Shown in pieces: positions 1-64,000 of a stretch of 64,000 nucleotides of DNA. The DNA is taken from positions 62,001 to 126,000 of the forward strand of contig NZ_NSET01000021.1 of the NCBI RefSeq assembly GCF_009192945.1, given 5' to 3'. Source of the DNA: Xanthomonas maliensis (lineage in GTDB: Bacteria; Pseudomonadota; Gammaproteobacteria; Xanthomonadales; Xanthomonadaceae). Below the pieces are notes generated by a model. The model was not told the DNA's origin. It saw nothing but the letters and a program-made list of their open reading frames with translations, and ran no database searches. A program made the translations under genes and the position numbers. Numbering within the stretch: position 1 is the stretch's first letter; each line of letters opens with the position of its first letter.

Positions 1-690
1 CCCATGCGCGCAGGCGTAGGCGATCTCGCGCAGGTCCGGCGGCGGACACACCGGATCGTCGTCGCCCGCCACCGCCAGCAACGGCAGCTCCAGCGAATCC
101 AGCGCACCGCGGAAGTCGGCATCGGCCACCGCCTGGCAACAGGCGATGTAGCCGGCAGGCGAGGTCGAGACGAAGGCCGCGACCACCATGTCCAGACGCT
201 GCGCGTAGCTGCTCGCAAAACGCGGAGTGAACCAGCGCTGCAAGGTCGCGTCGACCAGTCCCGGCAAGCCCTCGTTGCGTACCTGTTCGATGCGCGTCTG
301 CCAGCCGTCGGGGGTGCCGATCCGTTGTGCAGTGGCGCACAGTACCAGCTTGCGCAGACGCTGCGGCGCGTGCAGGCCCAGCCATTGCCCGGTCAACCCG
401 CCGATCGACAGCCCGCAAAAATCGCTGCGCTCGATCTGCAGCGCATCCCACAACGCCAGCACGTCCTGCCCCAGGTCGGCGACACTGTAGGGCCCGGGCG
501 GTGTGTCCGAATAGCCATGGCCGCGCCGGTCGTAGCGCAGGATGCGGTAATACGGCGCAAATGCGCCGATCTGCACGTCCCACATATGCAGGTCGGTGCC
601 CAGCGAGTTGCAGAAGGTCAGCCAGGGCCGGCCCTCGGTCCCGTCCACCCGGTAATGCAGGCGGTGTGTCGGTAATTGCAACTCGGCCAT
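1..690 (-). CDS. pcaD: 3-oxoadipate enol-lactonase PcaD (partial, C-terminus beyond window)
   Basis: Alpha/beta-hydrolase that opens 3-oxoadipate enol-lactone to 3-oxoadipate in the protocatechuate branch of the beta-ketoadipate pathway; cytoplasmic. The frame runs from ATG at 690 off the left edge, giving 230 residues of a family usually about 260 long. Visible marks are the strand after the first 20 residues with FCNSLGTDLHMWD, the YDRRGHGYS turn around residue 53, and the nucleophile elbow CGLSIGG with Ser95. It is the last visible gene of the pca operon, 11 bases after the pcaB stop. The missing end would hold the catalytic His. Function is secure from sequence and context. Confidence 0.93.
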   Translation of the reverse strand, partial: MAELQLPTHRLHYRVDGTEGRPWLTFCNSLGTDLHMWDVQIGAFAPYYRILRYDRRGHGYSDTPPGPYSVADLGQDVLALWDALQIERSDFCGLSIGGLTGQWLGLHAPQRLRKLVLCATAQRIGTPDGWQTRIEQVRNEGLPGLVDATLQRWFTPRFASSYAQRLDMVVAAFVSTSPAGYIACCQAVADADFRGALDSLELPLLAVAGDDDPVCPPPDLREIAYACAHG

Positions 691-701
691 CAGGAACACC
701 T

Positions 702-2051
702 TCAGCGGGAACTGGCGGCCAGGACGCGATCGATCCAGACCGAAGACATGCCGCACCAACTGCTCGCATCGAACACCGCACGCAGTTGCGTCGGCGTGAG
801 CACCGCCGCCACCTGATCGTCATCGGCCAGTACGTCGTGCAGATGACGGTTCTGCGACTGCGCTTCGACCACGGCCTGCTCGACCAGCGCATGCGCCTTG
901 GCCTTGCCCAGGTGCGGTGCCAGCGCAAACACCGCCGCTTCGGCGTAGAGCACGCCGCCGTGACCGGCCAGATGCGCGCGCATGCGCGTGCGGTCCAGTT
1001 CCAGCTCGGCCAGGCAGGCCTGCATCTGCGCCAGGCTGCCGGCCGTCAGCCGGACGATCTCCGGCACGGTCTGCCATTCGGCATGCCATTGCCCGGCGGC
1101 ACGCTCATGCGGCTGGGCCATCGCCGCGAACAAGGTGGCGACCAGCCCGGGCACGCGGGTGGCGGCGGCCACCGCGACCACGCTGGACACCGGATTGCGC
1201 TTGTGCGGCATCGCCGAGGAACCGCCCTTGCCGGCCGCTGCCGGTTCGAACACTTCGCCGACTTCCGACTGCATCAACAGCACCACGTCGCCGCCGATCT
1301 TGCCCAACACCCCCGCCAGCAGACCGAAGGCGCAACCGATCTCGACGATGCGGTCGCGGGCGGTATGCCAGGGCAGCGCCGGCAATGGCAAGGCCAGCGT
1401 GATCGCCAGCGCCTGCGCTACCTCCAGCCCGCGCCCCTGCAGCGAGGCCAGCGTGCCGGCGGCCCCGCCGAACTGCAGCACCAGCGCATCCTGACGCAGA
1501 CCCTGTAAGCGGCCACGTGCACGTTGCAGCGCGTCCAGCCAGCGCGCCGCCTTCAATCCGAAGGTCACCGGCACCGCTTGCTGCAACAAGGTGCGTCCGG
1601 GCATGCCGGTGTCACGTTCGCGCACCGCAAGATCGGCGAGATCGGCACACAGGCTGTCCAGGCGGGGCAGCAGCAGATCCAGCGCCGCGCGCAGCTGCAG
1701 CACGCTGCCGGTATCGATGACGTCCTGGCTGGTGGCGCCCCAATGCACCCAGCGCGCCGCCTCCGGGTCGGTGGTGGCCACCTGCGCGGTCAGCGCCTTG
1801 ACCAGGGGAATCGCCGGGTTGCCGGCAATCGCCGTGGCCTGCGCCAGTTCCGACAGATCGTAGTGGCGAACCTGGCAGGCGGCGGCGATGGTATCGGCCG
1901 CGTCGGCCGGCACGATGCCGCAGCGCGCTTGCGCCCGCGCCAGCGCTGCCTCGAAGTCCAGCATGGCCTGCACGCCGGCCGCGTCATCGAACAATGCATC
2001 GCACGCCGGCTCACCGAACAGCGATCCCAGCAGGGAGGACGTCACACTCAT
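702..2051 (-). CDS. pcaB: 3-carboxy-cis,cis-muconate cycloisomerase PcaB
   Basis: Converts 3-carboxy-cis,cis-muconate to 4-carboxymuconolactone, the step after ring cleavage by PcaGH. The 449-residue protein belongs to the fumarase/aspartase superfamily, shown by the signature GSSAMPHKRNP in the second half; length fits the family. The frame is open further upstream, but the ATG at 2051 (MSVTSSLLG) gives the normal N-terminus; the upstream extension to 2135 has no family character. It lies between pcaG and pcaD in one transcription unit. Confidence 0.94.
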   Translation of the reverse strand: MSVTSSLLGSLFGEPACDALFDDAAGVQAMLDFEAALARAQARCGIVPADAADTIAAACQVRHYDLSELAQATAIAGNPAIPLVKALTAQVATTDPEAARWVHWGATSQDVIDTGSVLQLRAALDLLLPRLDSLCADLADLAVRERDTGMPGRTLLQQAVPVTFGLKAARWLDALQRARGRLQGLRQDALVLQFGGAAGTLASLQGRGLEVAQALAITLALPLPALPWHTARDRIVEIGCAFGLLAGVLGKIGGDVVLLMQSEVGEVFEPAAAGKGGSSAMPHKRNPVSSVVAVAAATRVPGLVATLFAAMAQPHERAAGQWHAEWQTVPEIVRLTAGSLAQMQACLAELELDRTRMRAHLAGHGGVLYAEAAVFALAPHLGKAKAHALVEQAVVEAQSQNRHLHDVLADDDQVAAVLTPTQLRAVFDASSWCGMSSVWIDRVLAASSR

Positions 2052-2195
2052 GCGTTGCATCTCTTGGCGTACGGCGAGGATGGCACCGTTGCGCCGGGGT
2101 GCCAACACCCGGCTGGCAGCGCTGGACCACCCCACGCTGCCGGGCTGCTGCCAGCAGCGGCGGCCCGGCGTGCCGGTGCTCGCACGGCCCGCATC

Positions 2196-2759
2196 TCAAT
2201 AGCGAAAGAACACCGTTTCCGCATCGCCCTGCATGTGGATGTCCCAGCGATAGCGGCCCGGCCCCTGCGCCTTGGCCAGCAGCGTGTCGCGGCGCGCGGC
2301 CGGGACCAGCGCCAGGATCGGATCGTGTTCCAGCAGCGGGTCGTCGCCGAAGTACATGCGCGTCGGCGCTGCCCGCAACAGCCCGCGCATGAACACCAGC
2401 ACCACCAGATGTGCGGCCTGCGCTTTGCCGTCGGGGCCGGGAACACTGCCGGGCTTGATGGTGGAGAAAGAGAACTCCCCCTGCGCATCGCTGGGCACCC
2501 GCCCCCAACCATCGAAGGGCGCGGACTGCGCAGCAGCGCCGGGATCGGTCGCCTGTGCGTAGCGGCCGTTGGCATCGGCCTGCCACAGTTCCAGCACGGC
2601 GTCGGTGACCGGCGCGCCGGCACCATCGAGGATGCGCCCGCTGACCTGCACTTGCGCAGCGCCCGCCGTCGCCGGCACAAGCGTGTTGCGGTACAGCGGC
2701 TCCAGGCCGAGACGGTAGTACGGCCCGACCGTTTGCGAAGGGGTTGCACACAGACTCAT
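2196..2759 (-). CDS. pcaG: Protocatechuate 3,4-dioxygenase alpha subunit PcaG
   Basis: Alpha subunit (187 residues) of the intradiol dioxygenase that cleaves protocatechuate to 3-carboxy-cis,cis-muconate. It shows the intradiol fold marks SQTVGPYYRLGL near the N-terminus, GRILDGAGAPVTDAVLELWQADANGRY in the centre and FSTIKPG later. The HIH metal-ligand motif of the beta subunit is replaced here by LVVLVF, as expected for the non-metal-binding alpha chain. Start ATG at 2759 lies only 4 bases after the pcaH stop, so the two subunits are probably translationally linked. Confidence 0.94.
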   Translation of the reverse strand: MSLCATPSQTVGPYYRLGLEPLYRNTLVPATAGAAQVQVSGRILDGAGAPVTDAVLELWQADANGRYAQATDPGAAAQSAPFDGWGRVPSDAQGEFSFSTIKPGSVPGPDGKAQAAHLVVLVFMRGLLRAAPTRMYFGDDPLLEHDPILALVPAARRDTLLAKAQGPGRYRWDIHMQGDAETVFFRY

Positions 2760-2763
2760 CGCC

Positions 2764-3495
2764 TCACTCCCAGAGGGTTTGCTTACGGCCGCGCAGCACG
2801 ATGTCGAAGCGATAGGCCAGGGCGTATTCGCTGATCGCATGTTCCCAGTCGAAATGCGAGACCATGCGTTCGCGTGCCAGTGGGTCGTCCACGCAGTTGT
2901 AGATCGGGTCGTGTGCCAACAGCGGATCGCCCGGGAAATACATCTGTGTCACCAGCCGCTGGCCGATGCCATCGCCGTGCAGCGAGAAGTGGATATGCGC
3001 TGGCCGCCAGGCGTTGTAGTGGTTACGCCATGGATACGCACCCGGCTTGATGGTCTGGAAGCGATAGCGGCCATCGGCATCGGTGAGCACCTGGCCGGTG
3101 CCACGGAAATTGGGGTCCAGCGGCGCGTCGTGACGGTCGCCCTCGTGTTGATAGCGGCCGGCCGCATTGCACTGCCAGATCTCCACCACGCTGCCGCGCA
3201 CCGGTCGCCCATTCTCGTCGAGCACGCGGCCCGACACGACGATGCGCTCGCCCAGCGGTTCGCCAGCGAAGCCGGCGGTGAGATCGGCAGCGTGCTCACC
3301 CAGGGTGAGCCGATCCATGCGCGGCCCGGTGAGTTCGGACAGGGTCGCGGGCATGTCGATCGGCGCCTGGGTCGGCGCGCGCAGTGCGGTGGACGCGTAC
3401 GGCGCGTGGCGAAATGCAGGCTGGGTGCCGGCGCGCTCGCGGCGATAGCCCGAGGGCGTGGTGCTGGGAGGTGAGACTGGCTCAGGGGTGGACAT
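2764..3495 (-). CDS. pcaH: Protocatechuate 3,4-dioxygenase beta subunit PcaH
   Basis: Iron-carrying catalytic beta subunit, 243 residues from ATG 3495 (a TTG lies two codons earlier; the ATG has GGAG 8 bases upstream). The intradiol motif [20 protein letters not shown] and the [11 protein letters not shown] segment containing the His ligands are present, as is the tyrosine-bearing region around [12 protein letters not shown]. With PcaG it forms the ring-cleaving enzyme of the operon. Length and motifs are normal. Confidence 0.94.
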
Positions 3496-3579
3496 CGGCA
3501 ATCTCCGTCGGCCGCCGCAGCGGCAAGGGCGAGAATGGCAGTGGGGAATACGCGCGACAAGCGGGTTGCAGGCGCATGC

Positions 3580-4788
3580 TCAGATCCGTTCGATCGCCAA
3601 TGCCACGCCCTGCCCGACCCCGACGCACATGGTGGCCAGGCCGCGGCGTCCGTTGTCGGCTTCCAGCCGCCGCAACAGGGTCAACACCAGCCGCGCGCCG
3701 CTCATGCCGAGCGGATGCCCCAGCGCGATGGCGCCGCCGTTGGCGTTGACGTGGGCGGCGTCATCGGCCAGCCCGAACGCGCGCGTGCAGGCCAGCGCCT
3801 GGGCGGCGAAGGCTTCGTTGAGTTCGATCGCATCGAATTGGTCGATGCGCAGCCCGAGGCGGGCCAGCAAGCGCTCCGTCGCCGGCACCGGGCCGATGCC
3901 CATGTAGGCCGGCTCGACGCCGGCCGCCGCGAAACCGAGCACGCGTGCGCGTGGCCGTAAACCATGCGTTTGCACCGCCTGCGCCGATGCCAACAGCAAG
4001 GCGGCGGCGCCGTCATTGATGCCGGAGGCATTGCCGGCCGTCACCGTTCCCGGCTGGCGGAACGCCGGTGCCAACCTGGCCAGCATCGCCGCGGTGGTCT
4101 CCGGCCGCGGATGTTCGTCATGGACGACTTGCACGGTCTCGCCGCGCTTGCCGGCGGGTGCATCCACGCGCAACAACTCGCCGTCGAAAAAGCCAACGGC
4201 CTGCGCGGCCGCGGTCCGCTGTTGGCTGCGCAGCGCGAACGCATCCTGGTCCTCACGGCTGATGCCATGGCGCTCGGCGACGTTCTCTGCAGTCTCGCCC
4301 ATGGTGTCCACGCCATAGGTGGCCCGCATGCGCGGATTGACGAAGCGCCAGCCCATGGTGGTGTCTTCCAGTTGCTGACCGCGGGCGAACGCGGTCTCGG
4401 CCTTGCCCATCACCCACGGCGCGCGCGACATCGATTCCACGCCACCGGCAATAGCCAGGGACAGCTCGTCGCTGGCGATGCCGCGCGCCATCGCCGCCAC
4501 CGCATCCAGGCCGGAACCGCACAGGCGGTTGACGGTGCTGCCGGGCACCGTGCTCGGCAGCCCGGCCAGCAACGCTGCCATGCGCGCGACATTGCGATTG
4601 TCTTCGCCGGCCTGGTTGGCACAGCCCAGGCAGACCTCGTCGATCGCCGCGGCCGGCAACTGCGGATGCCGGGCCAGCAGCGCGGCGATCGGCAACGCCG
4701 CCAGGTCGTCGGCGCGCACCCGTGCCAGCGCGCCACCATAACGACCGATCGGGGTACGCAAGCCATCGACCAGATAGACCTCGCTCAT
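3580..4788 (-). CDS. pcaF: 3-oxoadipyl-CoA thiolase PcaF
   Basis: Thiolase that cleaves 3-oxoadipyl-CoA into succinyl-CoA and acetyl-CoA, the final step of the pathway. The 402-residue length is typical. The acylated cysteine Cys90 sits in [13 protein letters not shown], the active-site His in [12 protein letters not shown], and the second Cys in MCVGVGQG near the C-terminus. Start ATG 4788 overlaps the pcaJ stop by 4 bases (ATGA), so pcaJ and pcaF are translationally coupled. A gap of 84 bases separates its stop from the pcaH start. Confidence 0.94.
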
Positions 4789-5573
4789 GCCTCTGCTCCC
4801 GCGCTCTGGGTGCCGTGGGCGGCAGCAGTCCGTGCCTGCAGCGCGCGCAAGGCCTGCAATTCTGTCTCGCTGGGCGGCGCGGTCTCGCTCACCACGTCGG
4901 CAAAGCGCAGCGGCCAACCCGTCGCCGCCACTACCTGTTCGCGACTGATGCCCGGATGCAGCGAGGTAACGGTCAGCTCGCGCGTGACCGGATCGGGCTC
5001 CATGACGCACAAGTCAGTCACCACCACGGTGGGGCCGGCGCCCGGCAGCCCGGCACGCTGGCGCGCATCGCCGCCGTCCAGATGACCGACCGTGGTGACG
5101 AAATCCAGCTTCGGCACGCACGTCCGCGGCGACTGCCGCAGGATGATGAAGACCTGCTTGGCGCTGGTGGCGATTTCCGGCGCTCCGCCGGCGCCCGGCA
5201 GCCGTGTGCGTGGCGCGTCGTAGGGTCCGATCACGGTGGTGTTGAGATTGGCGTGGCGATCGATCTGCGCGGCGCCGAGAAAACCCACGTCCACCCGTCC
5301 GCCCTGCAGCCAATAGCGAAAGATCTCCGGCGTGGACACCACGGTGTCGGCGGTCTCGGCCAACTCGCCATCGCCGATGGACAACGGCAACACGTCCGGA
5401 CGCGCGCCGATCGGCCCGGATTCGTAGATCAGGGTGACATCGGGCGCATGCGTGAGACGGGCCAGATTGGCGGCGGTGGACGGCAGCCCGATCCCGACGA
5501 AGCACACCGCGCCGTCGGGCAGGCGCCGCGCGGCCGCGACGGTCATCATTTCGTTGGTGGTGTAGTCGCTCAT
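4785..5573 (-). CDS. pcaJ: 3-oxoadipate CoA-transferase subunit B (CatJ/glutaconate-CoA-transferase type)
   Basis: Beta subunit of the CoA-transferase activating 3-oxoadipate with succinyl-CoA. At 262 residues it is longer than the classical Pseudomonas PcaJ (about 210) and fits the CatJ/glutaconate CoA-transferase type. The ESG motif at Glu51 in [10 protein letters not shown] corresponds to the catalytic glutamate region of this family. Start ATG 5573 overlaps the pcaI stop as ATGA. The gene name follows its role; by family it could equally be called catJ. Confidence 0.9.
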
Positions 5574-6433
5574 GCGGCAGCCTGCTGTAGGGTCTGCGCC
5601 TGCACGCGCTGGTAGTCGGCGAAATCCTCGGTGTCCAGTACGTGGGTCTGGACCCAGGCCTGGAAACGTTCGCGATCGCGTGCGATCGCGTCCCAGGCCA
5701 GATAGAAGCGGTTGTCGCGGGCGTAATACCCATGCGCATACGACGGCGCCGCGCCGCCGGGCACGTGACACACCGCGCTGACCACCCAGCGCGGCAGGAT
5801 GCAGGCATTGGGCGGGGCATCGAGCGTGTCGACGATGTCCTCCACCGTCACGATCACCTTGCGCGCGGCCAGTGCCGCTTCTTTCTGCACGCCGAGGATG
5901 CCCCACAGCAGCACGTTGCCGCGCCGATCGGCCTGCTGGGCATGGATCACCGTGACATCCGGATTGATCGCCGGCGAGGTCGCCAGGGTCTGGCCGGTAT
6001 AGGGGCACTGCAGGAAACGGATGCTGTCGTTGACGCGCGGCAGGTCAGAGCCGACATAGCCGCGCAGCACGGCGAACGGCAGCCCGGAGGCGCCGGCAAC
6101 GTAGGCGTTGGCGAGGTCGGCATGGCTGTGCTCGCGCAGCTGCAGCGGTTGCGGCCAGCCATGCTCGACCGCATCGCGCAGCCGATGCAGCGAGCCGACC
6201 CCAGGGTTGCCGCCCCAGGAGAAGCGCAGGCTGGCCGCGCAGCCGGCGCCGATCAGCTGGTCGTAGATCAGATCGGGGGTCATGCGCACCAGCTGCAGTC
6301 CGCGCTTGCGCTGGCGGATCACTTCGTGCCCGGCCGCGTGCGGAATCAGGTGGGTGAAGCCCTCCATCGCCACGCAATCGCCATCGGCGATCAACTGCGC
6401 AACGGCAGTGGACAGGGACACGATTTCGGCCAT
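5570..6433 (-). CDS. pcaI: 3-oxoadipate CoA-transferase subunit A (CatI type)
   Basis: Alpha subunit (287 residues) of 3-oxoadipate CoA-transferase and first gene of the pca operon. It shows the N-terminal GDCVAMEGFTHLIPHA segment of family I CoA-transferases and the VTVEDIVD stretch typical of the glutaconate-CoA-transferase A branch. ATG 6433 has a good AAGGAG 7 bases upstream. The dyad-containing region at 6498-6528 lies about 70-95 bases upstream and is the likely operon control site. Confidence 0.92.
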   Translation of the reverse strand: MAEIVSLSTAVAQLIADGDCVAMEGFTHLIPHAAGHEVIRQRKRGLQLVRMTPDLIYDQLIGAGCAASLRFSWGGNPGVGSLHRLRDAVEHGWPQPLQLREHSHADLANAYVAGASGLPFAVLRGYVGSDLPRVNDSIRFLQCPYTGQTLATSPAINPDVTVIHAQQADRRGNVLLWGILGVQKEAALAARKVIVTVEDIVDTLDAPPNACILPRWVVSAVCHVPGGAAPSYAHGYYARDNRFYLAWDAIARDRERFQAWVQTHVLDTEDFADYQRVQAQTLQQAAA

Positions 6434-6497
6434 GGCATCACTCCTTGCAGCGCGGGCACGGCGCCAAGGTAGAGGCCGGAGACGAACCTGGTCAATC

Positions 6498-6528
6498 CGA
6501 TTATCGCCTCACTGATTCGATAATCGAA
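6498..6528. promoter_or_regulatory. Putative PcaR-type operator upstream of pcaI
   Basis: Two copies of CGATAATCG face each other: CGATTATCG at 6498-6506 and CGATAATCG at 6518-6526, separated by 11 bases. The right copy is also a 13-base palindrome, TTCGATAATCGAA (6516-6528). It resembles the operator recalled for the IclR-type regulator PcaR of Pseudomonas putida (GTTCGATAATCGCAC). No IclR gene is in the window, so the regulator would be encoded elsewhere. Confidence 0.55.
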
Positions 6529-6568
6529 CAAAACCGTGCGCATCGCTGCGCGCTCAGATTGTCTCCGG

Positions 6569-6576
6569 TGTATACA
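6569..6576. promoter_or_regulatory. Putative VanR operator, upstream copy
   Basis: Perfect 8-base palindrome TGTATACA, repeated 87 bases further on just before vanA. It matches the T-N-GT-N-AC-N-A style of FadR/FCD-subfamily GntR operators, and a GntR-FCD regulator gene (vanR) is the second gene of the adjacent operon. Confidence 0.5.
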
Positions 6577-6654
6577 TAACGTCGCTCGCAAGCAGACGCC
6601 AGCATTGCCGCGGCGTCCCCCGTCCTTCCGCCGCCCCCCCGCTGTCGTCGGCGC

Positions 6655-6664
6655 TTGTATACAA
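6655..6664. promoter_or_regulatory. Putative VanR operator, vanA-proximal copy
   Basis: Perfect 10-base palindrome TTGTATACAA ending 16 bases before the vanA ATG. Binding here would block initiation or ribosome access. It shares the TGTATACA core with the copy at 6569-6576. Confidence 0.55.
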
Positions 6665-6680
6665 CCCGTGGAGTCCGGTC

Positions 6681-7757
6681 ATGTCCGAGTCCAAACCGTT
6701 GTTTCCCCTCAATGCGTGGTACGCCATCGCCTGGGACCACGAGATCAAGCACGCGCTCGCGCCCCGCAAGGTGTGCAATCTGGATGTGGTGGTCTACCGC
6801 ACCAGCGCCGGCAAGGTGGTGGCGCTGGAAGACGCCTGCTGGCATCGGCTGGTACCGCTGTCGCTGGGACGGCTGCGCGGCGATGACGTGGTTTGCGGCT
6901 ACCACGGCCTGGCCTACGACGCCCAAGGGCGCTGCGTGCACATGCCCTCGCAGGAGACGATCAACCCCTCGGCCTGCGTGCGCGCGTTCCCGGTCGCCGA
7001 GAAGCACCGCTATGTCTGGGTCTGGCCCGGCGATCCGGCCAAGGCCGACCCGCGACTGATCCCGGATCTGCACTGGGCGCACGACCCGGCCTGGGCCGGC
7101 GATGGCCGCACCATCCATGCCAAGTGCGACTACCGGCTGGTGCTGGACAACCTGATGGACCTGACCCACGAAACCTTCGTGCATGGCTCGAGCATCGGTC
7201 AGGATGCGGTGGCCGAAACGCCGTTCGATGTCGTGCATGGCGAGCGCACCGTCACCGTCTCGCGCTGGATGCACAACATCGACCCGCCGCCGTTCTGGGG
7301 CGGCCAGATCGCCCGTCATCTCGGCTACCACGGCAAGGTCGATCGCTGGCAGATCATTCGCTTCGAAGCACCCGCCACCATCGCCATCGATGTCGGCGTG
7401 GCGATCGCCGGCACCGGTGCGCCGGAAGGCGACCGCAGCCAGGGCGTCAATGGTTATGTGCTCAATACCGTGACCCCGGAAACCGATCGCAGCTGCCATT
7501 ACTACTGGGCCTTCATGCGCAACTATGCGCTGCACGATCAATCGCTGACCACCACCACCCGCGATGGCGTCACCGGCATCTTCGGCGAAGACGAAGTGGT
7601 GCTGGAGGCGCAGCAGCGCGCCATCGATGCCCACCCGGACCACGTGTTCTACAACCTCAACGTCGATGCCGGCGGCATGTGGGCACGCCGGGTAATCGAC
7701 CGGTTGATCGCCCAGGAGCAGCGCGTGCAGGACCTGTCGCTGCGCATGGTCGGCTGA
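6681..7757 (+). CDS. vanA: Vanillate O-demethylase oxygenase subunit VanA
   Basis: Rieske non-haem iron oxygenase that demethylates vanillate to protocatechuate plus formaldehyde, feeding the neighbouring pca operon. The 358-residue protein has the Rieske ligands Cys53-x-His55 and Cys72-x-x-His75 (CWHRLVPLS and CGYHGLAYD) and the mononuclear iron motif NLMDLTHETFVH with Asp160, His163 and His168. It is followed after 7 bases by vanR and then vanB. Transcription diverges from pca; two TGTATACA palindromes lie just upstream. Confidence 0.94.
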   Translation: MSESKPLFPLNAWYAIAWDHEIKHALAPRKVCNLDVVVYRTSAGKVVALEDACWHRLVPLSLGRLRGDDVVCGYHGLAYDAQGRCVHMPSQETINPSACVRAFPVAEKHRYVWVWPGDPAKADPRLIPDLHWAHDPAWAGDGRTIHAKCDYRLVLDNLMDLTHETFVHGSSIGQDAVAETPFDVVHGERTVTVSRWMHNIDPPPFWGGQIARHLGYHGKVDRWQIIRFEAPATIAIDVGVAIAGTGAPEGDRSQGVNGYVLNTVTPETDRSCHYYWAFMRNYALHDQSLTTTTRDGVTGIFGEDEVVLEAQQRAIDAHPDHVFYNLNVDAGGMWARRVIDRLIAQEQRVQDLSLRMVG

Positions 7758-7764
7758 GGACGGC

Positions 7765-8574
7765 ATGAGCGGCCCCGTCCCGACCGGTCCGTTCCGCAGC
7801 AGCGCGGCGCAAACCACGCGCGCGCTGTTGGCGCTGCGCGAACAGATCCTCGCCGGCGAACTGCCGGTGACGGCACGGCTGTCGGAACTGGCGGTGGTGC
7901 AACGTCTTGGCGTGTCGCGCACGCCGGTCCGTGCGGCCCTGCAGCGCCTGTGCGAAGAAGGCCTGGTGCGCGCGTTGCCCGGTGGCGGCTATGCGGTGCA
8001 GGCGTTCGGCGAGGCCGACGTGCACGACGCCATCGAGCTGCGCGGCACCCTGGAAGGCCTGGCGGCCCGCCTGGCCGCCGAACGCGGTGTCGCAGCGGCG
8101 GACCTGCAACAGGCACACGCGCTGCTCGAGACCTTGGATGCCATCGTCGCCGTGCCGATCGAATGCATCGACGTCATCGCCTATCTGCAAGCCAACGAAC
8201 ACTTCCACGCCCTCCTGTGCAGCATGGCCGGCAGCGCAATCCTGGAGCGCGAAATGGCGCGTACGGTGCGGTTGCCGTTCGCCTCGCCCAGCGGCATGGT
8301 GCAGGCGCAGACCACCGATCGCCACTCACGGCAGATCCTGCTGCTGGCCCAGCAGCAACATCGCGATGTCGTCACCGCCATCGAACACCGTCAGGGCGCG
8401 CGTGCCGAGGCGTTGATGCGCGAACACGCGCGACTGGCCCACCGCAATCTGCAGCAGGTCCTGCAGAGCCCTGCAGCGCGCGAACAGGTCCGCGGTGGCG
8501 CGCTGATCGAGCCCGTCCCCCTTTCCAACGGCGGCCGTCGCCGCCGGTCCCTGTCCGGAGCTTCGCATGCGTAA
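7765..8574 (+). CDS. vanR: GntR-family (FCD) transcriptional regulator VanR
   Basis: Regulator of 269 residues. An N-terminal winged helix (LREQILAGELPV, LAVVQRLGVSRTPVRAALQRLCEEGLV, roughly 24-75) is followed by an all-helical FCD ligand domain (ELRGTLEGLAARLAAERG and the His-containing NEHFHALL, about 95-230). VanR proteins of this type repress vanAB and are released by vanillate. The gene is sandwiched between vanA and vanB, overlapping vanB by 8 bases, so it probably autoregulates with the operon. The assignment rests on context. Confidence 0.87.
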   Translation: MSGPVPTGPFRSSAAQTTRALLALREQILAGELPVTARLSELAVVQRLGVSRTPVRAALQRLCEEGLVRALPGGGYAVQAFGEADVHDAIELRGTLEGLAARLAAERGVAAADLQQAHALLETLDAIVAVPIECIDVIAYLQANEHFHALLCSMAGSAILEREMARTVRLPFASPSGMVQAQTTDRHSRQILLLAQQQHRDVVTAIEHRQGARAEALMREHARLAHRNLQQVLQSPAAREQVRGGALIEPVPLSNGGRRRRSLSGASHA

Positions 8575-9550
8575 AGACACCCAATGGCATCCCGCCCGCG
8601 TGGTCCGCGTCGCCGACGCCTGCGCCGAGGTCCGCGAGATCGTGCTCGATCCAGGCCCGGCCTCGCGCAGCTTCGAGGTCGGTAGCCACCTGGACATCCG
8701 CCTGCAGCTGCATGGCCGCGAGGACGTGCGTTCGTATTCGCTGGTTGGCGAGCCGCGCGCCGATGGCCACTATCACATCGCCGTGCGGCAGATGCCCGAC
8801 AGCCGCGGCGGCTCGCGCCACATGTGGACGCTGGCGCCTGGCGACGAAGTGCAGATCTCACCGCCCAGCAACAACTTTGCGCTCGACGAATCCGGCGAAG
8901 AGATCCTGCTGATTGCCGGCGGCATCGGTGTGACGCCGATCATCGGCATGGCGCAGCGGTTGGCTCGCAGCCATCGCGCCTTCCGCATGCTCTATGTGGG
9001 CCGCTCGCGCGAGACCATGGCCTATGTCGCCGAATTGGAGACCTTGCTCGGCGAGCGCCTGCAGGTGCATTGCGACGCGCAGTCCGGCACGCCGGACCTG
9101 GCCGCCGCGCTGGCGCCGCTCTCGCCCAATGCCGAGGTCTATGTCTGCGGGCCGCTGGGCATGCTCGAAGCGGTGCGGCAGCTTTGGCAGGCCGGTGGGC
9201 GCTCGCGGGCACGCCTGCACTTCGAGACCTTCGGCAATAGCGGCCGGGTGCCGGCGCAGGCCTTCGTAGTGCGATTGCCGCAGCTGGGCCTGGAAGTGCC
9301 GGTGCCGGAAAACATCTCGATGCTCGATGCGCTGACCGATGCCGGCGTGGAACTGATCGCCGACTGTCGGCGCGGCGAATGCGGGCTGTGCGCGGTCCAG
9401 GTTCTGGACCGGTCGGCCGACATCGATCATCGCGACGTGTTCTTCAGCGACGCCGAACACCGCGAGAATCGCAAGCTCTGCGCCTGCGTTTCGCGCGCGG
9501 TCGGCGGCACCATCAGCATCGACACCGGCTACCGACCCGAACCTGCGTGA
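8567..9550 (+). CDS. vanB: Vanillate O-demethylase reductase subunit VanB
   Basis: Electron-transfer partner of VanA, 327 residues, with an FMN/NAD reductase module followed by a plant-type ferredoxin. The flavin motif RSYSL is at 55-59, the nucleotide-binding GGIGVTP at 118-124, CGP at 194-196, and the [2Fe-2S] ligands are Cys267, Cys272, Cys275 and Cys305. It transfers electrons from NADH to the VanA Rieske centre. The start overlaps the vanR end by 8 bases, indicating translational coupling. Confidence 0.94.
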   Translation: MRKDTQWHPARVVRVADACAEVREIVLDPGPASRSFEVGSHLDIRLQLHGREDVRSYSLVGEPRADGHYHIAVRQMPDSRGGSRHMWTLAPGDEVQISPPSNNFALDESGEEILLIAGGIGVTPIIGMAQRLARSHRAFRMLYVGRSRETMAYVAELETLLGERLQVHCDAQSGTPDLAAALAPLSPNAEVYVCGPLGMLEAVRQLWQAGGRSRARLHFETFGNSGRVPAQAFVVRLPQLGLEVPVPENISMLDALTDAGVELIADCRRGECGLCAVQVLDRSADIDHRDVFFSDAEHRENRKLCACVSRAVGGTISIDTGYRPEPA

Positions 9551-9613
9551 ACAAGGCAAGGCAGCGCGGCTGGCATCGGGCGCTGCTGCCGCCGCGCTTG
9601 CATCCTCGCGCAC

Positions 9614-10441
9614 ATGGGCGATGATCTGTGCATGGAGCCGACTCACTACAGGACCGTCCAGGCGCCGGCACTGAACCCGCGCCAGGAACAATTGGTGGCC
9701 CTGGTCCACCAACAGGGCTTTGCCGAGGTGGAAGGGCTCGCCACGCGTTTCGACGTCACCCCGCAGACCATTCGTCGCGATCTGACCTTGCTGTGCGATG
9801 CCGGTCTGTTGCGCCGCTATCACGGCGGCGTCAGCACGCCCTCCAGCGTGGAGAACCTCGCCTATGCCGCGCGCAAGGCGCTGCAAGCCCGCGAAAAGCA
9901 GCACATCGCCGCGCAGGTCGCGCGCTTCATCCCCGACGATGCCTCGCTGTTCATCAACCTCGGCACCACCAACGAAGAAGTGGCGCGGGCGTTGCTGCAG
10001 CATCGCGGCCTGCGGGTGATCACCAACAACCTCAACGTCGCGGTGATGCTCAGCGCCAACCCCGGCTTTGAGGTGATCGTGGCCGGCGGCGTGGTCCGCG
10101 GGCGCGACCAAGGCGTCACCGGCGAGGCGACTGTGGAGCTGATTCGCCAGTTCAAGGTCGACTTCGGCGTGATCGGCATCTCCGGCATCGATCTGGATGG
10201 CACGCTGCTGGACTTCGACTACCAGGAAGTGCGGGTGGCCCAGGCGATCATTGCGCACTCGCGGCAGGTGCTGCTGGCGGCCGATCACAGCAAGCTTGGC
10301 CGCAACGCCATGGTGCGGCTGGGCAGCATCGCCCAGGTCCACGACTGGTTCACCGACCGCCCACCGCCGGCCGAACTGAGCGAGCTGCTGACCAGTGCCG
10401 GCACCCGGGTCCACCTGGCGACAGACGGGTCTGGCCGCTAG
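9614..10441 (+). CDS. glpR: DeoR-family glycerol-3-phosphate regulon repressor GlpR
   Basis: DeoR-type repressor of 275 residues. The N-terminal helix-turn-helix contains the family signature DVTPQTIRRDLTLLCDAGLLRRYHGG (about 45-70); the C-terminal phosphosugar-sensing domain includes GTTNEEVA, ITNNLNVA and ADHSKLGR. It sits directly upstream of glpD-glpF-glpK, which supports the GlpR role. An alternative ATG lies six codons downstream at 9632; the precise start is undecided. Confidence 0.88.
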   Translation: MGDDLCMEPTHYRTVQAPALNPRQEQLVALVHQQGFAEVEGLATRFDVTPQTIRRDLTLLCDAGLLRRYHGGVSTPSSVENLAYAARKALQAREKQHIAAQVARFIPDDASLFINLGTTNEEVARALLQHRGLRVITNNLNVAVMLSANPGFEVIVAGGVVRGRDQGVTGEATVELIRQFKVDFGVIGISGIDLDGTLLDFDYQEVRVAQAIIAHSRQVLLAADHSKLGRNAMVRLGSIAQVHDWFTDRPPPAELSELLTSAGTRVHLATDGSGR

Positions 10442-10445
10442 GCCG

Positions 10446-10604
10446 ATGTTCGTTTGTGAGCGGTTTGCGCACCGCCTGAGCCGTGCCGGCCACTTTTGAT
10501 ACGTTGCATCAATAGAAGATTTCGAGTCGATAGAAGGAACACCGCGTTAGGCCCGTCTGCCAGGCCTTCACGCTTCCGCAAGGTGCCATGTTCGATTATG
10601 TTCG
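10446..10604. promoter_or_regulatory. Cluster of ATGTTCG half-sites, candidate GlpR operators
   Basis: The heptamer ATGTTCG occurs at 10446-10452, 10588-10594 and 10598-10604 between glpR and glpD. It equals the half-site recalled for the E. coli GlpR operator (ATGTTCG...CGAACAT). The last two are spaced 10 bases apart, one helical turn. No matching inverted halves were seen, so this is a weak-to-moderate prediction. Confidence 0.4.
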
Positions 10605-10649
10605 GACTTGAGACATTCAGTTCGATCCGACGGGCGAGCGAGGCGCGGT

Positions 10650-12164
10650 ATGAGCGAAACGTACGATCTTCTGGTGGTGGGCGGCGGCATCAACGGTGTC
10701 GGCATCGCCCGCGATGCGGCCGGTCGCGGACTGTCGGTGTGCCTGTGCGAGCAGGACGATCTGGCTGCCCATACCAGCAGCGCCAGCACCAAACTGATCC
10801 ACGGCGGCCTGCGTTATCTGGAGCAGTACGAGTTCGCCCTGGTCGGCAAGGCATTGGCCGAGCGCGAAGTGCTGCTGCGGCTAGCCCCGCACATCATCTG
10901 GCCGCTGCGCTTCCTGCTGCCGCACCAGCCGCATCTGCGCCCGGCATGGATGATTCGCGCGGGTCTGTTCCTTTACGACCACCTGGGCGGCGGCAAGCGC
11001 AGTCTGCCGCGCTCGCGGCGGCTGTCGCTGCGCACGCATGCGGTGGGCCAGCCGCTGCAGGAGTCGCTACGGACTGGATTCGTCTACTCCGATGCGTGGG
11101 TGCAGGATGCGCGCCTGGTCGTGCTCAATGCGATGGATGCCGCCCAACGCGGCGCGCAGATTTACACCCGCACGCGCTGCGTCGGCGCCTGGCGCGACAG
11201 CGGCCACTGGTACGCCGAACTGGAAGGGCGCGATGGCCGCCGCCGCACGGTACGGGCACGCGCCCTGGCCAATGCGGCTGGCCCCTGGGCCGTGCGCTTT
11301 CTGGACCAGGTCGCGGAGGTGCCGCATCAGCACACGCTGCGCCTGGTCAAGGGCAGCCACATCGTGGTGCCCAAACTGTTCGATCATGACCACGCTTACA
11401 TTTTTCAGCAGCCGGACCGGCGTATCGTCTTCGCCATTCCGTACGAGAGCGACTTCACCTTGATCGGCACCACCGATGTGGACTACGAGGCCGATCCGGC
11501 GTCGCCGCGCATCGACGCCGCCGAGGTGCAATACCTGTGCGATGCCGCGAATCTGTATTTCCAGCAGCAGATCGCACCGCACGACGTGGTGTGGAGCTAC
11601 AGCGGCGTGCGTCCGCTGCTCGATGATGCCGAGGACAACGCCTCCGAGGTCACCCGCGACTACCAGTTGGATCTGCTCACCGACGGCGCGCCGCTGCTCA
11701 ATGTGTTCGGCGGCAAGCTGACCACCTATCGCAAACTCGCCGAAGAAGCCGTTGATCGCCTGGCGCAGGCCTTGGCGCAACGGCTTCCGTCGTGGACGGC
11801 GCGTGGTGCGCCGCTGCCGGGCGGCGATCAGCGCGATATTCCGGCCCTGCTGGAGCGCGTCCGCAGTACCCGGCCCTGGCTGCCTGCCGACATGGCGCAC
11901 CGCCTGGTCCGCAACTACGGCACGTGTGCCGAACAACTGCTCGGCCAGGCGCAGCAACTGGCGGATCTGGGCGAGCACTTTGGCGCGCATCTCTATCAAG
12001 CCGAGGTGGACTATCTCTGCGACCGCGAGTGGGCGGTCACTGCCGAGGACATCCTGTGGCGGCGGAGCAAACTGGGTTTGCGCATCGCCGCCGACGGCCA
12101 ACAACGGCTGCAGGCCCGCTTGGATGCGCGCGTGCAGCGCGAGGCGTCACCGCTTCCTGCCTGA
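10650..12164 (+). CDS. glpD: Aerobic glycerol-3-phosphate dehydrogenase GlpD
   Basis: FAD enzyme oxidising glycerol 3-phosphate to dihydroxyacetone phosphate at the inner membrane, passing electrons to quinone. The protein has 504 residues. The FAD-binding LLVVGGGINGVGIARDAAGRG is at the N-terminus, then STKLIHGGLRYLE, and in the second half WSYSGVRPLLDD and FGGKLTTYRKLAEE, all GlpD signatures. ATG 10650 was chosen over an upstream TTG in frame because the protein then begins MSETYDLLVVGGG. Confidence 0.95.
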   Translation: MSETYDLLVVGGGINGVGIARDAAGRGLSVCLCEQDDLAAHTSSASTKLIHGGLRYLEQYEFALVGKALAEREVLLRLAPHIIWPLRFLLPHQPHLRPAWMIRAGLFLYDHLGGGKRSLPRSRRLSLRTHAVGQPLQESLRTGFVYSDAWVQDARLVVLNAMDAAQRGAQIYTRTRCVGAWRDSGHWYAELEGRDGRRRTVRARALANAAGPWAVRFLDQVAEVPHQHTLRLVKGSHIVVPKLFDHDHAYIFQQPDRRIVFAIPYESDFTLIGTTDVDYEADPASPRIDAAEVQYLCDAANLYFQQQIAPHDVVWSYSGVRPLLDDAEDNASEVTRDYQLDLLTDGAPLLNVFGGKLTTYRKLAEEAVDRLAQALAQRLPSWTARGAPLPGGDQRDIPALLERVRSTRPWLPADMAHRLVRNYGTCAEQLLGQAQQLADLGEHFGAHLYQAEVDYLCDREWAVTAEDILWRRSKLGLRIAADGQQRLQARLDARVQREASPLPA

Positions 12165-12252
12165 CCGCTGCGGGCTTGCCGGCGAGGAGGGTCGCCAGGC
12201 AAGGCCGATCACCGCACCGGCATCTTCATCGATTCACTGGAGGGTAACCACG

Positions 12253-12336
12253 ATGGGCACCAGCAACGACCCCTGCGCGCGTACCGGCGCACCACACGCT
12301 TCCACTCGCCGCGCCCGCACGAGGGTATACGCATGA
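12253..12336 (+). CDS. 27-residue leader peptide coupled to glpF
   Basis: Short frame starting at ATG 12253 behind a strong Shine-Dalgarno (GGAGGG, about 8 bases upstream) and encoding 27 residues rich in Arg, Thr and Ala. Its TGA overlaps the glpF ATG as ATGA at 12333-12336. The glpF ATG itself has no good Shine-Dalgarno, so translation of GlpF probably depends on termination of this peptide. No homology is recognised; the peptide may only be a coupling device. Confidence 0.5.
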   Translation: MGTSNDPCARTGAPHASTRRARTRVYA

Positions 12337-13154
12337 ACCGCCAGTTGCTGGGAGAACTGATCTCCGAAGCGGTGGCGATGTTCATCATCATCGCGCTGGG
12401 CGACTCGGTGGCGGCGATGTACATCCTCTACGACCCCAGTCCGTATCAAAACGCGTACTGGGGGGTCTGCATCGCCTGGGGCCTGGCCGTCACGTTGGCG
12501 ATCTACGCCACCGGCTCGGTGTCCGGCACCCACGCCAATCCCGCTGTCACCCTGGCAATGGCGATGTTTCGCGAGTTTCCGTGGCGCAAGGTGGTGCCGT
12601 ACTGGGTCGCCCAGGTCGTCGGCGCCTTCATCGGCGCGGCGCTCGTGCACCAGCTCTACGGGCCGGTGATCGATCATTACAACCAGCTGCACCAACTCAC
12701 CCGCGACGCTGGCGGTGCCGCCGGTGTATTCTTCACCGCACCGGGCCTGGCAGTGACGCCGATGCATGCGTTGGTCGACCAGATCATCATGACCGCGCTG
12801 CTGCTGTTCGGCATCTTCGCCATCACCGAGCGTTTCAACGAGGCCGCACCGACCGCCAATTCCGGCGCGTTGATGATCGGCCTGCTGGTGGCCACGCTGG
12901 GCGCCTCGATGGGATATCTGGAAGCCTGGGCAATGAATCCGGCGCGCGACTTCGGCCCGCGCTTGTTTGCCTATCTGGCTGGCTGGGGCGAGTCGGCGTT
13001 GCCCGCCAAGGACAACTACTGGTGGGTGCCGATCGTCGGCCCGCTGATCGGCGGACCACTGGGTGCGCTGGCCTACCAATGGTTGATCCTGCCGTTCCTA
13101 CCGGCGCGCGTCCGCCATCTGCAAGGGCACACGCCACCGCTGGATCCGCCGTGA
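12333..13154 (+). CDS. glpF: Glycerol uptake facilitator GlpF (aquaglyceroporin)
   Basis: MIP-family channel for glycerol, 273 residues, with six hydrophobic spans. The two pore half-helix motifs are THANPAVT (first NPA) and MNPARDFGPR (second NPA); the Asp after NPAR is the usual aquaglyceroporin mark, distinguishing it from water-only channels. It lies between glpD and glpK. It is preceded by a coupled leader peptide whose stop overlaps its start. Confidence 0.94.
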   Translation: MNRQLLGELISEAVAMFIIIALGDSVAAMYILYDPSPYQNAYWGVCIAWGLAVTLAIYATGSVSGTHANPAVTLAMAMFREFPWRKVVPYWVAQVVGAFIGAALVHQLYGPVIDHYNQLHQLTRDAGGAAGVFFTAPGLAVTPMHALVDQIIMTALLLFGIFAITERFNEAAPTANSGALMIGLLVATLGASMGYLEAWAMNPARDFGPRLFAYLAGWGESALPAKDNYWWVPIVGPLIGGPLGALAYQWLILPFLPARVRHLQGHTPPLDPP

Positions 13155-14732
<1,578 letters not shown>

Positions 14733-14740
14733 CCTAGCAT

Positions 14741-14791
14741 GCGCCAGTCACCCATCGCCGTGACAGGTGTTGCGTGCGATGGGGCTGGCGC
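14741..14791. terminator. Imperfect long hairpin between convergent glpK and the NTF2-like gene
   Basis: Left arm GCGCCAG (14741-14747) plus CCCATCGC (14751-14758) pairs with GCGATGGG (14776-14783) plus CTGGCGC (14785-14791), 15 pairs with a small bulge. It sits just after the glpK stop in the 200-base gap between convergent genes. No T-run follows on either strand. Confidence 0.5.
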
Positions 14792-14932
14792 GTTCCCGAC
14801 TGCAACCGCTCGATCGGTGCCGGCAACATGTCGGCGCGCCCCGGCGCAGGGCGCCAACGCCTCCATAGCGCCGAATGACCGCCAACACCGTCGGCCCATG
14901 GCTGCGGGGCCGACAGCAGGTCATGCGGCCGT

Positions 14933-15439
14933 CTACTGTCCGCTGTTATTGGCGCGAAGGGTGTCCGCGTCCCAGTGTTCCTTGATCAGCCCGTTCTCGA
15001 TGAGGAACATGTCGAACCAGGTCGTGGTGTAGGTCTTGGACGCATCGCGCGGATCCGGCAGGGTGCGTACCGACACCAGCGTCACCAGGTTATGGTCAGC
15101 GGTGATGGCGACCAGCGGCAACTGCACGCGCGGCTTGATCGGCGAGGGCTTGACGAAGGAGGTCAGGAACGCGATGAAGGCATCGCGGCCATTGGCGACG
15201 TTGGGGTTGTGCTGGATGTAGTTCTTGTCCATGTACATCGGCGCGTACTGCACCTGACCGGCTTCGAAGACGATGCGCCAGAAGTCGTAAACCAGGCGCT
15301 TGTTGGCGGTCTCATACCAGTTGGAGCCCACCAGCAATTTTTCGTGGTTGGGATTGGGCGTCACCGCCGTTTGCGCAAAGCCGGCAACCGGCGCAAGCAA
15401 CAGGGTCAGCAACAGCAAGCGAGTCAACAGGCGTTTCAT
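14933..15439 (-). CDS. Exported SnoaL/NTF2-like protein of unknown function
   Basis: 168 residues with a clear signal peptide (MKRLLTRLLLLTLLLAPVAG, cleavage near AFAQ). The mature part looks like a SnoaL-type NTF2 fold: MYMDKNYIQHNPNVANGRDAFIAFL and the later TTWFDMFLIENGLIKEHWD are typical of this family, which includes polyketide cyclases and many proteins without known activity. It is likely periplasmic. It stands alone between glpK and pobA; no function can be assigned. Confidence 0.8.
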   Translation of the reverse strand: MKRLLTRLLLLTLLLAPVAGFAQTAVTPNPNHEKLLVGSNWYETANKRLVYDFWRIVFEAGQVQYAPMYMDKNYIQHNPNVANGRDAFIAFLTSFVKPSPIKPRVQLPLVAITADHNLVTLVSVRTLPDPRDASKTYTTTWFDMFLIENGLIKEHWDADTLRANNSGQ

Positions 15440-15627
15440 GGGAGCACTCCTGGGTGGCGGCGGACGGTACAGGCCAGCGGCGCAACGACACCTGCAGCAA
15501 TCCGCGATTGGGGGATGTGATGCAGCACGCGTGACTGCGCCGCTGCATCGTCGCTACCGTAGCGAGCCGTTCAGCGCGTCGCTAGCCACATGCAGGCGCT
15601 CAAGTGGCGCTTGAACGCACCAGGTAA

Positions 15628-17837
<2,210 letters not shown>

Positions 17838-17854
17838 GCAGGCCGCCACCGCAA

Positions 17855-19336
17855 TCAGAACGGGTAATGCGGGATGTTGGTCTTGATCGTCATCCACTGC
17901 CAGTGGGTGTACTGCTCCCAGTCGGCCGGTCCGCCCATGCTGGTGCCATTGCCCGATGCACCGGTACCTCCGAACGGGTTGACCACCTCGTCGGCAACGG
18001 TCTGATCGTTGATATGCAGCATGCCGCTGTGCAATTGCTCGCCTAGCGCCATCGCCCGCGTCAGTGACGCCGACAGAATACCGGTCGCCAGGCCGTACTC
18101 GCCTTGATTGGCCAACGCCACCGCCTCTTCGTCGCTGTCGAAGGCAACGATGTTGATCACCGGCCCGAAGACTTCCTCGTCGAACACGCGCATGCCGGGA
18201 CGGACGTTGGACAACACCGTCGGAGCGTAGAACAGGCCCTCGTGGCTGCCGCCGGCTTCGACGACGGCACCGGCAGCGACGCTGTCGCGCACGATGTCCA
18301 CCACGTGCTGTAGCTGTCGCTCGTCGATGATCGGCCCCAGTGCTACCGTGCCGCTGGCCGGATCGCCCACGGGCAGATGACGTGCCTTCTCGGCCAGGCG
18401 TTCGGTCAACGCCTGCGCCACCTTGCGCTGCACCAGTACGCGTCCGGTCGCCATGCAAATCTGGCCCTGATGCATGTAGGCGCCAAAAGCCACTGCCGAT
18501 GCGGCCTTGTCCAGGTCCGCATCGTCGAGCACGATCACCGCATTGTTGCCACCCAGTTCCAGCGCGACCTTCTTCAGATGACGTCCTGCGATCTCGCCAA
18601 TCCGCCGGCCGGCGGCGGTGGAACCGGTGAAGGCGATCATCGGCACGTCCGGTGCTTCCACGATCGCCTGGCCGATCTGACCGTCGCCATTGAGCACGTG
18701 CAATAGCCCCTTCGGCAGGCCTGCATCCTGCAGCACGTGGGCGATGATCGCGCCGCCGGTGTACGGCGTGCGCGGATCGGGCTTGAGGATGACGGCATTG
18801 CCCACCGCCAGCGCCGGCGCGACCGAGCGCATCGACAGGATCAGCGGGAAGTTGAATGGCGAGATCACGCCCACCACGCCCAGCGGAACCCGCCGTGCCA
18901 GGCTGAGCTGCCCGGCATCGGTCGGCAGCACCTGGCCTTGCGCCTGCAGCGGCATCGCTGCTGCCTGTTGCAGCATGACCATCGCTTCGCCCACTTCGCG
19001 CTGGGCCTTGGGCAGGATGCCGCCGGTCTCGCGGGCGATCAGCAGTGCCGCCTCTTCCGCGCGCGCTTCCAGCAACTGCGCAGCGCGGTAGAACACCGCG
19101 GCGCGTTCGCGCGGCGGCAGCGCCGCCCAGGCACGCTGGGCCTGTTTGGCCTGGGCGACGGCCGCGGCGACATCGGCCAGGTCGGCCTTGCCAACCTCGT
19201 GCAGCACGGCGCCGGTGGCAGGCTCGCGGATCTGCGCAACCCCGGCGCCACCGGGCACCCAATCGCCATTGAAAATACGGCCGTGCCAGGCGGGAGCATC
19301 GGTGGCGGTATCCGGTACGCTGGGCAGAGCATTCAT
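17855..19336 (-). CDS. Aryl-aldehyde dehydrogenase (vanillin/benzaldehyde/coniferaldehyde type)
   Basis: NAD(P)-dependent aldehyde dehydrogenase, 493 residues. It has the cofactor motif FTGSTAAGRRIGE, the general-base region LELGGNNAVIVLDDADLD, and the catalytic Cys in QGQICMATGR; the C-terminal NPFGGTGASG is also conserved. It most resembles benzaldehyde/vanillin dehydrogenases. It lies directly downstream of calA, so its substrate is likely coniferaldehyde or vanillin. ATG 19336 has AGGAGA about 8 bases upstream, better than the ATG at 19357. Confidence 0.85.
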   Translation of the reverse strand: MNALPSVPDTATDAPAWHGRIFNGDWVPGGAGVAQIREPATGAVLHEVGKADLADVAAAVAQAKQAQRAWAALPPRERAAVFYRAAQLLEARAEEAALLIARETGGILPKAQREVGEAMVMLQQAAAMPLQAQGQVLPTDAGQLSLARRVPLGVVGVISPFNFPLILSMRSVAPALAVGNAVILKPDPRTPYTGGAIIAHVLQDAGLPKGLLHVLNGDGQIGQAIVEAPDVPMIAFTGSTAAGRRIGEIAGRHLKKVALELGGNNAVIVLDDADLDKAASAVAFGAYMHQGQICMATGRVLVQRKVAQALTERLAEKARHLPVGDPASGTVALGPIIDERQLQHVVDIVRDSVAAGAVVEAGGSHEGLFYAPTVLSNVRPGMRVFDEEVFGPVINIVAFDSDEEAVALANQGEYGLATGILSASLTRAMALGEQLHSGMLHINDQTVADEVVNPFGGTGASGNGTSMGGPADWEQYTHWQWMTIKTNIPHYPF

Positions 19337-19372
19337 GGTCCAGTCTCCTGCAGTCATCGGTTGTCGTAAGGG

Positions 19373-20140
19373 TTACAGCGTGGTCGACGCCAGGCCGCCA
19401 TCGACCGGCAAGGTAATGCCGTTGATCCAGCGTGCCGCGTCCGAAGCCAGGAAGACGATCGCCTCGGCAACCTCGTCGGCAAAGGCCGGCCGCTTCATGC
19501 GCTTGGCATCGGCCTGGACGCGCTCGGGTCCGAGCATGGTGGCAAAGTCGTTGAGGATGGGAGTGAACACCGGCCCCGGCGAAACGTTGTTGACGCGCAC
19601 GCCATGGTCACCGAACCACGGCCAGGACTTCATCAGCGTCCACACGATCAGCGCTTCCTTGAAATACTGGTAGCAGGTCTCGTCAGGCACCGGATGCGCC
19701 TTGAGCCAGGCCGTGCCGGCCTCGAAGGTGTCGGCCGCCGCCAGCTGCTTGTGCAAGTCCAGGCGCTGCGGCCACTCGGCACCCAGGATGGAGGCCACGT
19801 TGATGATTGCGCCGCCCGGCACGATGCGCGGCAACAGGCCATGACTGAGATGGCGCAGACCCAAATAATTCACCCGCGCCACCACGTCCGGCGGCGCAGT
19901 GCCCGGCACGCCGGCAATATTGGCCAGCGCATCGATGCGCTCGGGCAAGGCCTTGACCAAGGTATCGATGGAGGTGGGATCGCCAAGGTCCGCCTGATGG
20001 AACCCGTGCAGCGTCATCTGGACCGGCGTGCGATCCACGCCGATGACCGTGGCGCCGTGGAAGCGCGCCAGCCGCGCCACCTCCGCGCCGATGCCCGATG
20101 CCACACCGGTGACCACGATCGTCTTGTTGTGCAAGCTCAT
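19373..20140 (-). CDS. calA: Coniferyl-alcohol dehydrogenase CalA (SDR family)
   Basis: 255-residue short-chain dehydrogenase that closely recalls CalA of Pseudomonas sp. HR199: IVVTGVASGIGAE, HGATVIGVDR, NIAGVPGTA, NVNYLGL-type segment, ILGAEWP, CYQYFKEALIVW, SPGPVFTPILN and RWINGITLPVDGG are all in register, and the length is identical. It oxidises coniferyl alcohol to coniferaldehyde with NAD. The Tyr-x-x-x-Lys pair is in YQYFKEAL. ATG 20140 has GGAG upstream; a GTG two codons earlier is less likely. It is followed by an aryl-aldehyde dehydrogenase. Confidence 0.88.
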   Translation of the reverse strand: MSLHNKTIVVTGVASGIGAEVARLARFHGATVIGVDRTPVQMTLHGFHQADLGDPTSIDTLVKALPERIDALANIAGVPGTAPPDVVARVNYLGLRHLSHGLLPRIVPGGAIINVASILGAEWPQRLDLHKQLAAADTFEAGTAWLKAHPVPDETCYQYFKEALIVWTLMKSWPWFGDHGVRVNNVSPGPVFTPILNDFATMLGPERVQADAKRMKRPAFADEVAEAIVFLASDAARWINGITLPVDGGLASTTL

Positions 20141-20417
20141 TACCACTCTCCGTCAGGGGATGGAACCGGCAATGCCGGTGCTGGGACAAAGGCAGACAGG
20201 GCCGCATGCGCCAGGGCTGACGCGCGGTGGGATGGGACGCAGGCGTTGCTGCCTGCAGACGACGACATCGCAAGCGACAACAGGCGATGCCGCGGCGACC
20301 GCGCGCACCGGATCGCATGCCCATCGCGTGGCCGCGCGGCGCACGCGCATGCCGACGCGGCAGACGCGCCGATGACGCCACCAGGGATCGCCGCGGCCAG
20401 CGCCGCGCGCTTCGCGC

Positions 20418-20894
20418 CTACGGCGTGTCGAGCCGGTCCAGTCGATCCAGCGCCCGCAATAACGGCGCTTCGCTGACACCGAGCACGGCGCTCAATTGTT
20501 GCTCCATGCGCAGGACCTGCTGTTCGGCTTGCGCCAGCACGCTGGCCCCGGTGGCGGTCAGTGACAGGTGCTGCATGCGTCGGTCCTGGCTGCCACGGAC
20601 CTGACGGATCAGCCGGCGCTGGACCAACCGCGCCACCACGATGGCCAGATTGGGCGGTGAGACGCGCAGGACCTCGCCGATCTGGCGTTGATTGATTCCA
20701 GGATTGGTGTCCACCAGCATCAGCAGCGAAAAATCGACCGGCTTCAGGTCGAAGGCGGCCACACAGTCCTGGAACATTCGCCGCACCATCAATTCGGTGC
20801 GGGTGATGCGATAGCCCAACATCCGCAGCAACCGCGACTGATCGACGCTGGTCACCGCATCGGACGGCAGCATGGAAGTTGGATCGGCGGACAT
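20418..20894 (-). CDS. MarR-family transcriptional regulator
   Basis: 158-residue winged-helix regulator. The DNA-binding core is INQRQIGEVLRVSPPNLAIVVARLVQRRLIRQVRGSQDRRMQHLSLTATG, with the characteristic DRR wing; flanking helices give the dimer interface. It lies upstream of and in the same direction as calA and the aldehyde dehydrogenase, so a role in controlling monolignol/aryl-aldehyde catabolism is likely by context. The open frame extends to 21191, but that part is low-quality coding; ATG 20894 (MSADPTS) fits the family. Confidence 0.82.
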   Translation of the reverse strand: MSADPTSMLPSDAVTSVDQSRLLRMLGYRITRTELMVRRMFQDCVAAFDLKPVDFSLLMLVDTNPGINQRQIGEVLRVSPPNLAIVVARLVQRRLIRQVRGSQDRRMQHLSLTATGASVLAQAEQQVLRMEQQLSAVLGVSEAPLLRALDRLDRLDTP

Positions 20895-21318
20895 GGCGGC
20901 TCTCGCGGGAAGGACGGAGACGAACCTGGCACGTGGCCGGCTCACGGTACATACCGCCGTTCCGCGGCATGCACCGCATTGTAGACAAGGCTGAGGGGTG
21001 CACGTTTTGCTGCAGGCAGCAGATTGCCGCTGCGCTCGCCTGCAAGGCATCGCCGCGGCGAACGCCAGACCCGGCAACGCAAACACCGGATGGACGGTAA
21101 CCGTGGGGCGGGCGCGATCGCGGCATAGCAAGTCGGCAATTGGTTGCGATGCCGAATAGTTATTTATCATAACTACATTGCCAAGCTGCACCGCAGCATA
21201 GTCGTGTCCGCTAAGCGACAGAACGCCGGCCCCTTCCGAGCGCTGCGCAGCGCTGGCCCATCACCGCTCTCGCCGGCGGTGCGTCCGCTCTGCCCTCTCG
21301 CCCCGATGGCAGCCCGCG
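20895..21318. other. 424-base gap upstream of the marR-type gene
   Basis: No credible gene on either strand. It holds an AT-rich island (about 21155-21180) with a dyad, described separately, in otherwise GC-rich sequence. Confidence 0.6.
21157..21175. promoter_or_regulatory. AT-rich dyad, candidate MarR operator
   Basis: TAGTTAT (21157-21163) and ATAACTA (21169-21175) form a 7-base inverted repeat around TTATC, a size and composition typical of MarR operators. It lies about 260 bases upstream of the MarR-type start, so a long leader or distal promoter would be required. Confidence 0.4.
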
Positions 21319-22557
21319 TTAGGGCAACCAGAGCTTTTCGATATCGCGGAAGCCCCAGTCGGCGGGGGTTTCCATCTGCACGATGCGGTCCTGGCAGTCC
21401 GCACGCGACAGATCGATGTCCTGCCGCAGGACATGGCTACGCAGCTTGGCCGAGTAGAACACGCGCACCTTGGGCCGCAGCAAGGCATCGGGCGTCTGTT
21501 CGATCACCACGGCCAGTTTCTGCGACTCCAGCCGCACCAGCGAGCCGACCGGGTAGATGCCCAAGCGGCGCACGAAGGCCTGGAACACCACCGGATCGAA
21601 ATGCCCGTGCCAGGACGCCATGCGTTTGAGCGACTCGGCCGGATCCCAGCCGCGCTTGTAGGGACGATCGGAGCTGATGGCATCGTAGACATCGCACACC
21701 GCGCCCATGCGCGACATCAGCGAAATCCCATCGCCGGCCAGCCGGTCGGGATAGCCGCTGCCATCCATCTTCTCGTGATGATGCATGGCGATCTCCAGCA
21801 CCACCGCGTTTTGCACGCCACCGGCGACCAGCAGGCGATGGCCGTCGACCGGATGCTGCCGCATGACGTCCATTTCCTCATCGGTCAGCCGACCGGGTTT
21901 GTTGAGGATCTCCAGCGGCGTGACCGCCTTGCCCATGTCGTGGAGCAATCCCCCCATCGCCGCTTCCACCACCTGCCCATCGGACAGGCCCAATTGGCGT
22001 GCCAGCCCGCTCATCAACCCGGCCACCGCCATCGAGTGCAGATAGGTGTAGTCGTCGGCGGTCTTCAGCCGTGCCACGCTGATCAGCGCCTGCGGATGAC
22101 GCAGCACCGACGCATTGATCGCCTCCACCAGCGGCATCGCCGCCTCGGTATCCACGGTGCGTCCCAGCCGGATGTCGCGAAACATCGCTTCGACGGTATC
22201 GCGGCCATCCTCGAAGATGCGCCGCGCCCGCACGACTTCCGCTTCGATCCCGATCTGGGTCTGCACCTGTGCGCTGCGCGTCGACGCCGCACTGTGGCTC
22301 TCCGACGGCGCACTGTCGGGCTGCGGATCGGCGGGCGCCTCCGTCACGTGATCGTTGCGCGCAGCACCGCTCTCCAGATCCAGGCCGCGCGTGGTGTCGA
22401 TCACCAACTGCTCGATCCGGCTGTCATGGATCTTGGCCACGGCATCCGCGTCGACCAGGAACGAGGTCTTCCAGAAAGGATGGTGCACCCAGGCGCCCAG
22501 CAGCTTGTGGACGTACATGCCGGGGCGCAACTGGTTGGAGTCAATGGTTCTGAGCAT
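21319..22557 (-). CDS. HD-GYP domain c-di-GMP phosphodiesterase (DUF3391 N-terminal)
   Basis: 412 residues. An N-terminal DUF3391-type region (MLRTIDSNQLRPGMYVHKLLGAW...) precedes an HD-GYP domain with HD at His206-Asp207 (LLHDMGK) and HHHEKMDGSGYP at 259-270, which includes an intact GYP. Such enzymes hydrolyse cyclic di-GMP and in xanthomonads often affect motility and virulence. No membrane segment is visible, so it is cytoplasmic. ATG 22557 was chosen over upstream in-frame codons lacking family character. It is not evidently part of the aromatic operons. Confidence 0.9.
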   Translation of the reverse strand: MLRTIDSNQLRPGMYVHKLLGAWVHHPFWKTSFLVDADAVAKIHDSRIEQLVIDTTRGLDLESGAARNDHVTEAPADPQPDSAPSESHSAASTRSAQVQTQIGIEAEVVRARRIFEDGRDTVEAMFRDIRLGRTVDTEAAMPLVEAINASVLRHPQALISVARLKTADDYTYLHSMAVAGLMSGLARQLGLSDGQVVEAAMGGLLHDMGKAVTPLEILNKPGRLTDEEMDVMRQHPVDGHRLLVAGGVQNAVVLEIAMHHHEKMDGSGYPDRLAGDGISLMSRMGAVCDVYDAISSDRPYKRGWDPAESLKRMASWHGHFDPVVFQAFVRRLGIYPVGSLVRLESQKLAVVIEQTPDALLRPKVRVFYSAKLRSHVLRQDIDLSRADCQDRIVQMETPADWGFRDIEKLWLP

Positions 22558-22692
22558 ACCCGCACTGATCTGCGTGAAATCCGCCAAGCCCCGCCATTGC
22601 TGTGACGGGTCTGAGGGAGTATCGGCAGAAGTGGGGAATTCTTTGCAACCGCGACACACACACACGCCGCCAGCGGACTGGACCGTTCTACA

Positions 22693-23994
22693 CTACGTTC
22701 GGCGCACGCCCAGCACCGCAGCGGTGGCCAGCAGCAGCGGCGCGGCACACACCAGATAGAGGGTGCTCGGTGGCCACTGCGCATCGACCAGCACGCCGAC
22801 GCACAGCGGTGAGAGGATGGCGCCGATCCGCCCGACGCCGATCGCCCAGCCCATGCCGGTGGAGCGCACCGTCGCGTCGTAGAGGCAGGGCGCGACCGCA
22901 TACATGCCGGCGATCGCGCCGAACATCAGCACGCCGGTCAACACCGCCAGGCCAAACGCCCAATCCAGGCGTGCGCTGTAGGCACCGAAGGCCACCATTA
23001 CCGCAGCCGAGCCAAGCAAGGAGACGGCAGTCAGCCGCGTCATCGGCACCCGCGCGGCCAAGGCGCTCAACATCGCGCCACCGGCGATGCCGCCCAGATT
23101 GAGCAGGACCCCGCCGGTGACACCTTGTGCCGCCGACAGTCCTGCGTTCACCAGCAGCTTGGGCGTCCAGTTCAGCACGAAGTAGAACGTAAACATCAGC
23201 ATGAAGAACGCCAGTGCGATCAACACGCTCTGCCGCCATTGCGTGGCGGTGAACAACGCCGCATAGCCGCGCGCCGCCCCATCCTGCGTTGCCGCAGGCG
23301 GCAATACGCCACGCGGCGACATGCGCATGCGCGTCAGCAAGGCATTCAGGCGGGTCAGCGCGTCGGTCGGCCGGCGGGCGATCAGGAACGCCAACGACTC
23401 CGGCAGCAGGGCGCTGACCAGCGGGATGCAGAGCAGCGACCCGGCCGCGCCCAGCAGGAAGACCGACGGCCAGCCCCAGTGCAGCAGCAACTCGGCCGCA
23501 AGGGCTCCGCCAACGGTCGCGCCGATCGGGTAGCCGGTCGCCTGCAGCGCCAGGGCGGTATTGCGCCAGCGCGGATTGGCGTACTCGGCGGTGATGACCG
23601 CCACGCAGGCCAGCATGCCGCCGATGCCAAGCCCGGTGAGCGCCCGCAGCGCCGCCAGTTGCCAGGCGCTGGTCGCCAACGCGGATGCGGCCATGCCGAC
23701 GGTGAGGATGGCCAGGCACCACAGGATCATCGGCCGCCGACCGATCCGATCGGCCAGCGGCGCCAACCCCAGCGATCCGACCGTCATGCCCACCAGGGCG
23801 GCACTGAACAGCATGCCGAGGGTTTTGCCCGACAGCGCCCACTCGGCCGAAACATGCGGCGCGGTAAACGCCATCGCCATGACGTCGAACCCGTCGAGCA
23901 TGGTGAGCAGCACGCAGAGCGCCACCGCGCGCCATTGGAACGGCGTCATCTGCTCCAGCACCAGCGTGGACGGGACGGCGGCAACCTGCGACAT
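22693..23994 (-). CDS. MFS transporter of the aromatic acid:H+ symporter (AAHS) family
   Basis: 433-residue, 12-span transporter. TM1 contains the AAHS mark DGFD (LTMLDGFDVMAMAF), and the loop 2-3 motif is LADRIGRRPMI. Family members (PcaK, VanK, BenK) import 4-hydroxybenzoate, protocatechuate, vanillate or benzoate, fitting the surrounding aromatic genes; the exact substrate cannot be read. ATG 23994 is preferred because GGAG lies 6 bases upstream; ATG 24006 is an alternative. Confidence 0.88.
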   Translation of the reverse strand: MSQVAAVPSTLVLEQMTPFQWRAVALCVLLTMLDGFDVMAMAFTAPHVSAEWALSGKTLGMLFSAALVGMTVGSLGLAPLADRIGRRPMILWCLAILTVGMAASALATSAWQLAALRALTGLGIGGMLACVAVITAEYANPRWRNTALALQATGYPIGATVGGALAAELLLHWGWPSVFLLGAAGSLLCIPLVSALLPESLAFLIARRPTDALTRLNALLTRMRMSPRGVLPPAATQDGAARGYAALFTATQWRQSVLIALAFFMLMFTFYFVLNWTPKLLVNAGLSAAQGVTGGVLLNLGGIAGGAMLSALAARVPMTRLTAVSLLGSAAVMVAFGAYSARLDWAFGLAVLTGVLMFGAIAGMYAVAPCLYDATVRSTGMGWAIGVGRIGAILSPLCVGVLVDAQWPPSTLYLVCAAPLLLATAAVLGVRRT

Positions 23995-24432
23995 GTCGAA
24001 CTCCATCACCAGGGAATGGGCGGGACCAGCGAAACCGGGCCGGTGCTGCAGCCGCTTCCGATTGCGCCTTGAATGGGCGCTGGTCGGCGGCTTCGCATCG
24101 ACGCGCCATGCATGGCGTAGGACGCAACACTGCGGCGCACGCTAGGCCGATCCCGGCGAGCGATCAAGGCGGCTCGTCCCACTGTTGTGCGCTTATCGCA
24201 CGAGGTGGCGAGCGTCTTCGCGCCTCTCCGCACCGCTTCGCGCACCGCACCCATTGCGCCCAAGCGCCCCGGCTTGAAGCCCATCGCCGCGCTCTGCATC
24301 ACACGCTTCAGAGCGGTCGCGCCGCCTGCGACACCGCTGGCGAGGGTCATCCATCGCACGCACCGGCCGCCCATGCGTCAACGGCTATCATGGTCGGCAG
24401 GCATCACCGCACCCATCCTGCAGGAGACCGCA
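23995..24432. other. 438-base divergent gap between the MFS gene and gamma-carbonic anhydrase
   Basis: No credible gene is seen. The only structure noted is a short dyad GTGCG-N5-CGCAC at 24187-24201, too weak to call an operator. Confidence 0.5.
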
Positions 24433-24978
24433 TTGCATCCGATCCGTCCGTTTCTGCAACATCAGCCGCAGCTGGGCGCCCGCGTCTATCTGGATCCGTC
24501 CTGCAGCATCATCGGCCAAGTGGCGCTTGGCGACGATGTGTCGGTCTGGCCGGGCACGGTGATCCGCGGCGACGTCAATCACGTCCAGATCGGCGCACGC
24601 ACCAACTTGCAGGACGGCACCATCATCCACGTCAGCCACCATAGTCCGTTCAACAAGGCGGGCTATCCGACCGTGATCGGCGAAGACGTCACCGTCGGTC
24701 ACGGCACCATCCTGCATGCCTGCACCATCGAGGACCTGTGCCTGATCGGCATGGGTGCCTGCGTGCTGGATGGCGCGACGGTCAAGCGCTACGGCTTCGT
24801 CGGTGCCGGCGCAGTGGTCGGCCCGGGCAAGGTTGTCGGCGAGGCCGAGTTGTGGCTCGGCAATCCCGCGCGTCCGTCACGCCGGCTCAGCGACAAGGAA
24901 ATCGAGAGCCTGCATTATTCGGCACAGCATTATGTGCGGTTGAAGGATCAGTACCTGGGCATGCCCAGCGCCGAATGA
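24433..24978 (+). CDS. Gamma-class carbonic anhydrase-like protein (YrdA/CaiE type)
   Basis: 181-residue left-handed beta-helix protein with repeated hexapeptides. The three zinc-ligand histidines of the family appear as His66 (TIIHV), His90 (VGHG) and His95 (LHAC). The start is a TTG at 24433 preceded by CAGGAG, giving the usual length; no ATG fits. The true activity of this YrdA-like branch is often unproven. The stop overlaps the next ATG (ATGA), linking it to the truncated DUF2167 gene. Confidence 0.85.
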   Translation: MHPIRPFLQHQPQLGARVYLDPSCSIIGQVALGDDVSVWPGTVIRGDVNHVQIGARTNLQDGTIIHVSHHSPFNKAGYPTVIGEDVTVGHGTILHACTIEDLCLIGMGACVLDGATVKRYGFVGAGAVVGPGKVVGEAELWLGNPARPSRRLSDKEIESLHYSAQHYVRLKDQYLGMPSAE

Positions 24979-25643
24979 ACCGTTGTCGGTGCGCCGACAC
25001 ACATGGCAGAATCGCGCCGCGCGCGCCAGCGCTGGATGCGGCCGACAGCTGGGCCGTGGTGGTGACCTATGCCGACGACGGCTATGTCTCCGACGACGAT
25101 GCCGCCAAGATCGACTACAGCGCATTGTTGGCGAAGATGCAGAAGGGCACGGCCGAGGACAATACCGAGCGCCGCGCGCAGGGCTACGGCACCGTGGACC
25201 TGCTCGGCTGGGCGGTGCCGCCGCGTTACGACGCCACCAGCAAGAAACTGTATTGGGCCAAGGAGCTACGCTTCGACGGTAACCAGCAGCACACGCTGAA
25301 CTACGACATCCGCGTGCTCGGCCGGAGCGGCTATCTCAGCCTCAACGCGGTGGCCGGCATGGGGCAGTTGGCGCAGGTCCGGGCCGGCATGCAGCAGCTG
25401 CTGCCGATGACCGACTTCGACCAAGGTGCACGCTACGCCGACCATAATCCCTCGACCGACAAGATCGCCGGCTATGGCCTGGCCGGCCTGATCGGCGGAG
25501 GCCTGGCGGCCAAGGCCGGGCTGTTCGCCAAGCTGGGACTGGTGCTGGCCAAGGGCTGGAAACTGCTGCTGATCGGCGTGGTGGCGCTGGGCGCGGGGAT
25601 CAAGCGACTGTTCGCCGGAGGCAAGCCGCAACAACGCGGTTGA
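24975..25643 (+). pseudogene. 5'-truncated DUF2167 membrane-anchored protein gene
   Basis: The frame encodes a recognisable DUF2167 C-terminal two thirds (SWAVVVTYADDGYVSDDDAAKIDY, LLGWAVPPRYDATSKKLYWAKEL, TLNYDIRVLGRSGYLSLNAVAGM and the C-terminal hydrophobic anchor GLIGGGLAAKAGLFAKLGLVLAKG). The signal peptide and roughly the first 100 residues expected for the family are absent. The homologous part begins about 20 codons after an ATG that overlaps the gamma-carbonic anhydrase stop. It could be a 222-residue expressed remnant, but loss of the export signal suggests a pseudogene. Confidence 0.6.
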
Positions 25644-25734
25644 GGCCCCTCTGCGGGCGCGTCGGCATGTGTCGCACGCGCTGCAGGACTGCGGTGTCCA
25701 GGTCGCTCCCGGCGGCGTCACCACCACTGACGGC

Positions 25735-26001
25735 TCAGGGCTGGGTCGCGCGCTCCAGGGCATCCAGCGTGGCCAGCGCCTGCGCGCGCGAGCTCCCGCA
25801 CATCTCCGGCGATGGACGCAGGCTGGCGCAGACGGCCGGCCGCGCCGGCAGGCCGAACAGCCGGCAGCGACCATCGGCGTCCAACTGCACGCACGGCACG
25901 CCCGCCGGCTTGCCGTGCGGCATGCCGGGAATGGCCGAACTGATGGACGGCGCAATGCAGCAGGCCGCACAGCCTGCACGGCACGGAATCTCGGCGGTCA
26001 T
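25735..26001 (-). CDS. YkgJ-family cysteine-cluster protein
   Basis: 88-residue protein starting at ATG 26001 with the cysteine-rich pattern CRAGCAACC near the N-terminus, then [16 protein letters not shown] and [11 protein letters not shown]. This matches the YkgJ/UPF0153 group, thought to bind zinc or an iron-sulfur cluster; the function is unknown. It stands between the truncated DUF2167 gene (convergent) and the GH5 gene. Confidence 0.82.
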
Positions 26002-26060
26002 GCGCGCAGTATAGAAGGCCGCCGCCGCCAACGTGGGCGGCAGCCGGCTTGCGGACGGAA

Positions 26061-27422
26061 TCAGCGTGGTGGCACGTAGCTGGACAAGCGCACGTCGAAG
26101 AACGCCTGCACGGCCGCCAGGTTGCTCTTGGCCTGGATGTCGGCGCCGACGTCCTTGCTCATCCCCAGCACATCGTCCTCAGGCCAGCCTGGACCGAAAC
26201 ACCACTGCGTGCTGGGAATATTGTGCGCCTGCAGGTGCGCCAGCATCTGCGTCGTGGCGATCTCCGCGCTACGGTTACCCGCCGGATAGCCGTGCTCGCC
26301 CAGGTAGCCACGCTTGCCCGCCTGGCTCAGCGCCTCGATGAAGGGCGTGACCATCTCGATCCCGGTCTGTGGGCGCACGTTTTCATCGCGGCCGCCAGGG
26401 CCGACCCAATTGCCACCACCACTGCCGTTGCTGTCCAGATAATTGTGCGCCTCATAGACAATACGGTCGTAGGGATCGGGGATGTCGAACAAGCCCATCG
26501 AATCCTGCTGCCAGAGGCGGGCACTGGCATAGCCATTGCCACAGATGAAGACGAAGTGGGAGCGATCGCGCTCCAGAATGGCCTTGGACGTTGCGGTGGC
26601 GGTTTTCTGCCAATGCGTGGCCATCACCAGCGGACTGCCGTCGGCAGCGCGCTCGCGGCCCTGGTAGGGTTCGTTCATCAAGCCCCAGCCGAAGATCGCC
26701 GGATGCTGACGAAAGCGATTGACGATGCGCGACCACAGGTCGGGCAGGCCGGCATCGTTGTACAGCGTGCAGCCCGGCGTGCCAATCACCCGGTACTCGT
26801 ACAACTTGAGCAGACCATCGCGACCATCGAAATAGCCCAGATACTGAAAGTCGCCCTGGCGATAGGTATCGGCCCACAGCGTTGCCGCAGCCAGATCGCC
26901 GGCCGGGTTGCCGCGCGAATCGACGATGGTGCCGCTGCTGTCGCGATGGAATCCGGACTTGCTCGCCACTCGCTGCGGCAGGCGCATGTAATCGTGCAGC
27001 TCCAGGATGGCAAGCTTGCCGCGTGAGGCGATGGCCCCCAGCGCCGCCTCGACCTGCTTGCAGTAGTCCTCGTTCAAGGAGATGCCCTGCCCGCGCGAGA
27101 ACCGCGCAGCGGTGGTCGGCAGGCGGAACAACGGGCAGGCGCCGGCCGCGGCGATATGTTGATCGGTAATGGCGCGATAGTGGGTGCCGATCACGGCGTT
27201 TTCGACGTAGCTGTTGGACGCCAGCCCGGAGAGATTGAGTCCGGCGAACGGCAGGCTGGCGCGCTGGGCTGCCGCATGCCGGCTCCAGCCGCCAGCGGCC
27301 AACACGACGGCGCTGGCGCTGCCCTGTAGAAAGCGGCGCCGCGACAGGCCACCGGTGGCCACGGTGTCGTGCTCGCGCGGGGTCGGTGCAGCCGCGGGAC
27401 GAGGATGGGATGGGTAGGACAT
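26061..27422 (-). CDS. Tat-exported GH5-family glycoside hydrolase (endoglucanase-like)
   Basis: 453 residues. A twin-arginine signal, SRRRFLQ at 27-33 followed by [12 protein letters not shown], sends the folded enzyme across the inner membrane. The GH5 core shows the acid/base Glu251 in FGWGLMNEP, the conserved His in YEAHNYLD (His326), and the probable nucleophile Glu376 in [11 protein letters not shown]5 enzymes cut beta-1,4-glucans or related polysaccharides; the substrate here is not readable. ATG 27422 has GGAGG-like sequence upstream and gives the Tat signal directly. Confidence 0.85.
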
Positions 27423-27714
27423 GGGCGCCTCCTGCGGTGCCGTGATGGAATCCTTCGGGACTACGTCTGCCCGAGCATGCTGGCCGGTACCGGGCAGCGT
27501 CTGCGACCGGCTCGCCACTCCACGCACTGCATGTGCGACTGCATACGTTTTCACGGCATTACATGACTGCTCTGCAGCACCCAGGCTTGTAGCCCGTGCA
27601 GCGTCCGCCCGGGCATCGCCATGTCGCAACGCCTCCAACGGCGCCCTGAAGCGCGCGCCAGCACGGTGATCGCTGCGCACACCGGGGCGTGCGATGCTGG
27701 CAGCACTGACCTCG

Positions 27715-27742
27715 CGCGACTGTTGCAGCAGCAACAGTCGCG
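27715..27742. promoter_or_regulatory. 12-base-pair perfect hairpin in the ilvD 5' region
   Basis: CGCGACTGTTGC (27715-27726) and GCAACAGTCGCG (27731-27742) flank a 4-base loop AGCA. It lies 46 bases before the ilvD ATG in the 366-base gap between divergent genes, so it is not a normal terminator for either. Possible roles are an operator or an mRNA leader structure. The rest of the gap (27423-27788) shows no gene. Confidence 0.5.
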
Positions 27743-27788
27743 ACACGGTCTAATCATCGATTACCGCTCGCCTCGCCACTGACACGCC

Positions 27789-29627
27789 ATGCCCGAGTAC
27801 CGCTCAAAAACTTCCACCCACGGCCGCAACATGGCTGGTGCCCGCGCCTTGTGGCGCGCCACCGGCATGAAGGATGGCGACTTCCACAAACCCATCATCG
27901 CCATCGCCAACTCCTTCACCCAGTTCGTGCCTGGTCACGTGCATCTGAAGGATCTTGGCCAACTGGTCGCGCGAGAGGTCGAACGCGTCGGCGGCGTGGC
28001 CAAGGAATTCAACACCATCGCCGTGGACGACGGCATCGCGATGGGGCACGACGGCATGCTGTACTCGCTGCCCAGCCGCGAGATCATCGCCGACGCGGTC
28101 GAGTACATGGTCAATGCGCATTGCGCCGATGCCCTGGTGTGCATTTCCAATTGCGACAAGATCACCCCCGGCATGTTGATGGCTGCATTGCGGCTCAATA
28201 TTCCCACCGTGTTCGTTTCCGGCGGCCCGATGGAAGCCGGCAAGACCAAGTTGGCCGAGCACAAGCTCGATCTGATCGACGCGATGGTGATCGCCGCCGA
28301 CGAGAACGCATCCGACGAGAAGGTCGCCGAGTTCGAACGCAGCGCCTGCCCCACCTGCGGTTCCTGCAGCGGCATGTTCACCGCCAATTCGATGAATTGC
28401 CTGACCGAGGCGCTGGGGCTGGCCTTGCCAGGCAATGGCAGCGTGCTGGCCACCCATGCCGATCGCGAGCAGTTGTTCCTGCGTGCCGGCCGCACCGTGG
28501 TGGAACTGTGCCACCGCTGGTATGGCGCCGAGGATCCGCGCGCGCTGCCGCGCGGCATCGCCACCTTCGAGGCATTCGAGAACGCGATGACACTGGACAT
28601 CGCCATGGGCGGCTCGACCAACACCATCCTGCATCTGCTGGCTGCCGCGCAGGAAGCGGAGGTGCCCTTCAGCATGCGCGATATCGACCGGCTGTCGCGC
28701 CGCGTGCCGCAGTTGTGCAAGGTTGCTCCCAATGACCCGCGGTATCACATGGAGGATGTGCACCGCGCCGGCGGTATCCTGGCGATCCTCGGTGAACTGG
28801 CTCGCGGCGGCCTGCTGCATGCCGATGCGGCGACGGTGCACGCGCCGTCGCTGGCGGATGCCATCGCACGCTGGGACATCGGCGTCAGCGACGATGAGGC
28901 GGTTCACACCTTCTATCGCGCCGGACCCGCCGGCATTCCCACCCAGATTGCCTTCAGCCAGGCCACACGTTGGGAAGCGCTCGATCGCGACCGCACTGCC
29001 GGCTGCATCCGCGACGTGGCCCATGCCTATTCGCAGGAAGGTGGCCTGGCCGTGTTGTACGGCAACATCGCCCGCGACGGTTGCGTGGTGAAGACCGCCG
29101 GCGTCGACGAATCGATCCATGTCTTCGAAGGCAATGCTCGGGTGTTCGAGAGCCAGGACGCTGCGGTGACCGGCATTCTGGACAATGCCGTGCAGGCGGG
29201 CGATGTGGTGGTGATCCGCTACGAAGGCCCCAAGGGCGGACCCGGCATGCAGGAAATGCTCTATCCGACCTCGTATCTCAAGTCCAAGGGCCTGGGCAAG
29301 CAATGCGCCCTGCTGACCGATGGCCGCTTTTCCGGCGGCACCTCCGGGCTGTCGATCGGCCATGCATCGCCCGAGGCCGCGGCAGGCGGGGCGATCGGCC
29401 TGGTTCGCGATGGCGACCGCATCCGCATCGACATCCCGCAGCGAAGCATCCATCTACTGGTCTCCGACGAAGAACTCGCCGCACGTGGCGCCGAGCAGGA
29501 TGCCAAGGGCTGGCGACCGGTACAGCCGCGCACGCGCAAGGTCAGTACCGCCTTGAAGGCCTACGCATTGCTGGCGACCAGCGCCGACAAGGGCGCGGTA
29601 CGGGACAAGGCCTTGCTGGACGGGTGA
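27789..29627 (+). CDS. ilvD: Dihydroxy-acid dehydratase IlvD
   Basis: 612-residue iron-sulfur enzyme of branched-chain amino acid synthesis, making 2-oxo acids from dihydroxy acids. It follows the E. coli IlvD sequence closely: [23 protein letters not shown] at the N-terminus, [40 protein letters not shown] with the cluster cysteines, and [22 protein letters not shown]. The ATG at 27789 has no clear Shine-Dalgarno, but homology fixes the start. It stands alone; a strong hairpin lies upstream. Confidence 0.96.
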
Positions 29628-29944
29628 GGCGAATCCGAGGCACGGCACCCGCCGTCCAGCTGGAGCCAGGCCGCTGGTGGCTGGACGCGATGCCGTTGTC
29701 GCCAGGCAATGGAGGCTTCGCCACCGGCACGTTGTGATTTGGGATTGCCGGCAATCGCAGTGGCCCAGGGTGCGTCGATCGCCCGCGCGGGCCGCTTGTT
29801 TCAGCGCGAGCCCGCACGGCCGCGGCGACCGCGCACCGGCCTGGGTGCGGCGCTCCGGCCGGGCCGCTGTGATGCAACGCGAACAGGTCGCGACAGCACA
29901 CCTGTACGCTGTCGCGTCATTGGGTTCGCAAACAGAGGATTGGC
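29628..29944. other. 317-base gap downstream of ilvD
   Basis: No recognisable gene. It contains a 9-base inverted repeat, CGCGACAGC (29889-29897) and GCTGTCGCG (29908-29916), 28 bases before the next ATG; see the findings. Confidence 0.5.
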
Positions 29945-30268
29945 ATGAACGTCTTGGACCACGAGCCGCATCGCTGGTACTTGCTGCAAGATGAGGGCAC
30001 GCTCTTGCTCGATGTCCATTGCAGCCATGGACCGGTGGACTATTGCTGGACGATGGCGCTCAGCCAGGATGAAACTAGCGGGTATCTGGAGAATGGGCGC
30101 GAGTTCCTGAATCGCCTTGCCGATCAGGTGCAGAACTCGGCACCAGGCGTGCTCGGTAGCCACTCGCCGTTCAAGGGTCGCAATTTGCATCCGGGCTGCG
30201 GCGACCGCGTGTTGGCCGCGACGCGACGCTGGCATGATGCGGCGAGGAATGCTGCCGCTAACGTCTGA
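29945..30268 (+). CDS. Hypothetical protein, 107 residues
   Basis: Small soluble protein (HRWYLLQDEGTLLLDVHCSHG, CWTMALSQDE, FLNRLADQVQNSAPG). ATG 29945 is preceded by AGAGGA at suitable spacing. There is no signal peptide or membrane span. I do not recognise a characterised family. A 9-base inverted repeat stands just upstream, and a small membrane protein gene follows. Confidence 0.65.
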   Translation: MNVLDHEPHRWYLLQDEGTLLLDVHCSHGPVDYCWTMALSQDETSGYLENGREFLNRLADQVQNSAPGVLGSHSPFKGRNLHPGCGDRVLAATRRWHDAARNAAANV

Positions 30269-30317
30269 GCGTGGCAGACGGGGCCTGATTCACCTTAGAC
30301 CTGATTGGGAGTACACC

Positions 30318-30563
30318 TTGAGCACTGCGTTCTGGATCAGGCGATTCCTGGTCGTCCTTGCACTGGCCTTCACCATCATCTGCGTGGCGCAGTTGTTGAA
30401 GGGGCGTGGTCTTGAGTACTCGCTGACACAGGCGACCATCTGGGGTCCGCTCTCCTCGCTCGTTTTCACCGTCGCCCGCTACTTCCAGGCGCGCCGGGGA
30501 CACCATTGCGCGATCTGCCAGGACACGCCGGAGATGCGAGCGGCAACCCGCCATCAGGACTAG
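30318..30563 (+). CDS. Small inner-membrane protein, 81 residues
   Basis: Starts with TTG 30318, for which GGGAG lies 6 bases upstream; the longer open frame to 30117 overlaps the preceding gene. Two hydrophobic spans are visible (FLVVLALAFTIICVAQLL and TIWGPLSSLVFTVARYF), then a cytoplasmic-type tail with a CAIC cysteine pair. Function is unknown. Confidence 0.6.
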   Translation: MSTAFWIRRFLVVLALAFTIICVAQLLKGRGLEYSLTQATIWGPLSSLVFTVARYFQARRGHHCAICQDTPEMRAATRHQD

Positions 30564-30589
30564 CGATACGAGCGCGCCCACGTTTCCTC

Positions 30590-30790
30590 ACGCGCTCGGG
30601 CGCAGCGGCCCTGGTGCTAGAGGACAACGGTGAGGACGGGCGGTCGATCTTCGTGCGACGGGCGACTACGTGCTGGTGCCGCGCAACACCTGGCATACCG
30701 CACGTACCGAGGTCGCCACGACCCTGCTCTTCTCACCGCCGGCGCGGGCACGGAGCATCGTTCTGTCCAGGCCTGGCCAGCGCATGCGGC
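30590..30790 (+). pseudogene. Cupin-domain gene remnant
   Basis: One frame reads ATGDYVLVPRNTWHTARTEV followed by ATTLLFSPPARA, the C-terminal half of a small cupin (typical GDYVLVPRNTWHTA). The upstream half lies in other frames (GAAALVLEDNGEDGR) and no intact start exists. The remnant occupies the 401-base gap between the small membrane protein and the HxlR gene; the rest of that gap shows nothing. Confidence 0.45.
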
Positions 30791-30936
30791 GATCTCTGCA
30801 ACGGCGACGTGGATCGCTGCGCCAGTGGCCTGGCGGATACGATAGCCGCCACCACAGCGAGCTTGGCGGCACGCGCGACGCCTTCGCTTGCCAAGGCAAG
30901 AGTCGTCCTGCGCCGGCTGCTCCACACGCAGGACGA

Positions 30937-30957
30937 GGCCCGCCGTTCGGGCGGGCC
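30937..30957. terminator. GC hairpin downstream of the HxlR gene
   Basis: GGCCCGCC (30937-30944) and GGCGGGCC (30950-30957) around GTTCG. It lies 8 bases beyond the stop of the minus-strand HxlR gene. No strong T-run follows. Confidence 0.5.
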
Positions 30958-30964
30958 GTCGTTA

Positions 30965-31393
30965 TCAGTCCAGCGCCTCGGCTTCCATCAGCTGCGCGGT
31001 CTGCGCGCGATCAAAGCGCTCACGGGCAGAGTGGATGGCGGCGTGATTGGCATCGGCCCAGTTCAGCAGCTGCGATACCGGACCGAGCAGATCCGCACCC
31101 AACTTGGCGAGTGCGTATTCCACGCTCGGCGGCTTGGTCGCGTAGACCTTGCGGGTGATCATGCCGTTGCGTTCCAGATTGCGCAGCGTCTGCGTCAGCA
31201 TGCGCTTGGAAATATCGGGCACCGCACGCTGGATCGCGCTGAAGCGGGAGGGGCCAGGAATCAACGTCAACAGGATCAACAGGGTCCACTTATCGCCGAT
31301 CTGGTCGAGCACATCCCGAACCGGGCACTTGGTGGCATCGAACGGCATCCCCTGCAGGGACGGCGGCGGCGGGAACAAGGCGATGGCATTCAC
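30965..31393 (-). CDS. HxlR-family transcriptional regulator
   Basis: 142-residue winged-helix protein with the HxlR pattern [22 protein letters not shown], the recognition region [35 protein letters not shown] and the wing [11 protein letters not shown]. Divergent from a QorB-like oxidoreductase, the arrangement seen for quinone/electrophile-responsive HxlR regulators such as QorR. The start at 31393 is a GTG without clear Shine-Dalgarno; ATG 31348 would remove 15 residues. Confidence 0.85.
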
Positions 31394-31448
31394 GAGGAAA
31401 TCTCACAGTAACCAGGGGGAATAAAACTGCCTCCTTGCGCCGTGACAT

Positions 31449-31495
31449 GCGTCCCTGACAATAGGGACGCCGTTCAGCGGTCTAGAGAATAGACC
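31449..31495. promoter_or_regulatory. Two dyads in the HxlR-QorB divergent promoter
   Basis: GCGTCCCT-N6-AGGGACGC spans 31449-31470 and GGTCTA-N5-TAGACC spans 31479-31495. Both lie in the 134-base region between the divergent genes and are good candidates for the HxlR operator(s). Confidence 0.5.
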
Positions 31496-31527
31496 AATCC
31501 TCAAATCGATACTTAACGGAGCACATC

Positions 31528-32418
<891 letters not shown>

Positions 32419-32432
32419 CCTGTCGGAAGCCA

Positions 32433-32481
32433 AGGTGGGCGCCGCCCACCTGATGGCCTGGGCGGCGGGCCTGCCCGCCGC
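32433..32481. terminator. Two adjacent hairpins after the QorB-like gene
   Basis: AGGTGGGC-GCC-GCCCACCT (32433-32451) and GCGGCGGGC-CT-GCCCGCCGC (32462-32481) lie 15-65 bases after the stop. They are strong GC stems without T-runs. The remaining 32482-32827 contains only the Pho box and promoter region of the next gene. Confidence 0.5.
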
Positions 32482-32677
32482 GCTGCGCATTGCCTTCGCC
32501 CTCCGTGACCGATCCGGCACATCTCGCCCGCAGCGGCGACGGGACGAAGACCAAGACCAAGACCGCCCAGACGGCTGCGCTGCGCATGGCTTGGCAGTGA
32601 CTTATGCATGTCGAGTCATTGCAACAATGACATCTTTCAGACACGCGCCTGACGCAATTCGACACATTTGCAGCCGA

Positions 32678-32695
32678 ATGTCACAAGGCTGACAT
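32678..32695 (+). promoter_or_regulatory. Pho box upstream of the OprO-type porin
   Basis: ATGTCAC-AAGG-CTGACAT: two heptamers with a 4-base spacer matching the PhoB box layout (CTGTCAT-N4-CTGTCAT). It lies about 130 bases before the porin ATG, so phosphate-starvation control is expected. Confidence 0.65.
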
Positions 32696-32827
32696 TAAAC
32701 CTACATATAACTGCACGCCATTGCTGCACCGCCAGCGTGGCGACCGTCGCTGCTGGCATCTCGGCGCTGCACCCGTGGGACATCCGGGCGGGCGCCGGCA
32801 TCGCGTTTCCCTTGCCAGAGTCGGACC

Positions 32828-34279
32828 ATGAAAAGACGCAATCTCGCCACCGTTCTTTGCGCCCTCGGCAGTACCGTCAGCGGCAACGCCCTGGCGGCCG
32901 AGCTCGAGCTCTACGTCGATCGCAAGACCAAGCAAATCTTCGCCGAGCCCGCTCCCGGTCGCGACAAGTTGGGCACCTTCGTGCAGGTCGACGAAAACGG
33001 CAAACTGCCGGCATCGGCACTGCCAGCCGCGCCCGCCGCCCCGACGCCGGCGGTCGCGGCGCCGGCACCGACCGCCGTGGCCCAGGCCACGGCGCCCACA
33101 CAAGCGGCCCCTGCGCCCGCAGCAGCACCCAAAGCCGGGGATGCCGGCAAGAAGTGGTATGACCGCCTCAGCCTGCGCGGCTACACCCAGATTCGCTACA
33201 ACCAGGGCGTCGGCGGCGACGCCGAGGACCTGCGTGCGCCGGGCGATCGCTTCATCGGCGACAACCAGAGCCTGGGCATCCGGCGTGCGCGCCTGGTGCT
33301 GAGCGGGGATCTCAACGAGCATGTCTCGCTGTATTTCCAGCCCGATTTCGCCAGTACGCCGACCGGCTCGAGCACCTCCAACTTCGCCCAGTTGCGCGAC
33401 GCCTATGCCGACATCTTCTTCGACAAGAAGCGCGAGTACCGCGTGCGCGTGGGTCAGTCGAAGATGCCTTACGGCTGGGAAAACCTGCAGTCCAGCCAGA
33501 ACCGCTTGACCCTGGATCGCGCCGACGCGCTCAACTCGGGATTGCGCGACGAACGCGATATCGGCGCGGTGTTCTACTACAGCCCGACTGTCGCCAAGGG
33601 CCGCTTCCAGGATCTGGTCAAATCCGGCCTGAAGGGTTCGGGCGACTATGGCGTGCTGGGTGCCGGCGTCTACAACGGCCAGGGCGCCAATCGCGCCGAG
33701 CGCAACGACAGCATGCATGCGGTGGTGCATGCGACCTACCCGTTCAAGTTCGCCAATGGCCAGTACCTGGAAGTGGGTGCCGATGCCTACGCCGGGCGCT
33801 TCGTCCCGAGCAACGCCGCAGTGACCATCGATGGCCGCAGCTTCACGCCCGCCATCACCGAGCCGGAAGGCTATACCGATCAGCGCGTGGCTGCGCACGT
33901 CATCTACTATCCGCAACCGTTCGGCCTGCAGGCCGAGTGGACGGTCGGCCGCGGTCCCGAGCTGGATGTAGCACAGCGCCGCATTCGCACCCGCTCGTTG
34001 CAGGGCGGCTATGTGCAGACCATGTACAAGCACGATGGCCGTTACGGCACCTTGCTGCCGTACCTGAAGTGGCAGACCTACCGCGGTGGCTCCAAATTCG
34101 ACACCAACGCGCCGCGCATGCAGGTCGACGAATGGGAGGCCGGCGTGGAGTGGCAGCCGATGGACGCACTGGAGCTGGTGTTCGCCTATTCCAAGATGAA
34201 GCGCACCGACGTGTCCACCGCGCCCTACCCCGTGGTGGAAGGCGACTTGTTGCGGCTGCAATTGCAGGTCAACTACTGA
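32828..34279 (+). CDS. Phosphate-selective porin (OprO/OprP family)
   Basis: 483-residue outer-membrane protein. A signal peptide (to about ALAAE) is followed by a short coiled segment and a long Ala/Pro-rich linker (about residues 60-105). The porin domain follows, with SLRGYTQIRYNQG, SLGIRRARLVLSGDLNEHVSLYFQPDF and VGQSKMPYGWENLQSS, all typical of OprO/OprP. The C-terminus ends in ...QVNY, an aromatic residue as needed for outer-membrane assembly. It imports phosphate or polyphosphate; an upstream Pho box agrees. Confidence 0.9.
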   Translation: MKRRNLATVLCALGSTVSGNALAAELELYVDRKTKQIFAEPAPGRDKLGTFVQVDENGKLPASALPAAPAAPTPAVAAPAPTAVAQATAPTQAAPAPAAAPKAGDAGKKWYDRLSLRGYTQIRYNQGVGGDAEDLRAPGDRFIGDNQSLGIRRARLVLSGDLNEHVSLYFQPDFASTPTGSSTSNFAQLRDAYADIFFDKKREYRVRVGQSKMPYGWENLQSSQNRLTLDRADALNSGLRDERDIGAVFYYSPTVAKGRFQDLVKSGLKGSGDYGVLGAGVYNGQGANRAERNDSMHAVVHATYPFKFANGQYLEVGADAYAGRFVPSNAAVTIDGRSFTPAITEPEGYTDQRVAAHVIYYPQPFGLQAEWTVGRGPELDVAQRRIRTRSLQGGYVQTMYKHDGRYGTLLPYLKWQTYRGGSKFDTNAPRMQVDEWEAGVEWQPMDALELVFAYSKMKRTDVSTAPYPVVEGDLLRLQLQVNY

Positions 34280-34345
34280 CCTGCGCCGTGCACAGGGCGG
34301 ATAGCCCCGCCGATCGACGCTTGCGGCAGCTCTGACCGGCGCGTT

Positions 34346-34363
34346 CGCGTGCAGCCGCACGCG
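34346..34363. terminator. Hairpin downstream of the porin gene
   Basis: CGCGTGC-AGCC-GCACGCG, 67 bases after the porin stop, within a larger imperfect symmetric GCGTTCG context. No T-run. Confidence 0.4.
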
Positions 34364-34445
34364 TTCGCGCCGGGATCCGCATCGAACGCGGCGCCTGGGC
34401 GATGCTGCCGGCCCGACGCGCACTCGTGCGCTCACTGGAGTGCGC

Positions 34446-35408
34446 ATGCGCATCAAGGCCACGGTCGAGCGGTTTCCCGGCGGAATGATGCTGGTGCCCC
34501 TGTTGCTGGGTGCGCTCTGCCATACCTTCTGGCCAACCGCCGGCAGCACGCTGGGGTCTTTCAGCAATGGCTTGATCACCGGCACCATCCCGATCCTGGC
34601 AGTCTGGCTGTTCTGCATGGGCGCTACCATCCAGCTGCGCGCCACCGCTCGCGTGCTGCGCCGCTCCGGCACCCTGGTATTTACCAAGATCGCGGTGGCG
34701 TGGCTGGTCGCGGTGCTGTGCGCACCGCTGCTGCCGGTCGACGGTATCGCCAGCGGACCGCTGGCCGGCTTGTCGGTGCTGGCGCTGGTGGCGGCGATGG
34801 ATATGACCAATGGCGGGTTATATGCATCGCTGATGCAGCAGTACGGCAGTAGCGAGGATGCCGGCGCGGTCGTGCTGATGTCGCTGGAATCCGGCCCGTT
34901 GGTCTCCATGCTGATTCTGGGTGCCAGCGGCATGGCCACATTCGAGCCGCGCCTGTTCGTCGGCGCGATGCTGCCGCTGGTGCTGGGCTTTGTCCTCGGC
35001 AATCTCGATGCCGCGCTACGGCAGTTCCTGGCGCAGGCAACGCACACGCTGGTGCCCTTTTTCGGCTTCGCGCTCGGCAACACGCTGGACTTTGCGACGA
35101 TCGCCAGCACGGGCATGAGCGGCGTGCTGCTGGGCGTGGCCGTCATCGTCATCACCGGAGTGCCGTTGTGGCTGGCCGATCGTGTGATCGGCGGTGGCGA
35201 CGGCACCGCCGGGGTGGCGGCGTCCAGCACGGCGGGTGCTGCGGTGGCGACGCCGGCTTTGATCGCCGGCATGGCACCGCAGTTCGCGCCGGCCGCGCCA
35301 GCAGCCACCGCCCTGGTGGCCAGCGCGGTGATCGTGACCTCGCTGCTGGTGCCGTTGCTGACCGCGCTGCATGCGCGCAAGGTGCGTCAGCGCGCTGCAT
35401 CTGTCTGA
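34446..35408 (+). CDS. kdgT: 2-keto-3-deoxygluconate permease KdgT
   Basis: 320-residue membrane transporter with about ten hydrophobic spans. Family marks are the N-terminal [21 protein letters not shown], the [16 protein letters not shown] segment, [18 protein letters not shown] and [11 protein letters not shown]. It imports 2-keto-3-deoxygluconate from pectin breakdown by proton symport. ATG 34446 has GGAG 5 bases upstream; a GTG two codons before is possible. Confidence 0.9.
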
Positions 35409-35617
35409 CCGCGCAGACGTCCAGGCGTCGCCGGACATGCGGTGTACGGCCGGCTTGCACCTGGGCAGGCCGCGCCGTCTGTGCGTGGGCGAGCGCTGCG
35501 GCCAACCCTCCGGGAAGTTGCCGCTGGCGCGCCGAAACCGCGTTGCGCGCCTTCGCCTGGGCCGCAACGCATGCCTTGTCTCGACGCGCCACAGCATGCT
35601 TCGCATGCATCAAGGTA

Positions 35618-35841
35618 CGTCCGGCACCGATGACGCTGGCGTGGTCGCGCTATGCGCAGTCGTTGACCGAGCAGCCGATGAAGGACATGCCGACCGGCCC
35701 GATGACGGTGCTGCAATCGTCCTTCGTGCGCGACGACCAGGAGCGCGCGCAAACCCGCCCGGCAGAGCGCGTTGGCCTCGCGCGACGAAATGCGCGACCT
35801 GCAAGCGGCCGGCATCGGCGTCATCCAGATCGACGAGCGGC
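35618..35841 (+). pseudogene. metE: metE internal fragment (cobalamin-independent methionine synthase), frameshifted
   Basis: The first frame reads [20 protein letters not shown], then [20 protein letters not shown], matching MetE near its RPAPITVEWAKYAQSLT region. After about 35755 the match continues in the next frame as [19 protein letters not shown] and IGVIQIDER, matching QIALALRDEV...IIQIDEP. Only about 75 of some 750 codons remain, both ends are missing and a frameshift splits the piece, so it is dead. Confidence 0.75.
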
Positions 35842-35898
35842 CTGACGGCCATCGCGATAGCGGTCAACGGCGACGGTATCCGCGCCGTTGCCGCATGG

Positions 35899-35940
35899 GC
35901 GCTGTGCGCTGTGCGCTGCTGGTGTTGCAGCGCACAGCGC
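35899..35940. repeat. 13-base perfect inverted repeat upstream of the DUF4785 gene
   Basis: GCGCTGTGCGCTG (35899-35911) and CAGCGCACAGCGC (35928-35940) around 16 bases. The left arm is part of an internal GCGCTGT-type tandem. It may be a terminator remnant of the decayed metE or a regulatory structure, 117 bases before the next ATG. Confidence 0.5.
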
Positions 35941-36056
35941 GACTGTCACACGGCCGCGGTATAACCGGCAGCGACCGCGGCGAGGGGGCGCTGCGTCCGA
36001 TGCCGCGCCCCACTACACGACGGCATCGTCCCTGCAACGTCTCAGGAGATGCCGCC

Positions 36057-38012
36057 ATGCCGACGCATTCGCTAATGCCACTGCTGTGCTGCCTATCGCT
36101 GGCCAGCGCACCGCTGGCCGCCGCCGAACTGCAACCCAAGCAACTGGCCGGGCCACCGGAAGAGTTCGCGCAGATGCGCGTGCCCGAGCCGGCCGAAGCC
36201 GCCATCCTGTCCAAGAGTGCGCTGTTGCCGGTGGAGCTGACCCCGAGCGGCGGTGCCGCGCGTTGGCAGGGCAGTTTGCCGGTGGAGAGCGGGCATTTGA
36301 GTTTCATGGTGCTCGATGGTGCGCAGGGTTGGCAGGCGACGGTGGAAGCACCGCAAACAGCAGGCGCGCGTAAAAGCGCCGCCACTCCGCAACTCCAGGC
36401 GCAGCACGCGCTGCTCGGCAACGCCGAGAACGGCGCGCAGGGCGTGCGCTATACGGTGGACACCGCGCAGAACGGCGAGTGGTCGCTGCGCCTGCAGTCG
36501 GCCGCACCGGTAGCGCAACATGGCTATGTGCTGATGGAGGGCGATGCGCGCACCGAGCTGGCCTCGTATCCACGCCACCGCCGACAGCAGGTCGGCCAGA
36601 CCCTGACACTCAACGCCATGCTCAGCGGCAGCGATGCACGTGGCGCCACCTTGCTCGCGACACAGGCCGGACGCATCGACAGCGCCAGCCTGCGGGTGAT
36701 CGACCCGCGAGGGCAGGCGCGCGTCCTGCCGATGTACGACGACGGCCGCCATGACGACGGCGCCGCCGGCGATGGGGTCTACGGCGGCAGCTTCCAGCCC
36801 AGTGGCGAAGGCAGCTGGATCGCGCAGGTGATCGTGCGTGGTCACGATCAAGCGGGCCAGGCCTTCGTGCGCACCAGCGAACACCTGCTGCCGGTGCTGG
36901 ACACGTCCTTGCGTCTGCGCGACAACGCCTTGGTCGCGCGTGCCGAGCAGGACACCCGGCTGCGTATCGATGTGCCGGTGGCAGCGGGCGGCAAGGCGCC
37001 TTCGCATTACCGGGTCTTCGGCCAGGTGTGGGGCACCAATGCGAAGGGACAGGACGTGCCGGTAGCCTGGATCGGCGGCATGGTGGCGCCGGTGCAGGGG
37101 CAGCTCCCGCTGCATCTGGACGAACGCTGGGTTGCGCGTGCCGGCGCACGTGCACCATTCACGCTGCGTGCGCTGCGGATCGAAGATCCGGATCACTTCA
37201 TCCAGCTGGCGCAGGCCGAGCGCTTGCCCTTGCAGCTGCCGGCGCTACGGCGCGCCAGCATCGCGCGCAGCAGCGCCGGGATCGACGACAGCATGCGCAT
37301 GGGACCGCGCCCGTCCACGCTGGCCCGCATGGACGCACAAGCGCAAGCCAGCGGTTCGCAGCTGGTGCTGGTGCATGGCTATTGCGCCAGCAAGGCGGTC
37401 TGGCCGGAAGCGCAATTCAGCAACGCTTCGACCTTTCTCGATCTGAACCAGAACCGCAGCAACGACCAGTTCGCGCAGCTGTTGGCGCAGTTCGGCAGCC
37501 AATGGGCGTCGTTCGGCACGGTTGCGCACAGCCAGGGCGGCATGGCCGCGCTGCATCTGTACACCTATTACTGGAGCGGACTGGATAACGCCAGCGGTGG
37601 CCGTGTGATGCAGTCGGTGGGCGCACCGTACCAGGGAACCAACATCGCCGGCGTGCTGGCGGTGGTCGGCTCGTGGTTCGGGGCCGGCTGCGGCAGCAAC
37701 AGCGACATGACCTACGATGGCGCCAAGGCCTGGCTGGCCGGCATTCCCGTCGCTGCACGCGCCAAGGTCAGCTATTACACGACCTCGTCCGCCAAGGCCC
37801 ACTGGTACAGCAACGACCACTGCAATACCGCCACCGCGCTGGTGTTGAAGGATCCCGAAGACGGCGTCGTGGAAGAGGTCAATGCACAGCTGCCTGGCGG
37901 CGACAATCGCGGCCATACGGTCGGCGAGTGCCATAGCACCGGCATGCACGATCCGGCGCAATACCTGGATGCCAATCGCAATGCCGAGATGAACGCCAAC
38001 GCGGCCCACTGA
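36057..38012 (+). CDS. Exported DUF4785-type protein with alpha/beta-hydrolase domain
   Basis: 651 residues from ATG 36057 (CAGGAG 8 bases upstream). A signal peptide (SLMPLLCCLSLASAPLAAAE) leads into a beta-rich N-terminal region including a Y-D-D-G-R-H-D-D-G-A-A-G-D-G-V-Y-type calcium-like loop. The C-terminal third is lipase-like: LVLVHGYCASKAVWPE, then AHSQGGMAAL with Ser492. It resembles secreted 'conditioned medium factor' proteins annotated in xanthomonads. The elbow has Ala instead of the first Gly, so esterase activity is plausible but unproven. Confidence 0.75.
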   Translation: MPTHSLMPLLCCLSLASAPLAAAELQPKQLAGPPEEFAQMRVPEPAEAAILSKSALLPVELTPSGGAARWQGSLPVESGHLSFMVLDGAQGWQATVEAPQTAGARKSAATPQLQAQHALLGNAENGAQGVRYTVDTAQNGEWSLRLQSAAPVAQHGYVLMEGDARTELASYPRHRRQQVGQTLTLNAMLSGSDARGATLLATQAGRIDSASLRVIDPRGQARVLPMYDDGRHDDGAAGDGVYGGSFQPSGEGSWIAQVIVRGHDQAGQAFVRTSEHLLPVLDTSLRLRDNALVARAEQDTRLRIDVPVAAGGKAPSHYRVFGQVWGTNAKGQDVPVAWIGGMVAPVQGQLPLHLDERWVARAGARAPFTLRALRIEDPDHFIQLAQAERLPLQLPALRRASIARSSAGIDDSMRMGPRPSTLARMDAQAQASGSQLVLVHGYCASKAVWPEAQFSNASTFLDLNQNRSNDQFAQLLAQFGSQWASFGTVAHSQGGMAALHLYTYYWSGLDNASGGRVMQSVGAPYQGTNIAGVLAVVGSWFGAGCGSNSDMTYDGAKAWLAGIPVAARAKVSYYTTSSAKAHWYSNDHCNTATALVLKDPEDGVVEEVNAQLPGGDNRGHTVGECHSTGMHDPAQYLDANRNAEMNANAAH

Positions 38013-38033
38013 AGCGACAGCGATGCCGCAGCA

Positions 38034-38068
38034 CCGGCCGCGCACGTCATCTCGATGTGCGCGGCCGG
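38034..38068. terminator. Bidirectional terminator between DUF4785 gene and purU
   Basis: CCGGCCGCGCAC (38034-38045) and GTGCGCGGCCGG (38057-38068), a perfect 12-base stem with 11-base loop between two convergent genes. Confidence 0.7.
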
Positions 38069-38097
38069 AAGGGCGGCCTCGACGCGCGACAGGCGTG

Positions 38098-38949
38098 CTA
38101 GCGGAACACCACGGTGCGATGGCCGTTGAGCACGATGCGGTGCTCGACATGCCGACGCACCGCCCGCGCCAGCACTAACGATTCGATATCGCTGCCCAGG
38201 CGGACCAATTCGCGCGGGGTCATCGTGTGGTCCACTCGCGCGACGTCCTGTTCGATGATCGGGCCTTCGTCCAGGTCTTCGGTCACGTAGTGCGCGGTGG
38301 CGCCAATGAGCTTGACCCCGCGCGCGTGCGCCTGGTGGTAAGGCTGCGCGCCCTTGAAGCTGGGCAGGAAGCTATGGTGGATGTTGATCGCGCGCCCAGT
38401 CAGCGCACGGCATAACGCAGGCGAAAGAATCTGCATGTAGCGCGCCAGCACCACCAGATCGATGCGCAGGTGATCGACCAGTTGCATCACCTGCGCCTCT
38501 TGCGCGGCACGGCTCTGTGCATCCACGGGCAGGTGATGGAAGGGAATGCCATAAGAGGCCGCGAGACTGGCGAAGTCCGCGTGGTTGGACACCACCGCGG
38601 CAATTTCCACCGGCAGTTGCCGGCTATGCGTACGGAACAGCAGATCGTTGAGACAGTGCCCCTGTTTGCTGACCATCACCAGCAGACGCGCACGCCGGCG
38701 GGCGTCGTGCAATTGCCAGGTCATCTGGAAATCGTTGGCCAGCGCGGCTAATCGCTGCTCCAGCGCATGGACCGTGGTCGCCGGCGGACGATCGAAGTGC
38801 ACGCGCAAAAAGAAGCGCCCGCTCTCTTCATCGCCGAACTGCTGCGCATCGAGGATGTTGCAGGCGGCCTCGAACAACACGCCGCTGACGCGGTAGACGA
38901 TGCCGGTGCGATCGGGACAGGACAGCGTGAGAATGGAGTCGGCGCGCAT
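38098..38949 (-). CDS. purU: Formyltetrahydrofolate deformylase PurU
   Basis: 283 residues. An N-terminal ACT domain (ILTLSCPDRTGIVYRVSGVLFEAACNILDAQQF) is followed by a formyltransferase-like domain with INIHHSFLPSFKGAQPYHQAHARGVKLIGATAHYV and the catalytic LDEGPIIEQDV. It hydrolyses 10-formyl-THF to THF and formate, balancing one-carbon pools. ATG 38949 has a weak Shine-Dalgarno but matches the family N-terminus. Confidence 0.95.
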   Translation of the reverse strand: MRADSILTLSCPDRTGIVYRVSGVLFEAACNILDAQQFGDEESGRFFLRVHFDRPPATTVHALEQRLAALANDFQMTWQLHDARRRARLLVMVSKQGHCLNDLLFRTHSRQLPVEIAAVVSNHADFASLAASYGIPFHHLPVDAQSRAAQEAQVMQLVDHLRIDLVVLARYMQILSPALCRALTGRAINIHHSFLPSFKGAQPYHQAHARGVKLIGATAHYVTEDLDEGPIIEQDVARVDHTMTPRELVRLGSDIESLVLARAVRRHVEHRIVLNGHRTVVFR

Positions 38950-39099
38950 CGTCACGATGATAGCCAAAGCGTGCACGCTTGCGCGCAGTGATTGCCGCGG
39001 TAACCATTGCCGCCTGTCGCCAAGACTGCACGCTGCCCGCGCGTCAGGCCGCCAGCGGCGCATCGGCGCGCGGGCATCGGGTTTGGCGATGGCGCTGGA

Positions 39100-39975
39100 T
39101 TACGCCTGTCCGGCGCGACGCGCGGCAACCTCGGCGAGCACCGCCCAGTCGGCGTCGCCATCGCCGTGGGCAATCGCCGCATCCAGCCCGGCGCGCAGCA
39201 GCTCCCCCAACGGCATCGGCACTTGCTTGTCGGCGCCGGCCTGGATGGCCAGGTCCACGTCCTTGCGTCCCAGCGTCGCGGTGAAACCAGCCGGCGTGTA
39301 TTGCCGCTGCATGATCAGCTTCCCGTAGCCCTGGTAGGCCGGCGCGGCAAACAGCGTGCTGGTGAGCATGTCCAGGAACTGACTGCTCGCCACACCATGC
39401 CCGCGCGCCAGCGCACTGGCCTCGGCCATGGTCCCGATGGCGCTTGCCAGGCAGAGGTTGGCCGCCAGCTTGACTGCATTGGCCTGCTCAGGCGCAGTCC
39501 CGATGCGCCAGGTCCGTTGCCCCAGCAGGTCGAACATGGGTTGCACGCGCGCCAACGCAGCCTCGTCACCCGCTGCCAGGATGTTGAGCGCACCGGCGCT
39601 GGCCGCATCGACCCGCCCGAGCACTGGCGCTGCGACATAGGCGACTCCGCGCTCGGCATGCAAGGCGGTCAGCTCGTGCGCCAGCGCCACCGAGATCGTG
39701 GCCATGTTGACGTGGACGCTGCCGGACGGCAGCGCGTCGAGCACGCCAGCGTCCAGCACGGTCTGGCGCACCGCGGCATCGTCGGCGAGCATCGAAAACA
39801 ACAACGGACCATGCGCAGCGTCGCGAGCGGCATCGACGACCAGCGCACCGGCTTCGCGCAAGGGCTCGGCCCGCTGCGCGCTGCGGTTCCAGACGCTCAA
39901 TTCCAGGCCGCCGCGCAGCAGGTTATGCGCCATCGGCAGTCCCATCGTTCCCAAGCCCAGAAATCCTATCGGCAT
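39100..39975 (-). CDS. NAD(P)-dependent beta-hydroxyacid dehydrogenase (HIBADH-like)
   Basis: 291 residues: GFLGLGTMGLPMAHNLLRGG is the N-terminal dinucleotide fold, VHVNMATIS the substrate loop, and AANLCLASAIGTMAEASALA contains the helix where the family usually has G-x-x-x-K; the preceding NAVKLAAN carries the catalytic Lys. It belongs with 3-hydroxyisobutyrate, tartronate semialdehyde and succinic-semialdehyde reductases; the substrate is unknown. Two ATGs lie six bases apart; 39975 has AGGAG at 9 bases. Confidence 0.85.
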   Translation of the reverse strand: MPIGFLGLGTMGLPMAHNLLRGGLELSVWNRSAQRAEPLREAGALVVDAARDAAHGPLLFSMLADDAAVRQTVLDAGVLDALPSGSVHVNMATISVALAHELTALHAERGVAYVAAPVLGRVDAASAGALNILAAGDEAALARVQPMFDLLGQRTWRIGTAPEQANAVKLAANLCLASAIGTMAEASALARGHGVASSQFLDMLTSTLFAAPAYQGYGKLIMQRQYTPAGFTATLGRKDVDLAIQAGADKQVPMPLGELLRAGLDAAIAHGDGDADWAVLAEVAARRAGQA

Positions 39976-40010
39976 GCGCATCCTCTCCTGGCTAGACATC
40001 AACGACCGCG

Positions 40011-41108
40011 TCAGTTGGCAAACACACCACGCGCCTGGCGTGGCTCGCTGCGCAGATATTGTGGCGCCGGCTTGACGCTCGCGCCGAGAGCGGCGGCAGC
40101 GTGCCACGGCCAACGGGGATCGTAGAGGATGCCGCGCGCCAAGGCGATTGCATCGGCTTGCCCCTGCTGCAGGATCGCCTCGGCCTGTGCCGGTTCGGTA
40201 ATCAGGCCCACGCCGATCACCGGCGCTTCCACCTGCGCGCGGATCTGCGCGGCAAACGGGATTTGATAGCCGGGCTGCAATTGGATCTGCTGGCGTGGAT
40301 CCAATCCACCGCTGGAGACATGGATGTAGTGCACGCCGCGCGCATCCAGTGCACGCGACAGCGCGATACTTTGCTCCAGATCCCAGCCGCCGTCGACCCA
40401 GTCGCTGGCCGATATTCGGATGCCGACGGCAACCTGCTCGGACACTGCCGCGCGGACTGCATCGAAGACTTGCAGCGTCAACCGCATGCGGTTTTCCAGC
40501 GAGCCGCCATAGACATCGTCGCGCCGATTGCTCAGCGGAGACAGGAACTGATGCAGCAGATAGCCATGCGCGGCATGCAGTTCGATCAACTGCAATCCCA
40601 GGCGCTCGGCGCGCACTGCAGCGGCGACGAAGTCGGCGACGATCGCCTCGATACCGGCAGCATCCAGCGCCTGCGGCGCCGGCTCGCCAGCGCTATACGG
40701 CAGCGCCGAGGGCGCCACTGTCTGCCAGCCATTGGCATGATCGGGTGCGAAGGCCTGGCCGCCATGCCAGGGCAGATCGGTGGACGCCTTGCGGCCGGCA
40801 TGCGCCAGCTGGATGCCGATCGGCATCGACGACCAGCGCCGCAGCGAGCCCAGCACACCGGCAAGCGCCTGTTCGTTGGCGTCGTCGTACAGGCCCAGGT
40901 CGGCGTAGGTGATGCGGCCCTGCGGCTGCACCGCGGCCGCTTCCAGGATCAGCAGCCCGGCGCCGGACTGGGACAACGTGCCCAGATGGATGTGATGCCA
41001 ATCGGTGGCGCATCCGGCGCTTGCCGAGTACTGACACATCGGCGCGATCACGATGCGATTGGACAGGGCAAGCGGGCCGAAGCGGATGGGAGTGAACAGA
41101 TGGCTCAC
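40011..41108 (-). CDS. Old-yellow-enzyme family NADH:flavin oxidoreductase (YqjM/XenA-like)
   Basis: 365-residue FMN TIM-barrel. Marks: LFTPIRFGPLALSNRIVIAPMCQYSA with the YqjM-type Cys, QLAHAGRKA, the catalytic LHAAHGYLLHQFLSPLSNRRDDVYGGSLENR and YIHVSSGGLDPRQ. Such ene-reductases act on activated alkenes, nitro compounds and other electrophiles; the physiological substrate is unknown. The start is a GTG at 41108 with AGGA upstream. Confidence 0.88.
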   Translation of the reverse strand: MSHLFTPIRFGPLALSNRIVIAPMCQYSASAGCATDWHHIHLGTLSQSGAGLLILEAAAVQPQGRITYADLGLYDDANEQALAGVLGSLRRWSSMPIGIQLAHAGRKASTDLPWHGGQAFAPDHANGWQTVAPSALPYSAGEPAPQALDAAGIEAIVADFVAAAVRAERLGLQLIELHAAHGYLLHQFLSPLSNRRDDVYGGSLENRMRLTLQVFDAVRAAVSEQVAVGIRISASDWVDGGWDLEQSIALSRALDARGVHYIHVSSGGLDPRQQIQLQPGYQIPFAAQIRAQVEAPVIGVGLITEPAQAEAILQQGQADAIALARGILYDPRWPWHAAAALGASVKPAPQYLRSEPRQARGVFAN

Positions 41109-41185
41109 GCAGGAATCCTGATCGATGGGCGCTTCATTGCACTGCGCCACGCGCCGCTGCACAACCACCGCGATGGATCACTGCG

Positions 41186-42067
41186 TCATGCCGGGCGTGC
41201 ATTGTCCCAGCTGTCGCAGCTACGCTGCCCGGGCTCGACCGACGGCAACAGGAACGCCAGCGCTTGCGCGCAGGACTGTTCGACCTTCAGCGTGAGCAGA
41301 TCGTCGGCACGCGTGCGCCCGAAGTTGAGCGCGGCGATCGGCAGACCGGCACGCGCGGCCGCCTGCACGAAACGGAAGCCGGAATAGACCATCAACGACG
41401 AGCCTACCACCAGCATCGCATCGGCCGCCTGTAGATGCGCAAACGCGCGTTCGACCCGCTCGCGCGGCACATTCTCGCCGAAGAACACCACATCCGGTTT
41501 GAGCACGCCCGCGCAGGCAGGACAGGCCGGCACCACGAAGCTGTCAAAGGCCACCGCTTCCAGGTCGGCATCGCCATCGGGCGCCTGTGCCGCTTCCAGC
41601 GCGGCCCAGTCCGGGTTGTCCCGTTCCAGCAGCTGCTGGAACTCCTGGCGCGGCATGCGACGCTCGCAGCCCATGCAACGCACCACATCCAAGCGTCCAT
41701 GCAGGTCGATCACCGCCTGGCTGCCGGCCGCCTGGTGCAGGCGATCGACGTTCTGGGTCAGCAACAGCTCCAATTGGCCGCCGGCCTCCAGCGCTGCCAA
41801 TGCGTGATGGGTGGCATTGGGCCGTGCCTGGCCGAAGCGCGGCCAGCCGACCAGGCTGCGCGCCCAGTAGCGCTGGCGCGTGGCTTCCTCACCCATGAAG
41901 GCCTGGAAGGTGACCGGCTGTGGGCGCTTCCAGCCGCCATGCAGATCGCGATAATCGGGAATGCCGGAATCGGTGCTGCAACCGGCACCGCTCAGCACGA
42001 ACAGCCGGCGGTGGCGCGCGATGAACGCCTGCAAGGTGTCATTGGCGGCAGCAGGCTGGGCGAGCAT
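41186..42067 (-). CDS. Sirtuin NAD-dependent protein deacylase
   Basis: 293 residues from ATG 42067. NAD-binding LSGAGCSTDSGIPDYRD, the catalytic TQNVDRLHQAAGS and DLHGRLD (His), two zinc-binding cysteine pairs (CMGC and CPAC), and GENVPRERV and VGSSLMVYSGF are all present. It removes acyl groups from lysines with NAD. The spacing between the zinc pairs is long (about 60 residues), as in the SIR2 class II/NPD-like bacterial branch. It is a single gene. Confidence 0.9.
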   Translation of the reverse strand: MLAQPAAANDTLQAFIARHRRLFVLSGAGCSTDSGIPDYRDLHGGWKRPQPVTFQAFMGEEATRQRYWARSLVGWPRFGQARPNATHHALAALEAGGQLELLLTQNVDRLHQAAGSQAVIDLHGRLDVVRCMGCERRMPRQEFQQLLERDNPDWAALEAAQAPDGDADLEAVAFDSFVVPACPACAGVLKPDVVFFGENVPRERVERAFAHLQAADAMLVVGSSLMVYSGFRFVQAAARAGLPIAALNFGRTRADDLLTLKVEQSCAQALAFLLPSVEPGQRSCDSWDNARPA

Positions 42068-42421
42068 CGTGCGACTCCGGCGTTTGGTGGACGAACAAGC
42101 GGCAGTGTGGACGCCATCATGGCCCTGCGCACCGTCCGTGTTGCGTGTACTGCAGGCGAACAGCCGATGCCGCGACCGTAGCGCACGGTTCCGTCTACCC
42201 CGTCGGTCGTCCACCGAGACCGGCGACTACAAATCGCAGGCGAAAGCCGTCGCCGTACAGCGATCACGCGGCGGGCTGTCGGCTCGCAAGCGCAGCAACG
42301 GGATCACAACCTCGCCACCGCGCATTGCTGGGACACGTCCGCTGCCACCGCCGATGCAGCGGCGCTGCGATCATTATGGTGGCCCGAGCGGCGATTCCAA
42401 GTCAGCGCGGGCCGTGCAGGC
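42068..42421. other. 354-base gap with nothing recognised
   Basis: Open frames here lack family character and have no usable starts. I see no strong dyad or promoter. Confidence 0.5.
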
Positions 42422-43696
42422 TCATTCGCCACGGGCGGGATGTGGCGCGAAGCGTCCATAGGGCCGGCTGTCATCGGCGCGCCGACGCAGAATCGTTGCA
42501 GCGGCAAACGCGGCAGCGAGCAGGCTCAGACATAGACCGATCAGCGCCGCCCAGCCGCCGTGCTGCCAGAACCAGCCTCCCGCAGCGCCGACGATGCTGG
42601 AGCCGGCGTAATAGGCCAGCAGGTACAACGACGCGGCGTGGCTGCGATGGCTGCCACCGAGTCGGCTGACCCAGGCGCTGGCCGCGGAGTGGGCGATGAA
42701 GAAGCCGATGGTCACCAAGACAATCCCGGCCACCACCAGCGTCAACACCTGCGCCAACGTCAGCGCCATCCCGAGCATGCACAGCGCGATACCGGCGATC
42801 ACCACCGGACCGCGGCCAAACCGATCGGACGCCGCGCCAGCCACCGACGAGCTGACGATGCCGAACACGTACGCGCTGAAGATCAGGCCGATCTGGCTCT
42901 GGCTCAACCCGAACTCCGGCCCGCTCAGGCGAAAGCCCGCATAGTTGTACAGGCTGACGAACACGCCCATCAGCAGGAACGGCAACGCGAACAGCCATGG
43001 CAGATTGCGGTCGCGCAGGTGGCCGAGCCACGCCTGCAGGTGGAAGCGCAGGTTGATGCCATGCCGGCGCACGAAATGGCGTGACGGCGGCAGCAACCAG
43101 ACGAAGGCCAGCGCGCACAGCAGATCGAACAGGCTCAGCGTTGCCAGCGCATGGCGCCAACCGATCTGATCGGTCAACAGGCTCATCACGATGCGCCCGC
43201 TCATGCCGCCAAAGGCGTTGCCGGCGACGTACAGGCCGGTAGCCGCGCCCAGCTTGTCCGGCGGCAGCTCTTCGCCCAGGTAGACCATCGCCACCGCCGG
43301 CACGCCGCCGAGCGCAATCCCGGACAGCGTGCGCACCACCACCAGCGCCTCCCAGTGCGGCAGAAAGGCAGCGATCAGATTGAGCACGGCCGCCAGCGCG
43401 ATCGAGGCGAACATCAAACCCCGCCGCCCGAGGTTTTCCGAGACCGCGCCCGCGCAGAAGATCGCCAGTGCCAGCGCGCCGGTCGCCAGCGACAACGGCA
43501 GCGACGAGGTGGCCGCATCCACACCGAAGGCGCGCGCGAACTCCGGCAGCAACGGCTGCACGCTGTACAGCAGCGAGAACGTGGCAAAGCCGGCCAGGAA
43601 CAGCGCCAGGCGGATCCGCACCGCGGCGGGCGCGCCTGCGGCCATGGCAGCAGCCGGGTCCAGCGAGGCGTGGGAGCGATGATCGGGAGAGGACAC
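42422..43696 (-). CDS. MFS transporter, YnfM-like
   Basis: 424-residue, 12-span major-facilitator protein: LFLAGFATFSLLYSVQPLLPEFARAFGV in TM1, VSENLGRRGLMFAS in the 2-3 loop, SDRFGRGPVVIAG in the 8-9 loop. It resembles YnfM/arabinose-efflux-type exporters; the substrate is unknown. It is divergent from a LysR gene which probably controls it. The start is uncertain: GTG 43696 gives a 16-residue lead, while ATG 43648 would begin closer to TM1. Confidence 0.8.
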   Translation of the reverse strand: MSSPDHRSHASLDPAAAMAAGAPAAVRIRLALFLAGFATFSLLYSVQPLLPEFARAFGVDAATSSLPLSLATGALALAIFCAGAVSENLGRRGLMFASIALAAVLNLIAAFLPHWEALVVVRTLSGIALGGVPAVAMVYLGEELPPDKLGAATGLYVAGNAFGGMSGRIVMSLLTDQIGWRHALATLSLFDLLCALAFVWLLPPSRHFVRRHGINLRFHLQAWLGHLRDRNLPWLFALPFLLMGVFVSLYNYAGFRLSGPEFGLSQSQIGLIFSAYVFGIVSSSVAGAASDRFGRGPVVIAGIALCMLGMALTLAQVLTLVVAGIVLVTIGFFIAHSAASAWVSRLGGSHRSHAASLYLLAYYAGSSIVGAAGGWFWQHGGWAALIGLCLSLLAAAFAAATILRRRADDSRPYGRFAPHPARGE

Positions 43697-43793
43697 AGGT
43701 GCGCGATCGAGACGTGGGGCGGCCAGTATTCGCCCGCCGTGACCCTCTGTCCAATATATGATGGTCGCAGCATCCATATGTGAAACAGATGGC

Positions 43794-44681
43794 ATGGAAC
43801 TGCGTCACCTGCGTTATTTCCTGGCTGTGGCCGAGGAAGGCAACTTCACCCGCGCCGCGCTGCGGGTCGGCATCGGCCAGCCACCGCTGAGCCAACAGAT
43901 CCAGACATTGGAGCGCGAGCTGGGCACGCCGCTGTTCCGCCGCACGCACAGCGGCGCGGAATTGACGCCGGCAGGGACCGCCTTTCTGGGCGAAGTGCGA
44001 CGGGTGCTGGCCGACGTGGACCGCGCCGCCGAAACTGCCCGCCGGGTCGCGCGTGGCGAGTCCGGCCGCTTGCGCCTGGGCTTTACCGCCTCGGCCGCGT
44101 TCAGTCCGGTGGTCCCGCGGTTGATCCGCGATTTCCGTCGGCGCTGGCCACAGGTGGAGCTGCTGCTCGACGAGACCAACACCACCAGTCTGCTGCAAGG
44201 ACTGGTCGACGGTCGCCTGGACGCGGCCTTCGTGCGCTACGGCCTGAGCACGCCGCCAGACCTGCAGTTGCTGCGCTTTGCCGACGAGCCGATGAAGATC
44301 GCCGTGCCCGCCGCGCATCCGCTGGCCGCGCGCGACAGTGCCCCGTTGGCGGCGCTGGCCGGCGAGCCCTTCATCCTGTTCCCGCGCAGCTTCGGCTCGA
44401 GCCTGTACGACGAAATTCTCGCCGCCTGCCGCGAGTCCGGGGTGACCTTGCACATCACCCAGGAGGCGCCACAGATGTCCTCGATCATCAATCTGGTGGC
44501 GGCCGAGCTGGGCGTGTCGGTGGTTCCCGCCTCCACCGCGCAGCTGCAGCGAGCGGGCGTGCGCTATCTCGATATCGAAGGCCGCATGCCGCTGGCGCGG
44601 TTGGCATTGGCGGCGTGCCCGGGAGCGCACGACACCACGCCGTTGGTGCGGCATCTATGGGAGCTGGCCGAACAGCTGTGA
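43794..44681 (+). CDS. LysR-family regulator next to the YnfM-like transporter
   Basis: 295 residues with the LysR helix-turn-helix MELRHLRYFLAVAEEGNFTRAALRVGIGQPPLSQQIQTLERELGTPLFRR and a periplasmic-binding-protein-like effector domain (LRLGFTASAAFSPVVPRLIRDF, VVPASTAQL). ATG 43794 is set by the family N-terminus. It is convergent with tatD and divergent from the MFS gene, its likely target. Confidence 0.88.
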   Translation: MELRHLRYFLAVAEEGNFTRAALRVGIGQPPLSQQIQTLERELGTPLFRRTHSGAELTPAGTAFLGEVRRVLADVDRAAETARRVARGESGRLRLGFTASAAFSPVVPRLIRDFRRRWPQVELLLDETNTTSLLQGLVDGRLDAAFVRYGLSTPPDLQLLRFADEPMKIAVPAAHPLAARDSAPLAALAGEPFILFPRSFGSSLYDEILAACRESGVTLHITQEAPQMSSIINLVAAELGVSVVPASTAQLQRAGVRYLDIEGRMPLARLALAACPGAHDTTPLVRHLWELAEQL

Positions 44682-44723
44682 GACCGGCGGACGGCGGATG
44701 CGGTCGACATCGCCTCGCATCGC

Positions 44724-45530
44724 TCAGCTCGCGACCGCCGGCTCCGGCAGGCGGAAGAACGTGCGCGTCGCCGCCGTGCTGTTGGCCGCTGTGATGCTGA
44801 CGTCTTCGCCACGATCGCGCGCCAGCTCTTCGACGATATGCGCCAGGAACATCGGTTCGTTGCGGCGATCCTTGGGCATCGGCCTGAGCGTGCGCGGCAG
44901 CAGGTATGGCGCGTCGGTTTCGATCAGCAACCGATTGGCGGGGATATGCCGCACCAGCTCGCGCAGGTGTGCGCCGCGCCGTTCGTCGCACAGCCAGCCG
45001 GTGATGCCGATGTAGTAGTCGCGATCCAGGTAGTCGAACAGTTCTTCGCGCGTGCCGGTGAAGCAATGCACCACGGCCGCCCCCAGCTTGCCATCGAAGC
45101 TGCGCAGGATGGACAGGAAGTCGGCATGCGCGTCGCGTTGATGCAGGAACAATGGTTTACCGATCTCGGCGGCCAATTGCAGCTGCCGTTCGAACGCCTT
45201 GTGCTGCGCCGGACGCGGTGCGAAATCGCGGAAATAGTCCAGCCCACACTCACCCACCGCCACCACCTCGGCGTGACTGTGCAGGGCTCGCATTTCGCGG
45301 TCGCATTCGTCGGTGTATTCCACCGCATGATGCGGGTGCACGCCGGCCGTGGCGTAAAGCACGCCGGGATGCTGCTGTGCCAGTTGCAAGGCCAGCGGGG
45401 AATGCTCGCGGCTGGCCCCAGTGATCACCAGCTGCGCCACGCCGGCGGCATGGGCGCGTTGCAGCACTGCGTCGCGATCGCGATCGAAGGAGTCGTGGGT
45501 GAGATTGGCGCCAATGTCGATCAACTGCAT
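44724..45530 (-). CDS. tatD: TatD-family hydrolase/DNase
   Basis: 268 residues with the metal-site pattern of TatD: IGANLTHDSFDRDRD at the start, AGVHPHHA, GECGLDYFRDF, FLHQRDAHADF, VVHCFTGT and LIETDAPYLLPR. It is a Mg-dependent 3'-5' nuclease family thought to act in DNA repair or quality control. ATG 45530 matches the usual N-terminus MQLIDIGANLTH. No operon partner is evident. Confidence 0.93.
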   Translation of the reverse strand: MQLIDIGANLTHDSFDRDRDAVLQRAHAAGVAQLVITGASREHSPLALQLAQQHPGVLYATAGVHPHHAVEYTDECDREMRALHSHAEVVAVGECGLDYFRDFAPRPAQHKAFERQLQLAAEIGKPLFLHQRDAHADFLSILRSFDGKLGAAVVHCFTGTREELFDYLDRDYYIGITGWLCDERRGAHLRELVRHIPANRLLIETDAPYLLPRTLRPMPKDRRNEPMFLAHIVEELARDRGEDVSITAANSTAATRTFFRLPEPAVAS

Positions 45531-45790
45531 GGAACGGGGTATCGCCTCAGGAACAGCGCTGATTGTACGGCCCGGCGGTGATGACGGCACCTTGGGCATG
45601 GGGCGCGAGAGAACCGGCAATGACGCTGCACGCGTGTTGGCGATGCGTGCAGAAAGGCACGCCCCCCACGCGTCACGGATGTCTGGCGCGCAGCCATCTG
45701 ACGCAGCGCCTGCCAGCGTGCAGCGCGCCCGCTAGCGCGTGTGATGCACTGTGAGATGCTTCACAACCACCTCAACGTCCATCACCCGTT

Positions 45791-46708
45791 CTAGGCCGGC
45801 ATGGGAATCGTCATCGCCTCGATCCGCGCGGCCAATGCCTGGATCGTCAATTGTGCCGAACGCGACAGCTGGCGCTGCGGCGCCACGCACAAGGCCAGGG
45901 TCATCGGCGTGGTCAGATGCTGACGAAACGGCACGAAGGCCAGGCGGCCCTCGGCCACGTCCGGCGCGGCGTCCAGCCACGACATCAGGCCCACCCCCGC
46001 TCCTGCGCGCACCAGTCCGCGCAGGGTGCGCACATCGTTGCAATGGGTCAGCCGCTTCACGTCGATGTGCTGGCGCTGGTACAGCACCTTGGCATGCTCG
46101 CCGACGATCAACGGTGCCGCCGGCAGCAGCAGGCGATGCTCCAGCGTCTCGCTCAGCTGCAGCGCGCCACGGGTGCTGAGCGGATGACCGACCGGCATGG
46201 CGATCCCCAGCGGCACGTCGGCGAACGCGCGCACCTCCAGATCCACGCTGCTGACTGGGTCCAGCAGCAGGCCAATGTCGACGTCGGCCGAGGTCACCAT
46301 GTCCATCACCTGCTGGTTGCGCGCAGTGGACAGGTTGAAGGTGACGCCTGGATAGTCCTGCACCAGCGCAGCCACCGCTGCCGGCACCAACCCCTCACTG
46401 AGGGCATCGATCATGGCGATCTCGACATGGCCGCGGCGTAGGCCCTTCAGCTCGTCGAAGCGCTCCAGCGTGCGCGCATAGGCCTTCTCCCATTGCCGCA
46501 CATCCACCAGCAGCAGCTCGCCAGCGGCGGTCAGGCGCAGCCGCCCGGGCAGGCGCTCGAACAGCTGTGCGCCCAGCTCCTCCTCGGCCTTGAGAATCTG
46601 CCGGTCGATCGCCGAGGCGGACACGTGCAGCACCTCCGAGGCCTTGCGGATGCTGCCGCAGCGGGCCACTTCGATGAAGTAACGGGTGAAGCGCGAGAAG
46701 GTCAGCAT
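45791..46708 (-). CDS. LysR-family regulator, candidate HpxR-like purine regulator
   Basis: 305 residues from ATG 46708: a LysR helix-turn-helix (FTRYFIEVARCGSIRKASEVLHVSASAIDRQILKAEEELGAQLFERLPGRLRLTAAGE) of the branch with SAIDRQI, then the effector domain. The open frame continues far upstream, but that part is the antisense of the Rieske gene. It is divergent from the Rieske oxygenase; a T-N11-A dyad (46730-46742) lies between them and recurs at the allC promoter, so it probably controls both. In Klebsiella hpxDE lies beside a LysR gene, hpxR. Confidence 0.82.
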   Translation of the reverse strand: MLTFSRFTRYFIEVARCGSIRKASEVLHVSASAIDRQILKAEEELGAQLFERLPGRLRLTAAGELLLVDVRQWEKAYARTLERFDELKGLRRGHVEIAMIDALSEGLVPAAVAALVQDYPGVTFNLSTARNQQVMDMVTSADVDIGLLLDPVSSVDLEVRAFADVPLGIAMPVGHPLSTRGALQLSETLEHRLLLPAAPLIVGEHAKVLYQRQHIDVKRLTHCNDVRTLRGLVRAGAGVGLMSWLDAAPDVAEGRLAFVPFRQHLTTPMTLALCVAPQRQLSRSAQLTIQALAARIEAMTIPMPA

Positions 46709-46726
46709 CGGGCCACTCCGGGGTCG

Positions 46727-46794
46727 CGTTGCATTTTTTGCATCGGCGAGACTGAAAAACGGCGTTTGATCACACACCCAGCCGTTCCTAGAGT
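46727..46794 (+). promoter_or_regulatory. Promoter and LysR box of the Rieske (hpxDE-like) operon
   Basis: CGTTGCATTTTTTGCA at 46727-46742 contains the T-N11-A palindrome TGCATTTTTTGCA (46730-46742). Downstream are -35 TTGATC (46766-46771) and -10 TAGAGT (46789-46794), 17-base spacer. The box centre is about 65 bases before the predicted transcription start, the standard LysR recognition-site position. The 16-base element is repeated exactly at 61100-61115. Confidence 0.7.
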
Positions 46795-46816
46795 CAATCG
46801 GCACGTCCCCGTGCAG

Positions 46817-47887
46817 ATGCTCGAGACCGCCCTGATGGATGTCGCCGCCCCGATTCCCCCCGTGCACTGCAGCTTCGATGCCGCCGACTGGCAACGCCTG
46901 GCGCAGCACTGGCATGCGGTGGCGCTGAGCAGCGAGGTGGGCGAGGCGCCGTTCAAGGCCACCCTGCTCGACGAGCCGCTGGTGCTGTACCGGGTGGCCG
47001 GCGACCTGGTGGCCGCGCGCGATATCTGCCCGCATCGCGGCGTGCCGTTGAGCATGGGCCGTGCCGATGGCCGCGGCGTGGTCTGCGCCTATCACGGCCT
47101 GCGCTTCGGCGCCGGTGGCCGCTGCAACCACATCCCCGCCAGCCCCAGCCAGAACATTCCCGCCAAGATGCGCCTGCACACCTACGCGGTGGCCGAGCGC
47201 TACGGGCTGATCTGGGTCTGCCTGGCCAAGCCGGCCGGCGTGGAGGCGGCCGAGGTGCAACTGCCGCCGATGCCCCATTGGGACGATCCGGGCTTCCAGC
47301 AGATCGTCTGTCCCGGTTTCGATATCGCCGGCAGCGCAGCGCGGCAACTGGAAGGCTTCATCGATGTGGCGCATTTCGCCTTCGTGCACACCGCCACCTT
47401 TGCCCAACCCGACAAGCAGGAGGTGCCGGCCTACACCACCAGCGAAACGCCCACCGGGTTCAATGCCGACTACTACAGCACGGTGGCCAATTTCTCGGTG
47501 GACATGCCGTTGCCGGAGATTCCGCCGGACTTCCAGTGGTTGCGCCACTTCGAAGTGCACCTGCCATTCACCGCCACCTTGACCATCCACTTTCCGCATC
47601 CCGGCAAGCGGCTGGTGATCATGAATGCCGCCAGCCCGGTCTCCAAGCACCGCACCCGGCTGCTGGTGCCGATCGCCCGCAATTTCGACACCCATCTGCC
47701 GGTGGCGGACGTGCATGCCTTCAACCTGCGGGTGTTCGAGGAAGACCGTGCCATGGTCGAAGCGCAACGGCCCGAATACCTGCCGCTGGACCCGCTGCTG
47801 GAGGTGCACATCCCCGCCGACCGCAGTTCGATCGCCTACCGCCGGGCCTTGCGCAACCAGGGCTATAGCGACTTCTTCCTGCGTTGA
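46817..47887 (+). CDS. hpxD: Rieske oxygenase, HpxD-like (probable hypoxanthine hydroxylase component)
   Basis: 356-residue Rieske non-haem iron oxygenase. The Rieske ligands are Cys71-x-His73 (CPHRGVPLS) and Cys90-x-x-His93 (CAYHGLRFG); the mononuclear iron ligands are in EGFIDVAHFAFVH (Asp183, His186, His191). By architecture it could be a vanillate/aryl-sulfonate-type demethylase, but its neighbours are purine genes and a LysR regulator, as in Klebsiella hpxDE where such a pair oxidises hypoxanthine to xanthine. That function is inferred. ATG 46817 or 46835 could be the start. Confidence 0.78.
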   Translation: MLETALMDVAAPIPPVHCSFDAADWQRLAQHWHAVALSSEVGEAPFKATLLDEPLVLYRVAGDLVAARDICPHRGVPLSMGRADGRGVVCAYHGLRFGAGGRCNHIPASPSQNIPAKMRLHTYAVAERYGLIWVCLAKPAGVEAAEVQLPPMPHWDDPGFQQIVCPGFDIAGSAARQLEGFIDVAHFAFVHTATFAQPDKQEVPAYTTSETPTGFNADYYSTVANFSVDMPLPEIPPDFQWLRHFEVHLPFTATLTIHFPHPGKRLVIMNAASPVSKHRTRLLVPIARNFDTHLPVADVHAFNLRVFEEDRAMVEAQRPEYLPLDPLLEVHIPADRSSIAYRRALRNQGYSDFFLR

Positions 47888-47903
47888 ACCTTCTGGAGGC
47901 GGT

Positions 47904-48860
47904 ATGAACCTGCATGAGGTCCGCGTCGCCGCAGTGACCGAACAAGGCCATCGTCAGCGTGCCTTCCGGCTGGAGCCGATCGCGCATGCGCTGCCCTCCT
48001 TCGAAGCTGGCGCGCACGTGGACGTGCACTTGCCCGATGGCCTGGTGCGGCAGTATTCGATCGCCAGTGCGCCACACGCGCGCGATCATTACCTGCTGTG
48101 CGTGAAACTGGCAGAAGCCTCGCGGGGCGGTTCGCGTCATCTGTGCGAGCGGGTCCGCGCCGGCGACCGGCTGCGCATCTCCAGCCCGCGTAATCTGTTT
48201 CCCCTGCACCCGGGCGATCGCCACGTATTGCTGGCCGCCGGCATCGGCATCACCCCGCTGCTGTCGATGGCCGAGGCGCTGGACGCCGGCGGCGAGCGTT
48301 TCGTGCTGCATTACTACGTCAGGCGGCAGGCCGAGCTGTCCTTTCTGCCACGGCTGCAGCAAGGCTTCGCGCACGGCCAGGTCCACCTGCACCCGAGCGA
48401 GGCCGGTGAGAGCCTGCGTGTGCAAGTGCCGTCCGCGCTGCGGCAGGTCGGCCCGCGCGACCATCTGTATCTGTGCGGTCCAGCGCCCTTCATGGAGTAC
48501 GCCACGAAGGTGGCGCGCGGACATGGATGGACCGACGCGCAGCTGCATCGCGAACATTTTTCTGCCGTCGCCACCCCAGGCACCGAGCCCGACGCCGCGT
48601 TCGAGGTCGAACTGGCCAGCAGCGGCCGCGTGGTGCAGGTCGCGGCCGATCGCAGCATCGCCAGCGCCCTGCTGGACGCCGGTATCGACGTGCCACTGTC
48701 GTGCGAGCAAGGGATGTGCGGCGCTTGCCTGACCGGCGTGCTGGCCGGCATGCCCGACCATCGCGACAGCGTGCTCAGCGATGCCGAGCGCGCCAGCCAC
48801 CACCAGATGACGCTGTGCTGCTCGCGCAGCCATTCGCCGAGGTTGGTGCTGGCCCTGTGA
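47904..48860 (+). CDS. hpxE: Rieske oxygenase reductase, HpxE-like
   Basis: 318-residue flavoprotein-ferredoxin reductase partner of the preceding oxygenase, built like VanB: flavin motif RQYSIASAPH (49-58), nucleotide site AAGIGITPLLS (111-121), CGP (191-193), then a C-terminal plant-type [2Fe-2S] domain with Cys267, Cys272, Cys275 and Cys305. TGGAGGCGGT stands before ATG 47904, 16 bases after the oxygenase stop. It delivers NADH electrons to the Rieske centre. Confidence 0.82.
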   Translation: MNLHEVRVAAVTEQGHRQRAFRLEPIAHALPSFEAGAHVDVHLPDGLVRQYSIASAPHARDHYLLCVKLAEASRGGSRHLCERVRAGDRLRISSPRNLFPLHPGDRHVLLAAGIGITPLLSMAEALDAGGERFVLHYYVRRQAELSFLPRLQQGFAHGQVHLHPSEAGESLRVQVPSALRQVGPRDHLYLCGPAPFMEYATKVARGHGWTDAQLHREHFSAVATPGTEPDAAFEVELASSGRVVQVAADRSIASALLDAGIDVPLSCEQGMCGACLTGVLAGMPDHRDSVLSDAERASHHQMTLCCSRSHSPRLVLAL

Positions 48861-49115
48861 GGTTAAGGCGCACCCCTCGGCGCGCACGCCAATCGCGCGT
48901 GCGCGCGATGGATGGCCGTGCGCGCCCGTTCATCGGCGCCAACGCGATCACGCGAAACGCGATCGGCCGCCTAGCGTGCGGCTGGCATGCGCTGCCGTGT
49001 GGGGGCAAGATCGCAGCAGCGTGCCGTCGCGGCGCGTCCGTGCTTCCATTCCGACGAGAGGCCAGTCGATGTCCACGTTCCTTGCATGCACCGCGTCTGC
49101 GCCGCACCGCTGCTA

Positions 49116-50429
49116 ATGCGCTGGCCCGATTTCGCCCTGGCTGCCAACGGCAGCGATGTGCGCACCGAAGTGCTGGCCGGGTTCACCACCTTCCTGACGA
49201 TGGCCTACATCGTCTTCGTCAATCCCGACATCCTCGCCAGCACCGGCATGGACCATGGTGCGGTGTTCGTCGCGACCTGCCTGGCCGCTGCGCTGGGATC
49301 GTTGGTGATGGCGCTACTGGCCAATTATCCGATCGGCATGGCGCCCGGCATGGGCCTGAATGCGTTCTTCGCGTTCGGCGTGGTCGGCGCGCTGGGCTAT
49401 TCCTGGCAACAGGCGCTGGGCTTGGTGTTCGTGTCCGGCGGCGTATTCCTGCTGCTCACCTTGACCGGCGCGCGACGCTGGCTGGTCGATGGCATTCCGC
49501 CACCACTGCGTAGCGCCATCGCGGCCGGCATCGGCTTGTTCTTGGCCGTGATCGGTCTGCAGAAGGCCGGGCTGATCGTGGCCCATCCGCAGACGCTGCT
49601 GACGTTGGGCGACCTGCACCGACCCGAGCCGCTGCTGGCGCTGGGTGGCCTGCTGTTGATCGGCGCGCTGGAGCTGTGGCGTGTGCACGCGGCCATGTTG
49701 CTGGGCATCCTCGCCGTTACCGTCGCCGCACTGGCGCTGGGACTGGTGCAGTTCCAGGGCGTGCTGGCGCGGCCGCCAAGCCTGGCGCCAACCTTGCTGC
49801 AGTTGGACCCGCTCGGTGCGCTGCAGCGCCAGGGCGGCAGCGGTGCAGTCACCGCGCTGTTGCACGTGGTGCTGGTGTTCGTGCTGGTGGAGATCTTCGA
49901 TGCCACCGGCACCTTGATGGGAGTGGCGCAGCGCGCCGGGCTGCTGCGCACGGCCGAGCAGCGGCAGCGTTTCGATCGCGCCCTGCTCGCCGACAGCACC
50001 GCGATCGTGGCCGGGGCGCTGCTGGGGACCTCCAGCACCACCGCCTACGTGGAGAGCGCCGCTGGCGTGCAGGCCGGCGGACGCACCGGCCTGACGGCGC
50101 TGACGGTCGCCGCGCTGTTCCTGCTGGCATTGCTGTTCTCGCCATTGGCAGCCATGGTGCCGGCCTACGCGACCGCACCGGCCCTGATCTACCTGGCCTC
50201 GGTGATGCTGCGCGAATGCGCCCATATCCGCTGGGACGACGTTGGCGACGCCCTGCCCGCGAGTCTGTGCATGCTGGCCATGCCGCTGACGTATTCGATT
50301 GCAAACGGCCTGGCGCTGGGCTTTGTCAGCTACGCCGCGTTGCAGCTGTGCCGTGGACGCTGGCGCGGCGTCCATCCGGCAACCTGGGTGATCGCCGGCC
50401 TGTTCTTGCTGCGTTTCGCAATGGAATGA
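49116..50429 (+). CDS. AzgA-type NCS2 purine permease
   Basis: 437-residue membrane protein with about 12-14 spans. COG2252 marks: VRTEVLAGFTTFLTMAYIVFVNPDIL, ANYPIGMAPGMGLNAFFAF, SAIAAGIGLFLAVIGLQKAGLIV, LVEIFDATGTLMGVAQRAGL and GTSSTTAYVESAAGVQAGGRTGLTA. Relatives import adenine, guanine or hypoxanthine by proton symport. It follows the hpxDE-like pair in the same direction after 255 bases, in which I see no gene. ATG 49116 is chosen because residues before it are not family-like. Confidence 0.9.
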   Translation: MRWPDFALAANGSDVRTEVLAGFTTFLTMAYIVFVNPDILASTGMDHGAVFVATCLAAALGSLVMALLANYPIGMAPGMGLNAFFAFGVVGALGYSWQQALGLVFVSGGVFLLLTLTGARRWLVDGIPPPLRSAIAAGIGLFLAVIGLQKAGLIVAHPQTLLTLGDLHRPEPLLALGGLLLIGALELWRVHAAMLLGILAVTVAALALGLVQFQGVLARPPSLAPTLLQLDPLGALQRQGGSGAVTALLHVVLVFVLVEIFDATGTLMGVAQRAGLLRTAEQRQRFDRALLADSTAIVAGALLGTSSTTAYVESAAGVQAGGRTGLTALTVAALFLLALLFSPLAAMVPAYATAPALIYLASVMLRECAHIRWDDVGDALPASLCMLAMPLTYSIANGLALGFVSYAALQLCRGRWRGVHPATWVIAGLFLLRFAME

Positions 50430-50602
50430 GCAGCAGGCCCGCTGGTGACGACAGCCAGACGCGCGCGATGCCCCTGCCGCAGCGGTTACGATGCCACTCA
50501 GGCCAAGCGCCGGACGCTGCGGTCGTTCTGTCCGCCGCGCGTTGCCGGCCCGTCCTGTCTGCGGCTTCGCCGCATCGCCCACCTTCGCGAGTCCCTGCCT
50601 GC

Positions 50603-52144
50603 ATGCCGACGCCTCACCGCCTGTTGCTGTTCACCCTCTGGCTGCTGTTGCCGACGCTGGCGCAGGCACGCCCGACTGCGGCGCCGACGCGCGAGCAGCA
50701 GGTCGCAGCGATCTTCCGCCAGGCCGCCGCACGACCCGCGCAACTGCGCATCCTGCTCCAGGCCATGCCCAAGGGCGGCGATCTGCATAACCATCTTTCC
50801 GGCTCGGTCTATGCGGAGGATTACCTGCGCTGGGCCGACGAAGACGGCGCCTGCGTGCAGCTGGACGACGTGAGCCTGCGCGCACCGCCCTGCACCGACG
50901 GCCAGCAACCTGCGCGTGGATTGGCCGCGCGCGATGCCGCGCTGTACGCCCGCCTGGTGGATGCCCTGTCCACCCGCAACTACGTGCCCGGTCAACCGCA
51001 GGCATCCGGGCACGATCGCTTCTTCAGCACCTTCGGCAAGTTCGACGCGGTGGTGCGTGCGCGCGTCGCCGACACCCTGGGTGCGGTGCTGGAACAGGCC
51101 GCGCGCGACCGCGTGCCCTACGTGGAAATCATCGCCAATCCACCGCAGATGGAACAGGTAGCCAAGCGCATGCGGAGCCTGCCGTGGCATGGCGAGGACG
51201 ATGCCGCCAATCTGCGCGAACTGCAGGACGCCTTGCCGGCACTGGTGCAGGACGCGCAGCGCGACCTCGCCAGCCTCGATGCCGACGTCCGCACGCGGCT
51301 GCAGTGCGGACAACCGCAGGCGCGCCCAGGCTGTGCAGTCGACTACCGCTATCTGCCCTATGTGCTGCGCGTGCTGCCGGAGCCGCAGGTGTTCGCACAG
51401 ATGGCGTTGGCGCATGCCTTGGTTGCAGCGGGTGGCAGCCGCGCGGTCGCAGTGAATATCGTCGCCCCCGAAGACAACCCGGTGGCCCTGGCCGACTACA
51501 CGCGCCATATGGCGATGTTCCGTTTCTTCGCCCAGCGCTATCGCAACGTGCCGCTGAGCCTGCACGCCGGCGAATTGAGCCTGGGCCTGGTGCCGCCGGC
51601 ACACCTGCGCTCGCATATCCGCCAGGCGGTGGATGCCGGCGCCCGCCGCATCGGTCACGGCGTGGACCTGCCCTACGAAGACGCGCCGGCGGCATTGCTG
51701 CAGCAGATGCGGCGCATGCAGGTGGCGGTGGAGATCAACCTCACCAGCAACGATGTGATCCTTGGCGTGCGCGGCGCGTCCCATCCGCTGGCCTTGTATC
51801 TGCGCGCCGGCGTGCCGGTGGTGCTGTCCACCGACGATGCCGGGGTGGCGCGCTCGGACATGACCCACGAATACCAACGGGCCATGCAGGAAAAAGGCAT
51901 CGATTACCCGACGCTCAAACAACTGGCGCGCAATGGCCTGCGGTACAGTTTTCTGCCGGGCGCCGATCTGTGGAGCGCCGACGGCCACGCCGTCGCGGCG
52001 TGTGCCCGCGCACTGGCCGAGGAGCGCGATGAGGCCGCCTGCCGGCGCTTCCGCCAGGGCAGCGTCAAGGCGCAACAGCAATGGCAGTTGGAGCAGGCGC
52101 TGGTCCGCTACGAACGCGACCTGCTCGCCGGGCCACCGCAATGA
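50603..52144 (+). CDS. Exported adenosine deaminase-like hydrolase
   Basis: 513 residues. A hydrophobic signal peptide (HRLLLFTLWLLLPTLAQA) targets it to the periplasm or outside. The deaminase core has the zinc motif GGDLHNHLSGSVY, the catalytic LSLHAGE, RIGHGVDL, NLTSNDVIL, and STDDAGV with the last metal Asp. It is longer than cytoplasmic Add (about 340), like the ADGF/CECR1-type extracellular deaminases. It would turn external adenosine into inosine ahead of the nucleoside hydrolase and permease. Confidence 0.85.
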   Translation: MPTPHRLLLFTLWLLLPTLAQARPTAAPTREQQVAAIFRQAAARPAQLRILLQAMPKGGDLHNHLSGSVYAEDYLRWADEDGACVQLDDVSLRAPPCTDGQQPARGLAARDAALYARLVDALSTRNYVPGQPQASGHDRFFSTFGKFDAVVRARVADTLGAVLEQAARDRVPYVEIIANPPQMEQVAKRMRSLPWHGEDDAANLRELQDALPALVQDAQRDLASLDADVRTRLQCGQPQARPGCAVDYRYLPYVLRVLPEPQVFAQMALAHALVAAGGSRAVAVNIVAPEDNPVALADYTRHMAMFRFFAQRYRNVPLSLHAGELSLGLVPPAHLRSHIRQAVDAGARRIGHGVDLPYEDAPAALLQQMRRMQVAVEINLTSNDVILGVRGASHPLALYLRAGVPVVLSTDDAGVARSDMTHEYQRAMQEKGIDYPTLKQLARNGLRYSFLPGADLWSADGHAVAACARALAEERDEAACRRFRQGSVKAQQQWQLEQALVRYERDLLAGPPQ

Positions 52145-52367
52145 CTTCAGCACGGTGCGTGCCCAAGGCCCTGCCGCGGCAGGGCTCAACGCCGTCGCTG
52201 GCGATGGGTGCAATCCCGCAACCGGCTGGCGCGTCTGGACACCACGTCGATGGCTGCGCAGGCGACGCCGCCATCGACCCGCCGCGTGCGCGCGCGTCCC
52301 CACTGCGGCATCGCATTGCACCGCAACGTCCGCTCACTCCGATCGTTCCCGCGCTCCGTTCGACGCC

Positions 52368-53453
52368 ATGACCTCCAGCTCGCCCACTTCTAGACGCAAA
52401 GTCATCCTCGAAGACGACATCGACGGCTTCACGCCCGCCCAGTTGCTGCTGCTGCAATCGCCCGAGGTCGAGGTGCTCGGCATCAGTGCGGTCAGCGGCA
52501 ACATCTGGCGCGACGCGGTGCTGGCGCATAGCTGCCGCTTGCTCGAACTGGCGGGCCAGCCGCAGATCCCGGTGCTGCCGGGGCCGGTGCATCCGCTGCT
52601 CAATAGCGAGCTGGCCACCGAACGCTGGGAGGCGCTCTACGGCAAGCTGGTGTGGAAGGGCGCGTGGACACGGCGATGGGTGGACGGCGACACCGTGCAA
52701 AGTGCGCCGCGCTACCACGCCCATGATGTCGTGCCCGACCTGCCGCTGGGCAACCCCAGCGTGGTGCGCCCGGCCGACGAGCCGGCCGCGCTCTTCATGT
52801 TGCGCATGCTGCGCGCCCATCCTGGCGAGATCAGCATCGTCGCCACCGGCCCAATGACCAACCTGGCGCTGGCGCAGTCGCTGGATCCGAGCTTCGCCAC
52901 GCTGGCGCGCGAGCTGGTCTACATGGGCGGCAGCCTCAATCCGCGCCGACAGCGCGACAGCGTCAGCGCGCAGCAATTCGCCCGCGAGTTCGTCAACTCG
53001 CCACGGCGCGAATTCAACATCCGCTGGGATCCGGAGGCCGCGCGCATCGTCATGCGCGCGCCGTGGCGCAAGATCACCATGGTGCCGGTGGATCCGTCCA
53101 CCGCCACCGAACTCACCCCGGCGCTGCTGGCGCGCATGAGCGCGGCCGATACGCCGATCGGCCAAGCGTTGCGGCGCCGCGAACCGGGCTTCCCGATGTG
53201 GGATGAACTGGCGACCGCGGTATGGCTGCAACCGGCGCTGGCCACCCGCACCGAGACGTTGTACGTGGATACCAATACGGCCTTCGATGCCGGCTATGGC
53301 GACATCCTGTCGTGGGCACCGGGTTACCAGCCCGGCCTGGGCGAACAGGCGCAGACGGTGGTGCATGCGGTCGACGTGCCAGCGTTCGAGCAGCTGCTGG
53401 TCGACCGCCTGACGGCTGCGCAACCGCCGGCGGTCGGTGCGCCGTTACCATGA
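52368..53453 (+). CDS. Nucleoside hydrolase-like protein with altered metal motif
   Basis: 361 residues related to inosine-uridine nucleoside hydrolases: QSPEVEVLGISAVSGN, ATGPMTNLALAQ, YMGGSLN, EFNIRWDPEAARIV and MVPVDPS follow the family. The hallmark N-terminal DTDPGxDD that binds calcium is replaced by LEDDIDGFTPAQ, so metal binding or chemistry may differ. There is no signal peptide. It is placed between the adenosine deaminase and the amidase, suggesting inosine/adenosine cleavage to the base and ribose. ATG 52368; the 223 bases before it show nothing. Confidence 0.75.
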   Translation: MTSSSPTSRRKVILEDDIDGFTPAQLLLLQSPEVEVLGISAVSGNIWRDAVLAHSCRLLELAGQPQIPVLPGPVHPLLNSELATERWEALYGKLVWKGAWTRRWVDGDTVQSAPRYHAHDVVPDLPLGNPSVVRPADEPAALFMLRMLRAHPGEISIVATGPMTNLALAQSLDPSFATLARELVYMGGSLNPRRQRDSVSAQQFAREFVNSPRREFNIRWDPEAARIVMRAPWRKITMVPVDPSTATELTPALLARMSAADTPIGQALRRREPGFPMWDELATAVWLQPALATRTETLYVDTNTAFDAGYGDILSWAPGYQPGLGEQAQTVVHAVDVPAFEQLLVDRLTAAQPPAVGAPLP

Positions 53454-53629
53454 GGTCGGCTCCGCGCCCGTATGACGCTGCGCCCCAGCGGCGAACGGGC
53501 ACGGCGATCGTCGCTCACCCACGCCGCCGGCACCGCGACGCTGAGACAAAATGACACCTGTGTCGGTCGCCAACATGCTGTGATCCTCGCTTTGCGCACA
53601 CCGCCCCGTTCTCCTCACAGAGGTAACCC

Positions 53630-55090
53630 ATGCAGATCCCCATGCAGTGGCAGGCCGGCATCGCACGCAACGCCGATATCCTGCGCGGCCACGCACAATT
53701 GCTGTCCGGCTTCAGCGCCCCGCGCAACGCGGCGGCCGACACCGGCGGCCCACGCGGACACCTGGCCGCCATCGTCGCCAAGACCCGTAGCCAGCCAGCG
53801 CAGGCCGCGCGTCTGGCCACGCAAACGCTGAGCCGCATCCACCAGGCCAACGACCACCTGCGCGCGATCACCCGTCTGCTGCCGGCCCGTGCGGCCGCCG
53901 ATGCGGCGCGCGTGCAGGCGGCGCTGGCGGGCGGTAGCGACGGCGGCGCGCTGGCGGGCGTGCCATACGTGGTCAAGGACTTGTTCGACATCGCCGGCCA
54001 GGTCACCACCGCCGGCGCGCAAGTCCGCGCCCACTGTCCGCCGGCCAGCCGCGACGCCGCCGTGGTGCAGCGCCTGGCCGATGCCGGTGCAGTGTTGGTC
54101 GGTACCGCCAACATGGACGAATTCGCCTACGGCTTCGCCACCGTCAACGCGCACTACGGCGCGACCGCCAACCCGCACGATCCGCTGCATCTGGCCGGCG
54201 GCTCGTCCGGCGGCTCGGCAGCCGCGGTGGCCGCGGGCCTGGTGCCATTCGCGCTCGGCTCGGACACCAATGGCTCGATCCGCGTGCCGGCGGCGCTCTG
54301 CGGCGTTTACGGCCTGCGCCCCACCCATGGCAGCCTGCCGCTGGAAGGGGTGTTCGGGTTCGTCGATGCGCTGGACGTGGTGGGGCCGTTCGCCACCTGC
54401 GTGGCCGATCTGCGCCGCGTGTACGAGGTGATGCTCGGCACGTCGGTGCCCTGCTGCGACAGCGCTGGCTTGCGGGTGGCACGCCTGGGTGGCTGGTTCC
54501 AGCGCAATCTGGATCCGGAACTGGAGAACGGGCTGACCGCGGTGCTGAGCGGCTGCCGCAGCAGCGAGGTGGTCGAGTTACCGGAAGCCGAGCGCGCGCG
54601 CGCAGCGGCCTTCGTGCTCACCGCCGCCGAGGGCGGTCATCGCCATCGTGCCAGCCTGGGCACGCATGCCGAACAGTTCGATCCGGCGACCCGCGACCGC
54701 CTGCTCGCAGGCCTGCAATTGCCTGCCTGCGCGGTGGCCGATGCGCAGCGCTTCGCGCACTGGTTCGTCGGTGCCATGCGCCAATTGTGGGACACGGTGG
54801 ACGTGCTCATCGCCCCGACCGTGCCCTGCGTGGCGCCGCGCATCGACCAGGACACCATCCAGATCGATGGGCTGCCGGTGTCCGCACGCGCCAACCTGGG
54901 CGTGCTCACCCAGCCGCTCGGCCTGGCCGGCTGTCCGGTGCTGGCCGCTCCGCTACCGCGTCCGGGACGGCTGCCGCTGGGCGTGCAGCTGATCGCCGCA
55001 CCGGGCCGCGAGGATCGCCTGTTCGCCTTGGCTGCGCAGCTGGAGCGCGACGGCCTGCTGGCCTTCAGTCCTCCCGCGCAGGCGCATTGA
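53630..55090 (+). CDS. AtzE/HpxY-type amidase with AtzG-like N-terminal extension
   Basis: 486-residue amidase-signature hydrolase. Catalytic triad: Lys116 (VVKDLFD), cis-Ser in GGSSGGS (192/193) and nucleophile Ser216 in GSDTNGSIRVP. AtzE relatives hydrolyse carboxybiuret-type ureido acids; HpxY belongs to the Klebsiella oxalurate branch. The first 41 residues (MQWQAGIARNADILRGHAQLLSGF) do not belong to the amidase fold and resemble the C-terminal half of the small partner AtzG/HpxX. ATG 53630 has AGAGG upstream and an in-frame stop two codons before. The stop overlaps the next ATG. Confidence 0.82.
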   Translation: MQIPMQWQAGIARNADILRGHAQLLSGFSAPRNAAADTGGPRGHLAAIVAKTRSQPAQAARLATQTLSRIHQANDHLRAITRLLPARAAADAARVQAALAGGSDGGALAGVPYVVKDLFDIAGQVTTAGAQVRAHCPPASRDAAVVQRLADAGAVLVGTANMDEFAYGFATVNAHYGATANPHDPLHLAGGSSGGSAAAVAAGLVPFALGSDTNGSIRVPAALCGVYGLRPTHGSLPLEGVFGFVDALDVVGPFATCVADLRRVYEVMLGTSVPCCDSAGLRVARLGGWFQRNLDPELENGLTAVLSGCRSSEVVELPEAERARAAAFVLTAAEGGHRHRASLGTHAEQFDPATRDRLLAGLQLPACAVADAQRFAHWFVGAMRQLWDTVDVLIAPTVPCVAPRIDQDTIQIDGLPVSARANLGVLTQPLGLAGCPVLAAPLPRPGRLPLGVQLIAAPGREDRLFALAAQLERDGLLAFSPPAQAH

Positions 55091-56670
55091 TGCTGCACAC
55101 CACGCACGCGCATCGCGGAATGGTGGTGGCCCCGCATCACCTGGCCGCGCAGGCCGGGCGCGACGTGCTGTGCGATGGCGGCACCGCCATCGAGGCAGCG
55201 GTGGCCACTGCCGCCTGCCTGGCGGTGGTGTACCCACACATGACCGGCATCGGCGGCGACGGCTTCTGGCTGATCCATGAAGCGGACGGCCGTGTGCATG
55301 CCATCGATGCCTGCGGACGCGCGGCGCAGGCCGCGACGCTGGCGTTCTATCGCGACCACGCCAGCATTCCCTGGCGCGGACCCGCAGCTGCCAACACGGT
55401 GGCCGGAACCGTGTCCGGCTGGGCACAGGCACTGCAACACGGCGGCGCAGGTCTCTCGCTGCAACGGCTGCTGCGCGACGCGATCCATCATGCCAGCGAC
55501 GGCGTGGCGATCACCTCGGGCGGCGCGCAGGTGGCTGCAACCAAGCACGCCGAACTGTGCGCCCAGCCTGGCGCCTACGCACAGATCTTCGCACCGCAGG
55601 GCGTGCCGCTGCAGGAAGGTGCGCGACTGCGGCAGCCACAGCTCGCACGCACGCTGCATCGCCTGGCCAGCGACGGTCTGGAGGACTTCTACCGCGGCGC
55701 GCTGGCCGCCGACATCGCCGCCGATCTGCACGCGCTGGGCAGTCCGCTGCTGGCACAGGATCTGGCCGATCACCGTGCCGAGGCCAGCACCCCGCTATCG
55801 GTCGCCATCGCCGGCGCGCGCCTGTACAACCACGCACCGCCCACCCAGGGCCTGGCCTCGCTGCTGATCCTGGCGCTGTTCGACCGCCTGCAGGTCGATG
55901 CCGTCGACAGCTACGCGCATCTACACGGGCTGATCGAGGCGACCAAGCAGGCCTTCCTGATCCGCGACGCACACATCGGCGACCCGGCCTGGATGACGCT
56001 CGATGCGCAGGCCTTGCTCGACGACGCCAGCGCGCTCGACGCGCTGGCCGCGCGCATCGACCCAATGCGCGCGCTTCCTTGGCCGCAGCCCTCCCAGGCC
56101 GGCGACACGGTCTGGTTCGGTGCCATCGATGGCCACGGCCAGGCCGTCAGCTGCATCCAGTCGACCTACTTCGAATTCGGTTCCGGACTGGTGCTGCCAC
56201 GCACCGGCATCACCTGGCAAAACCGCGGCAGCAGCTTTCGCCTGGCCGCAGCGGGCTGGAACGCGCTGGCGCCAGGACGCAAACCCTTCCACACCCTCAA
56301 CCCGGCGCTGGCACGCTTCGACGATGGCCGGGTCATGGCCTACGGCACCATGGGCGGCGAGGGGCAACCGCAAACGCAGGCAGCGATCTTCAGTCGCTAC
56401 GCGCGCTTCGGCATGCCGTTACAGCAGGCGATCAGCGCGCCGCGCTGGTTGCTCGGCCGCACCTGGGGCGAGGACAGCACCAATTTGAAACTGGAAAGCC
56501 GCTTCGATCCTGCGGTGGTGCAGGCCTTGCGCACGGCCGGCCACGTCGTCGAACACGTGCCGGCCTATAGCGCGGTCATGGGGCATGCCGGCGCGCTCGT
56601 GCGCGCGCTGGACGGCACGCTCAGCGGTGCCAGCGATCCGCGCTGCGATGGCGCAGCAGCGGGCTGGTAG
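55090..56670 (+). CDS. hpxW: GGT-family Ntn-hydrolase, HpxW-like (oxamate amidohydrolase)
   Basis: 526 residues of the gamma-glutamyltransferase fold: MTGIGGDGFWLIHEADGRV, the autoprocessing threonine in AGDTVWFGAIDGHGQAVSCIQ followed by STYFEFGSG, and a late TLNPALARFDDGRVMAYGTMGGEGQPQTQ. There is no signal peptide, unlike periplasmic GGTs. Length, lack of export signal and coupling (TGATG overlap) to an HpxY-type amidase match Klebsiella HpxW, which hydrolyses oxamate to oxalate and ammonia. Substrate assignment is by analogy. Confidence 0.75.
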   Translation: MLHTTHAHRGMVVAPHHLAAQAGRDVLCDGGTAIEAAVATAACLAVVYPHMTGIGGDGFWLIHEADGRVHAIDACGRAAQAATLAFYRDHASIPWRGPAAANTVAGTVSGWAQALQHGGAGLSLQRLLRDAIHHASDGVAITSGGAQVAATKHAELCAQPGAYAQIFAPQGVPLQEGARLRQPQLARTLHRLASDGLEDFYRGALAADIAADLHALGSPLLAQDLADHRAEASTPLSVAIAGARLYNHAPPTQGLASLLILALFDRLQVDAVDSYAHLHGLIEATKQAFLIRDAHIGDPAWMTLDAQALLDDASALDALAARIDPMRALPWPQPSQAGDTVWFGAIDGHGQAVSCIQSTYFEFGSGLVLPRTGITWQNRGSSFRLAAAGWNALAPGRKPFHTLNPALARFDDGRVMAYGTMGGEGQPQTQAAIFSRYARFGMPLQQAISAPRWLLGRTWGEDSTNLKLESRFDPAVVQALRTAGHVVEHVPAYSAVMGHAGALVRALDGTLSGASDPRCDGAAAGW

Positions 56671-56688
56671 CGTGCCTCTCACCGTCGG

Positions 56689-59208
56689 TCAGCCGCTACC
56701 GGCAGCGGCATGCGGACCGGCGGATGACGATGCCCGCGCCGGCGCGTTCTTGACGTAACGGTCGAACCACGCAAGCATCTCGGCGACCAGGTCCTCATTG
56801 GATTCGCGGGCGGTGTACCAATGCGGCTCGTACGGCAGCAAGACCAGCCGCGCGGTGCCGCCGTTGCCGCGGATCGCCTGAAACAGGCGCGGCGCCTGCG
56901 TGGTTTCGGTGCCGGGATTGGCATCGTCCATGCCGTGCACGATCAACAACGGTTCGTTGATCTTGTCGGCATGGAAGAACGCCGACGCCTGGGCATACAC
57001 CTGCGGCGCGGTCCAGAACGAACGCCGCTCGCTCTGGAAACCGAACGGCGTCAGCGTTTTGTTGTAGCTGCCGCTGGTGGCCACTCCGGCACGAAACAGA
57101 TCGGTGTGCGCCAACAGATTGGCCGTCATCAGCGCGCCATGGCTGTGTCCAGTGACGCCGATGCGATCGCGATCGACCACGCCGATCTCCACCGCCTTGT
57201 CGACCGCCGCAGACGCATCGTCCACCAGCTGTTGCAGATAGGTGTCATAGGCAGTCCTGGGATCGCCGACGATCGGGAACGCCGCCTCGTCGATGATGGC
57301 GTAGCCGGCCAGCAACAGCAGCTGGTAGTTGCTCAGCCGGGTGAAGTCGCGTTCGCTGGCGCCACTGACCTGCCCTGCCTTGGAGGCGTCGGCATAGTCG
57401 AGCGGATAGGCGTAGAGAATGGCCGGGATACGCGTGCCTTCGCGATAGCCAGGCGGCGTGTACAGGGTGAACGACAATTCCACGCCATCCTTGCGCTTGT
57501 AGCTGACCAGGCGCTTCTTGATCTGCCGCACCACCGGGGTCGGATCGGGGAAATGGGTGACGGCCACGGCCGTGGAGGCGTAGGCGGCCTCGCCTGCCGC
57601 AGCATCGGGCAGCGGCTGCCCCAGGGTGCGCAGATACACGTTGGGTGGATCGGTCAGCGATTGATGCCAGGTCAGCAGACGCGAGGTATCGCCAGCGAAG
57701 AAGAAGAACAGCTCGTCCACATCGGCCGCACTGCGGAACAACCGTGTCGTGGCGCCCGTGGCCAACACGTAGCGATCCAGGAAGGGCCGGTCGCCAGTGG
57801 CCGATGCGCCCTGCCCGCTCAGGAAGATCGCGCCCTGCACCTCACGCACGGCTCGCTGTCCGTTGGCCAGCATCTGCAGCTCCGGCGTCCCGGGATCGGC
57901 ATAGAGATCGTCGCTGGAGAGATCGAACAGCACCTTGCCTGGCTTGCTGGGATGGTCGGCGTCCAGCAGCGTGGTCCGTCGCCAGTGGCGGTTTTCGTCG
58001 TACTCGTCGAGCAGGGTCTGTCCGCCTTGCGCGAACCACGACAGGCCGGCGTAACGCTGACGCACGCGCACCAGTTCGCGTGGCTTGCCGGTGAATGGCG
58101 CCGACCAGGTCAGCAGCTTGTCGCGTGCTGGCACCGTGGTTTTCCAGTCGCCACCATCCAGCGCCTCTGCCCACACCAGGGTGGCTGGCTGGTTGGCACG
58201 CCAGGAATAGGCGCGTGGCCCGGTCGGCACACCTTCGACCGGCACGCGGTCGGCGACCGGCAGATCGGCCAGCACCTGCAACCTGCCATCGCGCAGATCG
58301 AGAACGGCGACATCATGCGCAAAGCGCTCGTAGGTGGTCACATACGAATATGGCTGCCGCAGGCGTTGCACCAGCACATGGCGCCCATCGGGCGCAGCGT
58401 CCACCTCCGAGTACACCGCGGGCGCACCCACCTTGGTGGCAGCGCCGGTGGCCGCGTTGACCGTCAACAGTTGCGAGGTGCCGTAGTAGGTGAACAGGGC
58501 CTCGTCTTCCGGGCTGGACAAGGTGTCGCGCGCTTCGTACGTACTGCTCTCGCCCTTGCCCTGGATCGTCTCCTTGATCTGCGGCCCGAGCGGCACGTCC
58601 GCCGTGCGCGGCGCAGCGCCCAGGTCCGGTGGCACCGCCTTCACCAGCAGGGTGTCGCTGCCGCCCAACCACCGGATCTCGCCGCCCAGCACCGGATTCA
58701 ACTGCACGCCCTCAACGCGCTGCGCGCGACCGCTGGAGACATCGCCGATCCACAGCTCGACGCGGTCCGCCGCTGTATTGCCGAAGGCGAATCGGCGTCC
58801 GTCCGGCGACCAGGCCGGCAACGATGGACAGGCATCGGCAGGCAGCGCCAACGCCGTTTGCCTGCCGCTGGCGATGTCCACCAGGGTCAGGCCTGCCAGG
58901 CAGGTGCGAATGCCGTAGCCCTTGGACATGTCGTGCCGACTGTGCGTGCGCGGCTCCACCCGTACTCCGGCCAACTTCAGATACGGCTCGGCCACACGGG
59001 CGATCGGCGGATACTGCGTCCGCTGCGCCAACAGCAGGGTTGTGCCGGTGGGATCCGGTCGTGGCAACGGGTAGAGCGGCGCCCGCATCACACTCAGCAG
59101 CGGCTCCGGTGGCTGCCGATAGCCGCCGTCGGGCGTGGCGCAGAGCACCGAGCCGGGCAACACGCTGACAAACACCAACAGCTGACGCCAATGGCGCAAC
59201 ATCGTCAT
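56689..59208 (-). CDS. Exported S9-family serine peptidase (glutamyl endopeptidase-like)
   Basis: 839 residues with signal peptide (LLVFVSVLPGSVLCAT). A long beta-propeller region is followed by an alpha/beta-hydrolase catalytic domain: nucleophile Ser689 in GVTGHSHGAL, Asp in HGMDDANPGT and His in LLPYEPHWYTARESN. The ending resembles the S9D/chloroplast glutamyl endopeptidase group. It degrades peptides in the periplasm or outside. It is convergent with the HpxW-like gene (18 bases apart) and interrupts the purine region. ATG 59208 has AGGGG upstream. Confidence 0.87.
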   Translation of the reverse strand: MTMLRHWRQLLVFVSVLPGSVLCATPDGGYRQPPEPLLSVMRAPLYPLPRPDPTGTTLLLAQRTQYPPIARVAEPYLKLAGVRVEPRTHSRHDMSKGYGIRTCLAGLTLVDIASGRQTALALPADACPSLPAWSPDGRRFAFGNTAADRVELWIGDVSSGRAQRVEGVQLNPVLGGEIRWLGGSDTLLVKAVPPDLGAAPRTADVPLGPQIKETIQGKGESSTYEARDTLSSPEDEALFTYYGTSQLLTVNAATGAATKVGAPAVYSEVDAAPDGRHVLVQRLRQPYSYVTTYERFAHDVAVLDLRDGRLQVLADLPVADRVPVEGVPTGPRAYSWRANQPATLVWAEALDGGDWKTTVPARDKLLTWSAPFTGKPRELVRVRQRYAGLSWFAQGGQTLLDEYDENRHWRRTTLLDADHPSKPGKVLFDLSSDDLYADPGTPELQMLANGQRAVREVQGAIFLSGQGASATGDRPFLDRYVLATGATTRLFRSAADVDELFFFFAGDTSRLLTWHQSLTDPPNVYLRTLGQPLPDAAAGEAAYASTAVAVTHFPDPTPVVRQIKKRLVSYKRKDGVELSFTLYTPPGYREGTRIPAILYAYPLDYADASKAGQVSGASERDFTRLSNYQLLLLAGYAIIDEAAFPIVGDPRTAYDTYLQQLVDDASAAVDKAVEIGVVDRDRIGVTGHSHGALMTANLLAHTDLFRAGVATSGSYNKTLTPFGFQSERRSFWTAPQVYAQASAFFHADKINEPLLIVHGMDDANPGTETTQAPRLFQAIRGNGGTARLVLLPYEPHWYTARESNEDLVAEMLAWFDRYVKNAPARASSSAGPHAAAGSG

Positions 59209-59310
59209 GACCCGATCCCCTGTGGTGGTGAACGGGTTACCGTAGCAGTGGACGTGGTCTAGGTGTCCAGCACGTGCGCAGCGGTGTCGCCGCGACCGCA
59301 AGCGATTGCG

Positions 59311-60198
59311 TTATGCGCTGCCAGCCGGCACGCGTGCGAGAAACTCCCCGATACATTGCGCGATCTCCGGCGCGTGCGTCTCCAGCGCGAAGTGACCCGC
59401 CTCCAGCAAATGGATCTCGGCATGCGGCAAGTCCTTGCGATAGGCCTGCGCGCCTGCCGGCAGGAAGGCCGGATCGTGACGTCCCCACACCGCCAGCAAC
59501 GGCGGCTGATGGTCGCGGAAGTACTGCTGAAACTGCGGATAGGCGGCCACATTGCTGCGGTAGTCCAGGATGAGGTCCAGCTGGATCTCTTCGGCCTCGG
59601 GCCGTGCCATGTAGGCGATATCCAGGGTGTAGCCATCCGGCGAGAGCCGCTGCGGGTCGGCACCGGTGCCGTACTGCCAGTCGCGGATGGTCTGTGGCGA
59701 CAACGACGCGCGGCACGCCTCGCGATGTTCCGGCGTGGGCTCGCGCCAATAGGCCTGCCACTCGCCCCAGGCATCGCTGAAGCCTTCCAGATAGGCATTG
59801 CCGTTCTGGCTGATGATGGCGCTGACCTTGTGTGGATTGGCCACCGCAAGGCGCAGTCCAACCGGCGCACCGTAGTCGAAGAGGTACAGACTGTAGCGCT
59901 GCAGATCCAGCGCTTCGGTAAAGCCCTCGATGATCTTGTAGAGAGTGTCGAAGCTGTAGTCGAACTGACCCCGCGCCGGCGCGCGGGTATTGCCGAAGCC
60001 GGGCAGATCCGGGGCAATCAGCCGATAGCGATCGGCCAGCAGCGGGATAAGGTCGCGGAACATGTGGCTGGCACTGGGAAAGCCATGCAGCAGCAACAGC
60101 ACCGGCGCATCGCGCGGACCGGCCTGGCGGTAGAACACCTCGACCTCGCCGACCTGCTGGGTTGCGAAGCTGACGCGGGACGCGACGTGATGCGACAT
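59311..60198 (-). CDS. Alpha/beta hydrolase, epoxide hydrolase/haloalkane dehalogenase-like
   Basis: 295 residues: oxyanion motif HGFPSASHMF (38-47), nucleophile Asp108 in LYLFDYGAPVG, and late GRHDPAFLPAGA and EAGHFALETH with the catalytic His. An Asp rather than Ser nucleophile places it with epoxide hydrolases and dehalogenases. The substrate is unknown. ATG 60198 has AGGAG 7 bases upstream. It is in the same direction as the S9 gene 102 bases downstream. Confidence 0.85.
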   Translation of the reverse strand: MSHHVASRVSFATQQVGEVEVFYRQAGPRDAPVLLLLHGFPSASHMFRDLIPLLADRYRLIAPDLPGFGNTRAPARGQFDYSFDTLYKIIEGFTEALDLQRYSLYLFDYGAPVGLRLAVANPHKVSAIISQNGNAYLEGFSDAWGEWQAYWREPTPEHREACRASLSPQTIRDWQYGTGADPQRLSPDGYTLDIAYMARPEAEEIQLDLILDYRSNVAAYPQFQQYFRDHQPPLLAVWGRHDPAFLPAGAQAYRKDLPHAEIHLLEAGHFALETHAPEIAQCIGEFLARVPAGSA

Positions 60199-60265
60199 GG
60201 CGGTCTCCTGAGCAAAGATCCGGACAATGCGGGTGCGCCCGTCGACAAGCGGTCAGCAGCGTTCT

Positions 60266-60914
60266 CTACCAGGCGAGGCGCCGATGGCGAACGCGGCCGC
60301 GCGCGCGACGCACACCGCGTGATCGACGGAGCGTCGATGTTTGCTCGGTGATCGCCGCGAGCCGGTTGCGGCGCGGCGGTCCGCACGCTCCCCAGTGATG
60401 GCGGGTGCATCGGCGCCACCGCTCTGCCAGAGCGATCACCGGCTCGGGAATGCACTTGTACGGCAACAACGGTTGTCCGTCGTGGCTGAGATACGCCTTG
60501 GTTGCGGTCATGGTGGTGCGGTCGGAGGCCACGGTGGAGATCCGCGTGGACGTTGGCGTGCCGTGGTCCACCCGTTGCATGACCAGCGTGTTCGGTGCCG
60601 GCATCCGCACGGTCGTCACGTTGGCGTCGTCGTTGCCAGTCATCGGTGTGGGCGTCCCATCCAGGGGTGGCGTGGCATCGGCGCTCATCACTTCGCCGTC
60701 CTGAAAGACGATCTCTGCGTGCGAATGCCACTTGTCGCTGCCGGCGCGCGTGAACTCCAACGTGACCTGCTTGGGGCGCTCGACGGCTGGATGGTCAGGC
60801 CGGCGGTCTGCAGCGGCCAGCGCCCTTCCAGCGGCGAGGAGGACGTCCCGACGGCAAACGCAGGAAAGCCTGCAGCGCAAGCGCTGCAACAAACAGCGAC
60901 GAGAGCGACGTCAT
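60266..60914 (-). pseudogene. Frameshifted gene for an exported hypothetical protein
   Basis: Coding character jumps between frames: MTSLSSLFVAALALQAF from ATG 60914, then AAGFPAFAVGTSSSPLEGRW and PLQTAGLTIQP in a second frame, then PKQVTLEFTRAGSDKWHSHA and EIVFQDGEVMSADATPP onward in a third frame to about 60390. Read together this is a signal peptide plus a compact secreted domain. At least two shifts are needed, so it is probably a pseudogene; sequencing error is the alternative. The family is not recognised. Confidence 0.55.
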
Positions 60915-61236
60915 ACCACCTCCGGGGCGAGGGACGATGGGAGGCGACACGCAGGTGCAGCAGCCAACGCATAAGCACCAGGCGCCACCGGCTTGCGGCG
61001 TTGCTCCGCAGACCACGACAGCACGGCACACCGCATCCGCACGCCGCACATCAGCGACCGCACCCGGCACGGGGCATCCACGTCGATCAACGGCCCACCC
61101 GTTGCATTTTTTGCAGCACGACCGCGCGAAAAAACTCGTTGATGGCGACAGTGGCGTCTCCCTATAGTCGAGCCATCCCCTGCCGCCCGCGTCCGGACTG
61201 TCGTCGATGTCTCGCGGGCCATGATCGGTCTTGTCG
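60915..61236. other. 322-base gap holding the allC promoter
   Basis: No gene is seen. The right half contains the shared LysR box and promoter described at 61100-61168. Confidence 0.6.
61100..61168 (+). promoter_or_regulatory. Promoter and LysR box of the allC operon
   Basis: CGTTGCATTTTTTGCA at 61100-61115 is identical to 46727-46742. It is followed by -35 TTGATG (61139-61144) and -10 TATAGT (61163-61168) with an 18-base spacer; both promoters also carry an A-run near the same offset. Very likely controlled by the LysR regulator at 45791-46708. Confidence 0.7.
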
Positions 61237-62526
61237 ATGCCTGTCGCCATCCAGTCCTGCCCCACTGCCGGCGACGCCGCCCTGACCGCTGGCGCACGCG
61301 CGGTCGCGCGTTGCGTGAGCTTGGGCGTGGCGCCGTATAGCGATAGTGCGCGCGGGCTGTTTCGCGGCTGGCTCAGTCCCGGCCATCGCGCCACCGTCCG
61401 CCAGGTCGGCGAGTGGATGGAAGGTGCCGGCATGCAGGTCCGCCTCGATCCGCTGGGCACCTTGATTGGCCGTTACGAGGGCGCCCAGCCAGGCGCACCG
61501 GCCCTGCTGCTCGGCAGCCATCTGGATAGCGTGCGCGACGCCGGCTATTACGATGGGCCGCTGGGAGTGATGCTGGCGATCGAGTGCGTGGCCGCCCTGC
61601 ATGCGCAGGATCGACGCCTGCCGTTCGCGCTGGAGGTGCTCGGGTTCGGCGACGAGGAAGGCTCGCGCTTTCCGGCTTCGATGTTCGGTAGTCGCGCGGT
61701 CGCGGGCACCCTGGCGCCAACCGCGCTGGAGGCGATCTGCGACAGCGAAGGCATCAGCGTGCCGCAGGCGCTGGCCGCCTGGGGTCTGGATGCCGCGCGC
61801 TTGGGCGAGGCCGCACGGCGACCGCATGAGGTCATCGGCTATCTGGAGACGCATATCGAGCAGGGACCGGTGCTGGAGGCGGCAGCGCTGCCGGTCGGCG
61901 TCGTCACCGGCATCGCCGCACAGCTGCGCCTGCAGGTCCGCGTGCACGGCCGGGCCGGCCATGCCGGGACCTGCCCGATGCACTTGCGCCAGGACGCGCT
62001 GGCTGCGGCCGCCGAAGGCGTGCTTGCCGCCGAAGCGGTGGCACGTGCGGGCAGCGACGATCTGGTCGCCACCGTCGGCCGACTGGCGCTGCGCCCGGGA
62101 GCGACCAATGTGGTGCCCGGCTGGGTGGAGTTCTCGCTGGACGTGCGCGCGGCCAGCGCCGATGTCCGCGATGCTGCCGCCACGCAGATCCAGCAGCGCC
62201 TGCAGGCCATTGCCGACGCCCGTGGCGTGGGTGTCGAAGTGCAGACCGTGCAGGCGCTGCCGGCCAGTCCCTGCGCACCGGCCCTGGTGGCACAGGTGGA
62301 GGCCGCGGTGCGCGCGCAGGGACTGCCGGTACGTCGGCTGGTCTCCGGTGCCGGCCACGATGCGATGGTGATGTCCGCACTGTGCCCGACGGCGATGCTG
62401 TTCGTGCGCTGCGCCGGTGGCATCAGCCACCATCCGGACGAACATGTCGACCCGGCCGATGCCGAGGTCGCGTTGGCGGTCATGCGCCACTTCATCGATC
62501 ACCTGGGAGCGTCTCTTGTCACCTGA
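61237..62526 (+). CDS. allC: Allantoate amidohydrolase AllC (M20 family)
   Basis: 429-residue zinc hydrolase: LLLGSHLDSVRDAGYYDGPLGVMLAIE (metal His and Asp), GFGDEEGSRFP (Glu pair), ETHIEQGPVLE, RAGHAGTCPMHLRQDA in the dimer domain and SGAGHDAMVMS followed by GGISHHPDEH. It converts allantoate to ureidoglycine (or beyond) with release of ammonia and CO2. N-carbamoyl-amino-acid hydrolases look similar, but the following pucG and puuE decide for allantoate. ATG 61237 is preferred over TTG 61231. Confidence 0.9.
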   Translation: MPVAIQSCPTAGDAALTAGARAVARCVSLGVAPYSDSARGLFRGWLSPGHRATVRQVGEWMEGAGMQVRLDPLGTLIGRYEGAQPGAPALLLGSHLDSVRDAGYYDGPLGVMLAIECVAALHAQDRRLPFALEVLGFGDEEGSRFPASMFGSRAVAGTLAPTALEAICDSEGISVPQALAAWGLDAARLGEAARRPHEVIGYLETHIEQGPVLEAAALPVGVVTGIAAQLRLQVRVHGRAGHAGTCPMHLRQDALAAAAEGVLAAEAVARAGSDDLVATVGRLALRPGATNVVPGWVEFSLDVRAASADVRDAAATQIQQRLQAIADARGVGVEVQTVQALPASPCAPALVAQVEAAVRAQGLPVRRLVSGAGHDAMVMSALCPTAMLFVRCAGGISHHPDEHVDPADAEVALAVMRHFIDHLGASLVT

Positions 62527-63772
62527 TCTGCGGCATCTGCATACCTTTGGCGAACTCGATCCACCGCAACGGTTGCTGATGGGGCCGGGTCCTGTCAACG
62601 CCCATCCGCGGGTGCTGCGCGCGATGGCGGCCGACCTGCTCGGCCAATTCGATCCGGAAATGACCGCCTACATGAACGAGGTGATGGCGTTGTACCGGCC
62701 GCTCTTCGGCACCGAGAACCGCTGGACCTTTATGGTCGATGGCACCGCCCGCGCCGGCATCGAGGCGGCGCTGGTGTCGCTGGTGCGCCCGGGCGACCGC
62801 GTGCTGGTGATCAACTTCGGCCGCTTCGGCCTGTTGCTCACCGAAATCCTGCAGCGCATCGGTGCAGAGGTGCAGAGCGTCGACGCGCCCTGGGGCGAGG
62901 TGGTGCCGCAGGCGGCGATCGCCGATGCGATCGAACGGGTCGCGCCCAGCGTGGTCGCCACCGTGCATGGCGATACATCCACCACCATGGCGCAACCGCT
63001 CGATGGCCTGGGTGCGCTGTGTCGTGCAGCCGGCGCGCTGAGTTACGTCGATGCCACCGCCACCCTCGGCGGCATGGAGATCGCCAGCGACCGCTGGGAC
63101 GTGGACGTGGTCACCGGCGGCCTGCAGAAGTGCCTGGGTGGGCCATCCGGCTCGGCGCCGATCACGGTCTCCGCGCAGGCGGCCGAGGCGATCTTCGCGC
63201 GGCGCCATGTCGAGCGCGGTATCGCCCGTGCCGATATCGCCGATGGCAGCGGCCTGCGCATCGGCTCGAACTATTTCGATCTGGCGATGATCATGGATTA
63301 CTGGTCGGACAAGCGCCTGAATCACCATACCGAGGCCACCAGCATGTTGTACGCCGCCCGCGAGTGCGCGCGTGTCGCGTTGCAGGAAGGCCTGCCGACG
63401 CGTTTCGCCCGTCATGCCGCCGCCGGCCGCGCGGTGGTGGCCGGCGTGCGTGCACTGGGGCTGCAGGTCTTCGGCGACGATGCGCAACGCATGCACAACG
63501 TCACCGGCGTGGTGATCCCGGCCGGCATCGATGGCGAGGCCGTGCGGCGGCGCATGCGCGAGGATTTCGAGATCGAGATCGGCACCGCGTTCGGGCCGCT
63601 GCAGGGGCGCATCTGGCGCATCGGTGCGATGGGCTACAACGCGATGAAGCACAAGGTGCTGCTCACCCTGGCCGCACTGGAAGCGGTGCTGCGCGCCGAG
63701 GGCCACGTCTGCACCCCGGGGCTGGCCGTGGACGCCGCGCTGGCCGCCTGGCACATGGAGCCGGTGACATGA
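62516..63772 (+). CDS. pucG: (S)-Ureidoglycine-glyoxylate aminotransferase PucG
   Basis: 418-residue class V PLP aminotransferase: LLMGPGPVNAHPRVLRAM at the N-terminus, VHGDTSTTMAQPLDGLG, SYVDATATLGGMEI and the PLP lysine Lys205 in TGGLQKCLGGPSG. It transfers the amino group of ureidoglycine to glyoxylate. The start is TTG 62516 with GGGAG 6 bases upstream, overlapping allC by 11 bases; no ATG fits the homologous N-terminus. The stop overlaps the puuE ATG (ATGA), showing a coupled operon. Confidence 0.9.
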   Translation: MSPDLRHLHTFGELDPPQRLLMGPGPVNAHPRVLRAMAADLLGQFDPEMTAYMNEVMALYRPLFGTENRWTFMVDGTARAGIEAALVSLVRPGDRVLVINFGRFGLLLTEILQRIGAEVQSVDAPWGEVVPQAAIADAIERVAPSVVATVHGDTSTTMAQPLDGLGALCRAAGALSYVDATATLGGMEIASDRWDVDVVTGGLQKCLGGPSGSAPITVSAQAAEAIFARRHVERGIARADIADGSGLRIGSNYFDLAMIMDYWSDKRLNHHTEATSMLYAARECARVALQEGLPTRFARHAAAGRAVVAGVRALGLQVFGDDAQRMHNVTGVVIPAGIDGEAVRRRMREDFEIEIGTAFGPLQGRIWRIGAMGYNAMKHKVLLTLAALEAVLRAEGHVCTPGLAVDAALAAWHMEPVT

Positions 63773-64000
63773 GCGCGGCGCGCGACCTGGTCGGCTACGG
63801 CGCCACTCCACCGCCCGCGCAGTGGCCTGGCGGTGCGCGCATCGCCGTGCAGTTCGTCGTCAACTACGAAGAAGGCGCGGAAAACTGCGTGCTCAATGGC
63901 GATGCCGGCTCCGAAGCATTCCTGTCGGACATGGTCGGCGCGCAATCGCATCCGGCGCGCGCCATGGCGATGGAAAGCCTGTACGAATACGGCAGCCGTG
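63769..64000 (+). CDS. puuE: Allantoinase PuuE (partial, C-terminus beyond window)
   Basis: The first 77 residues run off the right edge: LVGYGATPPPAQWPGGARIAVQFVVNYEEGAENCVLNGD is the characteristic N-terminus of the PuuE polysaccharide-deacetylase-like allantoinases, with the NYEEG segment. It hydrolyses allantoin to allantoate, the AllC substrate. Start ATG 63769 overlaps the pucG stop by 4 bases. Confidence 0.92.
   Translation, partial: MSAARDLVGYGATPPPAQWPGGARIAVQFVVNYEEGAENCVLNGDAGSEAFLSDMVGAQSHPARAMAMESLYEYGSR

Follow-up and report, generated by a model that had tools for sequence, protein, structure and literature searches.

A shared two-part promoter element at hpxDE and allC of Xanthomonas maliensis, a probable operator of the purine regulator HpxR

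Which protein reads a 16-base sequence that stands unchanged before two purine promoters of Xanthomonas maliensis? The element, CGTTGCATTTTTTGCA, occurs in exact copies at 46727-46742 and 61100-61115, both on the + strand, as the preliminary description of this DNA had stated, within a window of 64 kb (the whole stretch of contig NZ_NSET01000021.1 that was analysed). The reading favored here, with a probability of about nine in ten, is that both elements are operators of HpxR, the putative purine-sensing LysR-type activator encoded by the gene at 45791-46708.

That gene (hpxR, 45791..46708, - strand) encodes a protein of 305 aa with the Pfam domains HTH_1 and LysR_substrate, showing 48.2% identity to HpxR of Klebsiella pneumoniae over 305 of 305 residues. 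Across the gap and on the + strand lies a Rieske oxygenase gene (hpxD, 46817..47887; Pfam Rieske and VanA_C) whose product is 64.7% identical to K. pneumoniae HpxD over 351 residues, followed by a reductase gene (hpxE, 47904..48860, +) with Fer2 and FAD/NAD-binding domains, so that a Rieske oxygenase and a ferredoxin-type reductase similar to HpxD and HpxE stand together. The Rieske protein, searched against plasmid records, matched 94 of them, and many among the 20 listed carry the name "molybdenum cofactor-independent xanthine hydroxylase subunit HpxD". The K. pneumoniae record annotates hpxO, hpxR and hpxD as neighbours, with hpxR and hpxD divergent as in the window. In a tree of 30 proteins, a single 17-row clade (98/95) unites the window LysR with HpxR of Klebsiella, Pantoea and Acinetobacter, and the second K. 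pneumoniae HpxR homologue falls outside it. Because of these identities, record names and the tree clade, the LysR protein is read as HpxR, ortholog of the Klebsiella protein, and the Rieske pair as HpxDE. Against the AllS model the window HpxR gives a weak match of 52.9 bits, the cut-off being 372. Oxidation of hypoxanthine/xanthine is the putative function of HpxDE according to the record names and PMC7373994.

The purine cluster continues on the + strand with an NCS2-type purine permease (48987..50429; Pfam Xan_ur_permease), an adenosine deaminase-like gene (open frame 50432..52144, true start inside; Pfam A_deaminase, the frame best conserved in six relatives), a nucleoside hydrolase (51933..53453, true start later; Pfam IU_nuc_hydro at residues 169-486), an AtzE-family amidohydrolase (HpxY-like, 53630..55090; TIGR02715 above cut-off) and a gamma-glutamyltranspeptidase-like gene (HpxW-like, 54787..56670, true start later; Pfam G_glu_transpept). 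Prolyl-oligopeptidase-like and alpha/beta-hydrolase genes on the opposite strand separate this cluster from the second box, beyond which are found allC, encoding an allantoate amidohydrolase (HpxK-like, 61237..62526, +; NF006775 above cut-off, ATG start read from the sequence), and a class V aminotransferase gene (HpxJ-like by position, 62417..63772, +, true start later; Pfam Aminotran_5). An aminotransferase gene similar to the latter also adjoins the allC homologue of K. pneumoniae.

LysR-type activators are anchored at a T-N11-A site near -65 and contact a further site near -35 on ligand binding, and both window promoters show such a two-part layout: with the transcription start assumed about 7 nt after the -10, the box centre falls near -65, as had been claimed, and a second half near -35. 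At the hpxDE promoter, the recognition half of the putative operator 1 (46727..46742, +) is followed by a downstream half, GAAAAACGGCGTTTGATC (46754..46771, +; conserved in the genus and beyond), which overlaps the -35 TTGATC (46766-46771), from which 17 nt lead to the -10 hexamer TAGAGT (46789..46794, +). The putative operator 2 at allC repeats the recognition half (61100..61115, +), with a downstream half GAAAAAACTCGTTGATG (61128..61144, +; from sequence and genus comparison) overlapping the -35 TTGATG (61139-61144) and, after 18 nt, the -10 hexamer TATAGT (61163..61168, +). Both recognition halves are assigned on genus conservation, matrix score and shuffles. The -35/-10 pairs and their spacers of 17 and 18 nt agree with the preliminary description, as does the divergent orientation of hpxR at the first copy, its ATG ending at 46708, 18 nt from the box. 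The perfect T-N11-A dyad is likewise present in both copies, but its TGCA-N5-TGCA form turned out to be mostly a feature of the Xanthomonas group, the widely common form being T-N11-A with the right half TTTTTGCAAC plus the downstream half. TGCA-N5-TGCA had also been proposed as a search box, for which it is too loose and would miss most distant members; alone, at up to one mismatch, it gives 77 matches in the window against 54 expected, a number reached in none of 100 shuffles.

The exact 16-mer is present twice in the window and zero times in each of 100 dinucleotide shuffles; at up to three mismatches the window again holds just those two copies, and 3 of the 100 shuffles also reach two. 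The organism's own genome (5,196,983 bases in 141 contigs) contains two exact matches to TGCATTTTTTGCA, both of them the window copies, plus two one-mismatch matches (L003 and L004) that were set aside as chance since both lie within unrelated ORFs, that of L003 presumably encoding a tryptophan-2,3-dioxygenase-like protein. GTTGCATTTTTTGCA has 50 matches in this genome (two exact, none with one mismatch, four with two and 44 with three) against 30 for the reversed control. The composite TTTTTGCA-N23-TKGA finds exactly two, both window sites, and its reversed control one.

Conservation in related species, which the preliminary description had named as a check on the element, was found at both promoters across the genus. 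HpxR is present in 33 of 35 genus genomes (E up to 1e-60) and AllC in 31 (E up to 1e-100); HpxR, AllC and HpxD are all absent from G023 and G045 at the same thresholds (1e-40 for HpxD). The box stands between lysR and hpxD in 32 of the 33 genomes with HpxR: 28 of 30 loci read have GTTGCATTTTTTGCA exactly, L049 has one mismatch and L055 one T fewer, and G003 and G013 carry it at the right position. At allC it is found in all 31 genomes with AllC, one across a contig break (in G006 box and promoter end one contig and allC ends another). A reading of 30 allC loci gave the box in 27 (26 within two mismatches, L067 one T short); the remaining L068, L087 and L091 were resolved in further readings, the box being located by coordinates in G012 and G007 and present in G043 as well. 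The -10 follows the end of the box by 46 nt in every one of the 30 lysR promoters, and by 46 (16 promoters) or 47 nt (11) in the 27 at allC. TTTG follows the box end by 22 nt in all 30 lysR promoters; at allC the script placed it at 23 nt (19 promoters), 22 (7) or 21 (1), the window allC falling among the 23-nt group only because its half reads GTTGA, and TTTGG at 23 nt replaces TTTGA at 22 in 18 of 27. Owing to this varied spacing and sequence, the downstream half is looser at allC than at lysR.

Eight of the 27 allC promoters have a GTTGC form with six T, L067 has that form with five and 18 have a GTCGC form, and the GTTGC and GTCGC types differ elsewhere too. AllC is 67-77% identical to its genus orthologs, compared with 90-95% for HpxR; this low identity and the two promoter types together suggest that the allC unit changes faster or has been exchanged. 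The 33rd genome with HpxR, X. cucurbitae CFBP2542 (G024), kept the regulator, but its lysR box has decayed to GTTGCATGGCGTGCG and the -10 is gone; no HpxD (E 1e-40) and no AllC (E 1e-100) were found there. Decay of the box where both targets were lost supports an operator role, as far as a single genome can.

An order-wide search (299 genomes, top seven candidates per genome scored, E 1e-45) found HpxR in 13, eight of them in the same genus, four in one sister genus and one other that matches a Frateuria locus (L155). HpxD is absent from all four sister-genus genomes (E 1e-40). In each of the four, hpxR lies directly upstream of allC with an identical 15-base box between them, at allC, and none has a good box match at hpxR's own start; allC itself was recognised in L095 and in X. 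bonasiae L162, as an open reading frame or by protein comparison. Regulator and box thus appear to stay together after rearrangement, which supports a role as HpxR operator. On the strand of hpxR and some 10 kb downstream of it, all four genomes also show a strong MoCoBD_2 match, which in the one genome studied in detail is xdhB within xdhABC, all three genes above their NCBIfam cut-offs. In sister-genus locus L265 (6640-17783), box, allC, aminotransferase, a 204-aa frame, a FAD/NAD-binding protein and xdhABC follow one another on one strand; HpxR might reach xdhABC through read-through. The best MoCoBD_2 match in the X. maliensis genome is a PaoC-type aldehyde oxidoreductase, a second match being weaker. 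One further sister-genus pattern match (L142) was dismissed as chance, having matched none of nine window proteins.

A scan of genome contigs found 267 relatives, of which the best 80 were kept, giving 85 promoters together with those of the window, Klebsiella, Pantoea, Acinetobacter and a Pseudomonas putida plasmid; one contig titled Actinobacteria (L215) is read as a mis-binned MAG. The two-part pattern (TTTTTGCA in at least 7 of 8 positions, with TTTGA in at least 3 of 5 exactly 22 nt on), itself learnt from the same promoters, stands upstream of hpxR in 80 of the 85, in Alpha-, Beta- and Gammaproteobacteria (48 of 51 outside Xanthomonadales), against 0.84 on average and 3 at most in 50 shuffle rounds. 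It is absent from five (L162, L187, L213, L226 and L230), the lack in L162 and L187 being accounted for by the cases described earlier, and the alphaproteobacterial L213, L225, L226 and L230 have no site of score at least 9 by hpxR; L213 and L226 read TTTTTGGGCAACGC there, possibly a changed operator. TTTTTGCA and TTTGA at a distance of 22 nt served as anchors of the alignment, from which the matrix sequences (31 and 25) were hand-picked, leaving out the five pattern-less promoters and also L225. Among the 31 chosen representatives the four leading T and the GCA never vary, and the A that comes next is present in 30. For this reason of choice the LysR-side scores from the scan for sites by hpxR are not independent; neither matrix contained the allC site or the second sites. 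The matrix from 25 non-Xanthomonadales promoters scores the window sites at 31.9 and 16.6, the next best being 0.8; among 200 column-shuffled matrices the highest values on the window are 6.6 for the best site and -1.1 for the second best. Since no allC site went into the matrix, this recovery of both sites is the most telling of the tests.

In 19 of 52 named loci the 31-sequence matrix detects a second site scoring at least 18, compared with none for any of 40 shuffled matrices. The genes downstream were read in 13 of the 19 (all except L205, L212, L219, L222, L224 and L232). Second sites stand at hpxD (L201, L202, L207), at an NCS2 permease (L197, L204), at adenosine deaminase (L217) and at an SBF-type transporter gene, assigned by Pfam in L208, where its end is AtzG-like, and by resemblance in L211, L220, L227 and L229; in L229 the transporter is followed by AtzE, permease, GGT, AllC and aminotransferase genes. 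The hpxE genes that stand apart from hpxD have their own putative operator (L158 945, -; L168 4627, -). The composite pattern gave 19 matches in 12 genomes or records, 14 of them read as at HpxR or purine genes, and is not clean by itself since its reversed control gives 9 in the same set; of the three K. pneumoniae matches, two precede HpxR-family genes, and the one in X. massiliensis is at allC. The K. pneumoniae hpxJ-hpxXYZ region has no site above a score of 4.9, and the allC branch is therefore not general. K. pneumoniae L243 carries a second HpxR-like LysR gene (585-1565, -; 45% identity) divergent from an HpxE-like reductase (1692-2658, +), with the same operator pattern between them. 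A TonB-dependent receptor gene (7280-9847, -) is divergent from hpxR in Sphingomonas L197, followed by a purine nucleoside permease-family gene, perhaps reflecting HpxR-controlled purine uptake through the outer membrane. On the P. putida plasmid (L241, 4475-5979) hpxD has a putative operator, and the sequence upstream of it resembles an hpxR start, where the incomplete gene table lists no gene.

In the mechanism proposed from these sequences, their conservation, geometry, co-occurrence and linkage with hpxR, HpxR would hold the T-N11-A recognition half at about -65 and, when bound to a purine, would also engage the downstream half at -35 and recruit RNA polymerase. From operator 1 it would turn on hpxDE and the following purine genes for uptake and oxidation, in an operon of predicted extent, and it probably limits its own transcription, since the hpxR start is 18 nt away. 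From operator 2 it would turn on allC and the aminotransferase, that is, allantoate breakdown, so that one sensor of early purines would also switch a late step. The regulon of Rieske oxygenase and allantoate genes put forward in the preliminary description is thus supported by conservation at both promoters, the distance to the -10, decay upon target loss, sister-genus linkage and the matrix. Beyond Xanthomonas, we lean towards regarding HpxR and its operator of about 42 bp as a proteobacteria-wide purine-breakdown switch that outlasts its enzymes, placed before permeases, adenosine deaminase, hpxD, hpxE, AtzE-type and allantoate genes and surviving a change of the first enzyme (Mo-free HpxDE in Xanthomonas, xdhABC in the sister genus).

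Three other explanations have to be weighed. Operator 1 may be real while operator 2, a promoter-strength copy or a weakly bound site, has little effect on an allC that is mainly controlled otherwise; the lower matrix score (16.6 vs 31.9) and the changed downstream half of most allC promoters (TTTGG at 23 nt) speak for this, and we consider it improbable given that all 31 genomes with AllC preserve the recognition half at that gene, through two otherwise differing promoter types, and that in the sister genus it is the sole site at allC. It is very unlikely that another regulator, a different LysR-type protein or one of nitrogen status, binds the box and HpxR is a mere neighbour. Binding by HpxR is a prediction from sequence, the 33 genus genomes with HpxR hold 26-57 first-look LysR candidates each, and hpxDE of Klebsiella also responds to nitrogen; against this, the box precedes hpxR in 80 of 85 promoters of three classes, is present where hpxR moved beside allC, has decayed where the targets were lost in X. 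cucurbitae, and accompanies even the second K. pneumoniae HpxR homologue.

That the repeat is accidental, or that it is an upstream promoter element rich in A/T, for which the run of T at the core might be taken, is almost certainly the wrong reading and already largely refuted by the shuffles (an exact copy in 0 of 100), the matrix and the 85 promoters; the GCA after the T run, invariant in the 31 representatives, would be needless in an A/T tract. Control by a riboswitch was also considered, and no Rfam family reached its gathering score at 36000-64000 of the window. Operators of HpxR remain the preferred reading of both elements.

Half of this regulon, HpxR with hpxDE, is already known from Klebsiella. 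What looks new, as far as limited literature searches go, is the allC branch together with the wider operator: among the matches listed from open-licence full texts there was nothing on HpxR binding or regulons, HpxR in Xanthomonas, control of allC by it or a two-part operator, and those listed for the term "HpxR" dealt with the human receptor hPXR or with other subjects. A regulator known from one Klebsiella operon would thereby gain a regulon predictable in many genomes, and a DNA site suggested to be longer than the published one. Purine use in Xanthomonas would have its first step and one of its late steps governed by a single sensor. HpxR would also be a case in which a regulator is kept while the enzyme beneath it changes from Mo-free to Mo-dependent.

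Klebsiella HpxR reportedly binds between hpxR and hpxD, activates hpxDE in the presence of hypoxanthine and represses its own gene. Its site, which we take to be TCTGC-N4-GCAAA, corresponds to the other strand inside the conserved K. pneumoniae stretch, TTTTTTGCAAC being conserved in the hpxR-hpxD gap of both this species and the window. The two systems share an orthologous regulator and oxygenase, divergent genes and an operator in the gap; unlike K. pneumoniae, with no site above 4.9 at hpxJ-hpxXYZ, the window has a second operator at allC, and its conserved operator is longer and two-part. Since Pantoea does not preserve the GCAGA half of the Klebsiella site, we think that the real operator is probably the two-part one. 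The HpxR-hpxDE work (de la Riva et al., 2008, J Bacteriol 190:7892) is cited in PMC7373994, and hpxR and hpxDE are named in PMC8151138. AllS of E. coli, described in PMC12535856 as a LysR-type activator of allantoin genes, resembles HpxR as a LysR-type protein of ureide breakdown and differs from it in genes and site. The NMT1 / xanthine-II riboswitch, reported upstream of HpxD/HpxE-like genes in PMC7373994, controls genes related to the purine oxygenase genes of the window, but through RNA.
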